From Salinispora arenicola (GTDB lineage: Bacteria; Actinomycetota; Actinomycetes; Mycobacteriales; Micromonosporaceae): 64,000 bases of DNA. Below are positions 1 through 64,000 of this stretch, one piece after another. Where the stretch lies: NCBI RefSeq assembly GCF_006716065.1, contig NZ_VFOL01000001.1:4278001-4342000 (forward strand). The letters are read 5' to 3'. Position 1 is the first letter of the stretch, and each line of letters starts with the position of its first letter. The translations under genes were made by a program, and so were the position numbers. The notes beneath the pieces are model-generated. The model worked only from the letters and a program-made list of their open reading frames with translations. It made no database searches and was not told the DNA's origin.

Positions 1-238
1 TCGGCGGGCTGGTATCGGCGACCGGGTGCCGCCGGGGGCACGGCTGCACGCGTTGCGGCACACGTTCGCGACGCGACTGGCTGAGGATGGCGCGAGTGCG
101 GCGGAGATCATGCGGTTGCTGGGACACGTGTCGCTGGCGTCATCCCAGGCGTACATCGAGGTGACGGCTGGTCAACAGCGGGCAGCGGTGCGATCGAATC
201 GCACCCATCGCGTGCTGGCGGGGTTGCTGTCGGGTTGA
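1..238 (+). CDS. tyrosine recombinase/integrase, C-terminal fragment (runs in from left edge)
   Basis: The frame is open from the left edge, so the true start lies outside the window. The visible residues are the catalytic C-terminus of a phage-type tyrosine recombinase: LHALRHTFATRL carries the H-x-x-R box, LLGHVSLASSQAY carries the LLGH motif, and the Tyr of SSQAYIEVT is the expected nucleophile. Such enzymes integrate phages and actinomycete integrative elements. The protein ends normally, about 45 residues after that Tyr. What it once mobilised is not clear, since the nearest tRNA-derived site is 2.8 kb away. Confidence 0.85.
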   Translation, partial: RRAGIGDRVPPGARLHALRHTFATRLAEDGASAAEIMRLLGHVSLASSQAYIEVTAGQQRAAVRSNRTHRVLAGLLSG

Positions 239-344
239 TCCACAGCGCTACGGCCGGCAGTTTAAGAGATAGATCAATTCCGTGTTGGCCAGTCCCACTG
301 AATAGTGGAGGGTGGTCCAGTCAGTCCAACATCTACGGATCTGT
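239..344. other. short intergenic stretch between integrase stop and TetR fragment
   Basis: No gene is supported here. It contains the heptamer ttaagag at about 257, the same as the anticodon-loop heptamer in the two tRNA-Lys remnants at 3.1 and 19.3 kb. Seven bases are too few to call an attachment site. The TetR frame is cut off at the right edge, so a rearrangement endpoint probably lies here. Confidence 0.3.
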
Positions 345-749
345 TCACCTTTGTGCCCGCGACAGTTGCGCGGCGCGCCGATAGACGTCTGCGGCGCCGG
401 CGACCTGCCGGCGGATCTGCCCGTGTGGGTCCGGATCGGCGAGTGCGGCACGCACCCAGGGCCGCTCGAGTGTGGGAACGGGTTCGTCGTCGCCGGCGAT
501 GGCCAGGTCGAGGGCTGCGGTGAGGATGGCCCGCTTGGTGCCGAAGCTGTAGTAGACGCTCTGCTCGCTCACGCCGGCCCTGGCGGCGATGGCCGCGACG
601 CTGGTGCTGCTGTAGCCGGCCGTGGTGAACAGCTCGGTGGCCGCCGTGGTGATGCGCGTCCGGGTGGATCGGGATCGCGCGGTCCTGCCGTCCTCGGATG
701 GCTTCTTCACGGTTGGTTGCTGGCGGTTGCGGTGTGGTGTTTCGCTCAC
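345..749 (-). pseudogene. TetR/AcrR family repressor, C-terminally truncated
   Basis: The start is taken as the GTG at 749 (VSETPHRNRQQ); longer frames upstream would read through the divergent promoter. Residues about 25-70 form a TetR helix-turn-helix (TRITTAATELF, SVAAIAARAGVSEQSVYYSFGTKRAIL). Only about 134 residues remain against the usual 190-220, and the frame stops after YRRAAQLSRAQR, so the ligand-binding and dimerisation domain is mostly missing. It is divergent from a drug exporter with an inverted repeat between them, the usual layout of a repressor and its pump. The truncated protein is unlikely to respond to ligand and may not dimerise. Confidence 0.75.
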
Positions 750-768
750 ACCATTGACTATAGCCCGA

Positions 769-788
769 CTACAAAAACATTCTTGTAG
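769..788. promoter_or_regulatory. probable TetR operator between repressor fragment and exporter
   Basis: Inverted repeat ctacaa-N8-ttgtag (769-774 and 783-788), two bases upstream of the exporter GTG at 790 and 20 bases from the repressor GTG at 749. A second overlapping dyad, gtag-N5-ctac, lies at 785-797. The position and symmetry fit a TetR-family operator; binding is inferred. Confidence 0.6.
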
Positions 789-789
789 C

Positions 790-2253
790 GTGACTACTAA
801 AACTTGGGGCCGAGGTGGGCTGGCCGCACTGCTGCTGCTCACCTCCGTGGAACTCGTGGTGTTTCTTGAGGTGTCGATCGTCAACGTCGCTCTGCCGGCG
901 ATGGGTGCAGCGCTGGCGTTGACCGAGTCCGGGCTGACCTGGGTGGTCAACGCCTACCAACTCACCTTCGGCGGCTTGCAGCTGGTCGCCGGTAGGGCCG
1001 CGGACGTGGTCGGCCGGCGCCGCATGTTCCAGGCCGGAATCGCGCTGTTCACCGGCGCGTCGCTACTGGCGGGCCTCGCACCCGACGCGGGCACGCTGCT
1101 GCTGGGTCGAGCGATACAGGGCATTGGTGCGGCGATCGTGGTCCCCGCCGAGCTCGCGTTGATCGCCGCGATCTTCACCGAACCCGCTGCCTACCGTCGG
1201 GCGTTCGCGGTATGGAGCGCCATGGCCGCCGCCGGTGCGGGCTCGGGTGTGGCGTTGGGCGGCGTCCTGACCCAGACACTTGGTTGGCCCTGGATCTTTC
1301 TGATCAACGTCCCGATCGGTGTGGTCGCCCTTGTCCTGAGCCCGCGCCTGCTCCCCGCCGACCCGCCGTGGGCCGGGCGTGCCAGCGGCGCTCGGACGCA
1401 GCTGGACCTGGTAGGTGGACTCACCGTCACCGGATCCGTGCTCGCCATGGTCCTGCTCGCCACCGAGTTGCCCACCTCCGGGTGGACGCCGCTCACCTAC
1501 ACGGCAGCCGTCGCCACCCTCGGGCTCGGTACGGTGTTCGCGGTCAACCAGCGGCGCCATCCGGCCCCGATCCTGCCGCCGCAACTGCTGCGGATACGCC
1601 AGGTACGGGCCGGCGTCGCGGCCAACGCTCTCGTGGGCGCCTCCCACGTGCCAGCGTTCGTGCTGCTGTCGCTCATGCTCCAGCAGGCCATGGGATACTC
1701 CGCCCTCGCCGCCGGATTCGCCGTACTGCCTATCGCCGCGGTCAACATGGTCACCGCGCGTACCGCGCTGCCCTGGGCGATCGGCCGCTTCGGGTCACGC
1801 GTGGTTCTCGCGGCCGGGATGTTCCTGGTCGCGCTCGGCCTGGCCGGATACGCGATCCTGCTGCACCCCGGCGCCAGCTACCTGACCGCCGTGTTGCCGG
1901 CCAGCCTGATCTTCGCAGCCGGCCTGCCTGCTGTGTTCGTCGGTTCCACCGCCCCCGCCGTACGCAGCGCACCGGAAAATCAGCAAGGAGCCGCCTCTGG
2001 CCTGGTCAACACCGCCCAACGCCTCGGCGCCGCCCTGGGCCTCACCGCCTTGCTGATGGCCTCGGCAGCATGGACCGACAACCGCGGCAGCGGCGACGGG
2101 GCCACCGCGCTCGCCGATGGTCTACGCATCGGGTTTGCCGGCGCGGCCGCCATCGCCGTCCTGGGAATCCTCTGCGCGCTGTCCATGGGCACCCGAGAAC
2201 CGAAGAAGCCGGCGAGCGGCGATACACCACCACAGGAGGCGGTCGCCCGATGA
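790..2253 (+). CDS. MFS transporter, DHA2 (EmrB/QacA, 14-TM) drug exporter
   Basis: The protein of 487 residues is rich in hydrophobic segments consistent with 14 membrane helices. MFS motif A appears as GRAADVVGRRRMF at residues 68-80, and the N-terminus ELVVFLEVSIVNVALPAMG is typical of the DHA2 branch, which exports drugs or metabolites in exchange for protons across the cytoplasmic membrane. The start is the GTG at 790, just after the operator-like dyad. It is divergent from the truncated TetR gene, which would normally control it. Its stop overlaps the ATG of the following oxidoreductase fragment (ATGA), so they were one operon. The substrate cannot be told from sequence. Confidence 0.88.
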   Translation: MTTKTWGRGGLAALLLLTSVELVVFLEVSIVNVALPAMGAALALTESGLTWVVNAYQLTFGGLQLVAGRAADVVGRRRMFQAGIALFTGASLLAGLAPDAGTLLLGRAIQGIGAAIVVPAELALIAAIFTEPAAYRRAFAVWSAMAAAGAGSGVALGGVLTQTLGWPWIFLINVPIGVVALVLSPRLLPADPPWAGRASGARTQLDLVGGLTVTGSVLAMVLLATELPTSGWTPLTYTAAVATLGLGTVFAVNQRRHPAPILPPQLLRIRQVRAGVAANALVGASHVPAFVLLSLMLQQAMGYSALAAGFAVLPIAAVNMVTARTALPWAIGRFGSRVVLAAGMFLVALGLAGYAILLHPGASYLTAVLPASLIFAAGLPAVFVGSTAPAVRSAPENQQGAASGLVNTAQRLGAALGLTALLMASAAWTDNRGSGDGATALADGLRIGFAGAAAIAVLGILCALSMGTREPKKPASGDTPPQEAVAR

Positions 2254-2429
2254 ACCGGATCCTCGTCCTCGGCGGATACGGCGCCGTCGGCATACACGCC
2301 GTGACCGCACTGGTCAGTCGCGGATCAGCAGTCCTCGAGGTGGGTTCGACGCGCACACCACCTCGACCTCCGGCCACAACACCCGGCACGTGGCGTAGGC
2401 CCGACGCTGCTGGTAGGGCCGCGACATGA
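2250..2429 (+). pseudogene. NAD(P)-binding oxidoreductase, N-terminal fragment
   Basis: Starts at an ATG overlapping the exporter stop. The first 25 residues (MNRILVLGGYGAVGIHAVT...) are a Rossmann nucleotide-binding start with GGYGAVG, as in saccharopine-dehydrogenase-like and NmrA-like proteins. After about position 2325 the frame runs through DNA belonging to the opposite-strand DUF218 gene and stops at 59 residues. It is a remnant of a gene that was coupled to the exporter and was cut by a rearrangement. Confidence 0.65.
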
Positions 2430-2829
2430 GCAGCACCGACTCCACCGGGATCCGGCGTTCGGCCAGGAGCTGACGCGAGAACTCCAGGTTCTCGGCGGTG
2501 TTCGTGGCACGCTGCTCCACCAGAATCACTCCCGCCGGTACGCCCCGCTCGACGGCGTACTCGCGGTAGTGCACCGCCTCCCCGCGAGGGAACCGCTCAA
2601 CCGTCGTCGAAGCATTCGCGCCGGTAAACAGGATCCTTGGGAACAGGCCCTCGTGGAACAGACGCGTCGCGACGACCGCCACCCCAAGATCATGACTGCC
2701 CAGCCCGATACCCACATCACACGAACGCAACTCGTGACGCATGTCGTGGTAGCGCCAAAGCGTCACCACGTCCGCCCGGACAGCGCCCGGGATCGCTTCG
2801 GCAGGTGCCGCCGCACGTCGGTTCAGCAC
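2314..2829 (-). CDS. DUF218 (YdcF/SanA-like) protein, probably 3'-truncated
   Basis: The protein of 171 residues matches the DUF218 pattern: CDVGIGLGSHDLGVA, RILFTGANAS, EAVHYREYAVERGVP, LVEQRATNTAENLEFS and VLLMSRPYQQRRAYAT. The family (YdcF, SanA, ElyC) is poorly defined biochemically; YdcF binds S-adenosylmethionine. The end (NPPRGLLIRD) comes earlier than is usual and falls where the opposite-strand oxidoreductase fragment also breaks, so the last part is probably lost. GTG start. Confidence 0.7.
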   Translation of the reverse strand: MLNRRAAAPAEAIPGAVRADVVTLWRYHDMRHELRSCDVGIGLGSHDLGVAVVATRLFHEGLFPRILFTGANASTTVERFPRGEAVHYREYAVERGVPAGVILVEQRATNTAENLEFSRQLLAERRIPVESVLLMSRPYQQRRAYATCRVLWPEVEVVCASNPPRGLLIRD

Positions 2830-3026
2830 CTACCAGTCCGGTCCGCGCTGGGTTCCCTCATGCCGCCAGCGTAGGGGTAGCAGCGCAGCACGATACCGCT
2901 GACTCCAGCACCACGCCGCCGGCCTCCTCCAGACCAGGAGGTTGGCGACGGCCAGGGCGATCGTGACGTCCAACGGCTCCCGAGCACCCACCCACCGAGC
3001 GACCAACCGCCATCGCCGTACGCGAA
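2830..3026. other. non-coding DNA, shares similarity with 19.15 kb
   Basis: No gene is supported. The right-hand part (about 2970-3026, with caccgagcgacca and cgtacgcgaaaa) resembles the corresponding stretch before 19204, so the repeat associated with the tRNA-Lys remnants extends beyond the tRNA and its terminator. Confidence 0.4.
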
Positions 3027-3065
3027 AAGGCCCTGAACCGGTGTGAACCACAGGGTCAGGGCCTT
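3027..3065 (-). terminator. terminator downstream of tRNA-Lys remnant
   Basis: Inverted repeat aaggccctga/tcagggcctt (3027-3036 and 3056-3065). It is read on the minus strand just after the tRNA 3' end and followed by a short T run. A close relative follows the second tRNA remnant at 19.2 kb. Confidence 0.6.
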
Positions 3066-3072
3066 GCTCGTT

Positions 3073-3118
3073 GGGTGCGCCGCCAGGGACTCGAACCCCG
3101 AACCCGCGGATTAAGAGT
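3073..3118 (-). repeat. 3'-half tRNA-Lys(CTT) remnant, candidate attachment site
   Basis: Read on the minus strand this is the end of a tRNA-Lys gene: anticodon loop ctcttaa (anticodon CTT at 3113-3115), variable region, T-loop ttcgagt with its stem, and acceptor strand gcggcgca. The 5' half (acceptor 5' strand, D-arm) is missing, so it is not a working tRNA gene. Actinomycete integrative elements use such 3' tRNA segments as att cores. The same segment recurs at 19250-19298, bounding the 16-kb island. Confidence 0.75.
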
Positions 3119-3165
3119 TGGATCATCGTAGACTCAATCCGTCTAACTGAGTCGCATACGGCTAT

Positions 3166-4218
3166 CTATTCCCAGTCAGGCCGCGACTTCACCGAGGCGG
3201 TGTGCCGCTCAGTCCACCGGATGCTTGGTGCTCCAAAACCGCCGGAGCACCCACGGAGCACCCACATGGCCCTGTCGTGAGCTCCGAACCGGGCTCGAAT
3301 CCAGCACGACCAAGTTTGGTTACGAGATGGATAGCTGTGCGGTAGGAACGGATTGCTCCCGTCTGGGTCGACCGGCGCAGGGGCGACTGCTCCCCCAACG
3401 TTGCGCCGGTCCGGTGACAGAGGCGATGGCGTCGGGTTCGTCGGCATGACCGGTTCCACGATCAGCTCGGGTGGTGCCGACGACTCGGCCTTGAGGGTCT
3501 TGAGGAGTTCGGATACTCGGGTGTTGGACACGGTGTGACCGGCAGCGCGGAGGGCTTCGGCGAGTTCAGCCCGGGTCAGTGCCTGCCCGTTCGCGGTGAG
3601 CCGGTCCCGGACCTTGCGCGCCGCCGGCAGTAGCTCGCCAACATCGGCGGACGGCTGCGCGGACGGTCCCCGGTCCGCTCGCTGCCGGTTCCGTCCGCCG
3701 TATCGGCGACGGGCATCCGGTGAGCGGACGGTCCGGGTCCTGGACCGCTCCCCCGCCGTGACAGCGGACCGCACCGTCTCATTCAGTCCGTTGTCGGGAA
3801 CGGTCCGCCCGGCCTCATCCGGTTGGTAGTCCACTACCGCCACGGCAGGGGCGGGTGTGACGGCGCTGGTCCGGCCGAGGGCGATCTTGACCATGACCAG
3901 GAATCCGAGCGCGGGTACGGCGGCGGCGACCCACCCAATGACCGAAGGTTCGGCCTCGACGACCTGCGCCGCCAGGGACAGGGTGACCGCGCACGCCAGC
4001 ACGGTGGCCGGGAAGACGGTGGAGGTGTGGGCGCGTTTGCGGCGGCGCAGTTCCAGGCCAGAGGCGATGGACATCAGTTCCAGGACGATCGCGTCGGCCC
4101 AGGCCAGCCAACCGGGTTGGCCGTGCGCGGCGGCCACGTTATGCACGTGGGTGAAGCTGGCCGCCCCCGCCGCGCCGCCGATGGCCAGCATGATGACGAC
4201 CTGGACGACGCCCTCCAC
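3166..4218 (-). CDS. DUF2637 (SpdB/SpdA-like) membrane protein of integrative element
   Basis: Predicted 350 residues with a GTG start at 4218. Residues 1-115 carry about four membrane helices and the family hallmarks SFTHVHNVAAAHGQPGWLAW, DAIVLELMSIASGLELRRRKR and SLAAQVVEAEPSVIGW. Residues about 190-240 (VRDRLTANGQ...VSELLKTLK) look like a small winged-helix segment, as in many DUF2637 proteins. These proteins occur in actinomycete plasmids and AICEs and are linked to conjugal spreading; the exact role is not established. The last 60 residues (from about GGAVAP) read into the tRNA-flanking DNA and may be an abnormal extension. Confidence 0.72.
   Translation of the reverse strand: MEGVVQVVIMLAIGGAAGAASFTHVHNVAAAHGQPGWLAWADAIVLELMSIASGLELRRRKRAHTSTVFPATVLACAVTLSLAAQVVEAEPSVIGWVAAAVPALGFLVMVKIALGRTSAVTPAPAVAVVDYQPDEAGRTVPDNGLNETVRSAVTAGERSRTRTVRSPDARRRYGGRNRQRADRGPSAQPSADVGELLPAARKVRDRLTANGQALTRAELAEALRAAGHTVSNTRVSELLKTLKAESSAPPELIVEPVMPTNPTPSPLSPDRRNVGGAVAPAPVDPDGSNPFLPHSYPSRNQTWSCWIRARFGAHDRAMWVLRGCSGGFGAPSIRWTERHTASVKSRPDWE
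3227..3265. repeat. inverted plus tandem repeats next to the att-like core
   Basis: ggtgctcc (3227-3234) is inverted as ggagcacc (3244-3251), and the 11-mer ggagcacccac is tandemly repeated (3244-3254, 3255-3265). The position, 110-150 bases inside the tRNA remnant, would suit arm-type integrase or excisionase sites; this is inference. Confidence 0.35.
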
Positions 4219-4246
4219 GCGGCTGCCGCGCGGACTGGTGTCCGGG

Positions 4247-4576
4247 TCAGAGATCGATGCTGTCGTGGACCATCACCTCCCCGACCCCGGACAGGGGTTC
4301 CGGTCCGTCCGTCAGTCGCGGGAGGCGGGACCGGAGGGCGGACCGACCCGGCGTCGGACAACAGTCGGGACGGGGACCGGACACCGGTCGCGGACCGCCC
4401 GACGCGGACGCCGGACCGAGACTGGTCCGCCGCTGTGGGGAGCGGACGATTGGTGCTCTCACGGGTCTGTCAGCGCCGACCGCGCTGCTCACGACAGATC
4501 CGGGACAGACGCCGACCGTTGATGTCCGCTCCGCCGCGGAGGTACTGCCCACGGCCGTCGTGCCGTCACCGATCAC
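4247..4576 (-). CDS. hypothetical small protein between DUF2637 and replication-relaxation genes
   Basis: 109 residues whose start overlaps the stop of the upstream replication-relaxation gene by ATGA. The protein is rich in Arg, Pro and Ser, has no recognisable motif or membrane segment, and is followed within 30 bases by the DUF2637 gene. The coupled position is the main argument for it. Composition alone would also fit a chance frame. Confidence 0.35.
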   Translation of the reverse strand: MIGDGTTAVGSTSAAERTSTVGVCPGSVVSSAVGADRPVRAPIVRSPQRRTSLGPASASGGPRPVSGPRPDCCPTPGRSALRSRLPRLTDGPEPLSGVGEVMVHDSIDL

Positions 4577-5460
4577 GCAGCCGCACCCGCCCGGCCGGAG
4601 GCGTCAACGGCATACCCGGCCAGATCCGCCAGCCGCAGCCGCGGCCCTTCCCCGCCGGCCACGGCCCACACCGCCTCTGCCGGGCCGAGGCCCGTCATCG
4701 CGGCGTGGTCGCGGGCACCGGTGGCAACCGGCACCGCCAGCGGCACGTCGGCCAGCACGCGGCGCAGGTTGCACTCTCGGGCAGCAGAGTGCAGCCAGAA
4801 CAGCACCGGCCACGCCCGCCCGATCGTGCCGAAAAGCTCCCGATAGCCGTCCACCTTGCCGGCCAGGATCGACAACTGCTCGGCGCCGGTGTCGTACTCG
4901 ACGAAGAACGGCACCTCGACATCATTCTCGACCCACCGGCCGTAGCCGTCCGGGCGAACCCTCGGCTGATACGCCCGCACCAGCCCCGGATCCTGGCGGC
5001 TGGTGAACGTCCCGGCACGCTGGCACACCATCTCCGGCAACCACTCGATCAACCCGGTGTCCGGATGAGTACGGGCGTGGCCGGCCAGGTCAGTGAAGAA
5101 GCCGTTCACCCCGAGGCGGTGAGAGAGGCTGCGGGTGGAGGTCCAGCGCCGCCGCTCCACCCGGGCGTGGTCCCGCCGGGGTGGGCGTTCGTCGCGGCTG
5201 GCGGCGACGACCTCAGCGCCGAGTTGGTCGATGACGTAGTGGTACGGGTAGGAGCCGCCGTCGGCCCGCTGCGGTCGGAACCGAGCGACGAGGCGCAACC
5301 GATACAGAGTCCGTAATCGGCGCTGGCAGAAGTCGAGCGACGGGAACAGGGCCTGGGCGATCTGGAACGACGTCAGCACGCCGTGGTCGTAGAGCCAGCT
5401 CAGCAGGACCCGGTCACGATCGGTCAGCTGCGACTGGACCCGCAGAACCGGATCATCCAT
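4573..5460 (-). CDS. replication-relaxation family protein (Replic_Relax)
   Basis: 295 residues. The N-terminus is a winged-helix region (LRVQSQLTDRDRVLLSWLYDHGVLTSFQIAQALFPSLDFCQRRLRTLYRL), followed by YHYVIDQLGAEVVA, LGVNGFFTDLAGHARTHPD and VPFFVEYDTGAEQLSILAGKVDGY, the order seen in the Replic_Relax family. Members lie on actinomycete plasmids and integrative elements and are thought to help replication or mobilisation; the enzymology is unproven. ATG start at 5460 with a strong ribosome site (aaggaggtgatg). A truncated paralogue with a similar leader lies at 7249-7467. Confidence 0.85.
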   Translation of the reverse strand: MDDPVLRVQSQLTDRDRVLLSWLYDHGVLTSFQIAQALFPSLDFCQRRLRTLYRLRLVARFRPQRADGGSYPYHYVIDQLGAEVVAASRDERPPRRDHARVERRRWTSTRSLSHRLGVNGFFTDLAGHARTHPDTGLIEWLPEMVCQRAGTFTSRQDPGLVRAYQPRVRPDGYGRWVENDVEVPFFVEYDTGAEQLSILAGKVDGYRELFGTIGRAWPVLFWLHSAARECNLRRVLADVPLAVPVATGARDHAAMTGLGPAEAVWAVAGGEGPRLRLADLAGYAVDASGRAGAAA

Positions 5461-6595
5461 CCACCATCACCTCCTTTCCGATACGTATGGCCTCCCCTGG
5501 GGGAGGAACCCGAGACCAGGACGGGTCTGTCGCAGCACAACCAGCCAGTGTTGACAGACGGGCTGACCTGCGGTGTGAGCGGGAAACGGGGGTCCGTTCG
5601 GGTGTCCGGCTGAAGACTGACCCCAACGGGGACGTCAACCCGGACCCCGCAACGGAGGTCAACACGGAATCTGTCAGCGCCACCGGCAGAAAGCCGGAAC
5701 GCGGTGAGATGGGATGTACAGAGAACACAAGAGCTCCTTGATCGAAGAATGGAACGTCGACTGCCGTAACGCCATAGGTGTGCGCCGCCGCAGCCACCGC
5801 CGGGCGCGGGAGACGGCGGCAAGGCACACTGTGGAGTTGTCAATGAACACGCCAACCGGCACACCGGCCGACCCGAGGACGGATCAGGGCAGCAACGCCG
5901 ACACGACCACCAGTGAGGTTGTTGTCGCGGCAGCAGGAACAGCGGTCGCAGTTACGGAGGGCAGAGCGGGCGGCAGCGTGCCGCGCCGGCAGCGGTCTCG
6001 TCTCAGCCTGGAACAGTTACTCCGGGAACCGTCGACATCACGACGGCCCGGTGGGGCGTCGACTCAACCCGCCGGAGAAAGATCCTTCATGACGGCTCCC
6101 CTGTCACTCGACACCATCGACAGCCCGCCCACTCCCAAGCCTCCAACGACCGGCGACGCTCCCGAAGGAGCGCCACCACCCCGGCCGATCGAACATGGCG
6201 GGCAGACCGTCACGCGGTCGCGTTCGTATCAGTACGCCTCCACCGGCAGCACCCTGTCAACCAACATCACCACCAGTCGATCATGACTCTTCCGAACCCA
6301 GTAGGACGCGCTGGTACCCGTCAACCCGTACCGGTATCCAGTGGTACGGATTCCCTGCCGAAAATGACAGAAAAATCTTGAACCACCCGTTCACTCATCT
6401 CACCTTGCGAAACAGCGCTCCCGCTAACCGAGCGGCCAGGGTGCAGGTCGCCGAGGACCCCATCAGTGAGTCGGACCGGCACGGCTTCCCGCACCGGGTC
6501 GTACCCGGTGCGGCCGACGGGTCGGCACCGGCCCGCCGGGCGGCTCAGCTCGCGTACACGTTGATCCCGATGGGAGCACCAGGCACAATCGCCGG
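5461..6595. other. 1.1-kb region upstream of the replication-relaxation gene
   Basis: No gene is clearly supported. The first 60 bases (Shine-Dalgarno, cccctgggggagg and cgagaccagg blocks) resemble the stretch before the truncated paralogue at 7468-7535, so they are probably a duplicated leader or promoter. A plus-strand frame 5714-6286 would encode a Thr/Pro-rich protein without motifs, and I do not accept it as a gene. Confidence 0.4.
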
Positions 6596-7252
6596 GTGAT
6601 CACGAGCGTATTCTTCGACGTGGGCGAGACCATCGTTGACGAGTCCCGGGAGTACGGCACCTGGGCGGACTGGCTCGGGGTGCCACGCCACACCTTCTCG
6701 GCCGTCTTCGGGGCGACCATCGCTCGCGGCCTGGACTACCGGGAGACGTTCCAGGTCTTCCGACCGGGCTTCGACCTGACCGAGGAACGGGAGCGCCGGA
6801 CGGCGGCGGGCCAGCCGGAGTCCTTCACCGAGGAAGACCTCTACCCGGATGCGCGGCCGTGCCTGGCCGCGCTACGCGAGTCGGGGCTACAGGTCGGCCT
6901 CGCCGGCAACCAGACGGCGCGGGCGGAGACAATCCTGCGTGCCCTGGACCTACCGGTCGACGTGATCGGCACCTCGGACGGCTGGGGCGTGGAGAAGCCT
7001 TCCACCGCGTTCTTCGACCGCGTAATCACCGAGGCAGGATGCCCCGCTGACCAGGTGCTCTACGTCGGAGACCGGTTGGACAACGACATCCGGCCGGCGC
7101 AGGAGGCGGGTATCGCCACCGCCCTGGTCCGTCGCGGCCCGTGGGGCTACATCCTCGGCGACAAGACGGTCAGCGACCAGTGCATGTTCCAGCTCGACTC
7201 GCTGGCCGAGCTACCTGACCTCGTACGCAAGCACAACCAGTCGGCACGCTAA
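6596..7252 (+). CDS. HAD-superfamily hydrolase
   Basis: 218 residues, GTG start. HAD motif I is FFDVGETIVD with nucleophile D8 and Gly in place of the usual second Asp (DxGxT, common in the FDVGGT group). Motif II is LAGNQT (102-107), motif III K134 in GVEKPSTAFFD, and motif IV VGDRLDNDI (157-165). A cap domain fits between motifs I and II. The likely reaction is hydrolysis of a phosphate monoester or organic halide; the substrate is unknown. It lies on the island on the opposite strand to the biosynthetic operon and meets the truncated replication-relaxation gene tail to tail with a 4-base overlap. A metabolic link to the operon is possible but unproven. Confidence 0.82.
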   Translation: MITSVFFDVGETIVDESREYGTWADWLGVPRHTFSAVFGATIARGLDYRETFQVFRPGFDLTEERERRTAAGQPESFTEEDLYPDARPCLAALRESGLQVGLAGNQTARAETILRALDLPVDVIGTSDGWGVEKPSTAFFDRVITEAGCPADQVLYVGDRLDNDIRPAQEAGIATALVRRGPWGYILGDKTVSDQCMFQLDSLAELPDLVRKHNQSAR

Positions 7253-7467
7253 CCACCCGGCAGCGCGGCCCGACTGGCAGTGAGGGCGGCAACGCGTTCG
7301 TCCAGCCGGTACAGGGTCCGCAACCGCCGCTGACCGAAGTCCAACGACGGAAACAGGGCGTTCGCGAGCTGGAACGACGTCCCGACACCATGGTCGTACA
7401 ACCAGCTCAGCAACACCCGATCACGGCCGGTCAGCTGGGACTGGACCCGAAGGACCAGATCATTCAC
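7249..7467 (-). pseudogene. truncated second copy of replication-relaxation gene
   Basis: From the GTG at 7467 (VNDLVLRVQSQLTGRDRV...) the first 50 residues are close to the start of the intact copy at 4573-5460: LLSWLYDHGVGTSFQLANALFPSLDF matches its winged helix with few changes. After LRTLYRL the sequence turns into unrelated residues and stops at 72. The ribosome site (aaggaggtgg) and upstream blocks are also shared. It looks like the remains of a second integrative element or an internal duplication. Confidence 0.8.
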
Positions 7468-7595
7468 CGGATACCACCTCCTTTCCAAGTAGGGAAAGCC
7501 AGCCCCCCAGGGGAGAAAACCGAGACCAGGCAGTGCCTTTCGACGCGGCGGCGCAGCAGATCCAGGCACCTGCGGGGGTCGACCTCCCTATATTC

Positions 7596-8354
7596 CTATG
7601 TGGGAAGGTCGGCGTTGGTGAAGGCGCCGCCCATCCAGCGGTCGGCCAGCGGCCCGAGACCGGGGCATAGGCGGTCGGCGCTGTCGGCGGGCTGGTAGCC
7701 GAGGGCGTCCCAGCCGGTGCGCGGCCACCACGAATCGCGGTTGTCAGAAGTGCCGTACACCGTGAGGAACGGGGAGGTCAGGGGCCGGGTGGCGGCGGCG
7801 TACAGCAGGGCGGTGGCATCCCGGGGGCTCAGCCAGGTCGCACGGTGACGGGGCTCGGTGGGGTGATCTCGGTAGCTACCGATACGAACCGCGACGACCT
7901 GCATGGTGGTCTTGTGGGCATAAAGGTGGCCCAGGGCCTCAGCGGTGACCTTGGATACGGCGTAGAAGCTGTCGGGGGCCAGCGGCGCGGTCGGAGCGCC
8001 GACGGGGTTCAGGCCCGTCACGTGGTGGCTGCTGGCCAGCACCACCCGCCGCACCCGCTGGCGGCGGGCCGCCTCCAGGACGTGGTGGGTGCCGGTGACG
8101 TTGTGCTCCACCATCGCCGGGAACGGTCCCTCTTGGGTGATCCCCGCAAGATGCACGACGGCCGCGACCCCAGTGCTGGCCTTCTCGACCGCATCCAGGT
8201 CACGCAGGTCGGCCTGAACGAACTCGGCAGCCACGGGCAGCTCAACGGCACAAGCCCGCCGGTCAAGCAGCCGCAGCAACATCCCCTGGGCGGCCAGATC
8301 GGCCGCCAGCCGGGTGCCGATTGTCCCGGCGGCGCCCGTGATCAGCAGCCTCAC
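7596..8354 (-). CDS. NAD-dependent epimerase/dehydratase, uronate-dehydrogenase-like extended SDR
   Basis: 252 residues, last gene of the seven-gene operon, ATGA overlap with the CofE-like gene. Rossmann motif TGAAGTIG is at 6-13, VVHLAG at 66-71, catalytic S108/S109 and Y131xxxK135 (FYAVSK). The length and the SSHHVTGLNP segment resemble uronate dehydrogenases, which oxidise a sugar acid at C1 with NAD. A sugar nucleotide or sugar acid substrate is likely. With the Gfo/Idh dehydrogenase and TIM-barrel isomerase of the same operon it suggests stepwise remodelling of a sugar-like skeleton. Confidence 0.85.
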   Translation of the reverse strand: MRLLITGAAGTIGTRLAADLAAQGMLLRLLDRRACAVELPVAAEFVQADLRDLDAVEKASTGVAAVVHLAGITQEGPFPAMVEHNVTGTHHVLEAARRQRVRRVVLASSHHVTGLNPVGAPTAPLAPDSFYAVSKVTAEALGHLYAHKTTMQVVAVRIGSYRDHPTEPRHRATWLSPRDATALLYAAATRPLTSPFLTVYGTSDNRDSWWPRTGWDALGYQPADSADRLCPGLGPLADRWMGGAFTNADLPT

Positions 8355-9079
8355 GGCCGGCGTTGCAGCATCGACGCCACGCCCGCGTCACTGCACTCAT
8401 AGGCGACGCCGCGCAGGACGGCGACCGGGGCCCCACGTCCCCGCTGCCCGAGGATGATCCCGGCCGCCGCGGCGATCAGGTCGGTGAAAGTCTCCTCCTG
8501 CCGCTTACCGCCGTGCTCCGTGACACGCAAAGGCCCCACACCCGCCGCGCCGATCGAAATGACAGTCGCCCCACGCCGGTCGGCACGACCGTCGGAGTCC
8601 GCGACCACCACCGCCACCTCCGCGCCCGCGTGAGCGATCAACGCATCCCGCAGGGCGCGGGCGGAGGCGTCCGGATCCACCGGCAACAGCCACGCGCCCT
8701 GCGGGCCGGCCCGGTCGATCCCGGCGGAGGTGAGCTGGAAGCCGAGCCGGTGCCGCGCGATAATCGGGCCCTTGTCCGTGGCCAGAAAATAGCTGTCACT
8801 GGAATCCACGATCAGCTGCACGACCTCGGCAGGCTTGCCCGTGCGAGCGGACAACTCCAGCGCCTCCGGGCCAACGACGACACTGGCCAGGTCGACGTAC
8901 CGCTTCTCCGCGACACTCACGGCCTTGGAAGCCACCACCACCACATCCCCGTCCTGCAACTCGATGCCAGTAGAGGCCAAAACGCCGGTGATAGCACCCG
9001 CCAGATCTGCACCCGGCTCGAGCTCGGGAAAAGGTTCCAGCGCGAAAGCGGAGAAACCAGAGGTCGGGACGGCGGTCAT
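8351..9079 (-). CDS. CofE-like coenzyme F420-0:L-glutamate ligase family protein
   Basis: Start set at the ATG at 9079 (MTAVPTSGFSAFAL), which overlaps the glycosyltransferase stop by ATGA; 242 residues. Family blocks are DGDVVVVASKAVSVAEKR (43-60), SDSYFLATDKGPIIARHRLGF, and VVADSDGRADRRG...ISIGAAGVGPLRV. In CofE these regions bind GTP, metal and the phosphorylated acceptor and join glutamate by an amide bond. It is the minimal CofE type, without the FbiB nitroreductase domain. Only a single CofE-like gene lies here and no other F420 genes, so it is more likely an amide ligase recruited for another metabolite than for F420 itself. Confidence 0.85.
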   Translation of the reverse strand: MTAVPTSGFSAFALEPFPELEPGADLAGAITGVLASTGIELQDGDVVVVASKAVSVAEKRYVDLASVVVGPEALELSARTGKPAEVVQLIVDSSDSYFLATDKGPIIARHRLGFQLTSAGIDRAGPQGAWLLPVDPDASARALRDALIAHAGAEVAVVVADSDGRADRRGATVISIGAAGVGPLRVTEHGGKRQEETFTDLIAAAAGIILGQRGRGAPVAVLRGVAYECSDAGVASMLQRRP

Positions 9080-10134
9080 CGTCGGGCTCCTGCGGGAGTG
9101 AGGACAGCGGTGCACAGGCGGGCGTGTCCGGCGGCGAGTGTCTCGGCCCGCTGCCGTGTGCTGGCGCGTGGTCCCCTGGTCAACCAGTCGGTCACGCGCC
9201 GTAGGTAGTGCGGCCACAGCTGACGGGCCGCGTCGCGCACTGGTGTACCGGAGTTGACGGTGCGCCAGGCGTCCGCGACGGGCTCTGGCCATGGGTGTTC
9301 ATCGTATCCGCCGGGGTACGGGCCAAAGCTGTCCAGCGTGGTGAGCATGTCCGAAAGGCGGGCGGGCTCCAGGGTACGGTCGGCGACCCGGTAGTGCGCC
9401 GTCGCACCGTCTGACGTGGCCGGTGGCGGTTTACCTGTCCTGGTCAGGTGCAGCAGGACTGGGACAGCCTGGTGATAGATGGCCGCCAGGTGAGGAAAGG
9501 ACCCGGCGTGCTGCTTGGGCTGGTCGAATCGCACGGAGGCGATGGGCCCGACGGTGGCGACGGTCAGCAGCAGGAATGCGTCGATGCCGTAGCCGTCCAC
9601 GCACGCCGAAACCTCTACAGGCAGCGCCCGGGCAGCGCGGAGGGCGGCGTCCAGGGCGGGTCGGGAGAGGGCGAGGTCCCCGGCGAGCGGCTGGGGCACG
9701 TCGTGGCCGGTGGTGGCGGCAATTAGGGGGCGGGCAAGGTGGTTGGTGAGGTTGGCTTCGTCCCAGTGCCGCGGGTAGTCCGCGACTGCTATGGCGGCCC
9801 CAGCCCGTACGTGGTCCAGGAGCGCGGCGTAGACGGCCGGATCGGGGCCCCGGGTATCGGTGTCCGCGATCAGTACGGCATCGATGCCAGTGAGGTCCGG
9901 AAGGTGGGCTGCGGCCAGGATCTGGGCACCCTTGCCCCGGACCAGGCCGGTCAGCGGCACCTTGGCCGCCCGGGTGGCGGTGGCGGTGAATTGGTCGGCG
10001 GTCGCCAGGGTGTCGGAGGAGTCGGCGTGGACGATGATGGACCGGTGCTCGGCGAGTGCGGTGTCAACGGCGGTGGTGACCGCGGCGATGGTGGCCGACT
10101 CGTTGCGGCTGGGCAGGATCGCGGCGGAGTTCAT
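9076..10134 (-). CDS. GT-A glycosyltransferase, glucosyl/mannosyl-3-phosphoglycerate-synthase-like
   Basis: 352 residues. The N-terminus reads SAAILPSRNESATIAAV (PxxNE of GT2/GT81 enzymes), GLVRGKGAQILAAA (67-76), then VLIADTDTRGPDPAVY with the metal-binding DTD at 91-93. Later GDLALSRPALDAAL and VDGYGIDAFLLL resemble the acceptor region of glucosyl-3-phosphoglycerate synthases. Such enzymes move a sugar from a nucleotide donor to a small phosphorylated acid. There is no membrane anchor. ATGA overlaps on both sides show tight coupling with the HPr-kinase-like and CofE-like genes. A phosphoglycerate-type acceptor is inference from the fold. Confidence 0.8.
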   Translation of the reverse strand: MNSAAILPSRNESATIAAVTTAVDTALAEHRSIIVHADSSDTLATADQFTATATRAAKVPLTGLVRGKGAQILAAAHLPDLTGIDAVLIADTDTRGPDPAVYAALLDHVRAGAAIAVADYPRHWDEANLTNHLARPLIAATTGHDVPQPLAGDLALSRPALDAALRAARALPVEVSACVDGYGIDAFLLLTVATVGPIASVRFDQPKQHAGSFPHLAAIYHQAVPVLLHLTRTGKPPPATSDGATAHYRVADRTLEPARLSDMLTTLDSFGPYPGGYDEHPWPEPVADAWRTVNSGTPVRDAARQLWPHYLRRVTDWLTRGPRASTRQRAETLAAGHARLCTAVLTPAGARR

Positions 10135-11003
10135 CCGGCCTCCTTGGTCAGCAGGTCAGCGGCGGTGTCCGGGTCGGGGGCGTATAGGTAGTCGAACTGG
10201 CCAACGGCGAGCCGGGCGATGAGGTGGCTGCGCCAGCGGGCCAGGGCGGGGCTGTCCAGGGGCCACACCGGTCCGTATGGCACACCGGCCACGCCGGTGA
10301 TGGGGGTGGGAAGGCCGGAGATGTAGCGGCCCAAGGTCTCGTGCAGTCGCAGCCGCTCGTTTACCGACAGCGGCACGGCAGGCGTCAGCGACGCGGTGTC
10401 GAGCGCAGGGTGGACGGCCATACGCACAACCCGGGCAAGCGGGGCCAGGCCGGTCGCGAACGGTTCCAGGGCGAGCTGAGGCTTGGGCGCGAGTGGCCGA
10501 GCAGGGTCGCGGATAGCGGCGGTAGGTTTGCCCGGCCACACCGACACCCGGCCATCGTCGCTCTCGCCGAGGACGACCACATCGTCTCCGGCATGGGTCC
10601 ATCCCTGCGCCGCGAGGGCGAGTGCGGTTGATGTCTTGCCTGCCCCCTTCGCGCCGAGTAGTAGTACGGCCTGCCCGTCGGGCGCGATCAGCGCTGTGGC
10701 ATGCACGGTGGCCTTGCGCTGGTGCTGGCGTGCACGTTCGAAGGCGGTGTAGGTGACGTAGGCGAGAGAGTTCGAGGCGGCCACGTGTGCCGGTAGCCGG
10801 AGGCGCACGGTGACCGCCGCGACGGTGACGGCCACGGCCCCCGTGGTGACTTCGACGTCCACGGCTTCCGTGGCGGGATCTGCTGTCAGGGTCCAGCCGC
10901 CGGGCAGGGCCCGGCTGGCGGCCTGCGCCGCGGTGGTGTCCAGGTACTCGGGCAAGGCGAGGCGGGCGGAGATGTGGCCAGTGACGAGCCGGTGCACGGT
11001 CAT
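10131..11003 (-). CDS. HPr kinase/phosphorylase-like P-loop protein
   Basis: 290 residues. The central part follows the HPrK C-terminal pattern: VHATALIAPDGQAVLLLGAKG with Walker A GAKGAGKTS at 117-125, then ALALAAQGWTHAGDDVVVL with the paired Asp 140-141. The HPr-binding C-terminal signature is not evident, and no PTS gene is near, so the phosphoacceptor is probably a small molecule or a partner protein rather than HPr. The first 95 residues are a separate domain of unknown type. Coupled by ATGA to the SAM synthetase before and the glycosyltransferase after it. Related kinases occur in several peptide and metabolite clusters of actinomycetes. Confidence 0.75.
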   Translation of the reverse strand: MTVHRLVTGHISARLALPEYLDTTAAQAASRALPGGWTLTADPATEAVDVEVTTGAVAVTVAAVTVRLRLPAHVAASNSLAYVTYTAFERARQHQRKATVHATALIAPDGQAVLLLGAKGAGKTSTALALAAQGWTHAGDDVVVLGESDDGRVSVWPGKPTAAIRDPARPLAPKPQLALEPFATGLAPLARVVRMAVHPALDTASLTPAVPLSVNERLRLHETLGRYISGLPTPITGVAGVPYGPVWPLDSPALARWRSHLIARLAVGQFDYLYAPDPDTAADLLTKEAG

Positions 11004-12226
11004 CTGACTGCTCGCTCCAGGGCGGCCAGCAGCTCGTCGACCGGGGCGACGGCGGGCAGATACCGTCCGGTCAGCAGGTCTGCCATCCAGTCTGTGCGGG
11101 ACAGCGTGGCCCGCACCAGCTCCTCGACCGGCCCGAGCGGCGCCGGGTTAACCGTGGTGATCTCGACTGAGGCGGGCTCGTCGTAGCGGGCGCCGTTGCG
11201 CCACAGCAGGGCGATACGGCATGGTCCGAACTCGGTGGCTACCGCGTGGGCGGCGGTATCGGCGAGCCAGCCGCCGACCTTGCCGACGTGGTAGGCCGGG
11301 TTCTTCCCGAACGTCGCCTCGTTCCCGGCCAGGTGGGCACCGCTGATCACGCCGGTGCGGGCGTTGCCCCGGCCCACGAGGCCATCCTCGCCATAGTCGA
11401 CAGCCGACCCCGAGAGCGTGAAGTACTGCCCGGAGATGGGCCCGATGCGGGAATCGCGGGTGTTGCACAGCACCGACACCCGACCCGGCAGCCGCTGGGC
11501 AAGGAGGTCGGTCAATTCGCTGGCGGCAGAGGTGACCGCCTCGGCGAACTGAGCGGAGCTGTTCAGGTACCCGGCCAGGGCGGGCACGCACACGGTCACC
11601 GTCCAGGTCGCGCCGTTGCGGACGGCGAGGGCCTTGATGTCGCTGCCTGCCCACGCGTGGCGGCGGAACCACGCCTCGGCCAGCAGGGCCACGGCCTCAG
11701 TGACCGTGCGTGGGGCCGAGCCGACGAGGTAGGCGGTGTCGTTCGAGAACGGACTCGGCCTCTCGGGCAGATCGTCCAAGGAACGGGGGGCGAACCAGTG
11801 GGAGAACTTGGAGGAGTTGGTCGTCTCGTGTCTCACCTCCAGCTGGGCGCGGTCGAAGCCCGGCAGCGCGGTACGCAGGTGGTCAACGGCCGCGTGCTCA
11901 AGGATCTCCCGCACTGGCAGTTCCTGGCCGGCGAAGCTGGTGGAGATCCGGCCGCCGAAGACGACTCGCAGCGGCCGGTCGTACACACCGTCGGTGTCGC
12001 TGAAGGCGGCCCGGCCGCCGAAGACGGCGACCTTGTCCAGGTTGTGGTGCAGCACCGCCCCCACGGTGTCCAGACAGTGCCTGCTGTAACGGATGGAGGC
12101 GAGCTCAGCGATGCCGTCGGCGAGGGTGTCGGGGTGGCCGACCCCTTTGCGTTCGACGACCTCGACGGGCAGCTCATGCGGCAGCGGCGTACGCAGCCCG
12201 GACGACGCGGGCATCGCGGTAGACAC
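11000..12226 (-). CDS. archaeal-type S-adenosylmethionine synthetase (PF01941 family)
   Basis: 408 residues. Signature blocks are VERKGVGHPDTLADGIAE (24-41), LHHNLDKV (59-66), SNDTAYLVGSAP (161-172), DYGEDGLVGRGNARTGVI (277-294) and FGKNPAYHVGKV (306-317), all of the archaeal methionine adenosyltransferase family, unrelated in detail to bacterial MetK. It makes S-adenosylmethionine from methionine and ATP. The GTG start at 12226 is preceded by ggaggtgat at correct spacing. It overlaps the upstream oxidoreductase by 53 bases, the only long overlap in the operon. A bacterium already has MetK, so this copy probably supplies the pathway locally or uses a modified substrate. No methyltransferase gene is in the operon, which is odd. 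Confidence 0.9.
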   Translation of the reverse strand: MSTAMPASSGLRTPLPHELPVEVVERKGVGHPDTLADGIAELASIRYSRHCLDTVGAVLHHNLDKVAVFGGRAAFSDTDGVYDRPLRVVFGGRISTSFAGQELPVREILEHAAVDHLRTALPGFDRAQLEVRHETTNSSKFSHWFAPRSLDDLPERPSPFSNDTAYLVGSAPRTVTEAVALLAEAWFRRHAWAGSDIKALAVRNGATWTVTVCVPALAGYLNSSAQFAEAVTSAASELTDLLAQRLPGRVSVLCNTRDSRIGPISGQYFTLSGSAVDYGEDGLVGRGNARTGVISGAHLAGNEATFGKNPAYHVGKVGGWLADTAAHAVATEFGPCRIALLWRNGARYDEPASVEITTVNPAPLGPVEELVRATLSRTDWMADLLTGRYLPAVAPVDELLAALERAVR

Positions 12227-13109
12227 GATCGATCACCTCCAGAGGGCGCCGTAGCGCCGTCATCGAGAACAGGCAGGGGTGGGCCGGATGGCCCTCGGCA
12301 GCGTTCAACGCGGCGGCGTACATCGCGCGCCGCAGTTCCTCATGCGTGGGGGCGGCGGCGATCTCGCCGAGTCCGGCTTCAAGGTTCCGCCCGCGTACGT
12401 GAAGCCGACGCCCGTCGGTGAGGTGGAGGATGAGCTCGTGGGCCGGTGGGCCGGGGTGGTCGACCCGGGCGTTGATCTGCACTGTGGCCCCGCCGGACAG
12501 GGCGAGTACGGCGATAACGTGGTCCTCGGTCTCTGCCAGGCCGCGGCTGTGGGTCACCGTTGCGTTGACCATTTCGACGTCGCCGGGCAACAGCCGCAGG
12601 GCGAGTGCCAGGCCGTGGATGGCTTGCTGGTGCAGGATTCCGCCGGCATCCGCGTAGGTGCGGCGCCAGCCGCGGAAGTATCCGGGATCTCGGTGCACGC
12701 TCAGAAGCACGTCGGCGCGTGTAACAGCAGGAGGCATCGCGAGTAGGGCGTTCAGGCCGGGGGCGAAGTGCGGCTGGAACGCGACGAAGATCCGCCCGTC
12801 GCCCGGCTGGGGCACCAGGGCCGCCGGCTCGGTGGTGCAGGGCTTCTCCACGAGCACGGCGGCTCCGGTCTGGGCCGCTTCCCGGGCTACACAAAGCGCG
12901 GTCCCCGGCGGGGTGGCCACCACAACCAGATCCGGCGTCGCGGCGCTCAGCGCCGCCCGCCACGAAGCAAACACCGGCACACCCCTGGGGACATCGACGC
13001 ACGGGTCGGGGTCAGCGACCCCGGCGACTAGCACGCCGGGAACGCCGGAGAGTGCGGCCAGGTGCTTGGCTCCGACCTCCCCCGCTCCTACCAGCAGCAC
13101 CCGCTTCAT
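12174..13109 (-). CDS. Gfo/Idh/MocA-family NAD(P)-dependent oxidoreductase
   Basis: 311 residues. The N-terminal Rossmann motif is LLVGAGEVGAKH (5-16), and the family motif EKP is at 88-90 (VLVEKPCTT). The C-terminal half carries GGILHQQAIHGLALALRLL, whose D/H-x-x-D/H position corresponds to the catalytic His region. Members oxidise or reduce a hydroxyl or keto group of sugars, inositols or their acids. ATGA overlap with the isomerase gene upstream. The two gene products together resemble inositol or deoxysugar modules. Confidence 0.88.
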   Translation of the reverse strand: MKRVLLVGAGEVGAKHLAALSGVPGVLVAGVADPDPCVDVPRGVPVFASWRAALSAATPDLVVVATPPGTALCVAREAAQTGAAVLVEKPCTTEPAALVPQPGDGRIFVAFQPHFAPGLNALLAMPPAVTRADVLLSVHRDPGYFRGWRRTYADAGGILHQQAIHGLALALRLLPGDVEMVNATVTHSRGLAETEDHVIAVLALSGGATVQINARVDHPGPPAHELILHLTDGRRLHVRGRNLEAGLGEIAAAPTHEELRRAMYAAALNAAEGHPAHPCLFSMTALRRPLEVIDRVYRDARVVRAAYAAAA

Positions 13110-13966
13110 GCCACACCGCCGGGAACAGCGGAGCGCAGGAACGCGGCGCCAGAGGTGAGGGCGTCGGCTGGGGTGTCGCGCACATGGGTCTCCAGCGCGT
13201 ACGGCAGCCCGGGCTGGGCAGCGTGCAGCAGCGGTAGCACCTGGCCGTAGGGCACCACACCCTCACCGGCCGGGCAGAACACCCGGCCACCACCGTCAGC
13301 GGCGGGCCGGTAGTCCTTGACGTGCACGTACCCCACATACGGGGCGAGGGAGCTGACCACCTCACCGGTGGCTTGGCCGACCTCGTGGAGATTCGCCACG
13401 TCCAGCCACAGTCCCAGGCCCTGCCCGTGGTACCGGTCCAGGACCTCGAGCAGTGACTCGGCATGGGCGACCGTGCACACTGGCTCGTTTTCCAGCAGCA
13501 GCCGCACCCCAGCCGAGTTCGCCAGGTCCAGGGCTTTTGCCAGCAGCAGGTCACCGAGTAGCTGCTCGGTGAGTTCCGGCTCGACCCGCAGGTGGGAGAA
13601 GACCCGCACCACCGGGGCTCCGAGGATGACGGCAGCCTCAATGGCCCGCTCAATCCAGCCGAGCCGCTCCTCGGGCGGAACCTGGGTGGGAAAGCCGAAG
13701 GTGTCCACCCTCTCGGGCGTCGCCTCGGGCCGGCACCACTTCCACAGCGGCGAAGCCAGCGCGGCCACCTTCAGGCCTCGCTCCTCGGCCAGCGTACGGA
13801 GGTACCGAACCCGGTCGTCGGGCAGCGTAACCGCATTGGCGCCCTCGGCGGAGCGGATCTCCAGCTGACCAATACCCAACTTCACCGCCAGGTCCATGCC
13901 CGGCACTGGATCGGAGTTGAGTTCGTCAGGGTTGAGCACCAGCCTGCTCGCCGGCATTTTTCCCAC
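13106..13966 (-). CDS. sugar phosphate isomerase/epimerase (xylose-isomerase-like TIM barrel)
   Basis: 286 residues, first gene of the operon. Metal-ligand positions of the AP-endonuclease-2/xylose isomerase fold are visible: E159 (RLLLENEP), D189 (LGLWLDVAN), H215 (VGYVHVKDY) and E259 (YALETH). It probably isomerises, epimerises or dehydrates a sugar or inositol derivative. The GTG at 13966 lies 6-7 bases after a ggaga ribosome site; an ATG three codons on is the alternative. Co-directional genes follow without gaps down to 7596. Confidence 0.85.
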   Translation of the reverse strand: MGKMPASRLVLNPDELNSDPVPGMDLAVKLGIGQLEIRSAEGANAVTLPDDRVRYLRTLAEERGLKVAALASPLWKWCRPEATPERVDTFGFPTQVPPEERLGWIERAIEAAVILGAPVVRVFSHLRVEPELTEQLLGDLLLAKALDLANSAGVRLLLENEPVCTVAHAESLLEVLDRYHGQGLGLWLDVANLHEVGQATGEVVSSLAPYVGYVHVKDYRPAADGGGRVFCPAGEGVVPYGQVLPLLHAAQPGLPYALETHVRDTPADALTSGAAFLRSAVPGGVA

Positions 13967-13995
13967 GGCTGTCTTCTCCTTCAGTAGTAGGTAGG

Positions 13996-14013
13996 GGCGG
14001 GAGACCTCCCGCC
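13996..14013. promoter_or_regulatory. GC hairpin in the operon leader
   Basis: ggcgggag/ctcccgcc with almost no loop, 30 bases before the first operon start codon. It lacks a T run on the minus strand, so an attenuating or mRNA-protecting leader hairpin is more likely than a full terminator. Confidence 0.3.
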
Positions 14014-14153
14014 GCCAATAGCCCGCGACTCGGTAGCCGCGACCGCAAGGCCAGGGTGATAAACGCTCGCCTTGCTTCGTTAGCGCAAGGGTGAAAACGC
14101 GGGTTAGGCGGCACCTCCAGCATCGAGCAATGCGCTAGGAGCAGATAAGGGTG

Positions 14154-14393
14154 TCAAGTAGTCGGTGTTGCCTGCTGGAGAACGCGCTCCGCCCAGTCCG
14201 CCTGCGGACACGGGTGAGGCGCCAGCCGCGCCCACATGTCGAGGCATCCGGCGCAAATGCCGTCCCGCTCGGCATGGACGCTACGCAGTGCAACTGCCTG
14301 CTCAGTCAATTCGACTACCGTGTTCGACTCGCCATTCAGGGGCATTTTTGCGGTGACCGGTAGCGGCGGCACGGTCACTGGTTTAACTGGCAT
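14154..14393 (-). CDS. small CxxC protein upstream of the operon
   Basis: 79 residues, ATG at 14393 preceded by gaggcga. The C-terminal half has a CAGC pair at about 48-51 and HPCPQADWAE further on, the pattern of small, probably zinc-binding proteins common next to XRE/DUF397 regulator genes in actinomycetes. No transmembrane or signal segment. It is co-directional with the operon, about 190 bases upstream. A regulatory accessory is likelier than a peptide precursor, as the Cys-rich part resembles that known type. Confidence 0.55.
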   Translation of the reverse strand: MPVKPVTVPPLPVTAKMPLNGESNTVVELTEQAVALRSVHAERDGICAGCLDMWARLAPHPCPQADWAERVLQQATPTT

Positions 14394-14418
14394 GCCACTT
14401 CGCCTCCCACTCTGATGG

Positions 14419-15000
14419 TCAGTACGACTTACTCACCGATAGCACCGACGGCGCCCGCCGCGCGTTTGCCGTGGGAGCTGCCGTTACACGATGGCGAGGT
14501 CTGCTTGCCAGCAGCCCGCGATCACCAACTCGTCTGGCATTGATTAGCTCGGGTCGGGTAGCGCCAGGAGTTCGGCGAGGCAGCCGAGGTGAAAGCCAGA
14601 AGACTTTCGCCGCCTGCTCGAACTCGGCGCACGGGCCGGGGCTGCGGCAGGTAATGCACGCTCCGGATGCACTGCTGGTTGCGTGTTGCTGCAACACTAT
14701 TTGCGCTTGTTCGACCTTTTCGCCACCGTGGTAGGTCGCCACGCCTGCCTTCCGTTTCGACCGATGTGGACCAGGTGCGCCGCGCTGGCGATCTTGATGT
14801 GTCACTCCCGCGGCGCACCCGAACTGGGTTGCTACCGATACGGCCCAGAACATGTGCCGACCGAGGCCGGTGGCGTCATCGCGGTCGAGCCAGTAGTAGT
14901 CACCTGCGAACACGGAACCGGCCCTCCTCAGGGACACGCATGGTGGTGAAGTCCCGCCCGCCGCCACGCCCTGTAGCAGCGACGGCGAGCGGGAGACCAA
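14419..15000 (-). CDS. hypothetical protein with CxxC segment, extent uncertain
   Basis: The frame of 193 residues contains SASGACITCRSPGPCAEFEQ and VFWLSPRLPRRTPG, again the small CxxC/PC type found beside actinomycete regulators. The real start is probably internal (around the Val of VEQAQIVLQQ), because the first 90 residues show no motif. The last 35 residues are Arg/Ala-rich and may be run-on. The function is unknown. Confidence 0.35.
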   Translation of the reverse strand: MVSRSPSLLQGVAAGGTSPPCVSLRRAGSVFAGDYYWLDRDDATGLGRHMFWAVSVATQFGCAAGVTHQDRQRGAPGPHRSKRKAGVATYHGGEKVEQAQIVLQQHATSSASGACITCRSPGPCAEFEQAAKVFWLSPRLPRRTPGATRPELINARRVGDRGLLASRPRHRVTAAPTANARRAPSVLSVSKSY

Positions 15001-15361
15001 CTGCAGCCACGCCGTCCGGCGCGTTCACCTACCCCGGTACCGTGCACCGGCGTAAGGCGAGAACACGCCCAGGACCGCGTTGCTGTCACGAGCCGGATCC
15101 AGCCGGTTCGCCCGTACCGGATCACATAAATCGACAGATCGCTTCTGGTAGGTCCACCTTCACGGACAGTCCACATACGCGGGAATCCCCGTCTACCACC
15201 TGATCCGGTACCCGTTCTGCTGCCCAGATGGTCGCTGATCAGGGCCTCAGCAGCCGATCGTGAACTCACGCCCAGCTCCAACAGAGAAGCCCGGGGTTAC
15301 GCTCCCCGCATCGCCGGTGCGTAATCGTCCTCCGGCGTTGGTTGTTCTCCGGAGGTGTGGT
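15001..15361. other. intergenic region upstream of XRE regulator
   Basis: No gene seen. Probably holds the promoter of the regulator at 15362 and of the minus-strand small protein. The ribosome site ggagg at 15351-15355 decides the regulator start. Confidence 0.4.
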
Positions 15362-16237
15362 GTGATCAGCCCGCTGGTGCGTCGTCGTAGGCTCGCCGCC
15401 GAGCTGATCCGCCTGCGCGACGAGCACGGATACCCAGCCGCCCGCGTCGCCGCGGAGATCGGCGTCGCACGCCAACGCATCTCGCGGTTGGAGAACGGTC
15501 ACGTCGCCCCTGACCTCGACGAGGTCATGCGGATTCTCCAGCTTTTCGGCGTAGATCAGCAGCGCTGGCAGCAGATCATGACGATCGCCCGCGAGGCACA
15601 GGAACGCGGGTGGTGGGCGAAGTACGCCGACGAGATGGGCACCCGACAGGCTCTATACGCGAACCTTGAGGCGGGCGCGAGTGAGATTCGCGAATATCAG
15701 ATGGTCTACCTGCCCGGCTTGTTGCAGGTGCGGCCGTACACCGAAGCACGCCTGCTAATGGATGCTCCCAACGGTGCCACCTACAGCCACACCCGAGCAC
15801 TCGAAGCACGCGCCGGCCGCCAACGCATGCTGGAGCGGCCGGGCGGCCCTCGGTATGAGGTGATCATCGACGAACTGGCCATCCGCCGTTTTGCCGCGCC
15901 CGCCCCGGTGATCGCCGATCAACTGGACCACCTAACGCTCGTCGGACACCACCGCCGAACCATCAGCATCCGAGTACTGCCAATCGCCGCCAAGATCCGC
16001 CAGCATTCCGTCCCCCGCTCGGCGTTTTTCACCTACCGGTACCCGGACCCGCACGACCCCGTGGTCGTTGCCGTTGACACGGCCACCGACGACCTCGTAC
16101 TGACAGAGGTAGCAGACGTCAACCGCTACCTCGACCTATACGGCAGGTTGGCGGACGCCGCCATGCCACCGGGCGAAAGCCTCGACTTCCTCACCGCAAC
16201 GGCCGAAGAAATCAGGAGGAATATTCACGATGAATGA
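15362..16237 (+). CDS. XRE-family regulator with DUF5753 domain (WhiJ-like)
   Basis: The GTG at 15362 sits 6 bases after ggagg; 291 residues. Residues about 8-65 form an XRE helix-turn-helix (LAAELIRLRDEHGYPAARVAAEIGV...ISRLENGHVAPD). The rest is the DUF5753 domain (REYQMVYLPGLLQVRPYTEARL, RRFAAPAPVIADQLDHL, HSVPRSAFFTYRYPDP). It is paired with a DUF397 gene that overlaps its 3' end, the standard WhiJ/AbaA-type arrangement controlling development or secondary metabolism in streptomycetes and relatives. It is the nearest regulator to the seven-gene operon. Confidence 0.88.
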   Translation: MISPLVRRRRLAAELIRLRDEHGYPAARVAAEIGVARQRISRLENGHVAPDLDEVMRILQLFGVDQQRWQQIMTIAREAQERGWWAKYADEMGTRQALYANLEAGASEIREYQMVYLPGLLQVRPYTEARLLMDAPNGATYSHTRALEARAGRQRMLERPGGPRYEVIIDELAIRRFAAPAPVIADQLDHLTLVGHHRRTISIRVLPIAAKIRQHSVPRSAFFTYRYPDPHDPVVVAVDTATDDLVLTEVADVNRYLDLYGRLADAAMPPGESLDFLTATAEEIRRNIHDE

Positions 16238-16430
16238 CAGGCAGTTGGGCCCGTGGCGGAAGTCCACCCAAAGCGGTGGCGCCGACAACTGTGTCGAAGT
16301 CGCGACCGCTACCGACCTGCAGGTCGGTGTCCGGGACTCCAAAAACCCCGACGACGGTGTCCTTGTGTTCGGCCCGGATGGCTGGTTCGAGTTCATCGAG
16401 GGGGTTCGCAACGGCGAATTCGACGCCTGA
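16230..16430 (+). CDS. DUF397 small protein
   Basis: 66 residues: PWRKSTQSGGADNCVEVA, VGVRDSKNPDDGVLVFGPDGW and FIEGVRNGEFD are the complete DUF397 pattern. It overlaps the preceding regulator by 8 bases. DUF397 proteins act as antagonists or modulators of their XRE/DUF5753 partner; that role here is by family. Confidence 0.9.
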   Translation: MNDRQLGPWRKSTQSGGADNCVEVATATDLQVGVRDSKNPDDGVLVFGPDGWFEFIEGVRNGEFDA

Positions 16431-16655
16431 CCGGCACGAGATGCAGCCCGTCAGCCGCGCTCGCGGGGTGGCGGCCTCACCGTGACGCCCAGCCCTGCGG
16501 CGCAGACCGCAAGGCCAGGAAGTGGCCCACGCCGCCGACGACCATCGGTATCGCTTGAACCGGGCACGGACGCACTGGGACCATGTAGGAGCGTAGTGCT
16601 ACGACAATGTGGCGCAAGGGCACGTCATTGCTGGGTCGATCCTGGGGGGCAGATC

Positions 16656-18071
16656 GTGGGGAGGGACAGCGTCCCGAACAGTCACCTCAGGGCTGCCCGC
16701 AAGGCGCTACGGTCCCCCTCTGGTTCCGGCCGCCCGATGTCTCGCCAGGAGTTGGCCGACGCCTGCAACGCCGAACTGGCCTCGATGTACGGCAGGCAAG
16801 GTCGCAGGCCGCGCTGGGCAGGACTCACCGAGAAGGCCATTGGCGCGCTGGAACGCGGCGAAATCCGGTGGCCCAACGAGGATTACCGATGGGCGCTCTG
16901 CACGGTTTTGCAAACCGACAAGCGTTCGCTCGGGCTCTACATCGACCGGCCCGACAACGCCAAGAATGACGAACTCCCGGAACCCACAGAGCCGAATTCT
17001 CGTCACCAACACAAGGGGATGACCCTCGCCCACCCACGGCCCGAGATATACGAGCCCGAGTCGCCACAGACCAGCCAATCGCTCGATGCCTCCGGCTCGC
17101 CCAGCCAATGGCGTGCGGGGCTGCGGCGCGCGGTCCTCGCTCGCGACAACGGACAGGTCCTGCTGCCGTTACATGAGCTGGAAGCCGCCCTACAGGTCGG
17201 CAACCTCGCCTACCAGGGCGCTCAGTACAGCAAACTGCGGCAGCTACCCGTCCTTATCAACGGGGCCGAGTCCTTGTTCGCCGAACAGCCGAAGGCTGTG
17301 GAGATGCCCAGGGTTGCCCGAGCCGCTAGCGGCGTTTACCTGCTGGCGTCAAAACTGGCTGCCAAACTCGGTGACGGCGAACTCGCCTGGGCCACCGCAG
17401 ACCGCGCCCGATGCTTCGGCCTGATAGCCGCTGATCCAGCACGGACCGCCATCGCGGCCTACCAGACCGCATGCGCGCTCGCCAAGCAGCCAGGCCGTGC
17501 CGCCGAAGCGGAAGATGTCGCGGTAACCGCCGCCGAAGCCATCGCCGGCCACCAGTTGTACCGCACCCCCGCCTACCTCTCGGCGTACGGAGCGCTCCTG
17601 CTCCACGCGGCCGTGGCGGCAGCCCGCCACGCAGACACTCGCAGCGCATGGCGCCACCTGCGAGCCGCTGAATCAGCCGCCGATGAACTCGGCCGCAACG
17701 GTAACGAACTGTGGACAGCCTTCGGACCCACCAACGTCCGGCTACACCAAATCTCCGTCGCGGTCGCCCTACACGACAACAAACAGGCACTCCGGCTCGC
17801 CGACCAGCTCGACACCGCACAGCTCCCACTGACGCTAGCCAGCCGGCGCGCTCAAGCGCACCTCGACCTTGCCGTGGCGCACAGCGCGACGGACAGCTCA
17901 ACCCCCCAAGCGATGCTCCACCTCCTGGAGTACGAACGCCTCGTCCCTGAGGCGATCAAGCTCAACGCCACCGCCGCTGGGCTCATCACGAAGCTGCTCC
18001 GGCGGGAACACCCCAGCCGCACCCCCGGGCTACGAGCCCTCGCCGACCGAGCAGGAGTCCACGACGCATGA
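16656..18071 (+). CDS. XRE regulator with TPR-like C-terminal region
   Basis: Start taken as the GTG at 16656 (VGRDSVPNSHLRAARKALRS) after ggggggc; 471 residues. Residues about 10-75 are an extended XRE domain (MSRQELADACNAEL...LTEKAIGALERGEIRWPNEDY). From about 160 to the end are helical repeats (AWATADRARCFGL, AEDVAVTAAEAIAG, AWRHLRAAESAADEL) like those of TPR-containing regulators. Its stop overlaps the flavoprotein ATG (ATGA), a pair common in actinomycetes. The signal sensed is unknown. Confidence 0.82.
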   Translation: MGRDSVPNSHLRAARKALRSPSGSGRPMSRQELADACNAELASMYGRQGRRPRWAGLTEKAIGALERGEIRWPNEDYRWALCTVLQTDKRSLGLYIDRPDNAKNDELPEPTEPNSRHQHKGMTLAHPRPEIYEPESPQTSQSLDASGSPSQWRAGLRRAVLARDNGQVLLPLHELEAALQVGNLAYQGAQYSKLRQLPVLINGAESLFAEQPKAVEMPRVARAASGVYLLASKLAAKLGDGELAWATADRARCFGLIAADPARTAIAAYQTACALAKQPGRAAEAEDVAVTAAEAIAGHQLYRTPAYLSAYGALLLHAAVAAARHADTRSAWRHLRAAESAADELGRNGNELWTAFGPTNVRLHQISVAVALHDNKQALRLADQLDTAQLPLTLASRRAQAHLDLAVAHSATDSSTPQAMLHLLEYERLVPEAIKLNATAAGLITKLLRREHPSRTPGLRALADRAGVHDA

Positions 18072-18637
18072 CCAAGGCCACCCCCGTCCTCCTGCTCGTC
18101 GTGTGCGCCGCCCCACCGGCCGCGAAAGTAGCCGAGCTGGCCGAACGACTCCGCCACGACGACTGGGACGTGCGCCCCGTCGTCACCGAGGCCGCCACCG
18201 CATGGGTTGACCTCCCAGCCCTGCAACGGACCACCGGCCACCCCGTCCGGAGCGAACCACGCGGACCACAGGAACCGAAGTCACTACCGCGTCCCGACGC
18301 CATCATCGTCGCCCCAGCCACCTTCAACACGATCAACCAATGGGCCGCCGGCATCAACAACACCGCAGCCCTGGGCACCCTCAACGAAGCCCTCGGAGCC
18401 GGAACACCGATCATCGTCTCGCCCTACGCCAAGGCAACGCTCACCGCACACCCCGCCTTCCACCGCAACCTCGAACTACTCGCCACCGCCGGCGTTCACT
18501 TCACCGCCACCGAAGCCCTACGACCCGACACCCCGGACGGGCCATTCCACTGGGACAGCGTGCTCGACCTTCTCCACCGCACTACCCTGCACGATCGCCG
18601 CGGACCGAGAGCAACGCCTCCTCGTTGGCGACAATGA
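18068..18637 (+). CDS. HFCD-family flavoprotein
   Basis: 189 residues. PRPDAIIVAPATFNTINQWAAGINNTAALG is the FMN-binding region of the Dfp/UbiX/lantibiotic decarboxylase (HFCD) family, and the N-terminus VLLLVVCAAPPAAKVAELAERL is its first strand-helix. Such proteins decarboxylate Cys-derived carboxylates, but many copies paired with XRE-TPR regulators have no known substrate. Coupled to the regulator before it, and converging with the NUDIX gene with a 56-base overlap. Confidence 0.8.
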   Translation: MTKATPVLLLVVCAAPPAAKVAELAERLRHDDWDVRPVVTEAATAWVDLPALQRTTGHPVRSEPRGPQEPKSLPRPDAIIVAPATFNTINQWAAGINNTAALGTLNEALGAGTPIIVSPYAKATLTAHPAFHRNLELLATAGVHFTATEALRPDTPDGPFHWDSVLDLLHRTTLHDRRGPRATPPRWRQ

Positions 18638-19100
18638 ACTCCCTGAGCGCATCCGGCTTCAACTCCACCGCGTGCAGCTCGTCAATCGCCACCCGGTCCA
18701 GCTGATACTCACCCCGCGCGGGATCAGCGAACTCCGGCCCACTACGCGCCTCCACCCGCAACCGAAGCAAACGACCCGCGAAGAAGTGCTGAACCGAAAC
18801 ACCCACACCAACCGGAGCAGAGAACAGGAACACCGGAACAAGCCGACCGGCCTCGCCACCAAGCTCCTCACGTAACTCGCGACGCAGCACAGCCTCCAGA
18901 CAGACATCCGTCGACTCCACGCCACCGCCCGGCGTCGTCCAGTACGGCGCCTGGCCGGGCTTGATCCGCTTGATCAGCACCAGGCGGCCGTCACCATCCA
19001 GAAGGATGGCCCGCACTGACCTACGCACGATCCGCCGCACAACCGACCCTAACCACGCCCGGGCCCCGCCACAGCACAGCGGCGCACCCAGTTGATCCAT
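18582..19100 (-). CDS. NUDIX hydrolase
   Basis: From the ATG at 19100 (MDQLGAPL) 172 residues; an internal start at VVRRIVRRSVRA is possible. The Nudix box GGGVESTDVCLEAVLRRELREELGGEAG is complete, with its REXXEE glutamates. It probably hydrolyses a nucleoside diphosphate-linked compound. It is the last gene of the island, 150 bases from the second tRNA-Lys remnant. Confidence 0.85.
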   Translation of the reverse strand: MDQLGAPLCCGGARAWLGSVVRRIVRRSVRAILLDGDGRLVLIKRIKPGQAPYWTTPGGGVESTDVCLEAVLRRELREELGGEAGRLVPVFLFSAPVGVGVSVQHFFAGRLLRLRVEARSGPEFADPARGEYQLDRVAIDELHAVELKPDALREFIVANEEALLSVRGDRAG

Positions 19101-19203
19101 GGTTCCGACCGGCTGGCACCGCACCCCGTCCCACCGACACCAACCCGGTCCAACGGCTCCCGAGCGCCCACCGAGCGACCACCCGCCACCGGCGTACGCG
19201 AAA

Positions 19204-19242
19204 AAGGCCCTGACCGGCACAGAAGTACCAGGTCAGGGCCTT
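19204..19242 (-). terminator. terminator after second tRNA-Lys remnant
   Basis: aaggccctgacc/ggtcagggcctt (19204-19215 and 19231-19242), minus-strand sense, followed by a T run (ttttt at 19205-19201). Near copy of the hairpin at 3027-3065. Confidence 0.7.
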
Positions 19243-19249
19243 GCTCGTT

Positions 19250-19298
19250 GGTGCGCCGCCAGGGACTCGAACCCCGAACCCGCGGATTAAGAGTCCGC
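19250..19298 (-). repeat. second 3'-half tRNA-Lys(CTT) remnant, candidate attachment site
   Basis: Same segment as at 3073-3118 but including the full anticodon stem (gcgga...tccgc). The D-arm and acceptor 5' strand are absent, so it is not a complete tRNA. With the copy at 3.1 kb it forms direct repeats in the same orientation, flanking about 16.1 kb that holds the mobile-element genes and the operon. Confidence 0.75.
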
Positions 19299-19312
19299 CA
19301 CCGCCGGCCACC

Positions 19313-19960
19313 TCACCGGTGTCGGACGTGCTCACGGTCGTCTTCGCTGAGGGCCAGGAATGCCGTCGCCGCGAGCGTTGCTCCGATGGCCTGGGCGAGG
19401 AGGTGGATCCAAATGGCCGACCAGGCGAGGAGGCCGATGGTGGCACCGCCGATGGCCACTGCCGGGTTGAATGCGGCGCCGGAGATTCCGCCGACCGTGA
19501 CCGCCCCCACCATCACGGTGCCCCCGATTGCCAGGCCGTAGAAGGAGTTGTCCGGGTGGCTGCGGCTGGTGGCGACATTGAGTACCACGTAGGCGAGGGC
19601 GAAGGTGAACAGGGCTTCCACCAGCAGCGCCATCCAGATTTCCCGGCCCGATAGTGACAGCTCGACCGGCTTCGTGTCGTGGAGGACGAGGCGGCTGGTC
19701 AGAGCGCCTGCCAGGCCGCCGATGACCTGGGCGACGAGGTATCCTCCGGCGTCGGCTCGCCCTATTCGGCCACGGATGAGAACGGCCAGCGTTACGGCGG
19801 GATTGAAGTGAGCGCCGGAAATGTGGCCTCCTGCATATACCATGACCATGAGAATCCCGCCGATTGCCAATGGCGCCAGGGCGTTCATCGTGGTAACCGC
19901 TAGGCCGATTGTCAGTACCAGGAAGTATGTTCCGACGAGCTCAGTCGTGTACTTACGCAT
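19313..19960 (-). CDS. aquaporin-like MIP channel
   Basis: 215 residues, six hydrophobic segments. Two half-helix motifs: HFNPAVT (NPA 53-55) and AFNPAVA (NPA 165-167). The Arg that normally follows the second NPA in the selectivity filter is replaced by Val, so the pore may pass larger or less polar solutes than water. It starts close to the tRNA remnant on the right-hand side, outside the island. No obvious partner gene. Confidence 0.88.
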   Translation of the reverse strand: MRKYTTELVGTYFLVLTIGLAVTTMNALAPLAIGGILMVMVYAGGHISGAHFNPAVTLAVLIRGRIGRADAGGYLVAQVIGGLAGALTSRLVLHDTKPVELSLSGREIWMALLVEALFTFALAYVVLNVATSRSHPDNSFYGLAIGGTVMVGAVTVGGISGAAFNPAVAIGGATIGLLAWSAIWIHLLAQAIGATLAATAFLALSEDDREHVRHR

Positions 19961-20378
19961 GGCCGTCTCCCTTGTGAATCGTCCCGCCCGACGCTACACG
20001 TATTGAGAGATCCAAATATTACGAGTTAATGACGCAGGTGGTGGGTGCTGATCGAGGTCGAGCCGATTGCCCGCCAATCAGGTCAGCGATCTCGATGACG
20101 AACAGGCCGGCTCTCGTGGGGCCGGCGGCCGCTCGTCATGCTCCTGGGTGCACACCCTCGTTGACCGTTTGACTCAGTCGCCCGGACTGCGGGGCGAAGG
20201 CCGTCGAGGGCGGTGGCGACGGCGCTGTCGGCGTACTCGGTGGCGAGGGGTCCACTGCGCGGTAGCCAGCGGTTGAGCAGCGGCGCCCAGCTGATGTCCA
20301 CTGCCACGTCGAGGTCGAGGTCGAGGTCCTCGGCGAGTTGGCCTGCCGGTTGGTCGCTGCGTAGCCGTTGTCAACGCC
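19961..20378. other. intergenic region with an unrecognised coding remnant
   Basis: On the minus strand about 20170-20370 an open stretch reads QLAEDLDLDLDVAVDISW, LLNRWLPRSG and LATEYADSAV, which looks like decayed protein-coding DNA but is not a family I can name. Nothing else is seen. Confidence 0.3.
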
Positions 20379-20933
20379 TCAGGTGTCGGGGTACAGCATG
20401 ATAAGGACTGCCCGGTTGTGCTGGCCATGTCCCTGGTACTGGTGCCGGTGGTTGGCGTCGAACCGGATGGAGTCGTGTTCGGCCAGGGTGACGGCGGCGT
20501 CGGTGGGGCCGGTGGTGATGCTTCCGTGGGTGAGGACGAGGCACTCCTGCACGCCCGGCAGGTGGGCGGGCGAGTACTGGGTCGTCTGGGCCACGTTGAT
20601 GTCGTAGACGTCCAGGCTGCCGTTCAGCCTGATGCGGTGCAGTAGGCGGGCGCTGACCGCGTCCCCGTCGATGCGCGGTCGGTCGTCGTCGGCACGGACG
20701 ACATCGGTGGTGGAGTTGGGCATCTCCAGTAGCTCACCGAGCGGCACCCGCAGTGCCGTGGCCAGGGCCCACAGGGTGCTGAGGGTCGGGTTGCCGTGCC
20801 CCTGCTCGATGCCGTGCAGGGTGGTCCTGCTGATGCCACCGGCGGCGGCGAGATCAGCCAGCGATATACCGGCTGCGGTACGGAGCCGGTGCACGTGCGA
20901 GCCCACTGTTTGCGCCAAATCCATACGTACCAT
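20379..20933 (-). CDS. XRE-family regulator with C-terminal cupin
   Basis: About 184 residues from the ATG at 20933 (MVRMDLAQTVG); MDLAQ three codons on is an alternative start. The helix-turn-helix spans about 10-65 (LRTAAGISLADLAAAGGISRTTLHGIEQGHGNPTLSTLWALA). The C-terminal part (SLDVYDINVAQTTQYSPAHLPGVQECLVLTHG, EHDSIRF) is a small cupin that would bind an effector. It is divergent from the aminotransferase gene across 57 bases. Confidence 0.85.
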   Translation of the reverse strand: MVRMDLAQTVGSHVHRLRTAAGISLADLAAAGGISRTTLHGIEQGHGNPTLSTLWALATALRVPLGELLEMPNSTTDVVRADDDRPRIDGDAVSARLLHRIRLNGSLDVYDINVAQTTQYSPAHLPGVQECLVLTHGSITTGPTDAAVTLAEHDSIRFDANHRHQYQGHGQHNRAVLIMLYPDT

Positions 20934-20990
20934 GATACTGATACGGTCGTACCAGTTAAACGAACACGCGGAAGGCTTGAGGAGGGTCAC
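20925..20990. promoter_or_regulatory. divergent promoter with repeated elements
   Basis: Between regulator and aminotransferase starts: cgtacc occurs twice (about 20926 and 20949) and tgatac twice in tandem (about 20933-20944). These are candidates for the regulator's operator. The aminotransferase ribosome site gaggag lies at about 20979. Confidence 0.4.
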
Positions 20991-22151
20991 ATGACCGTCA
21001 GTCGTCTACGCGACATCCCAGGTATCGGCGTTGACGTGGTCGGCGACGCCGCGGACGCGGTAGCCGACCCGGACTTTCTCCGTCTGGAGAATCTGGACAC
21101 CGACGTGCGGCCGCCCACCGTGGCGGTCACCTCGACCCGAGCCGCCATCGATGACGATGCGGCCAACAGCTACCTGCCCTTCCAGGGGCACCGTTCCCTT
21201 CGTTCGGCTGCCACGGCTCATGTGGGACGCATCGCTGGACGCAGATTTGATCCCGGCACCGAGTGCGTCAGCGTCGCCGGCGGGCTGAACGGCATCTTCA
21301 ACACGCTACTTGCCACGGTGGAACCGGGCCAGGAGGTGGTGCTGGTCGACCCCATCTACGCCGGCCTGGTCAACCGGGTCCGGCTTGCCGGTGGGGTGCC
21401 TCGCTTCGTGCCAGCCCGCGCCACGCCGGATAGCTGGTCAGTGGATCCGCAACGCCTGGCCAGCGCTGTTGGACCCGATACCGCTGCCGTGCTGATGATG
21501 GGCCCGGCCATGCCGTCCGGTCTGGTGTTGGACACGCAGCACTGGTCAGCGTTGTCCGATGCCTGCGAGAGACACAACGCCTGGCTGATCTATGACGCGG
21601 CGATGGAGAGAATTCGGTTCGACGGTCGCCGCCCCAGCCATCCGGCGGCCCATGACGGCCTCGCCGGACGTACCATCACGGTGGGTTCGGCATCCAAGGA
21701 ACTGCGGCTGATCGGCTGGCGGGTCGGTTGGGTCGTGGGGCCGGCGGACATCCTCGCCGACATCAAGCTGGTTGGCCTGACAAACGTGGTCTGCCAGGTC
21801 GGGCTGGCGCAAGGTGCGGTGGCTGCCGCGCTCGACGCACCCGGTGCCGACGCCGATGTTGCCGCCGCCACCCGTGAGTGGCAGCGGCGCTGCGACACGA
21901 TCCTCAACCAGCTTTCGGACTATCCGATCATTCGGCCACACGGCGGCTGGTCGCTCCTCGTGGACACCCGGCCCCTGGGCCTGACGCCCACCGCGCTTGC
22001 CCGGCTACTGTTCGACCGGGGGAAGGTCGCGGCCACGGCGATGGATGGCTGGGGCCCCAGCGGCGAGCACTACCTGCGGATCGTGTTCGCCAACGAACCG
22101 GTCGAGCGGCTCACCAGCCTGGCGGACCGCTTCCGCCAGGCCATCGGGTGA
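20991..22151 (+). CDS. PLP-dependent class I/II aminotransferase
   Basis: ATG at 20991 after gaggagggtcac; 386 residues. Fold-type I hallmarks: NSYLPFQGHRSLR (59-71), AGGLNGIFNTLLATVEPGQEVVLVDPIY (97-123), D202 in IYDAAMER for the pyridine nitrogen, K236 in VGSASKELRLIGWRVGW as Schiff-base lysine. It probably transaminates an amino acid or lyses a beta C-S bond. The divergent XRE-cupin gene is its likely regulator. Substrate unknown. Confidence 0.85.
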   Translation: MTVSRLRDIPGIGVDVVGDAADAVADPDFLRLENLDTDVRPPTVAVTSTRAAIDDDAANSYLPFQGHRSLRSAATAHVGRIAGRRFDPGTECVSVAGGLNGIFNTLLATVEPGQEVVLVDPIYAGLVNRVRLAGGVPRFVPARATPDSWSVDPQRLASAVGPDTAAVLMMGPAMPSGLVLDTQHWSALSDACERHNAWLIYDAAMERIRFDGRRPSHPAAHDGLAGRTITVGSASKELRLIGWRVGWVVGPADILADIKLVGLTNVVCQVGLAQGAVAAALDAPGADADVAAATREWQRRCDTILNQLSDYPIIRPHGGWSLLVDTRPLGLTPTALARLLFDRGKVAATAMDGWGPSGEHYLRIVFANEPVERLTSLADRFRQAIG

Positions 22152-22467
22152 CTCCGGACGTCTCCTGAGGGCCCCGCACCTCGCCGCACAATGTCCTCAG
22201 GAGCGGGTGAGACCCGGACCAGTGCTTGCGGGCAGGCCGCTGGATGGCCCGCGCCGACACCCTCGCGCGCCGTGCGAGGCCCGCATCGTCGAGAAACGAT
22301 GACGGCTGAGCGGCGCGGACTCCCTGGAGCACCGAACGTCGTTACTCTGGTGATCCAGGGACCGAGTCGGCTACCCGGCAGGTGTCCCACCTGCCGGAGC
22401 CTGGACCTGCCGTGAGGCAGCACTGCTGCCGGTCACGCTACCCGCGCGACCTTGGAGGAACGCAACC
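22152..22467. other. intergenic region with a possible AraC-type HTH remnant
   Basis: On the minus strand around 22210-22300 the residues DDAGLARRARVSARAIQR resemble an AraC helix-turn-helix, but no open gene surrounds them. A likely relic. The rest shows nothing apart from the ggagg ribosome site of the next gene. Confidence 0.3.
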
Positions 22468-23190
22468 GTGGACGCGGCCCTGATCGGATCGCTCGTCGTT
22501 CTGGCCGTGATCGACAGCACCAGCTTCGGCACATTACTCATCCCGATCTGGATGATGCTGGCACCGGGCCGGCTGCAGCCGGCCCGGTTGCTGGTCTACC
22601 TCGCCACGGTCGCGGTCTTCTACCTTGTGATCGGCGTGGTGTTGCTGTTCGGGGCGGCGGTGTTCCTCGACGACCTACGTCCCGCACTGGAAAGCCGGCC
22701 CTTCCAGGTGGCGCAACTCGTGTTCGGGATCGGCCTGCTGGGCTTCGCGCTGGTCACCGGCAGAAGGCGGCCGACGGGCGACACCGAGCCGGGCCGGCTG
22801 GTGCGTTGGCGTGAACGGGCCATGACGGGGCAGGCATCCTCGAAGGCGCTGATCGGGCTGGCCCTTGCCGCCGTGACACTGGAGGCCGCCACCATGCTCC
22901 CCTACCTGGCGGCCATTGGGCTGCTCGGCGCGGCTGCGCTCACACTTCCCGCACGTATTGCGATACTCGCCGGATACTGCGTCGTCATGATCCTGCCCGC
23001 ACTCGTGCTGCTGGCGGCCCGACTGGGCGTGGCCGAACGGGTACAGCCGATGCTCGTGGCCGTCAATCGGTGGATGGCCCGCAACGCGGCCAACACCACC
23101 GCATGGGTCGTTGGCATCCTGGGCTTCCTGTTCGCCAGCGATGCGGCCCGGCAGCTGGAGTTGTTCGAGGCACTGTCGAAGGCGATCTGA
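22468..23190 (+). CDS. GAP/Sap-type (LysE-fold) integral membrane protein
   Basis: 240 residues, GTG start after ttggagga. Six hydrophobic segments; LIGSLVVLAVIDSTSFGTLLIPIWMMLAP and KALIGLALAAVTLEAATMLPYLAAIGLL match the sulfolipid-1-addressing protein (GAP) family. These mycobacterial and actinomycete proteins export or position lipids or peptidoglycolipids at the cell envelope. Function here by family only. Confidence 0.75.
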   Translation: MDAALIGSLVVLAVIDSTSFGTLLIPIWMMLAPGRLQPARLLVYLATVAVFYLVIGVVLLFGAAVFLDDLRPALESRPFQVAQLVFGIGLLGFALVTGRRRPTGDTEPGRLVRWRERAMTGQASSKALIGLALAAVTLEAATMLPYLAAIGLLGAAALTLPARIAILAGYCVVMILPALVLLAARLGVAERVQPMLVAVNRWMARNAANTTAWVVGILGFLFASDAARQLELFEALSKAI

Positions 23191-23279
23191 TCGTCGGGCC
23201 GCGTCGCGCGACATCTCCGCTCCGCACGTGAGCGGCACGCGTTCTTTACCGCGTTCGGTCACCTCGGCCCTCAGGTTGG

Positions 23280-23948
23280 GTGTACAAGACTTGGGAGGGC
23301 TATGTCTGGGTCGTCCCGGAGCGGGGGAACATCGTGCGGTACGGAACGGTCCGCCCACGCCGGCCTCGGGGAAACCTGGTGAAACGGAACGCCGCCGCCG
23401 GGTACTCCTTTCCTTCGGCTACCAGCCGGGAGGCATGGAAGCATCACGTTCCGCCGAAGACGGCTGTCGAGCCCCTCACCGATGCGCGCCTTGCCAGGCT
23501 GCTCAAGGTTGAGCCAGGCACCCGGGTAATGCGCCGTTTCCGGGTCACCGGTCCCGAGGCGGAGCCGCCGTTCCAGATCAGTGTCTCCTGGGTCCATCCT
23601 CGCGCGGCGAGGGTGCCCGGGCTGGCCACCCGTACCTCGGGACCTGGGGAGTGGCTGCACCAGTTGGAGAAGGCCGGCCACTGGCCCATCAGCTGGATGG
23701 AGATTCACCGGGCGCGGATGCCCAGCGCGCAGGAGGCTGCTCTGCTGGAGATCCCGACGAGACTTCCGGTACTGGAGATCGTTCGTGTGGGTGTCTCAGG
23801 TGACGACGGTGAACCGGTCGAGGTGACCGAGTGCGTCGTTGCCAGTGACCGTGTCGAGACCATCCACATCCTGCACCGCGATGAGTCAGCGCAGGCGCCG
23901 TGGCCCGAGGCGGTTCACGTACCAGCGGAGGATGACCCGACACAGTGA
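23280..23948 (+). CDS. GntR-type UTRA-domain protein lacking its DNA-binding domain
   Basis: 222 residues. The N-terminus WVVPERGNIVRYG is the very end of a GntR winged helix (the wing), and the helix-turn-helix proper is absent upstream. The rest is a UTRA effector domain (PFQISVSWVHP, ISWMEIHRARMPSAQEAALLEIP, PVLEIVRVGVSGDDGEPVEVTECV). Either the gene lost its 5' end or it acts as an effector-binding partner without DNA contact. It overlaps the PP2C gene by 4 bases, which argues that it is still translated. Confidence 0.7.
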   Translation: MYKTWEGYVWVVPERGNIVRYGTVRPRRPRGNLVKRNAAAGYSFPSATSREAWKHHVPPKTAVEPLTDARLARLLKVEPGTRVMRRFRVTGPEAEPPFQISVSWVHPRAARVPGLATRTSGPGEWLHQLEKAGHWPISWMEIHRARMPSAQEAALLEIPTRLPVLEIVRVGVSGDDGEPVEVTECVVASDRVETIHILHRDESAQAPWPEAVHVPAEDDPTQ

Positions 23949-24664
23949 CCGTGCGCATCGACGTTGCGGGGGGCCGTCACGTGGGGCTCGGTCGACAGCG
24001 CAACGAGGACGCCATTCACGTGGGGCGCTGGCTGTTCGCGGTCGCCGATGGTCTCGGCAACCACGGCGCCGGCGACGTCGCCAGCGCCACAGCGATCGAG
24101 GCAGTGCGGCGGTACGACCGGGTAGTGGACCCGGATGCGCTGCCGGTGGTGCTGGGACAGGCGGTACACGCCGCGAACGACGCGTTGGGGCGCCGCGTGG
24201 AAGCCGAACCGGGATTGGCGGGCATGGGTACGACGTTGGTCGCCCTGCTCAGAACCGGCGCGGCAGCCGCCCTGGCCAACGTCGGTGACTCTCGGGCTTA
24301 TCACCTACGTGGGTTGGGCTCGCCGCACAGTGCGACCACCCAGATCACCGAGGACCACCTTTACCGGCATCTGGTCGCTGATGCCGCCGACATGCCTAAC
24401 CTTTCTGACAAAATGTCGCGTTACCTGGATGGCTGCCCCGGCGGCCAATCAGCCGACATCACCCTGTTGACCCTGACCCCCGGCGACCGGATCCTGTTGT
24501 GTTCCGACGGGCTCAGCTCCTACCTGTCACATGAGCGCCTCCATACCACCCTGGCTACCTCGGCGACTCCGCGGAGGGCGGTGGACCAGTTGACAGCGTC
24601 CGCGCTGGCGCAGGGTGGCCCCGACGCGTCCGCGGTCATCATCTTCGTCCGTAACGGAAGGTGA
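23945..24664 (+). CDS. PP2C-family protein phosphatase
   Basis: 239 residues, GTG start overlapping the UTRA gene. Metal-binding motifs: LGRQRNEDAIHV, FAVADGLGNHGAGDVAS, MGTTLVAL, LANVGDSRAY and LLCSDGLSSYL. In the last motif the usual GxDN is GGPDASAV, so the Asn is lost while the metal Asp is kept. It probably removes phosphate from Ser/Thr of regulator or kinase targets. Coupling with a UTRA effector protein suggests ligand-linked control of phosphorylation. Confidence 0.85.
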   Translation: MTVRIDVAGGRHVGLGRQRNEDAIHVGRWLFAVADGLGNHGAGDVASATAIEAVRRYDRVVDPDALPVVLGQAVHAANDALGRRVEAEPGLAGMGTTLVALLRTGAAAALANVGDSRAYHLRGLGSPHSATTQITEDHLYRHLVADAADMPNLSDKMSRYLDGCPGGQSADITLLTLTPGDRILLCSDGLSSYLSHERLHTTLATSATPRRAVDQLTASALAQGGPDASAVIIFVRNGR

Positions 24665-24676
24665 GCGTCCCGGCTC

Positions 24677-24943
24677 TCAACAGCCGTCGGGTAGACCACG
24701 GCCGAGGAGATCGGCAGGGCGCGGCGACCCAGTCCGGCGGTGGTCCGCGGCGAAGGTGCCGTCCGGGTCGTAGCGGGCCAGGACGCGGCGCAGGCGGGCC
24801 AGGTTGGTGCCGTGGTAGGCGGGGTCGAGTGGCGCCCGAGTCGGTTCCGGGTAGTTGGGGTAGATCAGTCCAGATCCCCAAGGGTGCGAGATCGCCCATG
24901 CTGACCCGGCGCCCCCCACCGGTGGGGGGCGCCGGGTCAGCAT
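24677..24943 (-). pseudogene. C-terminal fragment of a berberine-bridge-type FAD oxidoreductase
   Basis: Contains IYPNYPEP, AYHGTNLARLRRVLARYDPDGTF, the BBE domain that closes FAD-linked oxidoreductases, but only about 75 residues remain and no FAD domain lies upstream, where the 52-bp palindrome and lanM follow. In natural-product loci such oxidases tailor the product; here it is a relic. Confidence 0.65.
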
Positions 24944-24946
24944 GGG
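24895..24946. terminator. perfect 52-bp palindrome downstream of lanM
   Basis: The 26-base half starting cccatgctgacccggcg at 24895 is repeated exactly inverted, with the centre at accggt. It lies 3 bases after the lanM stop. As RNA it would form an extremely stable hairpin and may terminate transcription from the lanM side. It has no clear T run, and the perfection is beyond what a terminator needs. Confidence 0.75.
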
Positions 24947-24949
24947 AGC

Positions 24950-27901
24950 TCACAGCGGTACGTCGGGGCCGGGGTCGGGCAGCAGCACAGACGGAAGCGG
25001 GCACTGCGGATGCATGCGCAGCAGTTGGTAGGCGATGCCGGCGATCCCGTTCAGCAGCCCCGGCCGGAACGCGTCCCGGTTCGGGCCCGCAACCGCGCCG
25101 AAGTCCTCCATCCCCGTCAACAGGCGAGCATCGAGCCACTCCTGGTCCAGCCCGGCCGGTGCCACACCGTGGGCCATCGCGTGTCGTTGCAGCTCCCAGG
25201 TGCCCAGCTCGCCGTGACACGCCGTGTGGTTGGCGCCCATTCCCGCAGGCCAGCTCGCCTGCGCAGCCCGCCGCAGGACGTCAGTCCACCGCTTTCGTGA
25301 CGCCGCGTCGGTAGCGCGGCGCAGCATGTCGGCGGCGACGATGCCAATGCCGACCGACCCGTGGCACCAGGCGGCCGCGTCGGTCGGCCGATCTGGCTTA
25401 CGCACGTCGCGCCAGCCCGGTAGGCCCGGCTCGTAGAGTGACTCCTCGTGCTGGAACGCCGCCTCGGCAAGGTCCGTGGTCGATTCCAGTTGGGACAATG
25501 CCCAGCCGATGCCGGTGACGCCGTGTGAGGCCCCTCCCAACCGGTCCGTGGCGAGCTGGCCCGGCCACCACGCGGCCGGGCCGTGATCGGTATCTGTCGG
25601 GGTGAGGATGGCCAGGTCACGCATGTGCTCACCGATTGAGGTGGCGGTCCGAGTCCACCGGTGATCGCCGTCTACCTCGTACAGTCGCAGCAGAGGTGTG
25701 ACAGCTCCGGGTGGACCGCGGAGCAGGTCGTGGAACTCACTGGTGTGGACCGCCTCGGGCACCAGGGCGGCCAGGTTCTGGGCCCGCTGCAGGGCCCCCT
25801 CGGGGTCGGGCCCGACCCCGAGTCGACGCAGCAGCAGCCAACCCCATACCTGCCCACCCAGACCGATGTATCCGCCCGCGGGCTCAGGGCGGATTGGCAT
25901 GGCGGTGGCGCGCTGGACCGCAAGATGATCTTCTCTGGCGCGCATGGTCGCGAGGACGGCGTCGAGCAGTCCGTCGGCGCCGGCCACCGAGTCGGCCCGC
26001 CCCGCCCGCACCTCGTACTGGTATCCAGCCAACAGCACTGCTATTCCGGTCGTGCCCAGGTACATGTCGGGGCGCAGCGACGCGACGGACCAGCCGAGGC
26101 CGGCGTTGACGATCGGCGCGATCCAGGTCGCGGTGCCATCGTCGGCCCGGCTAGCCGTGTCGAGCAGCGTCTGAACGCCCCGGGCGGCCATCGCCCGCCG
26201 GCGTCGGTCGACGTTCCGGGTACGGATCCGTTTCGGCACCAGCCGGGAGGTGTCCGGCGTCGGCGGTGTCTCGTTCAGGTAGGCACTGATCAGTGAGGAC
26301 CGCAGCACCTGCTGGTCCAACTCCTGGTCGGCCTCGCGCCAGCGGCGCAGTGCCTCGGCCACCGGCTCGGAAAGGCCCCCCGGCCCCGCACGGAGAGTAC
26401 TGGTAAAGACGGGAATATCTCCCACGAGTAGGTCGTCGACCTCGGCGACGATGACGTCGGGTTCCGCGGGTGCCTCCGCGGCGTTGGCGGCATGCCGCGT
26501 CAGCAGATCGATAACCCGGGCCTTCGCGGCGGGCTCGTCGTGCAGCGACGCCGGATGCCACAGCATCCGGGCCAACTCCGCGTACGACTCGGTGTGGCGG
26601 CGGACCCAACGCACCTGACCACCGGTGAACCCGGCCAGCAGCGGCTCGAGATGGCCACTCCGATCCAGGTCATGCAGCCGGCCGGTCAGGTCGTCGAAGG
26701 CGCTTCCCACGTGTTCCCAGAATCGGGCCAGGACCGGCTCGGCACTCGGGTGGTTTTCACCTACGGGCATCTTCACTTCGGTGAAGGCGACCCGGACCCG
26801 GTCCGTGCCCTCGTCGACCAGCACCGGCGCGGGCACGGTGGGCTGCTCGCCGGGCAGGCTGCCGGCCCCGGACGGGTCGAGGCCACGCCACCCGAGCGCA
26901 ACCCCTCGGCCGGGCAGCAGGCCGGTGCCCAGAACTGAGTCACCGAGTAGCGCCTCGGCCCGGTCCGTGGCCTCACCGAGGCCGGAGGCCACCGGTGGTG
27001 GTATCGGAGTGAACAACGCCTCGCAGTCGACGACCACCGGCACCGGTCCGGCGGCGATGAGGTTCTGCGCGTGCAGGTCGCTGCCACCGAGCAGGCGCAT
27101 GACCGCAGTCCAGTGCCCGATCCCGCGGTAGAAGGCGCCCAGTTCCGCGTCGTCGACGCAGTAGCGGTGGGCGACGTGGGCTGCCCAGCCGTACCCGTCA
27201 CGGCAGAGCACGTGCGGTACCCGGATCCGGGTGTGGGCCGACTCGTTCGGCAGTACCCGATCGATCAGGAGGCCAAGCGCGACGTCGACGGCCAGCGGGC
27301 GCGGTTTGTAGACCACGACGCCGGCCGCCGTGCGGACCATCGCCACGGTCTGTCCACCCTGATGGGTGTCACCGGAGCCGAACTCGACGCCCAGGAGGGT
27401 CGGGTCGCCGGGTGGCAGGACCCCGCACGCCTGCAGCGCCTCGCGGTCGGTGGCGAATCGGGTGGCGAAAGTTGCCGCTGCGTGGGCGCCGTTGACCAGC
27501 ATGGTATCCACGCGGCGCCGTAGTGTCGGGTAGCGGTCCTGCAGCGACTCCCAGAATCCCGGCGCAGTGGCTGTGGCCAGCCACTGCTCCCACCGGGACA
27601 CCGCATCGGGCGCGGTGAGCTGGCCGCTCACCCTGGCGGCGTTGACCTCCATGACCAGGACCCGGGAAAGCCTGATGCGGGCCGACTGCTGCAACGCCGC
27701 GAAGGTGCCCTGGCGAACTGCGTCGGCCTCTGCATCCGTCAGGCCGGGAATCGCGCCGAGCTGGACCGCCAGCCACCCCGCTACCGGGGCGATCAGGCGG
27801 TCCAGAACCGGGTCGAAGGACCCCCGACGGCTTGGCTGCGTGGTCGTCGCCGGACGTCCCGCAGCACGGTTACTCAACTCAACCGCCGAATTGTTGGGCA
27901 T
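24950..27901 (-). CDS. lanM: type II lanthionine synthetase LanM
   Basis: 983 residues. The N-terminal dehydratase (DUF4135) carries GSGDTHQGGQTV (176-186), VVYKPR (196-201), and SDLHAQN with D275, H277, N280, then VVVDCEAL with D292, the kinase-like residues that phosphorylate and eliminate Ser/Thr. The C-terminal LanC-like cyclase has zinc ligands C846 (WCHG), C895 and H896 (ACHGELG). All residues needed for dehydration and thioether formation are present. It follows the precursor gene after 3 bases and is probably co-transcribed. Ends just before the large palindrome. Confidence 0.95.
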   Translation of the reverse strand: MPNNSAVELSNRAAGRPATTTQPSRRGSFDPVLDRLIAPVAGWLAVQLGAIPGLTDAEADAVRQGTFAALQQSARIRLSRVLVMEVNAARVSGQLTAPDAVSRWEQWLATATAPGFWESLQDRYPTLRRRVDTMLVNGAHAAATFATRFATDREALQACGVLPPGDPTLLGVEFGSGDTHQGGQTVAMVRTAAGVVVYKPRPLAVDVALGLLIDRVLPNESAHTRIRVPHVLCRDGYGWAAHVAHRYCVDDAELGAFYRGIGHWTAVMRLLGGSDLHAQNLIAAGPVPVVVDCEALFTPIPPPVASGLGEATDRAEALLGDSVLGTGLLPGRGVALGWRGLDPSGAGSLPGEQPTVPAPVLVDEGTDRVRVAFTEVKMPVGENHPSAEPVLARFWEHVGSAFDDLTGRLHDLDRSGHLEPLLAGFTGGQVRWVRRHTESYAELARMLWHPASLHDEPAAKARVIDLLTRHAANAAEAPAEPDVIVAEVDDLLVGDIPVFTSTLRAGPGGLSEPVAEALRRWREADQELDQQVLRSSLISAYLNETPPTPDTSRLVPKRIRTRNVDRRRRAMAARGVQTLLDTASRADDGTATWIAPIVNAGLGWSVASLRPDMYLGTTGIAVLLAGYQYEVRAGRADSVAGADGLLDAVLATMRAREDHLAVQRATAMPIRPEPAGGYIGLGGQVWGWLLLRRLGVGPDPEGALQRAQNLAALVPEAVHTSEFHDLLRGPPGAVTPLLRLYEVDGDHRWTRTATSIGEHMRDLAILTPTDTDHGPAAWWPGQLATDRLGGASHGVTGIGWALSQLESTTDLAEAAFQHEESLYEPGLPGWRDVRKPDRPTDAAAWCHGSVGIGIVAADMLRRATDAASRKRWTDVLRRAAQASWPAGMGANHTACHGELGTWELQRHAMAHGVAPAGLDQEWLDARLLTGMEDFGAVAGPNRDAFRPGLLNGIAGIAYQLLRMHPQCPLPSVLLPDPGPDVPL

Positions 27902-27904
27902 TGG

Positions 27905-28123
27905 TCAGCAACAGTGGGTCCCTGGCCCAGAACCCGTACAGGCACTGCAATATGTCCAGTTGGCTACCGCGGTCGCGGTGATCTCCTGCACCACGTACCT
28001 CCCGCCGGTGAACACCGGCCCGGCAGGGCTGTCCGAACCGTGCAGCGATGTGTCGGACAGCCAGCGGTTGATGATCTCCTCCGCCGACGAGCTGTCGATG
28101 TGTGGCGATGCTACAGGTGGCAT
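27905..28123 (-). CDS. lanA: lanthipeptide precursor LanA
   Basis: 72 residues, ATG at 28123 after ggaggag. The acidic helical leader includes SSSAEEIINRWLSD (11-24) and ends with a GG at 40-41, the usual protease site of class II. The core that would follow has 31 residues, with T49, T51, T57, S60, T63, S65, T69 and four cysteines C59, C62, C71 and C72 (SAC, GPGTHCC end). Up to four rings are possible. The closely spaced C-terminal CC and the aromatic WTYC segment do not match any lanthipeptide I can name. Confidence 0.88.
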   Translation of the reverse strand: MPPVASPHIDSSSAEEIINRWLSDTSLHGSDSPAGPVFTGGRYVVQEITATAVANWTYCSACTGSGPGTHCC

Positions 28124-28300
28124 GACGGCCTCCTCCGATAGCGGATGTCTCCCCTGCGATACTGGTGGTGGTCACTTGCCGGCGCCTTCCCTCAACCTTC
28201 CCGCGCCGTTTCGTCCAGCACGGGCCGGCTATCGGGATGATCCGACTACCGGGAAGGTCCGGCTATCGTCGAGGTAGTTGACCTCCTCGCGCCGGGAGTT
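28124..28300. promoter_or_regulatory. lanA/SARP divergent promoter region
   Basis: 177 bases between the two starts, holding three tandem 17-bp repeats next to the SARP gene (listed separately). The promoters themselves are not clear by eye. Confidence 0.5.
28225..28275. repeat. three tandem 17-bp repeats, candidate SARP binding site
   Basis: Three head-to-tail units: ccggctatcgggatgat (28225-28241), ccgactaccgggaaggt (28242-28258), ccggctatcgtcgaggt (28259-28275). The element ccg(g/a)cta keeps exact 17-bp spacing. SARP proteins bind direct heptamer repeats, usually at 11-bp steps, so this is a plausible variant. It ends 25 bases before the SARP start, suggesting autoregulation or shared control with lanA. 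Confidence 0.6.
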
Positions 28301-29080
28301 GTGGTGGAAATTCGCGTCCTCGGGCCGGTAGAAATTTTCCTTCACGGCACGCAACTACGTCTGTCCAAACGCCAGCACCAGCTAATTATCGGTATTCTTG
28401 GGATTGAAGTGGACCGGCCAGTTCGGAGCGACCGCTTAATTGACCTCTTGTGGGGCGATCGCCCGCCGGCCAGGCCACGCGCCGTCCTGCACAGCCGCAT
28501 CTCAGAGTTACGCGCCATTATGCGTGCCGCCAACGGCGGCACAACGCACCGGGCGCTCGTCACCGAACGCGACGGCTACATGCTCCGGATGCCGGCACGC
28601 ATGGTGGACGCGTACCGTTTCCGGGAAATTGTCGCCCGTTCTCGCCAAATCAGTTCGGACCTGCGGCTGCGTGATCTGCTGCGCCAAGCCCTCGATCTGT
28701 GGCGCGGTCCAGTGCTGGGCGGCTGGACTTCGACCCATCCGGACCATTCGCTGTGCGACAGCCTGGAGTCAGCCCGGCTGACTGCCGCCGAGGACCTCTA
28801 CGAGGCCGAACTCCGATTAGGCAACCATGAATTGATTGTCGACGACTTAATCGAACTGTCCACGACGAATCCGAACCGTGACCGGCTGACGGCAGCGCTC
28901 ATGGTGGCCCTGCATCGAGCCGGCCGCAGCACCGAGGCAGCTGCCGTCTTCCACCAACGTCGACGGTGGCTACGCAACGAGTTCGGCGTCAACGCGGCCC
29001 CGACGCTGCAGCGGCTGCACATCGCAATCCTGCGTCACGATCCGGCGGTAGAATTGCGTACGGCATCCGGACGGTTCTAA
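28301..29080 (+). CDS. SARP-family (AfsR/DnrI-type) transcriptional activator
   Basis: 259 residues, GTG start after gggag. Residues 1-95 are the OmpR-type winged helix (VEIRVLGPVEI, LSKRQHQLIIGILGI, RLIDLLWGDRPPARPRAVLHSRISELR) and 100-250 the bacterial transcriptional activation domain (DLWRGPVLGG, DLYEAELRLGNHELIVDDL, RLTAALMVALHRAGRSTEAAAVF). SARPs switch on antibiotic clusters. Divergent from lanA, with tandem repeats between, so it is the probable activator of the lanthipeptide genes. It abuts an S66 peptidase fragment at its 3' end. Confidence 0.9.
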   Translation: MVEIRVLGPVEIFLHGTQLRLSKRQHQLIIGILGIEVDRPVRSDRLIDLLWGDRPPARPRAVLHSRISELRAIMRAANGGTTHRALVTERDGYMLRMPARMVDAYRFREIVARSRQISSDLRLRDLLRQALDLWRGPVLGGWTSTHPDHSLCDSLESARLTAAEDLYEAELRLGNHELIVDDLIELSTTNPNRDRLTAALMVALHRAGRSTEAAAVFHQRRRWLRNEFGVNAAPTLQRLHIAILRHDPAVELRTASGRF

Positions 29081-29552
29081 CCAGTACGCGCGCTCCTGTG
29101 GGTGCGACACCGGAGGCCCGGGCGGCTGACATCAACGATGCCTTCGCGGACCCCCGGATCCGCGGCATCCTCGCCGTCACCGGAGGTGAGGACCAGATAA
29201 CGGTCATCCCCCACCTGAACGCCGAACTCGCCCGCGCCGACCCGAAACCGTTCCTCGGCACCAGCGACAACACCAACCTGCACCACTGGCTGTGGGGGCT
29301 CGGCATCGCGAGTTTCTACGGCGGATCCACCCAGGTCCACCTCGGTCCCGGGCCGGGCGTGGACGATATCCACGCCCGATCCCTGCGGGCGGCCTTACTA
29401 GCCGGGCAGACCCTCGACATCACCGATCCCGGCGAATCCGAGGACATCGGATTCGACTGGGCCGACCCGCGAGCGTTGAAGCACTTCGGTGAGCGGGAGC
29501 CGACCGAGCCGTGGACCTGGCACGGGCCCCGGCGCTCGGTCACCGGCGCGAC
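29081..29552 (+). pseudogene. LD-carboxypeptidase/MccF-like (S66) fragment
   Basis: The frame that follows the SARP stop encodes ARAADINDAFADPRIRGILA, GGEDQITVIPHLN, FLGTSDNTNLHHWLWGLG, FYGGSTQVHLGPGPGVDDIH and HGPRRSVTGAT, all of the S66 family that cleaves murein LD bonds or microcin C-like toxins. The N-terminal and the last third are missing; the right break at about 29553 is where the opposite-strand sigma gene also breaks. No start codon of its own. Confidence 0.75.
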
Positions 29553-29553
29553 T

Positions 29554-29996
29554 GAAAGACTCTTGACCGTGCCAACCGAACATCCCAGTACGTGCGCCGT
29601 GTCCTGCTCGGACAGGTCCTCGTAGAAGCGCAGCACGACAGCGGCACGCTGTCGTGCTGGCAGCCCGTCCAACGCCCGGCGGAGCAAGTCCCGCTGTTCT
29701 ACCCCCACGTACTCGTCGCGTGCCTGGCTCTCCACCAGCCGACCCAAGGGTTGTTCCCACCAGGATCGGCGCCGTCTCCAAGTCACGAAGGTGTTGACTA
29801 GAATGCGCCGGACGTAGTGGTCCACGCCTTCTGCGCGTTGCAGCCGAGACCACGCCACAACCGTCTTGGCCAACGTCGTCTGGACCAGATCCTCGGCTTT
29901 CCCTCTGTCTCCGCACAGCAGGAAGGCGGTCCGGAGTAGCGATCCGTAACGCGCCCGCACAAAGGCTGTCACCTCCTTATCCTCGCGATCGTGCAT
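29554..29996 (-). pseudogene. SigE-family ECF sigma factor, 3'-truncated
   Basis: From the ATG at 29996: FVRARYGSLLRTAFLLCGDRGKAEDLVQTTLAK (region 2), HYVRRILVNTFVTWRRRR, and ALDGLPARQRAAVVLRFYEDLSEQDTAHVLGCSVGTVKS (region 4). The recognition helix ends at GTVKS and the remaining 15-20 residues are replaced by frame running into the peptidase fragment. Promoter recognition may be impaired. Confidence 0.78.
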
Positions 29997-30239
29997 CAGC
30001 CACCCACACCCTCAGTTTCGATCTCATGGCCACTACTTACGCTCTCGACCGCAGCAAACGTTGCCGCGACTCCAGAACTTTTGACGATCGATTATCTCGA
30101 CCCGTGGGTCGGTGGGGGTGACGACCAGCCGGGCTTCCTCGGTCAGTTCCCGGGCCACGGGCCCACACCGACCCGCTGGGGTGCGGATCTTCAGCAATGC
30201 GGCCACCTCCTTCAAGGTGCGCTGGACCGTGCGGGCTTC

Positions 30240-30695
30240 CGCCGCCTCGCCGGCTACGTCCGGCCAAGGGACACGCTCACCGTCTCCGAGCTGTACCGGC
30301 TGTGCCGGGACCTGGCCGATATCCTCGCCGTCCGCGGCTGGTGCCAGCAGCACCAGGTGAAGCTCCACGTGCTCGCCGGTTCACTGTTGGGCATCACCGA
30401 TCTGGCCGCAACCGACACAACCACGACCATGCTGGTCTCGGTCGGGCAGTTCCAGCGCGACCTGCAGCACGAACTCACCCGCGAAGGGCTGGCGGTCGCG
30501 TGGGTCGAGGGCAGCACGTCCGGCGGGCTTCCCCGGCTTGTCCAGCTCGGCGTGACCAACCAGATACGCCAGGCATACCGCACAGGGGCGAGCATCGCCG
30601 CCCTCGCCCGCGAACATGGCGTCAGCCGCGGTGCGATCCGCACCGCAGTCGCCGACCTGCTGCCCGACCAGCCACACCCGCCAGCACCGCCATGA
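30240..30695 (+). pseudogene. serine recombinase (resolvase)-like protein, N-terminus missing
   Basis: GYVRPRDTLTVSELYRLCRDLADILAVRG, LAATDTTTTMLVSVGQFQRDLQHELTREGLAVA and the C-terminal helix-turn-helix GASIAALAREHGVSRGAIRTAV match the middle and end of Tn3-type resolvases. The N-terminal strand with the catalytic Ser is not visible; the frame extends to 29991 but without family features. Start uncertain. It fits a decayed Tn3-family element together with the fragment at 32.1 kb. Confidence 0.65.
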
Positions 30696-30883
30696 AGGCG
30701 GTACACGTCGAGATCCCCGGCAGGGCCGCCCGCCACCTTGCTGACCACACCGGCCTCGGCGAAGAAGAACAGCACGCCCTACAACGCGGGCGCACCGTCC
30801 GGCGCGACCAGGGCTACACCCTGCACGGCACCGCAGTACCCGAGGTCCACCAAGCGCTGCTGGCTGCCGCGGCCCGCGCTTGA
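30692..30883 (+). CDS. small hypothetical protein after the resolvase-like gene
   Basis: 63 residues starting at ATG that overlaps the resolvase stop (ATGA): MKAVHVEIPGRAARHLAD, LGEEEQHALQRGRTV, VPEVHQALLAAAARA. Such short proteins follow resolvase-like genes in actinomycetes; no function is assigned. Confidence 0.5.
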   Translation: MKAVHVEIPGRAARHLADHTGLGEEEQHALQRGRTVRRDQGYTLHGTAVPEVHQALLAAAARA

Positions 30884-30993
30884 CACCGACGGTGCCTCCT
30901 CCGCCGACCGGCTGAAGGGATCCCTCAGCATGACCCGGCAGGGTCTCCCGCATCAGCCGCATGCCCTCTGACCAGCCCTACCGCTAGTTTTCG

Positions 30994-31397
30994 CTAGATC
31001 GTCAGTCGAAGGGACATGTGCGCGTTCTCGTGTAGGTAATCGAAGATGATCTGGTCGACTGGGGAGACCCGGTGGCGGTCGTCGTGGGTGGGCCAGACCA
31101 CCTCCTCGATCTCGCTGTTGGGCTGCAGGATGCCGTGGTAGTCGGCGGTGTAGCAGTTCATGCGGACCATCGTCCCATCGGGATGGCCGTTGGCTTGGGC
31201 GTGGAAGGTTCCGACGTGCTCGGTCGTGTCGGGCGCGATGGTTCTTCCTGGATCTCACGGACGAGGGTGTCGATGTTGCCTTCGCCTATTTCCCGCTTGC
31301 CGCCCAGGGTGTAGTAGGTGCCTTTGCTGCGTGATCGAGAGCTGAGGATCGCGCCGTTCTCCAGTCGGATCCAGGCGACCTTGTCAATATTGGTCAT
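30994..31397 (-). pseudogene. frameshifted NUDIX hydrolase
   Basis: From the ATG at 31397: MTNIDKVAWIRLENGAILS, YYTLGGKREIGEGNIDTLVREIQEE is a Nudix box (GGKREIG...REIQEE). After this, near 31240, the frame changes, and the other frame continues with IAPDTTEHVGTFHAQANG, DGTMVRMNCYTADYHG, EIEEVVWP and ends at 30994. Joining the two gives a complete 130-residue NUDIX protein, so a small indel has broken it. Confidence 0.78.
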
Positions 31398-32099
31398 GCC
31401 TGGCGTTCCCTGGGCTTGACACTGTCGTGAACTACGCGGCCAGCTCGGTGGGGAGGCCCGGCCAGTTGGCCATCGATGAAGGTAGCACCGGCGCGGACCA
31501 GGATGACCAGATGTGGTGCGTCCACCGCCTACGCCGGTCTGCGCCGCGCCCAGGATGCGTACCTCGGGACCTGCACGTCGCCGGTGACCGGCATGCCACG
31601 CTTCGCTCAGTGCCACGAGGCCATATGAACTCGACCCGTCGGCGAACAGGATCCGGTAGGTACGCGTCTCGCGGAACCCCGGCCTGGCGATGAACCGCTC
31701 AACCGCAAGGGACGACGGGGGAAACTGGAGGGGCACCGAAGCACGCCCTCGTCCGGCAGTTCGACGCCGCAAAGGTCTCGATAGAGCGCGCCGCCGCTGC
31801 CCTGGCCGACGGATGTCACTCACTCCCGCAGCGTGGTCGAGGCGTAAGCGCCGGCTGGTAGCCGTCGCGTCGCACCAACGGCCCTCCGACCGGCTTCAGC
31901 CACCACTCACCAGCCCGGCCGAGGAGTCGTCGCTAGCAGAACTCCTCGGCCAACAGCCCTTCCGGCTCGTCGACCGCCTGGCGGGATGCCCGCCCACTAC
32001 CTGGCCGTAAAGTCACCAACACAATTACCGAATTGCTATTACCGATAATCCGATTATCTCAAGGAAGGAGCGAAACGGACATAATGCCGATGCATCATA
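31398..32099. other. decayed region without a clear gene
   Basis: Several overlapping frames on both strands but none with a recognised domain. On the plus strand around 31740-31830 a stretch reads KHALVRQFDAAKVSIERAAAAL, possibly once coding. Base composition is ordinary. Confidence 0.3.
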
Positions 32100-32420
32100 A
32101 TGACTGTTATGGTGTGCTGGCAGCAAGGCGGCCGGGCTGGAGCGCACGCGATGCTCACGGCGGTGATGCGGCACCTGGAGGCCAAGGCAATCGACGAGGC
32201 CCCCGGACCTGTTCCAGGTTCTGATGACCACTCGACTGATCAACACGGCGAAGCGGGCCACCGACAAGGAACGCCTCTTGACACTGCCGCAGCCGGAGAA
32301 GGCGTCGCGCGCTCGCGCGGGCGGCGAAGGTGCTGTTCGGGGAACTGAAGCTGGTCGAGACGTACGGCTGTTCCAAGATTCCCTACTTGCGGCTCACCGC
32401 GGTTTCGGGAGTTCCGGGCC
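32100..32420 (+). mobile_element. Tn3-family transposase remnant
   Basis: Pieces in two frames read MLTAVMRHLEAKAIDEAP, DLFQVLMTTRLINTAKR, ATDKERLLTLPQPEKASRA and LARAAKVLFGELKLVETYGC, resembling the DUF4158/N-terminal part of Tn3 transposases. Indels separate them and the catalytic part is missing. Together with the resolvase-like pseudogene it suggests a decayed Tn3 element here. Confidence 0.55.
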
Positions 32421-32862
32421 TTCGGCATCTGGATGCCGGAGACGGGTCGGCGACGCCGGGAGCGGAGGAAGCGATGAAGGCGAACGGCGGGAAGCTGCTG
32501 AAAACTGGAAGTAGCCACCCGTCGTCGGTTTGGCTTCCGGTCCCACTACCAGGTCATCGCCAGCGTGGCTCTTCCGAACATTGGTCCGCACGCGCCAGGA
32601 CCTGCTCATCGATGGCGCGGTCACCAGCTTCTGGCCGCCATGCCACCCGCGCGGCAGCCTGCGGCGACCACGCCGCTGCCCGCGCCATCGCGGGGCCGCA
32701 ACTGGCCGGATGTCGCGCAGCCCGGCGGAGGCATCCCCTCCCAGACGGCGTTCTGCCCTCTGGCTACCGGCCGGCGGCCGAGACAGACTCGCGCCTGCGG
32801 CCTCGGTCTGGGTGGTCCGTCAGCCTGGCTGACACTTTCACGAGAGTCGGGCGCTGACCCAC
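32421..32862. other. region without recognised gene
   Basis: Frames on both strands lack motifs. It may be further decayed transposon DNA. Confidence 0.3.
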
Positions 32863-33474
32863 TCAGGTCTTCGGTTTGGCGCGTACGTGCATGCGTTCGC
32901 CTTGGCGACCGAGGATGCTGAGGATCTCCACCGGGTGGTGTCCGGTGCTGCCGAACCAGTGCGGCAGCCGGGTGTCGAACTCGGCGGCTTCGCCGGTGCC
33001 GAGGACGATGTCGTGGTCGCCGAGGACCAGCCTGAGTCTTCCGGCCAGGACGTAGAGCCATTCGTAGCCCTCGTGGGTCTTGGGCTCGGGCGTCGACTGG
33101 TCGACTGGGATGATCACCTTCCAGGCTTGCAGGGATCCGGGATGCTGGGTCAGCGGCAGGACGGTACGGCCGTTGACCTTGCGCGGCTGCAGGCGCACGC
33201 GAGGGTCGCCGCTCTGGGGTACGCCGACGAGTTTATCGAGGGGGATGCGGTGGGCTGCGGCGATGGGCAGCAGCAGTTCCAGGCTCGGTTTGCGCTGCCC
33301 GGCCTCTAGCCGGGACAGGGTGCTCTTGGAGATTCCGGTCGTTTCGGCGAGTTCGGCCAGTGTCACCCCGCGTTGGGCCCGTGCCTGTTTCAGGCGGGGG
33401 CCGATTTCGGCCAAAGCCGCGCTGAAAGTGTCGTTCACCTGCTCATTGCACCTCATCATTCCCGGATTCGGCAA
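32863..33474 (-). CDS. XRE-family regulator with cupin domain
   Basis: 203 residues (a Met at residue 6 or 7 may be the real start). The helix-turn-helix is at about 25-80 (IGPRLKQARAQRGVTLAELAETTGISKSTLSRLEAGQRKPSLELLLPIA) and the cupin at about 110-195 (WKVIIPVDQS, HEGYEWLYVLAGRLRLVLGDH, DTRLPHWFGSTG). Divergent from the thioredoxin-reductase-like gene across about 40 bases, so it probably controls that operon, a pair often seen in actinobacteria. Confidence 0.9.
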   Translation of the reverse strand: MPNPGMMRCNEQVNDTFSAALAEIGPRLKQARAQRGVTLAELAETTGISKSTLSRLEAGQRKPSLELLLPIAAAHRIPLDKLVGVPQSGDPRVRLQPRKVNGRTVLPLTQHPGSLQAWKVIIPVDQSTPEPKTHEGYEWLYVLAGRLRLVLGDHDIVLGTGEAAEFDTRLPHWFGSTGHHPVEILSILGRQGERMHVRAKPKT

Positions 33475-33516
33475 CTAACGTCGCCGTTTCCGCCGGGGCC
33501 GCCGCAGACTGGCGGC

Positions 33517-34419
33517 ATGAGCGAACATGACGTGGTGATCGTGGGCGGCGGCGCCGCCGGGCTGAGCGCGGCACTGGTCCTGGGCCGGGCACGTCGCAGG
33601 GTGGCGATCGTCGACGCAGGCGAGCCGCGCAATGCCCCGGCGCGGCACATGCAGGGTTTCCTGTCGCGTGAGGGCATGCCGCCGGCGGAACTGCTCGCGG
33701 CGGGCCGGGCAGAGGTGACCGGGTACGGCGTCGAGCTCGTCGCCGGCACGGTCGACCGGATCGAACCCGGTTTCGCCGTCCAGCTCGACGGCGGTCGAAT
33801 GCTGGCCGCCCGAAGGGTCCTGGTGGCCACCGGCCTGCGCGACGAGATCCCCGATATTCCGGGCCTTCGCCAGCGATGGGCGCGAACAGTGCTGCACTGC
33901 CCGTACTGTCACGGCTACGAAGTCCGCGACCGGCCCCTCGGTGTCATCGCCTCGGCGGAGCACGCCCTGCTGCTCCGCCAGTGGTCGCCTGATGTCGTCT
34001 ACTTCCCGCACACCAGCACCGTCAGCGACGAGGACCGGGCCAGGCTGACCGCCCGCGGCGTGCGCATCGTCGGAGGCGAGGTCGCCCGCATCGCCGACGG
34101 GGAGGCGCAGATGGCCGACGGGACCACCATCGACCGGCAGGCGTTCTTCGTTCGTCCGCGCTTCGTGCCGACCTCGAACCTGCTGTCCGACCTCGGCGCC
34201 GCCGTAGACGCCGGCGGCTGGGCCGTCGTCGACTCAACCGGGCGCACCAGCGTGCCTGGCGTGTGGGCTGCCGGCAACGCTGTCGACCCGCGCGCGCAGG
34301 TGATCACCGCCGCGGGGCAGGGTTCCACCGCCGCGATCGCCATCAACAACGACCTCGTCAACGACGACATCGCACAAGCCCTCACGGTGCTCGGGCCTGA
34401 ACCGGAACCGACTTTCTGA
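33517..34419 (+). CDS. FAD/NAD(P)-dependent oxidoreductase, thioredoxin-reductase-like
   Basis: 300 residues. FAD-binding GGGAAGLSAALVLGRARRRVAIVD sits at the N-terminus, the redox pair CPYC in LHCPYCHGYEVRD at about 128-131, and the FAD end motif GVWAAGNAVDPRAQVITAAGQGSTAA. The NADPH-binding segment is shortened compared with TrxB. Such proteins reduce disulfides or act as dithiol oxidases, including in dithiolopyrrolone and epipolythiodioxopiperazine pathways. The adjacent XRE-cupin gene is its likely regulator; a small membrane protein follows by 16 bases. Confidence 0.9.
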   Translation: MSEHDVVIVGGGAAGLSAALVLGRARRRVAIVDAGEPRNAPARHMQGFLSREGMPPAELLAAGRAEVTGYGVELVAGTVDRIEPGFAVQLDGGRMLAARRVLVATGLRDEIPDIPGLRQRWARTVLHCPYCHGYEVRDRPLGVIASAEHALLLRQWSPDVVYFPHTSTVSDEDRARLTARGVRIVGGEVARIADGEAQMADGTTIDRQAFFVRPRFVPTSNLLSDLGAAVDAGGWAVVDSTGRTSVPGVWAAGNAVDPRAQVITAAGQGSTAAIAINNDLVNDDIAQALTVLGPEPEPTF

Positions 34420-34435
34420 AAGGAAGCGTCATCTC

Positions 34436-34669
34436 ATGACCGACAACACGCCCAAGCGGATCGGTCCACCGCCCCGCCACCACCTGGCCATCATGATCTG
34501 GATCGCGGTTTTCCCGACTCTCACCATCCTGAACCTGCTTCTCGGCGGCGTGCTCGAGCAGACACCGACGGTCCTGCGCACGCTGATCCTGTCCACCATC
34601 GCCGTGCCGATCGTCATCTTCGGCCTGATGCCGCCGCTCCAGCGCATCCGGCTTCTCCTGCTGAGGTAA
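34436..34669 (+). CDS. small two-helix membrane protein
   Basis: 77 residues, ATG after aaggaagcg. Two hydrophobic helices (HLAIMIWIAVFPTLTILNLLL and LRTLILSTIAVPIVIFGLM) with short polar ends, typical of small DUF2798-like inner-membrane proteins. In one unit with the oxidoreductase; role unknown. Confidence 0.72.
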   Translation: MTDNTPKRIGPPPRHHLAIMIWIAVFPTLTILNLLLGGVLEQTPTVLRTLILSTIAVPIVIFGLMPPLQRIRLLLLR

Positions 34670-35353
34670 CCGCACCTCACACCCTGCCCGCCGCACCAGC
34701 GGATCGCCGACGATTCGCGTGTAGTGCTCCCGAAGCTCCGAGCGCCACCGCATCAGCGTCGAACTGTAAACGCCGCCATAGGCGACGCGCCCTACGACGA
34801 CTAGACCCGGCGCCCCCGCCCGTGCCGATCGTCCTGGTGTTGAAGGACCCTTTGCTGACAGGTGCTCGATCCGGTCCGTTGGACCGGCTACGACCTGTGA
34901 CCTTCGTCGGTAAGTAGCGGTGGAACGTGAATCCACTCGTCCCGCATCGAGCAAGTATCTCGGCGGGCCCAGAGTGGCGATCACCTCGTCGGCCTCGGCG
35001 TGCGGCAGTTCGACCACGGTGATGCTGGCGGCATCACTCGCCGGCCGGGTCGTGGATAAAGGACGGAACACCATGAGCGAGCGGAGATCAGCCGCCCCAG
35101 GTTCGATCATCCGCGATGCTGAGGTGTCAGCGCGCCGCGGCCGGCCGAGCTCCGCCTCCATCTCGGCCGGCGGCGGCCTGCGACCGCTGCGTGACCCGGA
35201 CAGGTAGAGCTCGACGAGGATGACGAATGACAGCAGACCGGCACCGGGCAGAGACGGCCACTGCCCGTGCTGGCGACCGGAGCGCACGAGTGGCACCCCG
35301 GCGGAGCCAGAGGAAGCCAGGCAGTCCAGCCGTTTCGACGGCGTCCGCATGAC
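34670..35353. other. region with possible IS3-type transposase relic
   Basis: On the minus strand about 34690-34800 the residues GGVYSSTLMRWRSELREHY resemble the helper protein of IS3-type elements (YSSHLTxWR). About 34920-35110 the minus strand also reads ELPHAEADEVIATLGPPRYLLDAG, which looks once-coding but is unassigned. No intact gene. Confidence 0.35.
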
Positions 35354-36091
35354 TCACATGGCTCGTGCGGTTTCCTCGCCAGCCGCCAGGAAGGGAGCGG
35401 GTGGTCGTAGGCGGAACTCGGTGGACAGCGCCTGGATGTCCTGGATCCGGTCGATGCGGAAAGAACGGATGGCGTCCCGGAGCCGGTCCCATGTCAGCGC
35501 GTACCAGACGGGCATGTTGTAGTAGAGGAACTGGATCTCGATCTCGCGCTCGGTGACCGCGCTGTGCCCGTCCTCGTAGCGCACCAGCGCAGTGCGGCAT
35601 CGCGTGAATGAGTCCAGCAGTTCCTTCGTCACTGCTGCCCGCGGCGAGGTGTAGCTCGCAAGTACTTGCACGGATGCGGTCTGGCCGATCAGGATCCGAC
35701 GACGCAGTGCAAGGATGCGACGTGCCTGCGCCGGTGCGAACGCCGCGGCGACCTTACGGGTGATCGAGCGTAAATCATCCAGCAGCAGCGGCGAGCCGAC
35801 CTTCTCGGCGATGGTGAGGCTGAGGAGCAGGCCGAGCGCCTCCGACTCATTGAGGTGGACCCTGCCGAGCGACCATCCGGACTCAAGATGCAGCCCGCCA
35901 CCCGTCCCCCGGTCTCCCTCGATGGGGACTCCCATCTCCCGTAGCAGCGCGAGGTCGCGGTGCAGGGTGCGTGTGCTGACGCCCAGCTCTGCGGCGAGGT
36001 CGGCGGCCGTTGTGTAGTCGCGTTCCGCCAAGAGCGCCTTGAGCCTGTCCAGGCGCAGGACCCGGCTCTCCCGGGACTGATCGCTGCTCAT
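35354..36091 (-). CDS. YafY-type HTH/WYL-domain transcriptional regulator
   Basis: 245 residues from the ATG at 36091. The DeoR-like helix-turn-helix is at about 10-60 (RLDRLKALLAERDYTTAADLAAELGVSTRTLHRDLALLREMGVPIEGDRGTGGGLHL), then the WYL-like domain (ESEALGLLLSLTIAEKVG, EREIEIQFLYYNMPVWYALTWDRLRDAIRSFRIDRI). WYL domains sense nucleic acids or nucleotides. Divergent from the small protein at 36163, a conserved layout. Confidence 0.9.
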   Translation of the reverse strand: MSSDQSRESRVLRLDRLKALLAERDYTTAADLAAELGVSTRTLHRDLALLREMGVPIEGDRGTGGGLHLESGWSLGRVHLNESEALGLLLSLTIAEKVGSPLLLDDLRSITRKVAAAFAPAQARRILALRRRILIGQTASVQVLASYTSPRAAVTKELLDSFTRCRTALVRYEDGHSAVTEREIEIQFLYYNMPVWYALTWDRLRDAIRSFRIDRIQDIQALSTEFRLRPPAPFLAAGEETARAM

Positions 36092-36162
36092 CCCCCAAAT
36101 ATGCCAGCCAGTGACATGTTGCTCCCTATCGTCGCTCTCACCACGAAAGGAGAGGACCCAGC

Positions 36163-36462
36163 ATGCACATCGCACTGGCACCATTCGGGCTCCAGGCAGG
36201 CGTCTCCGAGGACACCCTGCTCAGTGCCTCCGACCGGTTCGAGGAAGAGTTCGTCAGCAAGCAGGACGGGATCATCAAGAGGATCCTCGTGAAGGACGGC
36301 GAAGGCGGCGGTTACACCGACATCGTGTTCTTCCGCGACCTGCAATCGATCGACAAGGTCGTCGAAGCAGAGCGGAACAGCGACGTCTGCGCCGCCTTCT
36401 TCTCGATCATGGACGGCGACGGGTCGCACCGCGTCTACGAAGTCCTGAAGAGCTACGAGTGA
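36163..36462 (+). CDS. conserved small protein, ABM-like fold
   Basis: 99 residues, ATG after aaggagag. The pattern GIIKRILVKDGEGGGYTDIVFFRDLQSIDKVVEAERNSDVCAAFFSIMD fits a dimeric ferredoxin-like (antibiotic biosynthesis monooxygenase-like) fold. It lies divergent from the WYL regulator, as often in actinobacteria, and overlaps the next gene by 4 bases. Enzymatic role unknown. Confidence 0.7.
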   Translation: MHIALAPFGLQAGVSEDTLLSASDRFEEEFVSKQDGIIKRILVKDGEGGGYTDIVFFRDLQSIDKVVEAERNSDVCAAFFSIMDGDGSHRVYEVLKSYE

Positions 36463-37259
36463 CGACGGCGCGGCTCCCCCTCAAGGACCAGCTCTTCACG
36501 CGCGAGAAGGTCGAGCTGATCGCCGGCGAGATCAAGCACGTGGACTCGGCGTTCAAGGCGGACGAGTTCGTCACCATGGTCGTTGCTCGGTTTCCGGAAC
36601 TCGAGCTCAAGGCCCGCATCGCCTGGATCACCACCTGCCTGGAGAGGCACCTGCCGCGCAACTTTCGGAAGGCAGCGAGCGCACTGGTGCGCTCGCTGCC
36701 CGCCCCGGCCGACCCGGCCCTCTCCGACGGCGACTTCGGTGACTTCATCTACGCGCCATACGCCGAGTACGTCGCCCAGCGCGGTTGCACAGCCGAGGAC
36801 CTCGAGTTCTCCCTGGCCATGCTCCGCGCAATCACCACGCGCTTCTCCGCCGAATTCGCGATCCGGCCTTTCCTTGACGCCTTCCCCGACCACGTACTGA
36901 CAACACTGCTGGCCTGGACCGGTGACCAGCACTATCACGTACGGCGACTGTGCAGCGAAGGCACGCGGCCGCGGCTCCCGTGGGCACGGAATCTCACGTT
37001 GCCCTACGACGTGGGGATCCCGATCCTCGACCGGCTCTTCGCAGACCCCACACGCTATGTCACCCGGTCCGTGGCCAACCACGTCAACGACGTCTCCAAG
37101 AAAAACCCGGAACTGGCATTCGACACCCTTGAATGCTGGCGGAACTCAGGGCTCCAGCAGCCCCGCGAGATGCACTATGTGATCCGCCATGGCGCGCGGA
37201 CCCTCCGCCGGGCGGACCATCCCCGAGCACGAGACCTCGTCAGCTCCCCTCTTACCTGA
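36459..37259 (+). CDS. AlkD-like DNA alkylation repair protein, possibly 3'-truncated
   Basis: 266 residues, GTG overlapping the previous stop. HEAT-repeat helices: LIAGEIKHVDSAFKADEFVTMVVARFPELELKARIAWITTCLERHLP, LAWTGDQHYHVRRLCSEGTRPRLPWA, SVANHVNDVSKKNPELAFDTLECW. AlkD proteins excise alkylated purines without base flipping. The family continues about 100 residues beyond the point where this one ends in DLVSSPLT, so the tail is probably lost. The SEGTRPRLPWA motif binding DNA is intact. Confidence 0.8.
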   Translation: MTTARLPLKDQLFTREKVELIAGEIKHVDSAFKADEFVTMVVARFPELELKARIAWITTCLERHLPRNFRKAASALVRSLPAPADPALSDGDFGDFIYAPYAEYVAQRGCTAEDLEFSLAMLRAITTRFSAEFAIRPFLDAFPDHVLTTLLAWTGDQHYHVRRLCSEGTRPRLPWARNLTLPYDVGIPILDRLFADPTRYVTRSVANHVNDVSKKNPELAFDTLECWRNSGLQQPREMHYVIRHGARTLRRADHPRARDLVSSPLT

Positions 37260-37703
37260 GCATGACAGGCAAGAGACGAACTGGGCCTCGACGTCGTGCG
37301 AGGCAGGTGACGAGCAAGACGTGTCCCAGATCGAGCAGGTCACGGGCCTCATCACCAACGAGTGCTGCACACGCTCGTTGAACAGACCGAGGACGAGACG
37401 AACGACGTCGTGGCTACGCTGCTGGCGCAGGCCCGGCAACGGGGAGGACGCGTGATCCCGGCGCGCACCCGCACGGAGATTTGGCGTACTCGGAGCCGAA
37501 GGCCCCGGCCGCATCGGACCGTTCGGCCGCTGGGCCGACGAGGGCGGGGCGGAGGACCTGGACGAGCCCGACGAAGTCGTCTGGCCGGAAGCCGGCAAAT
37601 GAACCGTCAACTCAGGTCCATGATCATTTTTAGAGTCAACGGCTGTACCGATGCTCCCTGAGGCCGATTTCCTTGTCTTCCCTCAGGGTTACGCGCCCGG
37701 CCC
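37260..37703. other. region after alkylation-repair gene, possible coding relic
   Basis: Plus strand from 37362 reads VLHTLVEQTEDETNDVVATLLAQARQRGGRVIPA, with codon-like composition but no start context or known family. Otherwise no feature. Confidence 0.3.
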
Positions 37704-38432
37704 TCATCGTCCATCGTGTGAGGCGGCGGCGTTCCCATGAGTCAGCTCGAGAAAGGAAAGGTACTCCGCGAGGCGGGCAGATCCGGTGAGCATCGCCAGG
37801 CCGCGGGCCGTGATCCGCTCCCGCCACTGGTCGATCGAGTCCGCCAACGGACCGGCCCCACCCGCGGTGTGCACCTGCTCGATCACGGCCGCGATGTGAT
37901 CCAGCAGGTAGCCGCCCCGACGCAGTAGGTGGGCGAGTTCGGCGTCGCGTACGTCCTCGGGTGAGTATGCGCGCGCGGTCCCTGACCGGGCCGGGGCCAG
38001 GACGCCGGCGCGTTCCCACTTGCGTAGCGTGGCCGGGGTGACACCGAGCCGGTGGGCGAGGACTCCGACCGAGACTGGCCGTTCCGGAGCTGCCCCGGCC
38101 GGCGGGGCGGACGCCAGTACGACGGCTGCTGAGGCGACCCGGTCCAGGGTCTCCCGGTCGCGTTGCAGCAGCACATGGGCAGCATCGAGCATGGCCAAGG
38201 CCGACGGGAGATCACCTCGGAGTACCGATCTCATGACCTCTCCGGCCGCAGAGTAGCCGTACCCCTGAAGGAGCGCGACGTAGGCGGCCAGCGCACCCAC
38301 GTGGTTGTCGGTGTAGACCCGGTAGCCGCTCACCGTGCGCGCGGCCGGGGGGATCATCCCGGCCTGCTCGTAGTTCCGGACCGCCTGCGCGGACAGCCCG
38401 TGCGCCCGCGCCAGATCCACTGGCCGGTACAC
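37704..38432 (-). CDS. TioE-family MerR regulator with two helix-turn-helix domains
   Basis: Start taken as the GTG at 38432 (VYRPVDLARAHGLSAQAVRNYEQAGMIP), giving 242 residues; longer frames would cross the divergent promoter. A first MerR domain lies at 1-70, a second at about 125-190 (SVGVLAHRLGVTPATLRKWERAGVLAPARSGTARAYSPEDVRDAELAHLL). This double-HTH type occurs in the thiocoraline cluster (TioE) and in resistance loci. It is divergent from the erythromycin-esterase-like gene and is probably its regulator. Confidence 0.85.
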   Translation of the reverse strand: MYRPVDLARAHGLSAQAVRNYEQAGMIPPAARTVSGYRVYTDNHVGALAAYVALLQGYGYSAAGEVMRSVLRGDLPSALAMLDAAHVLLQRDRETLDRVASAAVVLASAPPAGAAPERPVSVGVLAHRLGVTPATLRKWERAGVLAPARSGTARAYSPEDVRDAELAHLLRRGGYLLDHIAAVIEQVHTAGGAGPLADSIDQWRERITARGLAMLTGSARLAEYLSFLELTHGNAAASHDGR

Positions 38433-38454
38433 CCGTGTTTGAGACTTCAACGCT

Positions 38455-38469
38455 ATTTTCCTCGAAAAT
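38455..38469. promoter_or_regulatory. palindrome in the MerR/esterase intergenic region
   Basis: attttc-ctc-gaaaat (38455-38460, 38464-38469), 23 bases upstream of the MerR start and 46 before the esterase ATG. Its AT-rich symmetry in GC-rich DNA suits a MerR operator. Confidence 0.55.
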
Positions 38470-38514
38470 CTCAGCCAAAGTTTCAATCGCTCGTTCAACG
38501 ATACGGTCGAGGTC

Positions 38515-40104
38515 ATGGCTTTTGACACCGAGCTGCGGTCCCTTTTCTGTGCACGCCGGCCCCATCTGCTCGCGATCGGTGAGCCCTACCACGGCGAGCC
38601 GGCGTTCCCCCATCTCCGCAACCGGATCCTCGAAACTCTCGTTGGGTACGGCTTCCGTTCGATCGCGATCGAATCGGACCGAGCCGCCGGCCTTGCCGTC
38701 AACGACTACGTGCAGGGCCGACGCGACAACGTGGACGTCACCACCGGCATCAGCCAAGGCTGGGGCACCCATCCCGCCACCCACGAACTGATCGACTGGC
38801 TGCGCGCCCACAACGAGAAGCTTCCGCCCCATGAGCGCGTCACCTTCCACGGGTTCGACGCGCCAACCGAGATCACCGGCGCCCCCAGTCCCCTCCCGAT
38901 CCTGTGTGAGCTGCGCGAATACCTCAGCGCACCGGTAGATTTGGACTGGTTGGTCGGCGAGGATAGTCGCTGGACCGCCCCGGAGATCATGTTCGACGCG
39001 GCGCGTTCTCCCGGCCGATCGCAGGAGGCGAACGCCCTGCGCGGCGTCGCCGAGGACTTCCGCACGCAGCTGTACGTCGACGCGCCCCACCTCATCAGGG
39101 GCAGTTCCGTGGAGTCCTGGGACCGTGCCAGGGTCCTCGCCACCACGGCCATCGGCCTGCTTACGTACCACGCCGCAATGGCCGAACCGAACACCCAGTC
39201 GCAGCGGATCGGCCGTCTACTCGCCGTGCGGGACGCGTTGATGGCGCAGAATCTGATCGACATCCACGCACACGAGCGGGACCGCGGTCCGATCCTGGTC
39301 TGCGCCCACAACGCCCACCTGCAACGGCACCCGAGCCGGTGGGCCTCCCACTGGGATGGCCAGGATCTGGCAGCGCAGTGGAACGGTGCCGGTTCGATCG
39401 TGTCTGAGCTACTCGGGGAGAGATACGTGTACGTGGCCGGCAGTCTCGGGGCGAGCGGGCCGGTCGGCCTCGGACGGCCGGAGCCCGGCACCTACGAGGA
39501 ACGGCTCGGCCCCGAGACCGGGATCTTTCCACCTCCTACCGGCGACGATCTACGCGAACGTGTGGCGGACCTGCTCGGGCTGTTCTCACTGGACACAGGC
39601 ACGATCGAGACCTGCGACGCGATCCTGCACATCGGCTTCGAGCCAGGGGCGGCCGACGCGGCCCGGATCGCCGGCCTTCCCGGGGTGACCGAGACCCGGA
39701 TACCGCCGGGGTCCGAGCTGCCGCCCCACACCTGGGGCGACCGGTTCTTTTTCACGGGCGAGGATCGAGTACGGCCGTTCGCCACGATCGTTGGGCACGA
39801 TGTCCCGGGCTTCGACGAGCGGTCCCACCTGTCCCGGCCCGGAAGGTACCGGCTGAACATCGAGGTGGGGCGCACCGAGTTCCGGAACCTGTTCGGCTAT
39901 GGCCCGGAGCAGTTCGCCGTGCACAGCAGCGGGCTCGACTTCGCCGAAACGGACCGCTTGCTGCCACATCCGACCTATGGCGTGCAGGGTTGGGCGAGTG
40001 TGGTCAACCCGGGACCGGCTACCGCCGACGAGGTGACGCGGCTGGTGGCACAGGCACGGTCCCGCAGTGCGGCTCGCGCGTACCGCAGGAAACGACGTCC
40101 GTAG
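38515..40104 (+). CDS. erythromycin-esterase-family protein fused to DUF6194
   Basis: 529 residues. Residues 1-345 follow the erythromycin esterase pattern: LLAIGEPYHGEPAF with E23, H26 and E28, FRSIAIESDRAAGLAVNDYVQG, LIDWLRAHNE, VTFHGFDAPTE and VCAHNAHLQRHP. Ere enzymes open macrolide lactones. Residues about 370-515 are a DUF6194-type domain (DAILHIGF, LPPHTWGDRFFFTGEDRVRPFATIVGHDVPGFDERSHLSRPGRYRLNIEVGRTEFRNLFG, HPTYGVQGWASVVNP). The fusion is seen as one frame. Divergent TioE-like MerR suggests drug-induced expression. The natural substrate is unknown. Confidence 0.85.
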   Translation: MAFDTELRSLFCARRPHLLAIGEPYHGEPAFPHLRNRILETLVGYGFRSIAIESDRAAGLAVNDYVQGRRDNVDVTTGISQGWGTHPATHELIDWLRAHNEKLPPHERVTFHGFDAPTEITGAPSPLPILCELREYLSAPVDLDWLVGEDSRWTAPEIMFDAARSPGRSQEANALRGVAEDFRTQLYVDAPHLIRGSSVESWDRARVLATTAIGLLTYHAAMAEPNTQSQRIGRLLAVRDALMAQNLIDIHAHERDRGPILVCAHNAHLQRHPSRWASHWDGQDLAAQWNGAGSIVSELLGERYVYVAGSLGASGPVGLGRPEPGTYEERLGPETGIFPPPTGDDLRERVADLLGLFSLDTGTIETCDAILHIGFEPGAADAARIAGLPGVTETRIPPGSELPPHTWGDRFFFTGEDRVRPFATIVGHDVPGFDERSHLSRPGRYRLNIEVGRTEFRNLFGYGPEQFAVHSSGLDFAETDRLLPHPTYGVQGWASVVNPGPATADEVTRLVAQARSRSAARAYRRKRRP

Positions 40105-40237
40105 TCGGACGGCACCCGCACCCTGACATGTGGCCTACCGAGCTGGCCGGGCTTACCCACGCATCACGATCTGATCGGTGGGGTGAATGGCCTCGGCCGG
40201 CAGGGTAACCGGGTCCGGATCGCCGACCAGTTCGCCG

Positions 40238-40281
40238 GTGCCCGTTCCCCACGCCGGGTCGGAAGGGCAGGGAACGGGCAC
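40238..40281. terminator. bidirectional terminator-like hairpin
   Basis: gtgcccgttccc/gggaacgggcac perfect 12-bp arms (40238-40249, 40270-40281), between the convergent esterase and MerR-PP2C genes. Confidence 0.6.
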
Positions 40282-40290
40282 ATCTGCGGC

Positions 40291-41358
40291 TTACACCTCG
40301 GCGATGTCGACGACGACACAGGCGATGTTGTCCGGTGCCCCTTCGGCTCGAGCCAGTTCGATCAGCCGTTGCACCGTGCGCTCTGGATCTTCTGAGGCAC
40401 TCAGCGCCGAGTGCAGGCAGCCGCGGCCGACAATGGCGGACAGCCCATCGGAGCACAGCAGATACCGGTCACCGGGCAACGCGGTGCGTAGCGCGAGATC
40501 GACCTCGACCTGCTGGCCGCTGCCGAGAGCACGGACCAGCAGGGCGCGTTGGGGATGCACGGCGGCCTGGTCTCGGTCGAGCCTTCCTTGATCGACTTCG
40601 GTCTGTACCCAGGTGTGGTCCTGGGTGAGCAGCACGAGCGCGCCGCCGCGCAGCAGGTAGACCCGGGTGTCGCCGACGTGGACCAGGGCCAACTGGGAGC
40701 CGCTGCGCAGCAGCGCGGTCAGGGTGGTGACCGGCTGGTGATCATCGGTGGCGAGCCCGCGGATGGTCCGGTCGGCGTTCGTGATGGCATTGCCCAGCAT
40801 CGTCAGCAGGTCGGCTGCGGGTGCGTCGACACGTTCCAACACCTTGAGGACGTCGATGGCGGCTGCGCTGGCTGCGGCACCGCCATGTCCTCGCATACCG
40901 TCCGCGACCGCGAACAGTCGATTGCTGGCGTACGCGGCGTCCTCGTTGCTGTCACGTACAAGCCCGGTGTCACAACCGGCGGCGTAGCGAACGGCCAGGT
41001 TGCGATTCGTGTGAGACACGGTGGTCTCCCCTCGTGATAGATGGTCCACGAGGAGGGCGGCAAGCCGAGCGCGAACTGCCGTGTCGGCGGTGACCTGCTG
41101 CCAGTACGCCTTGATCGTTTCCGCCGCCGCAGCCGGATCGAGGCCACACACGACGCGGATCGTCGCCAGCGGCATGCCAATGCGACGCAACTGGGCAATC
41201 AGCCGCGCCAACGGCAGCTGGTCCGGGCCGTAGAGCCGGTATCCGGACTCGGGGTCGACCGCAGCCGGCGGCAGGAGCCCAACCTGGTCGTACAGGCGCA
41301 ATGCCTTCGGGGTCAGTCGCGCTGCCTGAGCGAACGCCCCGATGGTCAACAACCCCAC
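40291..41358 (-). CDS. MerR-PP2C fusion protein
   Basis: 355 residues. Residues 1-70 are a MerR winged helix (LTIGAFAQAARLTPKALRLYDQVGLLPPAAVDPESGYRLYGPDQ) and 115-355 a complete PP2C phosphatase: CDTGLVRDSNEDAAY, FAVADGMRGHGGAAAS, LVHVGDTRVYLL, LTQDHTWVQ, LLCSDGLSAIVG, GAPDNIACVVV. Unlike the PP2C at 23.9 kb, the terminal DN is kept. It could couple dephosphorylation to DNA binding. Such fusions are known in a few actinomycetes, their role is not settled. Confidence 0.88.
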   Translation of the reverse strand: MGLLTIGAFAQAARLTPKALRLYDQVGLLPPAAVDPESGYRLYGPDQLPLARLIAQLRRIGMPLATIRVVCGLDPAAAAETIKAYWQQVTADTAVRARLAALLVDHLSRGETTVSHTNRNLAVRYAAGCDTGLVRDSNEDAAYASNRLFAVADGMRGHGGAAASAAAIDVLKVLERVDAPAADLLTMLGNAITNADRTIRGLATDDHQPVTTLTALLRSGSQLALVHVGDTRVYLLRGGALVLLTQDHTWVQTEVDQGRLDRDQAAVHPQRALLVRALGSGQQVEVDLALRTALPGDRYLLCSDGLSAIVGRGCLHSALSASEDPERTVQRLIELARAEGAPDNIACVVVDIAEV

Positions 41359-41455
41359 GTCGACATCCTCCTCGCGCCGGTCACGGCGACCGGCACGGAC
41401 CAGGCTGAGGCTTGCCCAAAGGTCAAGGTCAAGAGCGTGTTCCGGTTACCAGCGC

Positions 41456-41890
41456 TCAGCGTGCCGACGTGGCTGCTGCTGCCCGTGCCCGGGCCTTCCG
41501 GGTGGCGCGCAGCAGCACTCCCGCGTAGATCAGCAACAGTGCGTCCTGGACCAGTACGAACCAGCCGAGCCGCTGGGTCAGGAAGCGTCCGAAGCAGCCG
41601 CAATTGTCGACCGGCAGGTCACGGGCGAACGCCTGCACCGCCAGGCCGGCCCATGTCACCGCCACCCCCGTGTAGATCCAGACTGGGGTCAGTGCGCAGG
41701 AACGTGGTCGGGTCAGCAGCCAGAGCCCGCCGGCCAGTTCCGCCAAGATCAACACCGCGGCCAGCCATGGCAGCACCACCGCGGGCCCGATCCGGTACGC
41801 GGCGAGGATGTCCGACATTGCCGGCCACGAAACGAGCTGGCCTAACCCCATTGCCGTGAGGATGGCCCCCAGGACAGCACGAAGCCACAT
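41456..41890 (-). CDS. MauE/DoxX-like membrane protein
   Basis: 144 residues, four hydrophobic segments (AVLGAILTAMGLGQLV, LPWLAAVLILAELAGGLWLL, IYTGVAVTWAGLAVQAF, FVLVQDALLLIYAGVLL) and the family signature DNCGCFGRFL between helices 3 and 4, with a Cys pair suited to thiol exchange. MauE-like proteins help disulfide formation. It lies 97 bases from the MerR-PP2C start on the same strand. Confidence 0.8.
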   Translation of the reverse strand: MWLRAVLGAILTAMGLGQLVSWPAMSDILAAYRIGPAVVLPWLAAVLILAELAGGLWLLTRPRSCALTPVWIYTGVAVTWAGLAVQAFARDLPVDNCGCFGRFLTQRLGWFVLVQDALLLIYAGVLLRATRKARARAAAATSAR

Positions 41891-42368
41891 GAGCCGACGC
41901 TAACGGCAGCCCTTGACCCGGCATCATGATTCAGCCGATACCGAGGCGAACGCCATTCGGTACGTACACCGACGTGTACCTGACCAGTCACTGGTGGACT
42001 GGTCCGGATCCGAAGTGCCGGTCAGCGCACCGCGCGAAGCAGGTCGTTGACCGGGAGTCGTGTGCTGCTCGCCACTGCCCCACCACCGGCGATACCTCCT
42101 CCTTTGGTCGCCCCGGCGACGACTGCAGAAACTGGGCTGAGACCAGATCGTACTCACCCGTCGGGGAGGGTTCGCGTCAGGTCGTTCTGGGCGACGGTGA
42201 TCCGGGACGAGACGCCCGGCCCGGATCGTCTCGCCGGTGAGCCCGGGGGCTGGCGACGGCGTCGACATACTTCTGGATAAGTACGCCCTGGTGATCAAAT
42301 CGCCCAGCAGGGCCCGCACCTGCTGGGGCGGCAGCTGCGACGGTGATGCCCGATCCGAACTAACGGCT
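41891..42368. other. gap without gene
   Basis: No reading frame with recognisable features. Ends with the hairpin that follows the transglycosylase copy 1. Confidence 0.4.
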
Positions 42369-42401
42369 GTTGGCCGGCACCCGAACCGGGTGCCGGCCAA
42401 C
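42369..42401 (-). terminator. terminator of transglycosylase copy 1
   Basis: gttggccggcacccg/cgggtgccggccaac, 15-bp arms with a 3-base loop, 40 bases after the stop. A near copy is found after copy 2 (48444-48480), and a degenerate one at about 43497-43534. Confidence 0.75.
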
Positions 42402-42441
42402 GGCTTGTTCCCCGCTGTGGGGGTGTGGCTTGTGGTGCTGG

Positions 42442-43026
42442 TCAGCTGGTCCAGTGTTCGGCGACGAGGTCGGCGGCTTGGGTTTCCCACTGGGCGTAGT
42501 GGAACGGGTATGCCGACACCTGCACCGTCTGGGCGGCCTTGGTCAGGGGCATGTCCTGCCAGCCCTCGACCTGCTTCAGACCCTTCAGGAAGGCGGTAGT
42601 GGAGTATTCGGGGTCGGTGATCTGCTCCACGGTGCCCCACCCGGAGGACGGGCGTTGCTGGAACAGGCCCTGCGAGTCGTGGTCGTTGCGGTCACCCAGG
42701 TGTCCCAGGTTCTCCAGCTTCGACTCCTGCAGGCTGGTGGCGATCGCCACGACGGCGGCACGCTCGTCCATGCCGGCCTTCTTCGTGGCCTCGATGATGG
42801 CCTTCACGTTCGCGGTCTGCTCGTCACCCAGGTCGATACGCGACTGCTCGCCCTGAGTGCCGTGCGGGATCAACGTGTCCATGTCCGGCTTCGCCACCTG
42901 CACCGCCGCGGCCGAAGCCGGCGCGGGAGTGGTGTCGGTGAACGTGGCCAGGGGGCCGGCGACGACACCGGTGGACAGGGCCAGACCAGCGACACCGAGG
43001 ACGCTACGACGCAGAATCGTGTTCAT
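42442..43026 (-). CDS. secreted lytic-transglycosylase-like cell-wall hydrolase, copy 1
   Basis: 194 residues from the ATG at 43026. A signal peptide covers 1-40 (MNTILRRSVLGVAGLALSTG...ASA). The lysozyme-like domain has ERAAVVAIATSLQESKLENLG with catalytic E101 candidate, SQGLFQQRPSSGWGT and FLKGLKQVEGWQDMPLTKAAQTVQVSAYPFHYAQW, as in actinobacterial Rpf-/transglycosylase-like proteins. It cleaves peptidoglycan outside the cell. Copy 2 (48521-49105) differs only at residue 32 (T here, S there). Preceded by a 360-base leader identical to copy 2's. Confidence 0.85.
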   Translation of the reverse strand: MNTILRRSVLGVAGLALSTGVVAGPLATFTDTTPAPASAAAVQVAKPDMDTLIPHGTQGEQSRIDLGDEQTANVKAIIEATKKAGMDERAAVVAIATSLQESKLENLGHLGDRNDHDSQGLFQQRPSSGWGTVEQITDPEYSTTAFLKGLKQVEGWQDMPLTKAAQTVQVSAYPFHYAQWETQAADLVAEHWTS

Positions 43027-43385
43027 GACTGCTCCATTCGGGGGTCGACACCCACGCACGCGCACCCGAAAAAGGGGGGTTCGGGAACACACGGGGTGCA
43101 AGCACCGTCCGGCGCTCAACAGAACAAGAAAACAGAACAAGAAGAGAAGAAGAGAAGAAGATGATCCCTGAGGCAACCGCGGCCCGGGGGTTCAGGGGCT
43201 CACACGGCGCCGGGTCCATGTGTAACGACCGACCGGCCACCACCATTCCCGGCCGGGACCCCGTACCCCGGGGCCACACACCGACCGCGTCACACGCGGC
43301 GGCACGGCGCTACCTCGGCCGTACGCACGGTGTAACGCACCGACGGCCGCCGAGATTCCGCCACCACCCGGCCCCCGACCACACC
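43027..43385 (-). promoter_or_regulatory. long duplicated 5' leader of transglycosylase copy 1
   Basis: About 360 bases upstream of the start, almost the same as 49106-49465 before copy 2: a pyrimidine tract (ttcttctcttcttctcttc on the minus strand), a hairpin-rich GC segment and the block gttacacatgg. Leaders of this size before actinobacterial cell-wall hydrolases often hold c-di-AMP (ydaO) riboswitches; I cannot match that consensus here, so the class is left open. Confidence 0.5.
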
Positions 43386-43807
43386 CAACCAGACATCAAC
43401 CAGACACCAGTGACGTCAAGCATCTGAACTGGTCGCCGAGCATTGAACCGGCTGACCCCACCAAACGGATCAGACCCCGTAAGAGGGAACCAAGCTGGCG
43501 GCCGGCACCCGGTTCGGGTACAGGCCAACAGCGTCTATGGGCGCCGTCAGGCGGGGTCACCTTGCGATCCCGGGTTACCGCTCGTTGACTCGGGCGCGTT
43601 GCCGCGTGGCGGCCTCGAATCGATGCGTAGGCCGGATCGCGGGGACCGATAGGGCTGCCGAGGTCATCCGGCGAAATTCGGATTGCAGATGATGGCATCC
43701 GAGATCGTCCAGATGCATGCCAGCGGCTGATCCGCGAGTCCGAGCGGGGTTAGTTCGTGCGCCGAACCAGGGTGAGGTTAGTTGCCGACGCCACTTAACA
43801 TCGAAGT
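43386..43807. other. gap with a degenerate terminator-like repeat
   Basis: At about 43497-43534 ggcggccggcacccg and gttggcctgtacccg arms repeat the transglycosylase terminator in degenerate form, suggesting a further lost copy of that unit. No gene. Confidence 0.4.
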
Positions 43808-45073
43808 ATGTCGAGTATTATTCGGACACTGAAAGTCGTGGCCACCAGCGTGATGCTGGTGGCCACAGTCACTGTCGTACCTGTATCCGCGGCGGCGTTG
43901 CCCGGTCCGTCTCCCGGGCTGACCGACGGTGGACCCCATCGCGCCGAGCTGCGCACCGCGCTCTCCGCTGTGCCCGAGGCCGGCGCCCCGGGCGTGCTGG
44001 CCGCCGTGCGCCACGGTCGGCATGTTTGGCGTGACGGCGCCGGCCAGGCGTTTCTGACCAGACCCCAACCGATGCAGCCACAGATGCGGCACCGCATTGG
44101 CAGCATTACCAAGACGTTTGTCGCCACTACCGTGTTGCAGCTCGTCGACGAGGGCCGGCTGGGCCTCGACGACTCGATCGGGCAGGTGCTGGCGGACGTC
44201 GTGCCGGGCGAACGTGGCACGGAAGTCACCGTCAGGATGCTGCTGAACCACACCAGTGGCATCGGCAACTACACCACCGTGCTGGCTGACTCGTATGCGG
44301 CCATCAACCAGATGCAGGTCACCACATACGCCCCGGCGGACCTGGTTGCCATGGGTCTGGCGATGCCGCCGACGAACGTGCCCGGCGCCAGCTTCAGCTA
44401 CTCGAACACCAACTACGTCCTGGCCGGACTGCTGATCGAGGCGATCACCGGCAACGACGCGGCGGCGGAGGTGCAGCGGCGGATCCTGTGGCCGCTGAGG
44501 CTCACCGGGACATCCTTCCCGGGTACCGATCCGACCATTCGTGGCCCACATAGTGGCGCCTACTTTGCCCCATTCGGAGCTCGTGACCTCAGCGAGTTCA
44601 ACATGAGCTGGGCGTGGACAGCGGGTGAAATGATCGCCACCACGGCGGACCTGAACACGTTCTTCCGGGCGCTGCTCGGCGGTGAGCTACTCAGCGCTGC
44701 CGCCCTCGATGAGATGCTCACCGCAGTGCCGATGCTGCCGGGGCTACCCGAGGCCGGTGCATACGGACTCGGCATCTACTCGCTGCCCACTCCGTGCGGA
44801 GAGTTCTGGGGCCACGACGGTGTGGTGCTAGGTCACCTGATGTTGTCAATGCATAGCCGGGATGGCAATCGTCAGGTGTCGTCTGGTATCAATATCAGCC
44901 ACTATCGGTTCCTCCTGTCCGATCCACACCCGATCGACATCGCCTGGCAAACGTTTCTGCTCACCGCGATGTGCCCGGCCAGCGAAACGAGTGGCAGCTC
45001 GACAGAGGCCGTACCACAGCTACCCAGCATGCCCCGGATGCCGGGCGACGACACATCGATAGCGGTGCTCTAG
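43808..45073 (+). CDS. secreted serine hydrolase (class C beta-lactamase/D-Ala-D-Ala carboxypeptidase fold)
   Basis: 421 residues, ATG start. Signal peptide about 1-30 (VATSVMLVATVTVVPVSAAA). Catalytic motifs: S99-I-T-K102 (GSITKTF), Y198-S-N200 (FSYSNTNYVLAG), and HDG near residue 338 (WGHDGVVLGH). It probably hydrolyses amide or ester bonds in peptidoglycan or secondary metabolites outside the cell. No operon partner. Confidence 0.88.
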   Translation: MSSIIRTLKVVATSVMLVATVTVVPVSAAALPGPSPGLTDGGPHRAELRTALSAVPEAGAPGVLAAVRHGRHVWRDGAGQAFLTRPQPMQPQMRHRIGSITKTFVATTVLQLVDEGRLGLDDSIGQVLADVVPGERGTEVTVRMLLNHTSGIGNYTTVLADSYAAINQMQVTTYAPADLVAMGLAMPPTNVPGASFSYSNTNYVLAGLLIEAITGNDAAAEVQRRILWPLRLTGTSFPGTDPTIRGPHSGAYFAPFGARDLSEFNMSWAWTAGEMIATTADLNTFFRALLGGELLSAAALDEMLTAVPMLPGLPEAGAYGLGIYSLPTPCGEFWGHDGVVLGHLMLSMHSRDGNRQVSSGINISHYRFLLSDPHPIDIAWQTFLLTAMCPASETSGSSTEAVPQLPSMPRMPGDDTSIAVL

Positions 45074-45169
45074 GGGCGATCTTGTTGATGTGGGGGCGGT
45101 GACGGCGAAAGAAGGTCCATCGACCGCCGCGGTCCAGGGAACGCGCACGGCGTCGGTCTGCTCGATGCG

Positions 45170-45800
45170 GCGAACCACAATGCCGGCCGGGACGGTAGCC
45201 AATCTGAGCGCGATCCTGTGCAAGATCGGCCACCACAAGATCAGCATTCAAGCGGCGCACCAGCTCGTCGGTCAACGGGCGCAGAGCGAAAATCTCGCCG
45301 ACTGCCTTGGATCGACAGCCGTCACGTAGTAGTCCTCGGCGAAGCGGTGGTACGCCGTCGGAGCGCTCTTCACCAACACCTTGAACAGACGGTTGGCACC
45401 GTCCGGGTCATCGCCGTCAGGAATGTCGATCCCTCCGGCATGCCACTGGTCATCACCGTGTTGCCGCCATAGGCAGCCTGTCGCTTCCAGGGCGCCCTCG
45501 AAGCTGAATGCCGGTTCGTCGACACAGGTGGCGAAGACCCCCAGCACGGTGTCGACCAGCCCGGGCCGCAGCTCGTCATCGTTGTTCGCCGGACTCATCG
45601 GCGACTCGTGACCGAAGCCGCGGATGAACGCACCGGCTTGCGAGAACACGATCGACCACTCATCGCCGGACCCATTTCGCATGGACGCCATCTGCTCATC
45701 CGGCGCCCCAGCGCGAATCAAACGAGTAGTACCGCAGTTCCCACCCCGGGCTCATGATCGCGTCCAGCATCGCCAACGCGCGACACCGCTCGCGAAGCAC
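45170..45800 (-). pseudogene. conserved hypothetical protein, broken by at least two frameshifts
   Basis: Three frames in order encode one protein: RCRALAMLDAIMSPGWE...YYSFDSRWGAG (45800-45705), EQMASMRNGSGDEWSIVFSQAGAFIRGFGHESPMSPAN...HRFAEDYYVTAVD (to about 45310), and GEIFALRPLTDELVRRLNADLVVADLAQD with IGY (to about 45190). These match a conserved actinomycete family of unknown function. The end is uncertain. Confidence 0.7.
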
Positions 45801-46217
45801 CCTGGATGTCCGGCAAGGCACCGACTACGTCAAAGACGCTCACCGGCACATCTAACCCGACGCACCTTCCGGTTCGCTCCACACCCCAGCGGTCACCACG
45901 AACGTCATCTCACTCCGCCCGACCAGTCCGGATACCAGACGGTTGGATCACCCGAGCCTGCCCCATGTAGTGGTTGTCGCCGTCACGACGGGTATGCGTC
46001 GCCCCGCGCCGGCCATGGTGTCGTGCGTCGGCCGCGGTGGTGGGCAGCGCAGCTGTTTCTAGTGGGCAACAGCGCGGGCTGTCGCTGGCCCATGAGCCTT
46101 TTCCAAGCTGATCTTGTAGCTCAGGATGGGTGTGGTGGGCCCGGTGATCGCTGGGTGCGAGGCTCCAGGTAGGACAGCTGTCGACCAAGACTCGAAGCCC
46201 CGACCGGGAGCCTCGCC
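45801..46217. other. region upstream of the transposase
   Basis: No gene recognised. The left end of the IS should lie here, but no inverted-repeat pair was found with the DNA after 47.1 kb. Confidence 0.35.
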
Positions 46218-47096
46218 GTGCTGTCCTACCCCGCCCCGATTGCGTTGTCGAGCCGCATCCTGAACCACCTCGCCGACCGCATCCGCGGCTACCGTAACCA
46301 GCGCCCGATCTCGGTGGCGCGGCGCCTCGGCCCCGGCCGGCAGGCGCTGCTGACACTGGCTCACCTGCGTAACGGCGACACCTACACCCGACTCGCGGCC
46401 GGCTTCGCCATCGGCGTCGCCGCCGCCTGGCGCTGCGTCCAGGAGGCGATAGCTCTGCTCGCGGCGGCCGCCGATGACGTGGCCACCGCCATGCAACGGA
46501 TCCGCCGGCTGGCGTACGCGATCCTGGACGGCACGCTGATTCCGATCGACCGGGTCGCCGACCAGCGGCCGTACTACTCCGGGAAACACAAACGCCACGG
46601 TGTGAACGTGCAGATCATGGCCGATGCCGCTGGCCGGCTCGTGTGGGCATCACCGGCGCTACCTGGCTCGGTCCATGACCTGACCGCAGCCCGGGATCAC
46701 CGCATCAGCGACGCGCTGACCATCGCAGACGTGATGACCTTCGCTGACAAGGCTACCAAGGAGCCCACGGCAGCGTGCGCACGCCATTCAAGCGACGCCG
46801 CTTCCGACCCGAAGCTGTCACGCCGGCAGAAGACCGTGAACCGCGCCCACACGAAGATCCGCGCCGGCGGCGAACGCGCGATCGCCACCCTCAAGACCTG
46901 GAAGATCCTAACCAAGCTGCGCTGCTGCCCACGACGAGCGACCCCGATCGTGCAGGCCATCCTTGTCCTGCACCACGTCGAAGCCAACCGCTACACAGGA
47001 TGGAAACGGCTCCATGTAAGGCGTTGTCGTCGTCGGACGGGCACGGTTCCCGGTCGTGGTACATGCGCGTCTCAGACAAAGGTGAACGTTGCCTGA
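46218..47096 (+). mobile_element. IS5-type DDE transposase with an internal frameshifted stretch
   Basis: 292 residues. LGPGRQALLTLAHLRNGDTYTRLAAGFAI is the N-terminal region, then DDE-type segments AYAILDGTLIPIDR, YYSGKHKRHGVNVQIMAD, PGSVHDLTAARDH and HTKIRAGGERAIATLKTWKIL. Around 46755-46820 the frame encodes TKEPTAACARHSSDAASD, while the +1 frame encodes the expected QGAHGSVRTPFKRRRFRPE; two compensating indels restore the frame. The transposase is therefore probably inactive. Terminal repeats were not found. Confidence 0.8.
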
Positions 47097-47195
47097 TGCG
47101 GCACTAGTTGCGAACTTGGCCAGCAGCACCCTCAATGATCATCTTCTTGGAACCCGCACTACTCATGCGTTGTAGCAGGTGTTACATTTACTTGC

Positions 47196-47765
47196 GTGTC
47201 AAACGATACTCTAAGTTGGTTGATTGCGGCGATCCGGCTTCCATCCGGGCCGTCACGACACCGTGTCGCAGTCTGGCGAGAGCTACGCCGAATCGGCGCC
47301 ATCTCAGTCACCGGAGGAACCTGGGCCGCGCCCGCCGCTGCGGCGTTCGTCACCGGATTCGACCGCGTAGCCGAACTCGTCCACCGTGCTGACGGTCACA
47401 TGCTCATGCTCGACGCCGTCGCCCGGAACGAGCCCACCCGGGCCAGCCTGAAAAATGAGTTCAACGCCGCCCGGATCGAAGAGTGGGCCGAGTTCATCTC
47501 CGAGTGCGACAAGTACGAAGGTGAGATCGCCAGGGAAAAACGCATCGGCAAGCTCACCGTCGCTGAACTCGATGAGGAAGAGCAGAGCCTGGACCGGCTA
47601 CGCCGCTGGTTCCACGAACTCAAGGCCCGGGACATCTTCGGCGTCACCGACGGCATCCGGGCCGAGGAACGGCTCAAACAGTGCGTCCAACTCCTAGACA
47701 GCTACGCCGACGACGTCTACCAAGCTGTGCACGCTCCACTTAATCGGGAGGAACCCCATGCGTGA
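47196..47765 (+). CDS. ChrB N-terminal-domain protein (chromate-resistance family)
   Basis: 189 residues, GTG start. LSWLIAAIRLPSGPSRHRVAVWRELRRIGAISVTGGTWAAPA and FDRVAELVHRADGHMLMLDA are the ChrB N-terminal (PF20229) pattern; the C-terminal rhodanese-like ChrB domain is absent, and the rest is helical (EWAEFISECDKYEGEIAREKRIGKLTV). In many genomes such short forms precede chromate transporters; none is here. Coupled by overlap to DUF1232. Confidence 0.82.
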   Translation: MSNDTLSWLIAAIRLPSGPSRHRVAVWRELRRIGAISVTGGTWAAPAAAAFVTGFDRVAELVHRADGHMLMLDAVARNEPTRASLKNEFNAARIEEWAEFISECDKYEGEIAREKRIGKLTVAELDEEEQSLDRLRRWFHELKARDIFGVTDGIRAEERLKQCVQLLDSYADDVYQAVHAPLNREEPHA

Positions 47766-48171
47766 TTGGCTTACCGGCCTAGGCATCCTAGTAGCACTAC
47801 TGGCCGCCTCGTGGGCACTGCTGATCCTGCTCGCACGCCGGCTCCCACCCGGCATCCTGCGTGATCTCGCAGCCTTCATCCCCGACTGCGTCACCACCGT
47901 CCGACGGCTTCGTAAAGACCCCCGAGTGCCACGCCGGGCAAAGGTCGCCGTCCTCATCGCCGGACTCTGGGTGGCCAGCCCAGTCGACCTCATCCCAGAG
48001 TTCCTGCCCGTCATCGGACCCCTCGATGACATCGTCGTGGTCGCACTCGCCCTGCGCTATGCGGGTCGACAGGTCCCCCGCGAAGTCCTGATGGCCGCCT
48101 GGCCCGGCGAACCCCGACTCATCGAACGACTCCTCGGCGACTCGTCACACCTGAGCCGGCAGGGGCGCTAG
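47758..48171 (+). CDS. DUF1232 (YkvA-like) membrane protein
   Basis: 137 residues overlapping the ChrB-like gene by 8 bases. N-terminal helix LGILVALLAASWALLILLA, then the DUF1232 core PRRAKVAVLIAGLWVASPVDLIPEFLPVIGPLDDIVVVALALRYAGR. Function unknown; family is often in stress loci. Confidence 0.85.
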   Translation: MRDWLTGLGILVALLAASWALLILLARRLPPGILRDLAAFIPDCVTTVRRLRKDPRVPRRAKVAVLIAGLWVASPVDLIPEFLPVIGPLDDIVVVALALRYAGRQVPREVLMAAWPGEPRLIERLLGDSSHLSRQGR

Positions 48172-48443
48172 GGCTGAACGAATCCCGATCATGCCGCGCG
48201 GGACCGCCACGCGTGGGCGCCACCAGGCGCCGCACCGCAAAGTCGAGCCCAACAAGCAGCCCCACCAGCCTGTCTGACCGGCTACGTAAGCCTCGGATCC
48301 TCATTCGCTACGAGGAATCACAACGGTTCCTGGCAGGGCAGGAGGCCAACGTCTGCAGTGGCCAACCATGACCACTGCCTCCCACGGACCCGGGCGTTCG
48401 GCTCGAGCACACCGGGTACGGACAGCCCGGACAGCCCGGACGG
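48172..48443. other. gap without gene
   Basis: No supported gene between the DUF1232 stop and the hairpin after transglycosylase copy 2. Confidence 0.4.
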
Positions 48444-48480
48444 CTGTTGGCCGGCGCCCGTGTCGGGTGCCGGCCAACAG
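48444..48480 (-). terminator. terminator of transglycosylase copy 2
   Basis: ctgttggccggcgcccg/cgggtgccggccaacag with a 3-base loop, about 40 bases after the stop, one wobble pair. Related to the hairpin at 42369-42401. Confidence 0.72.
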
Positions 48481-48520
48481 CTTGTTCCCCTGTGAGGGGT
48501 TAGCTCGTATATGCGGTGGG

Positions 48521-49105
48521 TCAGCTGGTCCAGTGCTCGGCGACGAGGTCGGCGGCTTGGGTTTCCCACTGGGCGTAGTGGAACGGGTATGCCGACACCT
48601 GCACCGTCTGCGCGGCCTTCGTCAACGGCATGTCCTGCCAGCCCTCGACCTGCTTCAAACCCTTCAGGAAGGCGGTAGTGGAGTACTCGGGGTCGGTGAT
48701 CTGCTCCACCGTGCCCCACCCAGACGACGGACGCTGCTGGAACAGGCCCTGCGAGTCGTGGTCGTTGCGGTCACCCAGGTGTCCCAGGTTCTCCAGCTTC
48801 GACTCCTGCAGGCTGGTGGCGATCGCCACGACGGCGGCACGCTCGTCCATGCCGGCCTTCTTCGTGGCCTCGATGATCGCCTTCACGTTCGCGGTCTGCT
48901 CGTCACCCAGGTCGATACGCGACTGCTCGCCCTGAGTGCCGTGCGGGATCAACGTGTCCATGTCCGGCTTCGCCACCTGCACCGCCGCGGCCGAAGCCGG
49001 CGCGGGGGTGCTGTCGGTGAACGTGGCCAGGGGGCCGGCGACGACACCGGTGGACAGGGCCAGACCAGCGACACCGAGGACGCTACGACGCAGAATCGTG
49101 TTCAT
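48521..49105 (-). CDS. secreted lytic-transglycosylase-like cell-wall hydrolase, copy 2
   Basis: Same 194-residue product as copy 1 except S32 for T32; signal peptide, E101, SQGLFQQRP motif all present. ATG at 49105. The DNA is also nearly identical, with a few synonymous changes (for example cagacgacggacgctgc for cggaggacgggcgttgc), so the duplication is recent or is kept alike by gene conversion. Likely role: peptidoglycan turnover. Confidence 0.85.
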   Translation of the reverse strand: MNTILRRSVLGVAGLALSTGVVAGPLATFTDSTPAPASAAAVQVAKPDMDTLIPHGTQGEQSRIDLGDEQTANVKAIIEATKKAGMDERAAVVAIATSLQESKLENLGHLGDRNDHDSQGLFQQRPSSGWGTVEQITDPEYSTTAFLKGLKQVEGWQDMPLTKAAQTVQVSAYPFHYAQWETQAADLVAEHWTS

Positions 49106-49465
49106 GAGGTGTGCTCCATTCGGGGGTCGACACCCCACACGCGCACCCGAAAAAGGGGGGTTCGGGAACACACGGGGTGCAAGCACCGTCCGGCGCTCAA
49201 CAGAACAAGAAAACAGAACAAGAAGAGAAGAAGAGAAGAAGATGATCCCTGAGGCAACCGCGGCCCGGGGGTTCAGGGGCTCACACGGCGCCGGGTCCAT
49301 GTGTAACGACCGACCGGCCACCACCATTCCCGGCCGGGACCCCGTACCCCGGGGCCACACACCGACCGCGTCACACGCGGCGGCACGGCGCTACCTCGGC
49401 CGTACGCACGGTGTAACGCACCGACGGCCGCCGAGATTCCGCCACCACCCGGCCCCGACCACCCC
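49106..49465 (-). promoter_or_regulatory. long duplicated 5' leader of transglycosylase copy 2
   Basis: Near-identical to 43027-43385; identity ends shortly before 49470. Both retain the pyrimidine tract and the GC-rich structured block, which argues that the leader is functional. Two small differences lie just before the start codon (gaggtgtgctcc here). Confidence 0.5.
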
Positions 49466-49802
49466 ACACGGGAACCAACAAGACGACCGCGCCATGCATG
49501 GCATACAGGAATTTACACCACAGTCCGCCGCCTCCCGTCCGTGCAGACGGTCCGCCCCCGGCATCGTGTGCAGCAGAAACGCATCGGGCAACCAAGCCGG
49601 GTGCCTACCGTTCACCCGCAAATCGGGCGTGCCGGTTCGGGGCCCGATCCCACGCACGCTGCGATCGTCGAGCGCGCCCTGGTCGGATGGGGAGCATCGG
49701 GCGAGGCTGATCGCAAGGGTGTCGGCCTGGGTGGTGGTGGCCGGGTTCGGCAGGGGTGGGCCGACATGATTTAATGAACGAACAGTCATTTACTAATGAA
49801 GG
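49466..49802. other. intergenic region with TetR operator
   Basis: No gene. aatga-N8-tcatt at 49773-49790 lies just upstream of the TetR gene. Confidence 0.5.
49773..49790. promoter_or_regulatory. probable operator of the TetR gene at 49803
   Basis: Inverted repeat aatga-acgaacag-tcatt, 13 bases upstream of the TetR start, a typical TetR-family site. Suggests autoregulation of the TetR-SDR pair. Confidence 0.55.
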
Positions 49803-50399
49803 ATGGTGACGGTGGGACGTCCCCGAGGGGTCGAGGACACCGCGATCCTGCGTGCGACCGCGCAGGTCATGGGCCGCGTGGGACCCCCAGGTCTCACATT
49901 GGCCGCCGTGGCACGCGAGGTCGGGCTGGTGCCGGCGACATTGGTGCAGCGATTCGGCTCCAAACATGGCCTGCTTCTGGCACTCGCCGACCAGGCCGAG
50001 AAAGACATGACCGAGATGGCTGAGCGAGTGCGTCGGTCGCACGAGTCAGCGCTCGGGGCGTTGACGGCGCTGACCGTGGAGTCCGTGGCCGCGATGGCCA
50101 CGCCGGAGAGCTTCGCCAACCACCTGGCGTTCCTGTGTATGGATCTTGGTGATCCACAACTCTACGAACGTGCGTTGGCCATTCACCGCACTCAGAAGCG
50201 AATGATCGAGGACCTACTGACGGAGGCGATCAGCGGCGGTGAGCTCCGCGCCGGAGGTGACGCCGTGGCACTGGCCCGCACCGTGCAGGCGGTCGTCGCT
50301 GGTGCGGGCCTGACCTGGGCACTCGAACGCGAAGGGCGCCTCGAACAGCGGATCCGGCAGGAACTCGACGCAGTGCTGTCCCCTCACATACCGTCCTGA
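49803..50399 (+). CDS. TetR/AcrR family regulator
   Basis: 198 residues. HTH at about 10-55 (AILRATAQVMGRVGPPGLTLAAVAREVGLVPATLVQRFGSKHGLL), C-terminal ligand-binding domain of full length. The next gene, an SDR enzyme, starts 23 bases downstream on the same strand and is probably controlled by it. Confidence 0.9.
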   Translation: MVTVGRPRGVEDTAILRATAQVMGRVGPPGLTLAAVAREVGLVPATLVQRFGSKHGLLLALADQAEKDMTEMAERVRRSHESALGALTALTVESVAAMATPESFANHLAFLCMDLGDPQLYERALAIHRTQKRMIEDLLTEAISGGELRAGGDAVALARTVQAVVAGAGLTWALEREGRLEQRIRQELDAVLSPHIPS

Positions 50400-50422
50400 A
50401 CCAGTCACAACCCGGAGGAATC

Positions 50423-51334
50423 ATGACGACCGACGCACGTTCGCTGGCGGGCAAGGTAGCCCTGGTGGCCGGCGGTACCCGAGGTGGCGGCCGGGGTATC
50501 GCCGTTGAACTCGGTGCCGCCGGCGCAACGGTGTACGTCACCGGACGAAGTGGCACCGGTGAACGCTCTGACCTCGACCGACCGGAAACGATCGAGCAGA
50601 CCGCCGAGCAGGTCACCGCCGCAGGCGGTCTGGGAATTCCTGTCCGAACCGACCACAGCCGCCCCGAGCAGGTCGAGGCCCTCGTCAACCGGATCGCCAC
50701 CGAGCAGGACGGCCAGCTCGACGTTGTGGTCAATTCCGTATGGGGTGGCGATCCGCTGACCGACTGGGAACATCCCCTGTGGGAGCAGGACCTGGCCACC
50801 GGCCTACGGCTGCTGCGGCAGGCGGTGGAAACCCACATCATCACCAGCCGCTTCGCGTTGCCCCTTCTGGTCGCCCGTGGCAGCGGCCTGGTTGTGGAAG
50901 TCACCGACGGTAACACTGCCCGCTATCGCGGCACTCTCTTCTATGACCTGGCAAAGTCCGCGGTCATTCGCCTCGCCGTCGCCCAGGCCGCCGAGCTCAA
51001 GCCGCATGGCGTGGCGGCGGTAGCCATCACGCCTGGTTTCCTCCGCTCGGAGGCCCTGCTCGAGCACTTCGGTGTCACCGAAGCCAACTGGCGCGACGGC
51101 GCGGCCCTGGATCCGAACTTCGCCCATTCCGAGACCCCGGCCTACCTCGGCCGAGCCGTCGCCGCCCTGGCCGCTGACCCACACATCATGGCCAAGTCCG
51201 GACGTGCCCTGGCCACCTGGGGCCTGTATCAGGAGTACGGCTTCACCGATGCCGACGGCACCCAACCGGACTTCGCAGCCCACTGGGCCAAAAACCTGGA
51301 GGAACAGCATGGGCCCCTCGGAGACCCGCTCTAA
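50423..51334 (+). CDS. short-chain dehydrogenase/reductase
   Basis: 303 residues, ATG after cggagga. Cofactor-binding GGTRGGGRGIA, substrate region VVVNSVWGGDP, and catalytic Y-D-L-A-K (LFYDLAKSAVIR). Probably an NAD(P)-dependent oxidoreductase for a small alcohol or ketone; regulated with the TetR gene. The C-terminal 60 residues resemble those of the SDR type found with TetR pairs. Confidence 0.88.
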   Translation: MTTDARSLAGKVALVAGGTRGGGRGIAVELGAAGATVYVTGRSGTGERSDLDRPETIEQTAEQVTAAGGLGIPVRTDHSRPEQVEALVNRIATEQDGQLDVVVNSVWGGDPLTDWEHPLWEQDLATGLRLLRQAVETHIITSRFALPLLVARGSGLVVEVTDGNTARYRGTLFYDLAKSAVIRLAVAQAAELKPHGVAAVAITPGFLRSEALLEHFGVTEANWRDGAALDPNFAHSETPAYLGRAVAALAADPHIMAKSGRALATWGLYQEYGFTDADGTQPDFAAHWAKNLEEQHGPLGDPL

Positions 51335-51489
51335 CCGGCGCTACTGACGTGCGGTGGATGGCACACCCGGGCGGCTTGCCGTCCACGGCGCAGCAAGGCG
51401 TACCGACTGCTACCACCCGGGTCCGGAGCCGCGGCCCGCGCCTTTCCTTTCTCGTCGGGAACTCCGCATGGCGTACGGCCGTAACGGGT

Positions 51490-51894
51490 ATGGCGCGTGG
51501 CATGAAGGATTACACGATCGTGACTGTCGCCGAGGGGAATCCGGATTTCCGTCGGGTGCTGTGGACCGGGAAGCACCTCCAGTTGGTGGTCATGACAATC
51601 CCGCCGGGGGGTGAGATCGGCGACGAGGTCCACGAGGACACCGACCAGATCCTCACCTTCGTCAGCGGCGCCGGCGAGGCGCGGGTGGCCGGTGAGAAAC
51701 GCGATATCACCCGGGGCAGCCAGGTGGTGGTGCCCGCCGGCACGAGGCACAACATCGTCAACACCGGGCCGAACCCGCTGATACTCTACACGATCTACGG
51801 CCCACCGGAGCACGCTGACCAAGCGGTGCACCGTACCAAGGAGGAGGCCGATGCGGCGGAGGCCGCTGGTGCGGACAATCCTCCCACCCCCTGA
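51490..51894 (+). CDS. small cupin-domain protein
   Basis: 134 residues, ATG at 51490 (MARGMKDYTI; M at 51502 possible). Cupin motifs GDEVHEDTDQILTFVSGAGEARVAGE and VVVPAGTRHNIVNTG provide metal ligands H, E, H. Function unknown; possibly a sugar-binding or dioxygenase-like cupin. Confidence 0.82.
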   Translation: MARGMKDYTIVTVAEGNPDFRRVLWTGKHLQLVVMTIPPGGEIGDEVHEDTDQILTFVSGAGEARVAGEKRDITRGSQVVVPAGTRHNIVNTGPNPLILYTIYGPPEHADQAVHRTKEEADAAEAAGADNPPTP

Positions 51895-52088
51895 TCCAAA
51901 GATTCCACCTCCCGACGCGAAGAATGGCGAGTCCACATGCGTGGTCCTGGTCGTCTGATCGGGGGCGCACATGGACTCGTCGGCAGGTATGCGACAGGTG
52001 ACCCCACCGGGGCGGCCGCCCAGGCTGCCGCCCCGGTCACGTCGTCGATCGGGGCGGCAGGCAGGATCCGGTCTTGGTAGGCAATCGG

Positions 52089-53468
52089 TCAGAAGTCGTC
52101 CGCGGTACGCATGCGTTCGCGTATCCAACCGCCGGCCGGTTTGAGGGGGCCCGTACCGCTGAACTCGCCGGCGGCGCACGTGCCAGTCGTGAAGACCGCG
52201 CCAGAGCGGAAGTCGTCGGAGTAGTTCCAGTTGACCCAACTGATCTTCTTGTTCGCCATGAGGTCGAGGTAGCGCTGGGACATGGTGAAGTTGTTCGGGC
52301 CGTCGCCGGTGTACTGCTGGGTTCCGAACTCGGTCACAAAGATCGGAAGCCGGTCGGCCGCGTCGGCCAAGGTGTTGTAGTACAGGTCGCCGTGTGATGC
52401 CGCGTAGAAGTGGAAGACGTACATGAGATTGCTCGCTGCCACCGGATCGGCGAGGATGGCATCGACGCCGCCGCCACTGCCAGAGACACCGAGCGACGAC
52501 CAGTCGGGTGTGCCGACAAGCACCACGGCTTCCGGATCCCGTTCCCGGATGACCGGGATTACCTGGTCGGCGTAGCTCTTGATGGCTCCCCAACTGACAC
52601 CGTTCGGTTCGTTCGCGATCTCGTACAGGACGTTGACCTTGTCCCGGTGGCGGTCGGCGATTTCTGCGAAGAAGGTTCGCGCTCGCGAAAGGTTGTAGTT
52701 CGGGTCTCCAGGGGAGAGCATGTGCCAGTCGACGACCGCGTAGAGGCCGCGGGCGGTGGCCAGTTCGATGTAGTCGTGGACCAGGTCGGTGAAACGGCGC
52801 GGGTCAGTTTCGTAGCCGCCTTCCTGGATGTACATCGAGATTCGCAGAACGTCCGCACCCCACTCCTGGGCGAGTACGTCGAGCGAGGCCGTGTTCGCAC
52901 AGTTGGCGTACCACTGGAGTCCGTGCGTGCTCATGCCCCGGAGTTGGATCTGCTTGCCGTCCTCGTTACAGAGGTGTTGTCCGCAGACCCGCAACTGCCC
53001 GTTCGCTGCTACCGGCGTGGTGCTGGGGGGCGCTGTGGTCGGTGGCGGACTCGTCGTTGGAGGAGCTGTTGGTGTGCACGGCTGTCCGTTGAGCCGGCAA
53101 CCGCTCGGACTGCCGGAGCCGGCACCGAGGAGGCCGAACGTCACCGAGGCGCCCGGCGTGATCGTGCCGTTCCAGTGCTGGTTGGTGAAGCGGTAGTGCT
53201 GCCCATCGTGGTTCATCAGCGCGTTCCAGTACGAACCGACGGTGGTGCCCGTCGGTAGGTCAAACTCGACCTGCCAGGAGTTCAGGGTGCTGCTTCCCCC
53301 GTTGGTGATGGTGTACCGACCCTCCCAGCCGGTGCCCCAGTCGGAAACCTTGACGAACGTCGCGGTCGGCGAGGCTGCTGCGGTCGCGGTCGCGGTGGCC
53401 ACCATGGCCCCCGCAGCTGTCACCGCGACGACGCCGACCAGGGCCGCAATTCTCACGCCCAGCTTCAT
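52089..53468 (-). CDS. secreted cellulase: CBM2 plus GH5
   Basis: 459 residues from the ATG at 53468. Signal peptide 1-32 (MKLGVRIAALVGVVAVTAAG...), CBM2 about 33-133 with WGTGWEGRYTITN and FDLPTGTTVGSYWNA, Thr/Pro linker 134-155, GH5 catalytic domain 158-459 with acid/base E287 (IANEPNG) and nucleophile E380 (FVTEFGTQ). Hydrolyses beta-1,4-glucan outside the cell. The AT-rich stretch upstream (tgttaatatacttaaatattttg) is probably its promoter. Confidence 0.92.
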   Translation of the reverse strand: MKLGVRIAALVGVVAVTAAGAMVATATATAAASPTATFVKVSDWGTGWEGRYTITNGGSSTLNSWQVEFDLPTGTTVGSYWNALMNHDGQHYRFTNQHWNGTITPGASVTFGLLGAGSGSPSGCRLNGQPCTPTAPPTTSPPPTTAPPSTTPVAANGQLRVCGQHLCNEDGKQIQLRGMSTHGLQWYANCANTASLDVLAQEWGADVLRISMYIQEGGYETDPRRFTDLVHDYIELATARGLYAVVDWHMLSPGDPNYNLSRARTFFAEIADRHRDKVNVLYEIANEPNGVSWGAIKSYADQVIPVIRERDPEAVVLVGTPDWSSLGVSGSGGGVDAILADPVAASNLMYVFHFYAASHGDLYYNTLADAADRLPIFVTEFGTQQYTGDGPNNFTMSQRYLDLMANKKISWVNWNYSDDFRSGAVFTTGTCAAGEFSGTGPLKPAGGWIRERMRTADDF

Positions 53469-53842
53469 CGGTCCTCCTGTAGAGCGTTGCGCGAACGGTC
53501 CGGCCGCGGCCGGCGTCGGGGCAGGAACTCCATACGACACATACTGTTAATATACTTAAATATTTTGTGTCCTGTCCATCGACACTGGTAATCCAGAACT
53601 CACTCGCGATCGACGACGACACCGGACCAGCGGCCAGTAGCCCTGCCCGCCCCGCCCACCTACCCGTCGAAGCCCGCGCTGCCACCTGCCCGTCGAGACC
53701 CTGACCGGGACGACGCAACCCATCCTGCGGCTATCACCGTCGCAGCAGAGCGTCCGGTGGCGGCTCCACCATGTCAGGTACGCGAACGGGTCGAGTGCCG
53801 AACGCGCGTGCGACCAGGCCGGCGGATTGACACACTGTCAGG

Positions 53843-54781
53843 GTGGTCAGCGCGACGAGGGCACGTATCGGATGGGCCGACCTGCCGTCGGCAGTACGCG
53901 AGGCCGTCGAGCGTTCCTTGGGCTCGCCGGTCGTGACCGCGGTGTCTCAACCTCACGGATTCTCCCCGGGCACCGCCGACCGGGTGGTGACGATGGAGGG
54001 GCAACGGGCCTTCGTGAAGGCGGTCGGCCGTGGCCTCAACGAACAGTCGGTGGCGTTACACCGGGCGGAAGCGCGGATCGCCGCGGCGTTGCCGTCCGAC
54101 GTCCCCGCACCGCGGCTGTTGGCATGCCACGACGACGGCGAGTGGATCGTGCTGGCTTTCCAGGACGTCGAAGGGCGTCACCCGAGTACGCCATGGCGCC
54201 AGGGTGAGGTGTCGGCGGTGTTCGCCGCACTTGCTGACCTGGCGCGGGTGACGACCGCGTACCGGCTGCCGGTACCCACCGCTGTGCAGCAATGCGGGCC
54301 TGACCTTGGTGGCTGGCGACACATCGCATCAGATCGCCCACCGACGCTGGACCCGTGGGTGGCGGCACATCTACCGATGTTGCAAGCGGCTGCCGATCGG
54401 GCCCTCGCTGGCCTGGAAGGACAGACGTTGGTGCATACCGACTTACGCGCGGACAACCTGTTGCTCCGCGCCGACGGTACCGTGGCTGTGGTCGACTGGC
54501 CGCACGCCTGCCGCGGGCCGGCATGGCTGGACCGGGTGTTGTTGTGCGTCAATCTGCTGTTGCATGGCGGTATCGACATCGACCCCATCGTGACGCGCCT
54601 GTCGTTGGACACGGCGGCACCCGAACGTTTGCTCATCGACACGCTCGTCGGCTACACCGGCTTCTTTCTGGATGCTGCGCGCCAGCCGCCACCACCAGGG
54701 CTGCCAACGATCCGTGCGTTCCAGCAGGCCCAGGCCGACGTGCTGCTGTCGTGGGTGCGGCGACGGCTGACATCGCGGTGA
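53843..54781 (+). CDS. aminoglycoside-phosphotransferase-fold kinase
   Basis: 312 residues, GTG start. Catalytic loop VHTDLRADNLLL with H198, D200, N205, and metal Asp in AVVDWPHA (D218); ATP-binding K59 in RAFVKAVG. APH-fold kinases act on aminoglycosides, choline, homoserine or hydroxylated small molecules; no substrate evidence here. Confidence 0.85.
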   Translation: MVSATRARIGWADLPSAVREAVERSLGSPVVTAVSQPHGFSPGTADRVVTMEGQRAFVKAVGRGLNEQSVALHRAEARIAAALPSDVPAPRLLACHDDGEWIVLAFQDVEGRHPSTPWRQGEVSAVFAALADLARVTTAYRLPVPTAVQQCGPDLGGWRHIASDRPPTLDPWVAAHLPMLQAAADRALAGLEGQTLVHTDLRADNLLLRADGTVAVVDWPHACRGPAWLDRVLLCVNLLLHGGIDIDPIVTRLSLDTAAPERLLIDTLVGYTGFFLDAARQPPPPGLPTIRAFQQAQADVLLSWVRRRLTSR

Positions 54782-55311
54782 TGGCGCCTCCGGCGCTCAC
54801 GCCGACCACGCCGTTCTTGTGACCAGAGCGACACAAGCGCCCGGACCGAGAGTGTTCCTCAACGCAGGTGCACCCGTTCGCACCCGAGTCGCAGACGATC
54901 GTCGGATCGTCGGTGGTGAACCAACGGCTGTCAGGTCAGGGGTGACCAGATCTCCACCAGGACCTTGCCGCGGTTGCCGGAGCGGTCCCCACAGAGAGGC
55001 TCTGGCATGCGGCCGGTAACTCGTCGAACCCTCGATAGACGGTCTGCCGGAAGCTCCGCGCGCCGCGGCGGATCGTACCGCCGAGTTCGTCGCGCCTCGC
55101 CGTGAGGTACTCCGCGGTGAACCACTCGTAGGCGAAGATCCCGCGGATTCTGGTGCGCGACTACACGACGTACGGCAGCAGGCGCGGGCCGGTGTCGTCG
55201 CGGTTCACCTGGGTCGCCCACTGCCAGCAGGCGGCGACCTGGCACCAGGAGGGCCGGACTATGCGGTGGTGTGAGCAAAACGGCAGGTGGTTGCGCCAGT
55301 AGTTGATCGTA
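54782..55311 (-). pseudogene. decayed MDR-family NADP-dependent oxidoreductase
   Basis: About 54935-55210 on the minus strand: RIRGIFAYEWFTAEYLTARRDELGGTIRRG, FRQTVYRGFDELPAA and, in another frame, GNRGKVLVEIWSPL match the C-terminus of MDR reductases (LTB4 dehydrogenase type), with stops and a frameshift. No N-terminal part. The remaining DNA shows nothing. Confidence 0.6.
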
Positions 55312-55330
55312 GTAGGTTAGCCTTACCTAA
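55312..55330 (+). promoter_or_regulatory. iron box (IdeR/DmdR-like) before the siderophore ABC operon
   Basis: gtaggttagccttacctaa matches the 19-bp consensus of actinobacterial iron repressors at 16 of 19 positions by eye. Lies 46 bases before the start of the iron-binding lipoprotein. Iron-controlled expression is likely. Confidence 0.75.
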
Positions 55331-55375
55331 ATTTGACTGGCAGGCGTCAGCCACGGATCACCCCGGAGCAAGCAC

Positions 55376-56323
55376 ATGAGGTTTCCCCTTCTTCAGGTCG
55401 GTCTCGCCACCACCCTCGCCCTGACATTGACCGGCTGCGGCGGCGAAGCGGGAGGGTCGGCCGACTCGACGGCAGCGGACGAGCGCACCGTGGTCATCGA
55501 ACACGCACAGGGTTCGACCACGGTGCCGGTCAACCCCCAGAAGGTCATCACGTTCGACCTGGCGAGCCTCGACACACTCGACACGCTCGGTGTCCCGGTG
55601 ACGGGAGTGGCCAAGGGCAATCTGCCGTCCTATCTCGACAAGTACAACGGTGACGAGTATGTCAACGCGGGCACCCTGTTCGAGCCCGACTTCGAAGCCG
55701 TCAACGCCGCCGAGCCGGACCTGATCGTCGTGGCGAACCGTTCGGCGAAGGCCTACGGCGAGCTGAGCAAGATCGCCCCCACCGTCGACCTGACCCTCGA
55801 CTGGACGAGCTTCAAGTCGAGCTTCGTGACGAACACCGAGAAGCTGGGAACGATCTTCGACAAGCAGGATGAGGTCACAACAGCACTCGCCGACATCGAC
55901 ACGAAGATCAGCAAGGCAGAGGAGAGCGCCACCGACGCAGGTCGTGGCCTGATCGTGCTTACCAGCGCCGGCGAGGTCACCGCATTCGGACCAGGTTCCC
56001 GCTTCGGCTGGCTGCATGACGAATTCGGCGTGACGCCCGCCATCGCCGATGTCGAGGCCGCGACCCACGGTGACCCTGTCTCGTTTGAGTTCATCCTGAA
56101 GACCAACCCCGACTGGCTCTTCGTCGTCGACCGGGACGCGGCCACCGGTGAGGGCACGAAGACCGCGCAGGAGGTTCTCGACAACGAGGTCGTCGCCAGG
56201 ACCACCGCCTGGTCCAAGCAGCAGGTCGTCTACCTCGACCCAGCGCCGTGGTACATCGTGATGAGTGGACTGACCGCCGTGAACCAGATGATCGACCAGG
56301 TCACCACCGGCCTCACCAAGTGA
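55376..56323 (+). CDS. siderophore ABC transporter substrate-binding lipoprotein
   Basis: 315 residues, ATG. Lipobox LTLTGC21 with a short signal helix, then a two-lobe periplasmic-binding-fold of the ceuE/FatB/YclQ type: PVNPQKVITFDLASLDTLDTLG, PDLIVVANRSAKAYGELSKIAPTVDLTL, TNPDWLFVVDR. Binds a ferric siderophore of catecholate or mixed type. Downstream permease genes overlap, making one operon. Confidence 0.92.
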   Translation: MRFPLLQVGLATTLALTLTGCGGEAGGSADSTAADERTVVIEHAQGSTTVPVNPQKVITFDLASLDTLDTLGVPVTGVAKGNLPSYLDKYNGDEYVNAGTLFEPDFEAVNAAEPDLIVVANRSAKAYGELSKIAPTVDLTLDWTSFKSSFVTNTEKLGTIFDKQDEVTTALADIDTKISKAEESATDAGRGLIVLTSAGEVTAFGPGSRFGWLHDEFGVTPAIADVEAATHGDPVSFEFILKTNPDWLFVVDRDAATGEGTKTAQEVLDNEVVARTTAWSKQQVVYLDPAPWYIVMSGLTAVNQMIDQVTTGLTK

Positions 56324-57306
56324 CTCAACGCATCGGGGCAACGCCTGCGGCTCTGGTCGCGGGCGTCGTCCTGACGGCGGCGCTCGCGCTGGTCAGTGTC
56401 TTCGTCGGCGTCGCCGACGTGACACCGGGCAGCCTGCTACGCGGCGGACCGGACAGCGAAGCGGCACTGCTGCTGGCCGCCAGCCGGCTGCCACGCACCA
56501 TCGCGCTGGTGCTCGCCGGAGCCGCCAGCGCCATCGCTGGGCTGATCATGCAGATGCTGGTCCGCAATCGGTTCGTCGAGCCGGGCACCACCGGAACCAC
56601 CGAAGCCGCCGCCCTCGGCCTGCTGGTGGTCACGGTAAGCGCACCCGGGCTGCCGCTGACCGGCAAGATGGCCGTGGCCATCGGGTTCGCCCTGGTCGGC
56701 ACCGCCCTGTTCCTCCTGCTACTTCGCCGGGTTCCGGTGCGTTCGGTCATTCTGGTGCCGCTGGTCGGCATCATGTTGGGTTCGGTCATCGGAGCGGTGA
56801 CGACGTTCTTCGCCTACCGGTTGGATCTGTTCCAGACCCTGGACACCTGGCTGACCGGAGACTTCTCCGGCGTCCTGCGTGGGCGGTACGAATTGCTGTG
56901 GGTGGCGTTCGCCGCGACAGTCGCCGCCTGGGTCGCCGCCGATCGGCTGACCGTCGCCGGCCTAGGCCGCGATTTCACCACGAACCTCGGCATGCACTAC
57001 GGACGGTTGCTCGCCCTGGGTGTCACGGTCGTGGCCACCGTGGCATCGGTCGTCGTGGTGACCGTCGGTGCCATCCCGTTCCTCGGGCTCATCGTGCCGA
57101 ACATCGTCAGCCTGGTGCTGGGGGACAATGCGCGCCGGGCGATTCCCTGGGTGGCCGTCGCCGGGGCGGCCTTCGTGCTGGCGTGCGACCTGATCGGCCG
57201 GGTGGTGCGATATCCCTACGAGATCCCACTCGGTGTGGTGGTCGGCGTCGTCGGCGCGGCCGTGTTCCTGTACCTGCTGCTCAGGAGCTCCGAACGTGCC
57301 CACTGA
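56320..57306 (+). CDS. siderophore ABC transporter permease 1 (FecCD/YclN type)
   Basis: GTG start overlapping the previous stop (GTGA); 328 residues with 8-9 membrane helices. FecCD motifs: LVGIMLGSVIGAVTTFF, GAIPFLGLIVPNIVSLVLG, and the coupling-helix region. Forms the membrane channel with permease 2. Confidence 0.92.
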   Translation: MTQRIGATPAALVAGVVLTAALALVSVFVGVADVTPGSLLRGGPDSEAALLLAASRLPRTIALVLAGAASAIAGLIMQMLVRNRFVEPGTTGTTEAAALGLLVVTVSAPGLPLTGKMAVAIGFALVGTALFLLLLRRVPVRSVILVPLVGIMLGSVIGAVTTFFAYRLDLFQTLDTWLTGDFSGVLRGRYELLWVAFAATVAAWVAADRLTVAGLGRDFTTNLGMHYGRLLALGVTVVATVASVVVVTVGAIPFLGLIVPNIVSLVLGDNARRAIPWVAVAGAAFVLACDLIGRVVRYPYEIPLGVVVGVVGAAVFLYLLLRSSERAH

Positions 57307-58297
57307 CACTCTGAGCCGAGCCATCCCCGGGAAAGCGTCCCACATCCGGCGACACCGAGTCCGCCTCCAGATCCTCGCGCTGACGGGCGTGGCGGTCCTC
57401 CTCGTGACCGCGTACCTGTTCACTGACGTGACCGGCTCCTGGGAGTACGTCGTGCAGCTCCGTACGCGCAAACTCGCGGCGATGCTGCTCGTGGCGGTAG
57501 CCGTAGCCACGGCGACGGTCCTGTTCCAGACCGTTACGGAGAACCGCATCCTCACTCCGGCGATCATGGGTCTGGACGCACTCTATCTGCTGATTCAGAC
57601 GATGGTGGTCTACCTCTTCGGGGCGAGCGCGCTGGCCGTCACTGACCCGGTGCTGCAATGGACGGTCGAGATCGTCGTGATGGTCCTGTTCGCCACCGCA
57701 CTGTTTCGCTGGATCTTCACCGGGGTGGGACGCAGCATTCACCTGCTGGTCCTGGTGGGTGTCCTCTTCGGTGTGTTCTTTCGCAGCGTGACCCATCTGC
57801 TGCAACGGATGATCGACCCGGCGGAGTTCGCGGTGTTGCAGGACGCGTTCTTCGCAAGCTTCAGCGTGGAGGAACGTCTCCTCGGTCTCTCCGCCGTGAC
57901 GATCACGCTCGCCGCCGCCGCTCTCTTGCTGATCGGCCGGCAGCTTGACGTCCTCGTTCTCGGCCGAGCCCACGCGATCGGGCTCGGCGTGCACCACCGG
58001 CAGCTCGTCGCGATCGTCTTTGCCCTGGTGTCGGTCCTGGTGGCGGTCTCCACCGCGCTCGTCGGGCCGATCACGTTCCTCGGGCTCATCGTCGCCAACC
58101 TCGCCTATCACCTCATCGGCAGTCACCGGCACCGGCACACGATCCCCGCAGCCATCCTGCTCGCGGTGATCTTCCTGGTCGGCGGCCACCTGCTGCTCGA
58201 ACGGGTATTCGACCTCGGCACCGTGCTCGCGGTCGTGATCGATTTCGTCGGCGGAATCTTCTTCATCATCCTTGTCACCAGGAAGGGCACGCGGTGA
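57296..58297 (+). CDS. siderophore ABC transporter permease 2 (FecCD/YclO type)
   Basis: 333 residues, GTG start overlapping permease 1 by 11 bases. Family motifs TENRILTPAIMGLDALYLLIQT and STALVGPITFLGLIVANLAYHLIGSHRHR. Eight or nine membrane helices. Confidence 0.92.
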   Translation: MPTDTLSRAIPGKASHIRRHRVRLQILALTGVAVLLVTAYLFTDVTGSWEYVVQLRTRKLAAMLLVAVAVATATVLFQTVTENRILTPAIMGLDALYLLIQTMVVYLFGASALAVTDPVLQWTVEIVVMVLFATALFRWIFTGVGRSIHLLVLVGVLFGVFFRSVTHLLQRMIDPAEFAVLQDAFFASFSVEERLLGLSAVTITLAAAALLLIGRQLDVLVLGRAHAIGLGVHHRQLVAIVFALVSVLVAVSTALVGPITFLGLIVANLAYHLIGSHRHRHTIPAAILLAVIFLVGGHLLLERVFDLGTVLAVVIDFVGGIFFIILVTRKGTR

Positions 58298-59052
58298 TAG
58301 TCCTCCAGTCGGTCACCAAGCGGTACGCGGACACCGCCGTTGTCGACGACGTGAGCATCGAGCTCGGACATCTGGGGATCACGTCCGTGATCGGCGCCAA
58401 CGGTGCGGGCAAATCCACCTTGCTGTCGATGATCGGACGGCTACTGCCAGTCGACAGCGGCACAATCACCGTCGACGGCCTGGACGTGACCACCACCCGA
58501 GGCGCGCTGCTGGCCCGCCGGTTGGCGGTGCTGCGGCAGGACAACCACCTCACCGCCCGACTCACCGTACGGGATCTGGTTGCCTTCGGCCGCTTTCCGC
58601 ACGGTCGGGGCCGGCTCGGCCCCAGCGATCGGGAAGCCATCGACCGGGCCATCGACTATCTCGATCTTGATCCCGTGGGTGACCGGTTCCTCGACGAGCT
58701 CTCCGGCGGACAACGGCAGCGTGCCTTCCTCGCGATGACGCTGGCGCAGGACACCGAATACCTCCTGCTCGACGAGCCACTCAACAGCCTTGACCTCCGG
58801 CACTGTGTGCAGACCATGCGACTGCTGCGACGGGCCGCCGACGATCTCGGCAAACGCGTCGTACTGGTCCTGCACGACATCAATTTCGCCGCCGCGTACT
58901 CCGACCGGATCGTCGCGATGCGCGCCGGGCGCATCCACGCCGCCGGGAAGCCGACCGAGGTCATCACGACCTCGGTGTTAGGGCAGGTGTACGGACTCGA
59001 CATCGCCGTTGAGGAGTTCGGAGGACATCCCATGGCGGTCTACCACCTGTGA
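58294..59052 (+). CDS. siderophore ABC transporter ATPase
   Basis: 252 residues, overlaps permease 2. Walker A GANGAGKST (34-42), signature LSGGQRQ (136-142), Walker B YLLLDEP (D160, E161), H-loop VLHD. Completes the importer. The nearby iron box suggests control of all four genes. Confidence 0.95.
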   Translation: MIVLQSVTKRYADTAVVDDVSIELGHLGITSVIGANGAGKSTLLSMIGRLLPVDSGTITVDGLDVTTTRGALLARRLAVLRQDNHLTARLTVRDLVAFGRFPHGRGRLGPSDREAIDRAIDYLDLDPVGDRFLDELSGGQRQRAFLAMTLAQDTEYLLLDEPLNSLDLRHCVQTMRLLRRAADDLGKRVVLVLHDINFAAAYSDRIVAMRAGRIHAAGKPTEVITTSVLGQVYGLDIAVEEFGGHPMAVYHL

Positions 59053-59123
59053 CGTACCGCCACACCTGCCTCCCCCGCCGCCCGGCGCCGCCCTCAGGGC
59101 CGTCACAGTAGAGCTGTTCCATC

Positions 59124-60122
59124 ATGGTGCGCATGAAAGCGGTGATGTTCGACGCGTACGGCCCACCCGACGTGCTCACCCACGTGGACGTGCCGACTCC
59201 GGTGCCTCGGGCCGATCAGGTGCTGATCCGGGTGCACGCCACGACAGTGACCTCTGCTGAGGTGGGAATGCGCCGAGGAGAACCGCGCTGGGGGCGGGTC
59301 ATCATCGGTCTTCGCCGCCCGCGCAGGGGCGTGCGGGTACTCGGGTTGGAGTTCGCTGGCGACGTCACGGCGGTCGGGCCGGCGGTGCGTCGGTTACGGG
59401 TCGGCGACCGGGTCTTCGGCTTCACCAGCTTCGGGGCTGGCGCGAACGCCGAGTACAAGTGCCTGTCGGAACGGGCCTCGATCACCACGATGCCGGACAA
59501 CGTGGCCTATGCGCAGGCTGCCGCAGCCGTCGATGGCTTCACCACCGCCTGGCACTTCCTGCATGATCTTGCCAAAGTCCAACCCGGACAGCGAGTGTTG
59601 GTCATCGGTGCCTCCGGCAGCATCGGTACCTACGCCATCCAGCTAGCCAAGTACCTTGGCGCAGTCGTACACGGCGTGTGTAGCGGCCGGAACGCGAAGC
59701 TGGTCGAATCGCTCGGCGCTGATCGGGTCTTCGACTACACCGTTGAGGACTTCACCACCAGCGGCGAGCGCTACAGCGCGATCTTCGACACTGTGGGCCG
59801 CAGTTCGTTCGCCCGGTGTCGATCGGTGCTGGCGCCACGTGGTTGTTACCTGCCGACGACCGGTCTGATGGTGAACGCCATGCTCACCGCCGGCACCGCA
59901 CTGACCACCGGCCCACGGGTGCGCACCGGCATGTCGGTGGGCAAACAGGCGGCCCTGGACGCCCTGCGGGGACTACTCAGCCAGGACCGCCTTCAGGTCG
60001 TGATCGACCGCATCTATCCGATGGCCGAGATCGTCGAGGCGCACCGGTACGTCGACGAGGGCCACAAGGTCGGCAACGTCGTGATCGACGTCGTGGGCGA
60101 CGGTCGCCGGAACGAGCCCTGA
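59124..60122 (+). CDS. zinc-free MDR oxidoreductase (quinone-reductase-like)
   Basis: 332 residues; start either ATG at 59124 or the one at 59133 (MKAVMFDAYG). GLEFAGDVTAVG and VGDRVFGF are the MDR core, and VIGASGSIGTYAIQLAKYLGA binds NADPH. No zinc ligands. Reduces quinones or enones. Confidence 0.88.
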   Translation: MVRMKAVMFDAYGPPDVLTHVDVPTPVPRADQVLIRVHATTVTSAEVGMRRGEPRWGRVIIGLRRPRRGVRVLGLEFAGDVTAVGPAVRRLRVGDRVFGFTSFGAGANAEYKCLSERASITTMPDNVAYAQAAAAVDGFTTAWHFLHDLAKVQPGQRVLVIGASGSIGTYAIQLAKYLGAVVHGVCSGRNAKLVESLGADRVFDYTVEDFTTSGERYSAIFDTVGRSSFARCRSVLAPRGCYLPTTGLMVNAMLTAGTALTTGPRVRTGMSVGKQAALDALRGLLSQDRLQVVIDRIYPMAEIVEAHRYVDEGHKVGNVVIDVVGDGRRNEP

Positions 60123-60348
60123 TTGTGCGTCGGATCCGTGTGACCGCCGGCTACCGGACGGGTCAGCAGCGGTCTGATGGATGCGATTCGAGACGTCGGG
60201 CTTCCACCAACCTGAAGGTGAACACGGCGCAGTCGTGACGCCGAGTAGCCCGCCGCGGCAGCCGACCAGCCCGGGGCCATAGCAGCCCTGGGCGGCCTGG
60301 GCGGTCGCGAGGAATCGAATCCGGTACGTGACGGAAACAGCACCCGTG

Positions 60349-60963
60349 CTACCGCGTCGCATCCGTACCGCGGGGACGGGCGAGGCTGCCGAGATGGTCG
60401 GCGAGAAGTGCCCGGACCTGGCCGGGTGGCATGAGCTCCGCGTTCGCCAACGCGTGGAGGGTGAGCCCGTCGAGTAGGGCGTGTAGTCGGGCCTTCTCGG
60501 CGCCGTGGTCGGCGCCGTGGGCCAGTAGCCCGGCTGCCGCAAGTGCGTCGACGGCGAGGTTGACTACCTGGCGGATGCCGTCGTCTGCTTCTCTGGCACG
60601 CCGTTGAGCCGACGGATCGGTCTGGGCGCGGGAGGCGAGCAGCAGCCACACCTCAGCTTCTCGACGGCGCTGCTGATCGAGCGGTAGGAGTTGCTCCAGC
60701 GCTCGCTGAACCGTCTCGAGGGGTGGCCCGGTCCAACTCTCGGCGGCGAAGCGTTCGGTTATCTTCGCCGTCGCGTGTTCCATGGCGAAGATCAACAGGT
60801 CGGTCTGAGTGGCGAAGTAGTGCCGTAGGGCGCTGGGCGACCAGCCAGCCTCGGCGGCGATACTGCGGACGGTGGCCGCGGCGACGCCGTCGCGGTAGAC
60901 GACGCGCCACATCGCCTCGGCCAGTTCGGCGCGGCGCGCGTCGTGGTCGACGATCTTCGGCAT
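60349..60963 (-). CDS. TetR/AcrR family regulator
   Basis: 204 residues. HTH 10-55 (AELAEAMWRVVYRDGVAAATVRSIAAEAGWSPSALRHYFATQTDLL), BetI-like C-terminal domain. Divergent from the membrane protein at 61033; intergenic DNA holds cgtacaacgtac-type symmetry. Confidence 0.9.
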   Translation of the reverse strand: MPKIVDHDARRAELAEAMWRVVYRDGVAAATVRSIAAEAGWSPSALRHYFATQTDLLIFAMEHATAKITERFAAESWTGPPLETVQRALEQLLPLDQQRRREAEVWLLLASRAQTDPSAQRRAREADDGIRQVVNLAVDALAAAGLLAHGADHGAEKARLHALLDGLTLHALANAELMPPGQVRALLADHLGSLARPRGTDATR

Positions 60964-60994
60964 GGCTCCCCCGGGTCGTTGGCACTCCCCTGAT

Positions 60995-61015
60995 ACGGTA
61001 ATCGTACAACGTACT
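60995..61015. promoter_or_regulatory. candidate operator between TetR and membrane-protein genes
   Basis: The region reads ggtaatcgtacaacgtacta, with two gtac palindromes spaced by three bases, in the 70-base gap between divergent starts. Confidence 0.45.
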
Positions 61016-61032
61016 AAAAAGGGGGTCTGCTG

Positions 61033-61641
61033 GTGCTTGTCGCGCTGATCGTCGCCTGCGAGGTGGCCTTCTGGCTACTGCTCGCGGCCGGACTCCTGGC
61101 CCGCTACCCGCTTCGTCTTCCCCGCGTCGGCGCCGTGCTGCTGCTGGCGGTCCCGGCTGTCGACCTCGTCCTGCTCGCCGCCACGACGATCGACCTACGC
61201 CGTGGCGGCACCGCCACGCCCGCTCACGGCCTCGCCGCGGCGTACCTCGGTTTCTCCGTGGCGTTCGGTCACGGACTGGTTCGCTGGGCTGATCAACGGT
61301 TCGCGCACCGCTTCGCCGGAGGACCGCCACCGTCTCGGGCACCGCAGTACGGCATGGCTCGTACCCGGTACGAGTGGCGCGCCTGGGGCAGGGGAATGCT
61401 TGGCTGGGCGGTGGCCTGCGCGTTGTTGCTCAGCGGCATCGTCGTGGTCGGTGACGCCGAGCGAACCCAGGAGCTCTGGGCGTGGATCGGGCGGCTCAGC
61501 CTGGCGATGGCGGCCTGGCTCGTCTTCTGGCCGCTCGCGTACACGGTGTTTCCCAAACGGGAGCCGCGTGGCTCCGACGACGCGGCCGGGCGGAGCGGCT
61601 CGCGGACTGCGGGCACCGGCCACTCCCGGCGGTTACCGTGA
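61033..61641 (+). CDS. membrane protein of unknown function
   Basis: 202 residues, GTG, about five hydrophobic segments (LIVACEVAFWLLLAAGLLA, VGAVLLLAVPAVDLVLLAA, AAYLGFSVAFGHGL, MLGWAVACALLLSGIVVV, LSLAMAAWLVFWPLAYTVF). Divergent from a TetR gene and probably regulated by it; perhaps a small-molecule-responsive membrane component. Confidence 0.72.
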   Translation: MLVALIVACEVAFWLLLAAGLLARYPLRLPRVGAVLLLAVPAVDLVLLAATTIDLRRGGTATPAHGLAAAYLGFSVAFGHGLVRWADQRFAHRFAGGPPPSRAPQYGMARTRYEWRAWGRGMLGWAVACALLLSGIVVVGDAERTQELWAWIGRLSLAMAAWLVFWPLAYTVFPKREPRGSDDAAGRSGSRTAGTGHSRRLP

Positions 61642-61793
61642 TCGTCTGACGACGGCAGTGGGCCACCTTTACCGCTCGGCGCCATCCTTCGCGCTACCTG
61701 GGCTCGGCCGACGCACCCACTCCAGCAGCCGCCGCGTGCGGCATCATCACCAGCAACTCCGCACTGTTCACCACCAGCGCGAAACGGTCAGGT
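61642..61793. other. short gap
   Basis: No feature beyond the probable promoter of the RibD_C gene. Confidence 0.4.
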
Positions 61794-63032
61794 ATGACAT
61801 CAGCTCACCGTGCCACGAATAGTTCGATCTTGTCTGCCCTGCAGGAACTCGGCACCACCTGGCGCTGGGGAAGCCCGCCGACGCTGTTCACGATCAGCCA
61901 CACGCCGCCAAAACCGACCGTGCCTGCTGTTCTCGCCGGCAGCGTCGGCGGGCACACCCCGCTCGGTCTCCTTGAGCACTGGATCGACCGTTGTCGCCGT
62001 CATCGCGGCATCGTCCACACGCAGCGGGACCTGGGGGTCAACGCCGTCGCCATCTCGTTCGAGCAGGACGGCCAGCACGTCGCCTACGCGATGGACCGCG
62101 CCGGTGTGCAGTACCTGGCGCTCGGCCGACAACACGCCTCCGAATGGCACCTCACCAGCGGCACGGACGTTCTGGCAGCCACCCTCCTTCCTGATCTCTT
62201 CACCGAACGGCTGGCCGAGTTGGTCTGGCGGCTGGCCGGTCCCCCGCCCCCGGCGCCCGGCTCCCGGATCCGTGACATGTGGCCGACAGCCGGGCTGCTC
62301 GACCTGGACGAGGACGAACTCCACGAACGCTTCGCCGTGCCGCCCCCGACCGAGGGCCACACACGCCTCGTCGCGGTTGCCAGTATCGACGGTCTTGCCG
62401 CGGTGCACGGATCCAGTACCGCACTGACCAGCACGGGCGACCAGCGCGTCTATCGGCTGATCAAGCGTGACGCCGATCTGCTGCTGTTGGGGGCAGCAAC
62501 GATCCGTGCCGAACGGTACGGGCAGACCATCCTGTCCGCTCCCGAGGTCGCCCGCCGACGCGCGAACGGCCTACCGCCTTATCCGGCCGTCGCGGTAGTC
62601 ACCCGCAGTCTCGATCTCGACCTGACCGGCCCGTTGTTCCGACGGGGGACGGGACGTCACACTCCGCCCCGGCCGATCCTGATCGTTCCCGCCGCCGCGG
62701 CAACCGACGGCAACACGGCCGTGGCCGAGCACGCGGAGATCCTGGTCGCCGGCGAGCACGACGTCGACCTCACCCGGGCGGTCCGGCTGCTTCAGGACAG
62801 GGGGCACCGACGCATCGTCTGCGAGGGCGGTCCTTCCCTGGCCGGCCAGATGGCCCAGGCAGACCTGCTTGACGAGATCTGCCTGACCATCGCCCCGCAG
62901 GTGCTGGCGGTGGCCGGTCCACGGATCACCGCCGACTCGGCGACGCAGCCAGCGTCCGGCGAATGGCAGCTGAGCCGGTCCCTCCTCGACGAGATGGGGA
63001 ACGTGTTCCTTCGCTACGCCCGTCCCTCGTAG
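61794..63032 (+). CDS. RibD_C (dihydrofolate-reductase-like) protein with an extra N-terminal domain
   Basis: 412 residues, ATG. Residues about 190-410 are RibD_C: LVAVASIDGLAAVHGSS, LLLLGAATIRAERYG, RRIVCEGGPSLAGQMAQADLLDEICLTIAPQ. These reduce a pyrimidine or pteridine intermediate with NADPH. Residues 1-170 (LSALQELGTTWRWG, GLLEHWIDRCRRHRG, LPDLFTERLAELVW) are an unrecognised domain, probably separate. No riboflavin genes lie near. Confidence 0.8.
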   Translation: MTSAHRATNSSILSALQELGTTWRWGSPPTLFTISHTPPKPTVPAVLAGSVGGHTPLGLLEHWIDRCRRHRGIVHTQRDLGVNAVAISFEQDGQHVAYAMDRAGVQYLALGRQHASEWHLTSGTDVLAATLLPDLFTERLAELVWRLAGPPPPAPGSRIRDMWPTAGLLDLDEDELHERFAVPPPTEGHTRLVAVASIDGLAAVHGSSTALTSTGDQRVYRLIKRDADLLLLGAATIRAERYGQTILSAPEVARRRANGLPPYPAVAVVTRSLDLDLTGPLFRRGTGRHTPPRPILIVPAAAATDGNTAVAEHAEILVAGEHDVDLTRAVRLLQDRGHRRIVCEGGPSLAGQMAQADLLDEICLTIAPQVLAVAGPRITADSATQPASGEWQLSRSLLDEMGNVFLRYARPS

Positions 63033-63192
63033 GTGCGTGAACCCGGCTGCCGCATCCCGGTCGTCGGTGCGCGGGCCGGGCCGGGTCGGCTCGGCGACGG
63101 CAGTGATGCCGTGGTGCGGTACGGGCGGCACGGCGGCCGGTGTCGCTCGGCAGGACTGGACCGTCCCGGGCTCCGGACGGCTTGGGAGGGGC

Positions 63193-63681
63193 CTAGCCCT
63201 GACCGGGCGTGCGGGGCGTCACCGGTGTGGACACGATGAAGGAACTGGTGGTCTGGCCGTGAAGCAGAAACCGGTCGAGGACGGCTTCCAGGGCACCGAT
63301 GGCAGGTACGTGCACCTTGAGCAGGAAGCAGTCTTCGCCGGAGATCCGATGGCACTCGCTGACCTCGGGAGTACGAGCAGCCAGGTCCGCGATCTTCGGT
63401 AGCTGTCCTGGCCCGGGTTGGATCCGGACCCAGGCGGCGACGGGCAGGCCCAGAGTGGCGGGGTCGATGTCCACGCGGTAGCCGAGGATGACACCGGCTT
63501 GCTCGAGCCGGCTGAGGCGCTCCCGCACCGCGGGAGCGGACATGCCGACCCGCCGAGCCAACTCGGCGGCGCTGGCCCGTGGGTCCTCGCGCAGGACACG
63601 GAGCAGGCGGCGATTGGTGTCGTCGAGCAGCGACTTACCATCTGGAAGGCCAGTAGGCGGTCGTGGTGTGCGACGCGTCAT
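63193..63681 (-). CDS. Lrp/AsnC family regulator
   Basis: Start set at the ATG at 63681 (MTRRTPRPPTG); 162 residues. HTH about 20-65 (LLDDTNRRLLRVLREDPRASAAELARRVGMSAPAVRERLSRLEQAGVILGYRV) and RAM-like ligand domain (VRIQPGPGQLPKIADLAARTPEVSECHRISGEDCFLLKVHV). Divergent from the EamA transporter, a common pair for amino-acid export. Confidence 0.9.
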   Translation of the reverse strand: MTRRTPRPPTGLPDGKSLLDDTNRRLLRVLREDPRASAAELARRVGMSAPAVRERLSRLEQAGVILGYRVDIDPATLGLPVAAWVRIQPGPGQLPKIADLAARTPEVSECHRISGEDCFLLKVHVPAIGALEAVLDRFLLHGQTTSSFIVSTPVTPRTPGQG

Positions 63682-63745
63682 CGTAGGCTCTTTCCCCCTT
63701 CGATCGCGCATGGTGTTGCCCATTATGACCTTCGACGATGGAGGT

Positions 63746-64000
63746 ATGCCACGATCGACCGCTGCTCACCGACACCCACACCCTCACCGCCGACTACACA
63801 GGCACTCCGGCGCGGGCTTCCGATCGTCAGTGGCGACGGCCGTGCACCGGGTGCCACCACACGCGTACTTCGTCGTCAGCGCGGTGTTCCACTACCTCGG
63901 TCCGGCGTTCGCGGTACTGCTGTTCGTCCGCGTTGACGCGCTCGGCGTGGCGTGGCTGCGCATCGCCGCCGCCGCATCGATCTTCGCGCTGTGGCGGCGC
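63746..64000 (+). CDS. EamA/DMT-family transporter, N-terminal part (runs off window)
   Basis: From the ATG at 63746, the first 35 residues are not typical, then VPPHAYFVVSAVFHYLGPAFAVLLFVRVDALGVAWLRIAAAASIFALWRR matches the first two helices of the EamA family. The real start may be a GTG downstream (63839 or later). Frame is open to the window end. Confidence 0.75.
   Translation, partial: MPRSTAAHRHPHPHRRLHRHSGAGFRSSVATAVHRVPPHAYFVVSAVFHYLGPAFAVLLFVRVDALGVAWLRIAAAASIFALWRR

Follow-up and report, generated by a model that had tools for sequence, protein, structure and literature searches.

An archaeal-type methionine adenosyltransferase-like gene in a seven-gene operon of Salinispora arenicola and the recurrence of its neighbours across phyla

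Introduction

SAM synthetase is usually viewed as a single-job housekeeping enzyme. In Salinispora arenicola, a gene for an archaeal-type methionine adenosyltransferase-like (MAT-like) protein lies in an operon with genes for a kinase, a glycosyltransferase (GT) and a ligase, and a canonical metK is found elsewhere in the host genome. This raises the question of what the MAT-like protein does there and whether its neighbours belong with it. We analysed the operon in the window, a stretch of 64,000 nucleotides from contig NZ_VFOL01000001.1, and compared it with related loci in other genomes and plasmids.

Results

Organization of the operon

Seven ORFs, all on the minus strand, make up a tightly packed operon between 7596 and 13966, whose coordinates were rechecked on the sequence (Table 1). 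The operon is a real seven-gene unit, as the preliminary description had claimed, and the families assigned there to the seven genes were borne out by Pfam, NCBIfam and profile matches. Five junctions (g1/g2, g3/g4, g4/g5, g5/g6 and g6/g7) overlap by 4 bp and the g2/g3 junction by 53 bp; the g5/g6 overlap was counted from the CofE-like start at 9079, not from the longer ORF start at 9292. These lengths agree with the preliminary description, but its reading of all five short overlaps as ATGA does not hold: four are ATGA, and g6/g7 is GTGA, with GTG as the start of g7. Two relatives, L017 (Gfo to 10050, MAT from 10001) and L097, also have an overlap of about 50 bp between the Gfo and MAT genes.

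Table 1. Genes of the Salinispora operon and possible accessory genes nearby (positions in the window).
Gene	Predicted product	Position	Strand	Size and matches
g1	AP_endonuc_2/xylose-isomerase-like TIM-barrel protein	13106..13966	-	286 aa; PF01261, E 3.6e-24
g2	Gfo/Idh/MocA oxidoreductase	12174..13109	-	311 aa; PF22725 and PF01408
g3	archaeal-type methionine adenosyltransferase-like (MAT-like) protein	11000..12226	-	408 aa; PF01941, NF003362
g4	HPr-kinase-like P-loop kinase	10131..11003	-	290 aa; weak PF07475, HprK profile match
g5	GT-A-type glycosyltransferase, GpgS (GT81)/mannosylglycerate synthase-related	9076..10134	-	352 aa; family profile
g6	CofE-like ligase	8351..9079	-	242 aa; PF01996, E 1.6e-49
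g7	NAD-dependent epimerase/dehydrogenase-type SDR	7596..8354	-	252 aa; PF01370, E 2.7e-26; GTG start
	possible accessory: HAD-family hydrolase	6596..7252	+	PF00702
	possible accessory: regulator-like protein	16482..18071	+	no Pfam match; TPR/HTH type judged from homologues
	possible accessory: flavoprotein	18068..18637	+	PF02441, E 7.5e-13

The MAT-like protein and its clade

g3 matched PF01941 with 216 bits (cut-off 27) and the NCBIfam model NF003362 "methionine adenosyltransferase" with 543.5 bits (cut-off 481). Residues His33, His62, Asn64 and Asn161 of the Thermococcus kodakarensis MAT (TkMAT), which are the catalytic His and the methionine-carboxylate residues, correspond to H, H, N and N in g3, and the ribose Asp201 and the adenine-stacking Tyr are also kept. 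The Asn64 position differs in 33 of the best 120 profile matches, which cover the wider clade.

However, the Asp looked for at the site of TkMAT Asp283 was not found in g3, which has E280 there. According to the excerpted text of PMC3853416, Asp283 binds the amino group of methionine and the hydroxyls of the ribose. Glu was present at this site in 44 of the 107 MATs compared, a set that includes g3 itself (L001) and in which several Asp rows repeat one MAT; L101 was left out of this comparison because its MAT is without the sequence anchor used. The Glu-type MATs formed one clade with tree support of 91/97 when 90 of the 107 rows were kept and 17 near-duplicates removed, and a profile made from Glu-type MATs had Glu in all of its best 120 matches. 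The lid loop also differs, reading WFAPR..DLPE in g3 and ..WFxPR..DLPE in the clade versus QGSVDLVGVF in the archaeal MAT. Judged from these alignments, the cassette MATs stand apart from archaeal MATs in two respects, the replaced lid and the D-to-E change, which does not vary within the clade.

The gene neighbourhoods separate in the same way. At least one of the HprK, GT and CofE neighbours was found at 42 of 43 Glu loci versus 3 of 60 Asp loci (40 of 41 versus 3 of 53 after identical MATs were merged).

The kinase, glycosyltransferase, ligase and SDR

g4 shares the P-loop and the following Asp with HPr kinase and HprK-related proteins. It scored 21.3 bits against the HPr-kinase C domain PF07475, below the cut-off of 33.3, and its family profile matched HprK 1jb1 with E 1.3e-5. 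Residues G117, G122, K123, T124 and D141 were invariant in 24 of 24 aligned rows; these are the P-loop and, after it, D141 as the catalytic-type Asp. Unlike HPr kinase, g4 stays under the family cut-offs and has no HPr beside it among the seven genes. It is probably a small-molecule kinase.

No Pfam match was found for g5, and its single sequence gave no match in a PDB search at E 1. Its family profile did match two structures: mannosylglycerate synthase 2bo4 (E 3.8e-11) and GpgS 4y6n (E 4.2e-13, over positions 4-228 of the 361 in the profile). D91, D93 and H209, the DxD and the presumed metal-type His, were invariant in 25 of 25 rows and aligned to GpgS, and D185 was also invariant. The profile coverage is partial, however, and with 37 bits against NCBIfam GpgS NF010496 (cut-off 262) g5 stays far below equivalog level. 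Cassette GTs from outside the actinobacteria are about 19-27% identical to g5.

g6 shares the PF01996 domain (168.8 bits, cut-off 25) with the F420:glutamate ligases CofE/FbiB and resembles 2phn over residues 11-226 of 242 (E 2.8e-28). It differs from them in scoring 151.8 against the F420 CofE equivalog TIGR01916, under the cut-off of 180.65, and in lying outside an F420 gene set. A stronger PF01996 gene is present elsewhere in the host genome, as is metK, and therefore the operon copies are extra. g7 has a relative with 74% identity at the same place in the cassette on plasmid NZ_CP109316, and in most actinobacterial loci a relative of g1 is the first gene of the cassette.

Recurrence of the cassette

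A core of the MAT-like protein, the HprK-like kinase, the GpgS-like GT and the CofE-like ligase recurs in Streptomyces, Streptococcus, Macrococcus, alphaproteobacterial and clostridial MAGs, Patescibacteria and plasmids; on a haloarchaeal plasmid the core is present without a CofE-like match. Their joint recurrence in many genomes means that the grouping is not a matter of chance. In the neighbourhood counts, which cover 77 distinct genome loci from 230 confirmed stretches, at least two of HprK, GT and CofE lie beside the MAT at 34 loci. In 27 of these 34, with more than 4 kb on both sides, we counted HprK in 27, CofE in 27 and GT in 26, counts partly fixed by the selection criterion, together with TIM-barrel in 22, Gfo in 20, AroE in 14 and SDR in 9.

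The seven-gene set is conserved in its four core genes. The preliminary description had named a lack of joint conservation in other genomes as a refuting outcome; the recurrence of the core across phyla is the opposite result and supports the idea of one coupled pathway. The TIM-barrel, Gfo/Idh, SDR and AroE-like genes vary; the AroE-like gene is a common eighth member in other loci and is absent from the Salinispora operon. Six plasmid records from Streptomyces that lack a MAT (six of nine such records shown; neighbours viewed in four of the six) have CofE-like homologues with 69-83% identity, so the CofE-like gene is not exclusive to the cassette.

Searches seeded with other members led back to the MAT: a Glu-type MAT was present in 3 of 3 plasmid records found with HprK and in 4 of 4 found with GT. 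Among 394 genomes of the host class, the HprK profile matched 53, with 341 bits for the window and 55 bits for the next best, a match limited to a profile segment around the P-loop. With the GT profile, 26 genomes were matched; the window scored 429 bits and the runner-up 77 bits. Genome G152 (locus L012), with matches to a type A MAT, HprK, TIM-barrel and Gfo on a 2.9-kb contig, was missing from the matches of both searches. When the Streptococcus MAT was searched against plasmids, 27 records were found, with no Bacillus among them. A Bacillus mycoides plasmid copy was named among the best 120 matches of the Glu-type profile, so the plasmid collection may omit it; Glu-type MATs from the Bacillus cereus group, Listeria and Streptococcus porcinus were named there too.

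Multi-term word searches of open-access text, which papers worded otherwise could escape, found no description of the cassette and no described pathway with this gene set, in line with the preliminary description. The cassette is apparently undescribed so far.

Related cassettes and neighbouring genes

Related MATs occupy other sugar, cyclitol, kinase and GT cassettes, and we call the Glu-type arrangement of Salinispora type A. The MATs of types B, C and D also have a lid of the WFxP type and lie beside enzymes of sugar or cyclitol metabolism together with a GT or kinase. Unlike type A, they keep the Asp and are without CofE and the type A HprK. Type B has a carbamoyltransferase and NUDIX, type C a seryl-tRNA-synthetase-like protein and a phosphatase, and type D an inositol-phosphate synthase and an aminotransferase-like protein, with an HprK-like match as well in L079. 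In L054 the MAT groups with type B in the tree and the neighbours are of type C; therefore the MAT branch and the gene neighbours are not always paired. By contrast, archaeal-type MATs of about 30-36% identity in haloarchaea and proteobacteria (L099-L102, L106) have unrelated annotated neighbours; the locus L103 carries no annotation.

Three genes beside the Salinispora operon may be accessory. Homologues of the HAD hydrolase lie beside the type C cassette L091 (63%) and the type A cassette L026 (52%), and those of the regulator-like protein adjoin MAT cassettes of types A, B and C. The flavoprotein gene shares 4 bp with the regulator-like gene, and its homologues adjoin the type C cassettes L004/L084 (identical in MAT sequence), L075 and L089. 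A Replic_Relax plasmid-type gene adjoins the operon, and an annotated integrase follows the cassette on NZ_CP109316. Integrase, recombinase and transposase genes were also read by eye near other cassettes.

Discussion

We think it rather probable that the Salinispora operon is a horizontally mobile type A cassette and encodes one biosynthetic pathway. Its product would most likely be a phosphorylated, glycosylated, adenosyl- or SAM-derived specialised metabolite, probably glutamylated as well. The TIM-barrel, Gfo/Idh and SDR enzymes (in other loci an AroE-like enzyme) may convert a polyhydroxy acid or carbocycle by oxidation, isomerisation and reduction, and the HprK-like protein would phosphorylate it. 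The GT, like GpgS and mannosylglycerate synthase, may glycosylate an acceptor of the hydroxy-acid type, and the CofE-like ligase may use an acyl phosphate to couple glutamate, or an amine like it, to a carboxylate. The MAT-like enzyme, whose true substrate we infer, would supply adenosyl from ATP, either with SAM as a building block or by direct transfer onto a carboxylate-bearing acceptor other than methionine. The glycosylated, glutamylated acid bearing an adenosyl- or aminocarboxypropyl-derived group, proposed earlier, is a putative product compatible with these enzyme families; by family, no aminocarboxypropyl transferase or other SAM-using enzyme was found among the seven genes.

Some observations were counted against the pathway. 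The methionine-carboxylate residues are mostly kept (His, Asn and Asn in the window), which fits plain SAM synthesis. The core occurs in Patescibacteria, the CofE-like gene occurs without a MAT, the Salinispora operon has neither an AroE-like gene nor a transporter, and in L054 the tree branch of the MAT and its neighbours disagree. Patescibacteria are not known for specialised metabolites.

The MAT may instead be an ordinary second SAM synthetase that raises the SAM supply for methylation or radical-SAM steps; the other genes would then make a glycosylated acid, and an enzyme encoded elsewhere would methylate it. The NF003362 score and the kept catalytic His and carboxylate residues agree with this, as do a radical-SAM gene in the relative L062 and an FkbM-like methyltransferase read by eye in L042. 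However, the seven genes include neither a methyltransferase nor a radical-SAM gene, the host already has metK, and the clade-invariant Glu and the lid differ from archaeal MATs. We regard this explanation as possible and, on balance, doubtful.

A thuringiensin-like nucleoside, composed of adenosine, sugar, acid and phosphate, with the MAT-like enzyme making the bond at the ribose C5', appears improbable. Adenosyl, GT, kinase and acid-forming genes would suit such a molecule, and the Streptococcus cassette has an AMP-binding/PP-binding protein. GT and kinase are shared with the thu cluster of Bacillus thuringiensis, and NRPS-type and UDP-glucose-dehydrogenase-like genes like those of thu were read by eye in the Bacillota cassettes of Streptococcus and Macrococcus. 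Yet the thu gene list as given in the excerpted text, compared by gene list only, is without a MAT, a CofE-like and an AroE-like gene, and thuringiensin was rejected as the same pathway (PMC4147579). An algal-plastid secondary-metabolite cluster (PMC5133447) came up in the word searches through its xylose-isomerase term.

It is very unlikely that the genes are a cassette for defence or for the modification of nucleic acids carried by mobile elements. The Replic_Relax gene, the integrase on NZ_CP109316 and the mobile genes near other cassettes could suggest one, but none of the seven proteins had a meaningful PADLOC-DB match (the best, E 0.005, was a P-loop stretch), and no nuclease or nucleic-acid-binding family occurs among the seven, unless one counts the name AP_endonuc_2 given to the TIM barrel. 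IMG/VR was scanned twice with patterns derived from alignments rich in actinobacteria, and each scan turned up a single weak relative (an HprK-like fragment, 44% over 67 residues, and a MAT, 27%). With nothing useful in PHROGs or these scans, a phage origin was rejected.

Hardly credible at all is the idea that the CofE-like ligase helps to make an F420 variant or some other cofactor: the PF01996 match and 2phn similarity would allow it, but the sub-cut-off CofE score and the stronger host PF01996 gene led us to drop it, no other F420-type gene is found in the operon by family, and the cassette is present in streptococci. We know of no streptococci that make F420.

Returning to the type A cassette as a biosynthetic unit, we put forward one further idea tentatively, and rate it well below an even chance. 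The cassette MATs may be a new kind of adenosyltransferase, in which the SAM-synthetase fold would transfer the 5'-deoxyadenosyl of ATP to a non-methionine, carboxylate-bearing acceptor. This would define a large, cross-domain, plasmid-borne adenosyl-pseudoglycoside family of at least four cassette types, spanning the CofE/HprK, carbamoyltransferase/NUDIX, seryl-tRNA-synthetase-like and inositol-phosphate-synthase cassettes.

The D-to-E signature and the lid motif offer a simple sequence handle for mining. A MAT clade that lies in mobile cassettes with GTs, kinases and an amide ligase, and turns up as far apart as streptococci, candidate-phyla bacteria and a haloarchaeal plasmid, points to an overlooked class of small molecules derived from ATP or SAM.

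Organization of the operon

The host genome (5.63 Mb) is a single contig, of which the window covers positions 4278001–4342000. Our analysis found seven minus-strand ORFs (g1 to g7, g1 first) exactly where the preliminary description had placed them. Successive genes overlap by 4, 53, 4, 4, 4 and 4 bp; five overlaps of 4 bp and one of 53 bp had been claimed correctly, but the sequence ATGA occurs in only four of the five, the last being GTGA.

Features of the operon region and its surroundings
Feature	Coordinates	Strand	Remark
g1	13106–13966	−	Xylose-isomerase-like TIM barrel
g2	12174–13109	−	Gfo/Idh family
g3	11000–12226	−	Archaeal-type methionine adenosyltransferase (MAT)
g4	10131–11003	−	HPr-kinase (HprK)-like
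g5	9076–10134	−	GpgS-like glycosyltransferase (GT)
g6	8351–9079	−	CofE-like ligase; start at ATG 9079 fits homologues, longer ORF begins at 9292
g7	7596–8354	−	Epimerase-type SDR
Direct repeat	5296–5479 and 7303–7486		184 bp, 79% identical
Replic_Relax gene	4573–5460
HAD hydrolase	6596–7252
Regulator-flavoprotein pair	16482–18637
Lanthipeptide-synthetase-like protein	24950–27901		PF13575 and LANC_like
BTAD-type regulator	28301–29080

Pfam and NCBIfam models agree with the families first proposed for g1 to g7, although weakly for g4 and g5. The match of g3 reached 216 bits with PF01941 and 543.5 bits with NF003362 (cut-off 481), and its closest named relatives are the MATs of Salinispora pacifica and S. 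mooreana (98% identical), which places the host in Salinispora. The F420-ligase domain was found in g6 (168.8 bits), short of the CofE equivalog cut-offs. A weak match to the HPr-kinase C domain was obtained for g4, while g5 had no Pfam match and only 37 bits with the NCBIfam GpgS model. Profiles built from cassette members sharpened both: the g4 family matched HprK (E 1e-5; P-loop and Asp invariant), with larger P-loop ATPases such as midasin outscoring HprK as whole chains, and the g5 family matched GpgS (E 4e-13) and mannosylglycerate synthase (E 4e-11), its DxD and His being invariant among cassette GTs. The host also has a canonical metK, separate from g3, and PF01996 at two further places, one of which outscores g6, so both g3 and g6 have counterparts of the same kind elsewhere in the genome.

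The repeat copy at 7303–7486, a remnant of the Replic_Relax gene, ends just before the operon, which suggests that this region was once part of a plasmid or integrative element. The lanthipeptide-synthetase-like and BTAD-type genes are probably a separate biosynthetic cluster.

Conservation of the cassette

When 84,980 species genomes were scanned with a MAT alignment, 230 stretches were confirmed, of which 80 were kept, representing 77 loci; all 77 were scored for homologues of g1 to g7 and of their relatives. In 34 of the 77, the MAT has two or more of HprK, GT and CofE beside it, so the core of the proposed set does recur (type A cassette). Both flanks exceed 4 kb in 27 of the 34, among which HprK was found in 27, CofE in 27 and GT in 26, figures partly fixed by the selection rule, together with TIM barrel (22), Gfo/Idh (20), AroE-like (14) and SDR (9) genes. 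The actinobacterial hosts are Salinispora, Streptomyces, Streptantibioticus, Actinacidiphila, Nocardia, Pseudonocardia, Saccharopolyspora, Sphaerimonospora and Micromonospora; the others are Streptococcus, Macrococcus, several Patescibacteria, and alphaproteobacterial, clostridial and other MAGs. In Streptomyces griseofuscus (L033, about 3260–9160), gfo is apparently split by about 5 kb of DNA that, by eye, seems to contain a recombinase set.

Independently of the MAT, g4 and the Streptococcus GT were each searched against 72,556 plasmids, and all records matched (3/3 and 4/4, respectively) also hold a MAT with Glu at the site of Asp283 of the Thermococcus kodakarensis enzyme (Glu-type). Four plasmids match Glu-type MAT, HprK and GT, three from Streptomyces and one from the haloarchaeon Halorussus salilacus, the last with no CofE-like match within the stretch fetched. 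Of the 394 genomes sampled from the class, 13 have an archaeal-type MAT of one kind or another and two of these 13 (the window genome and G152, with locus L012) have the type A form, which indicates that the cassette is rare.

Residues of the MAT

We compared 107 MATs, including those of Thermococcus and the window, with residue roles from PMC3853416, where Asp283 binds the hydroxyls of the ribose and the amino group of methionine. This site holds Glu in 44 and Asp in 63. At least one of HprK, GT and CofE lies in the stretch fetched for 42/43 Glu loci vs 3/60 Asp loci (L058, L078 and L079), or 40/41 vs 3/53 after identical MATs were merged. In the one Glu exception, L036, the contig stops about 100 bases past the MAT, and TIM and Gfo genes are present. 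A single branch of a 90-row tree (support 91/97; 88% of 200 bootstraps) parts the Glu MATs from the others, among them Thermococcus, haloarchaeal and proteobacterial MATs.

Glu was found in all of the best 120 matches of a Glu-type profile searched against 5.8 billion proteins, and in 119 of the best 120 of the window MAT's own search (one gap). Hosts named among the matches listed include the Bacillus cereus group, Listeria sp., Streptococcus porcinus and Macrococcoides bohemicum; P0296, P0322, P0325 and P0333 are Glu-type MATs named from the B. cereus group, one of them plasmid-borne.

The Glu-type rows keep the catalytic His, the ribose residue Asp201 and the stacking Tyr, and mostly the methionine-carboxylate residues. 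Asn161 is replaced by Ser in L062, L044, L048 and L070 and by Gly in L073, and Asn64 by His in L041 and by Thr in L043; in the best 120 profile matches, Asn64 is replaced in 33. The substrate-contacting lid loop carries W[FY]xP in 43/44 Glu rows (QGSVDLVGVF in Thermococcus) and also in 51/63 Asp rows, so this motif marks a group wider than type A.

Related cassettes and accessory genes

Actinobacteria have at least three further types of MAT cassette (many of L047–L093; L104). Type B comprises GT, MAT, TIM barrel, Gfo/Idh, an AAA-type protein (probably a kinase), carbamoyltransferase and NUDIX genes; at least one marker gene occurs in 17 of the 77 loci, and the full set on a Streptomyces plasmid. 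Type C has varying subsets of MAT, kinase-like genes, histidine phosphatase (10 of 14 loci examined), a seryl-tRNA-synthetase-like gene and a Pfam-unmatched gene (12), and a weak GT4-like match (8). Type D (L065, L079) combines inositol-1-phosphate synthase, MAT and TIM barrel with, by eye, kinases, SDR and aminotransferase. A Parageobacillus plasmid has inositol-phosphate synthase beside a MAT from another branch, and Micromonospora craterilacus joins the type A core to dehydroquinate-synthase-like and radical-SAM genes. L054 has a type B-like MAT with type C neighbours, showing that modules swap between types. Homologues of the window's HAD hydrolase and regulator-flavoprotein pair adjoin type C cassettes, which ties the types together; of 22 actinobacterial type A loci, 8 have a member of the regulator's cluster nearby. 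By annotation, SurE nucleotidase and NUDIX genes lie near the MAT of the Parageobacillus plasmid (L105), and bisphosphate nucleotidase, thymidylate kinase and adenosine deaminase genes near that of a Megaera plasmid (L094).

The AroE-like gene, frequent in other cassettes, is missing from the window operon. The genes of NZ_CP109316 run TIM, Gfo/Idh, MAT, HprK-like, GT, CofE, SDR, AroE and then integrase, which shows that SDR and AroE do not stand in for one another. The host genome has two Shikimate_dh_N places, both outside the window, one resembling ordinary actinobacterial AroE by eye. In E. coli AroE, the Ser that opens the SxS motif binds the shikimate carboxylate. Among 17 aligned cassette proteins this Ser is kept in 9/9 non-actinobacterial ones and is Ala in 8/8 actinobacterial ones; because of this change, the latter may act on a substrate with a masked carboxylate.

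CofE-like homologues (68–83% identity) were found on nine listed Streptomyces plasmid records, among a total of ten Streptomyces records. A MAT is missing from six of the nine, counting CP108999, whose match is in two pieces without an annotated gene, and NBC_01454 and NBC_01456, which score equally and may be near-copies. On four MAT-less plasmids (L125–L128) the gene is 70–83% identical to g6; it adjoins a HAD hydrolase and a regulator in L128, and has Gfo/Idh, phosphotransferase and AP-endonuclease-like genes within 10 kb in L125. The g6 type thus also exists outside the cassette, possibly for glutamylation in other pathways or self-protection.

Predicted pathway

The preliminary description knew of no pathway with this gene set, and our word searches of 5.39 million open-access papers likewise found none. 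The nearest functional parallel checked in print, the thuringiensin cluster, has neither MAT nor CofE-like gene in its published gene list (PMC4147579).

Judged by family, none of the seven genes encodes a SAM-using enzyme; SAM would then be used by a host enzyme, or the adenosyl group placed by the MAT itself. A switch of substrate would be expected to show in just these features, the Asp-to-Glu exchange and the lid, but the window protein keeps the carboxylate-binding residues, so methionine remains a candidate substrate of g3. Direct adenosylation of another acceptor by the MAT seems less likely than not.

In general, the MAT cassettes combine polyol or cyclitol enzymes with a kinase, a GT, a MAT and one condensing enzyme, which is CofE-like, a carbamoyltransferase or synthetase-like. 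We consider it somewhat probable that the operon encodes one pathway, whose predicted product would be a specialised metabolite with a phosphate, a sugar, an amide-linked amino acid and an ATP- or SAM-derived part.
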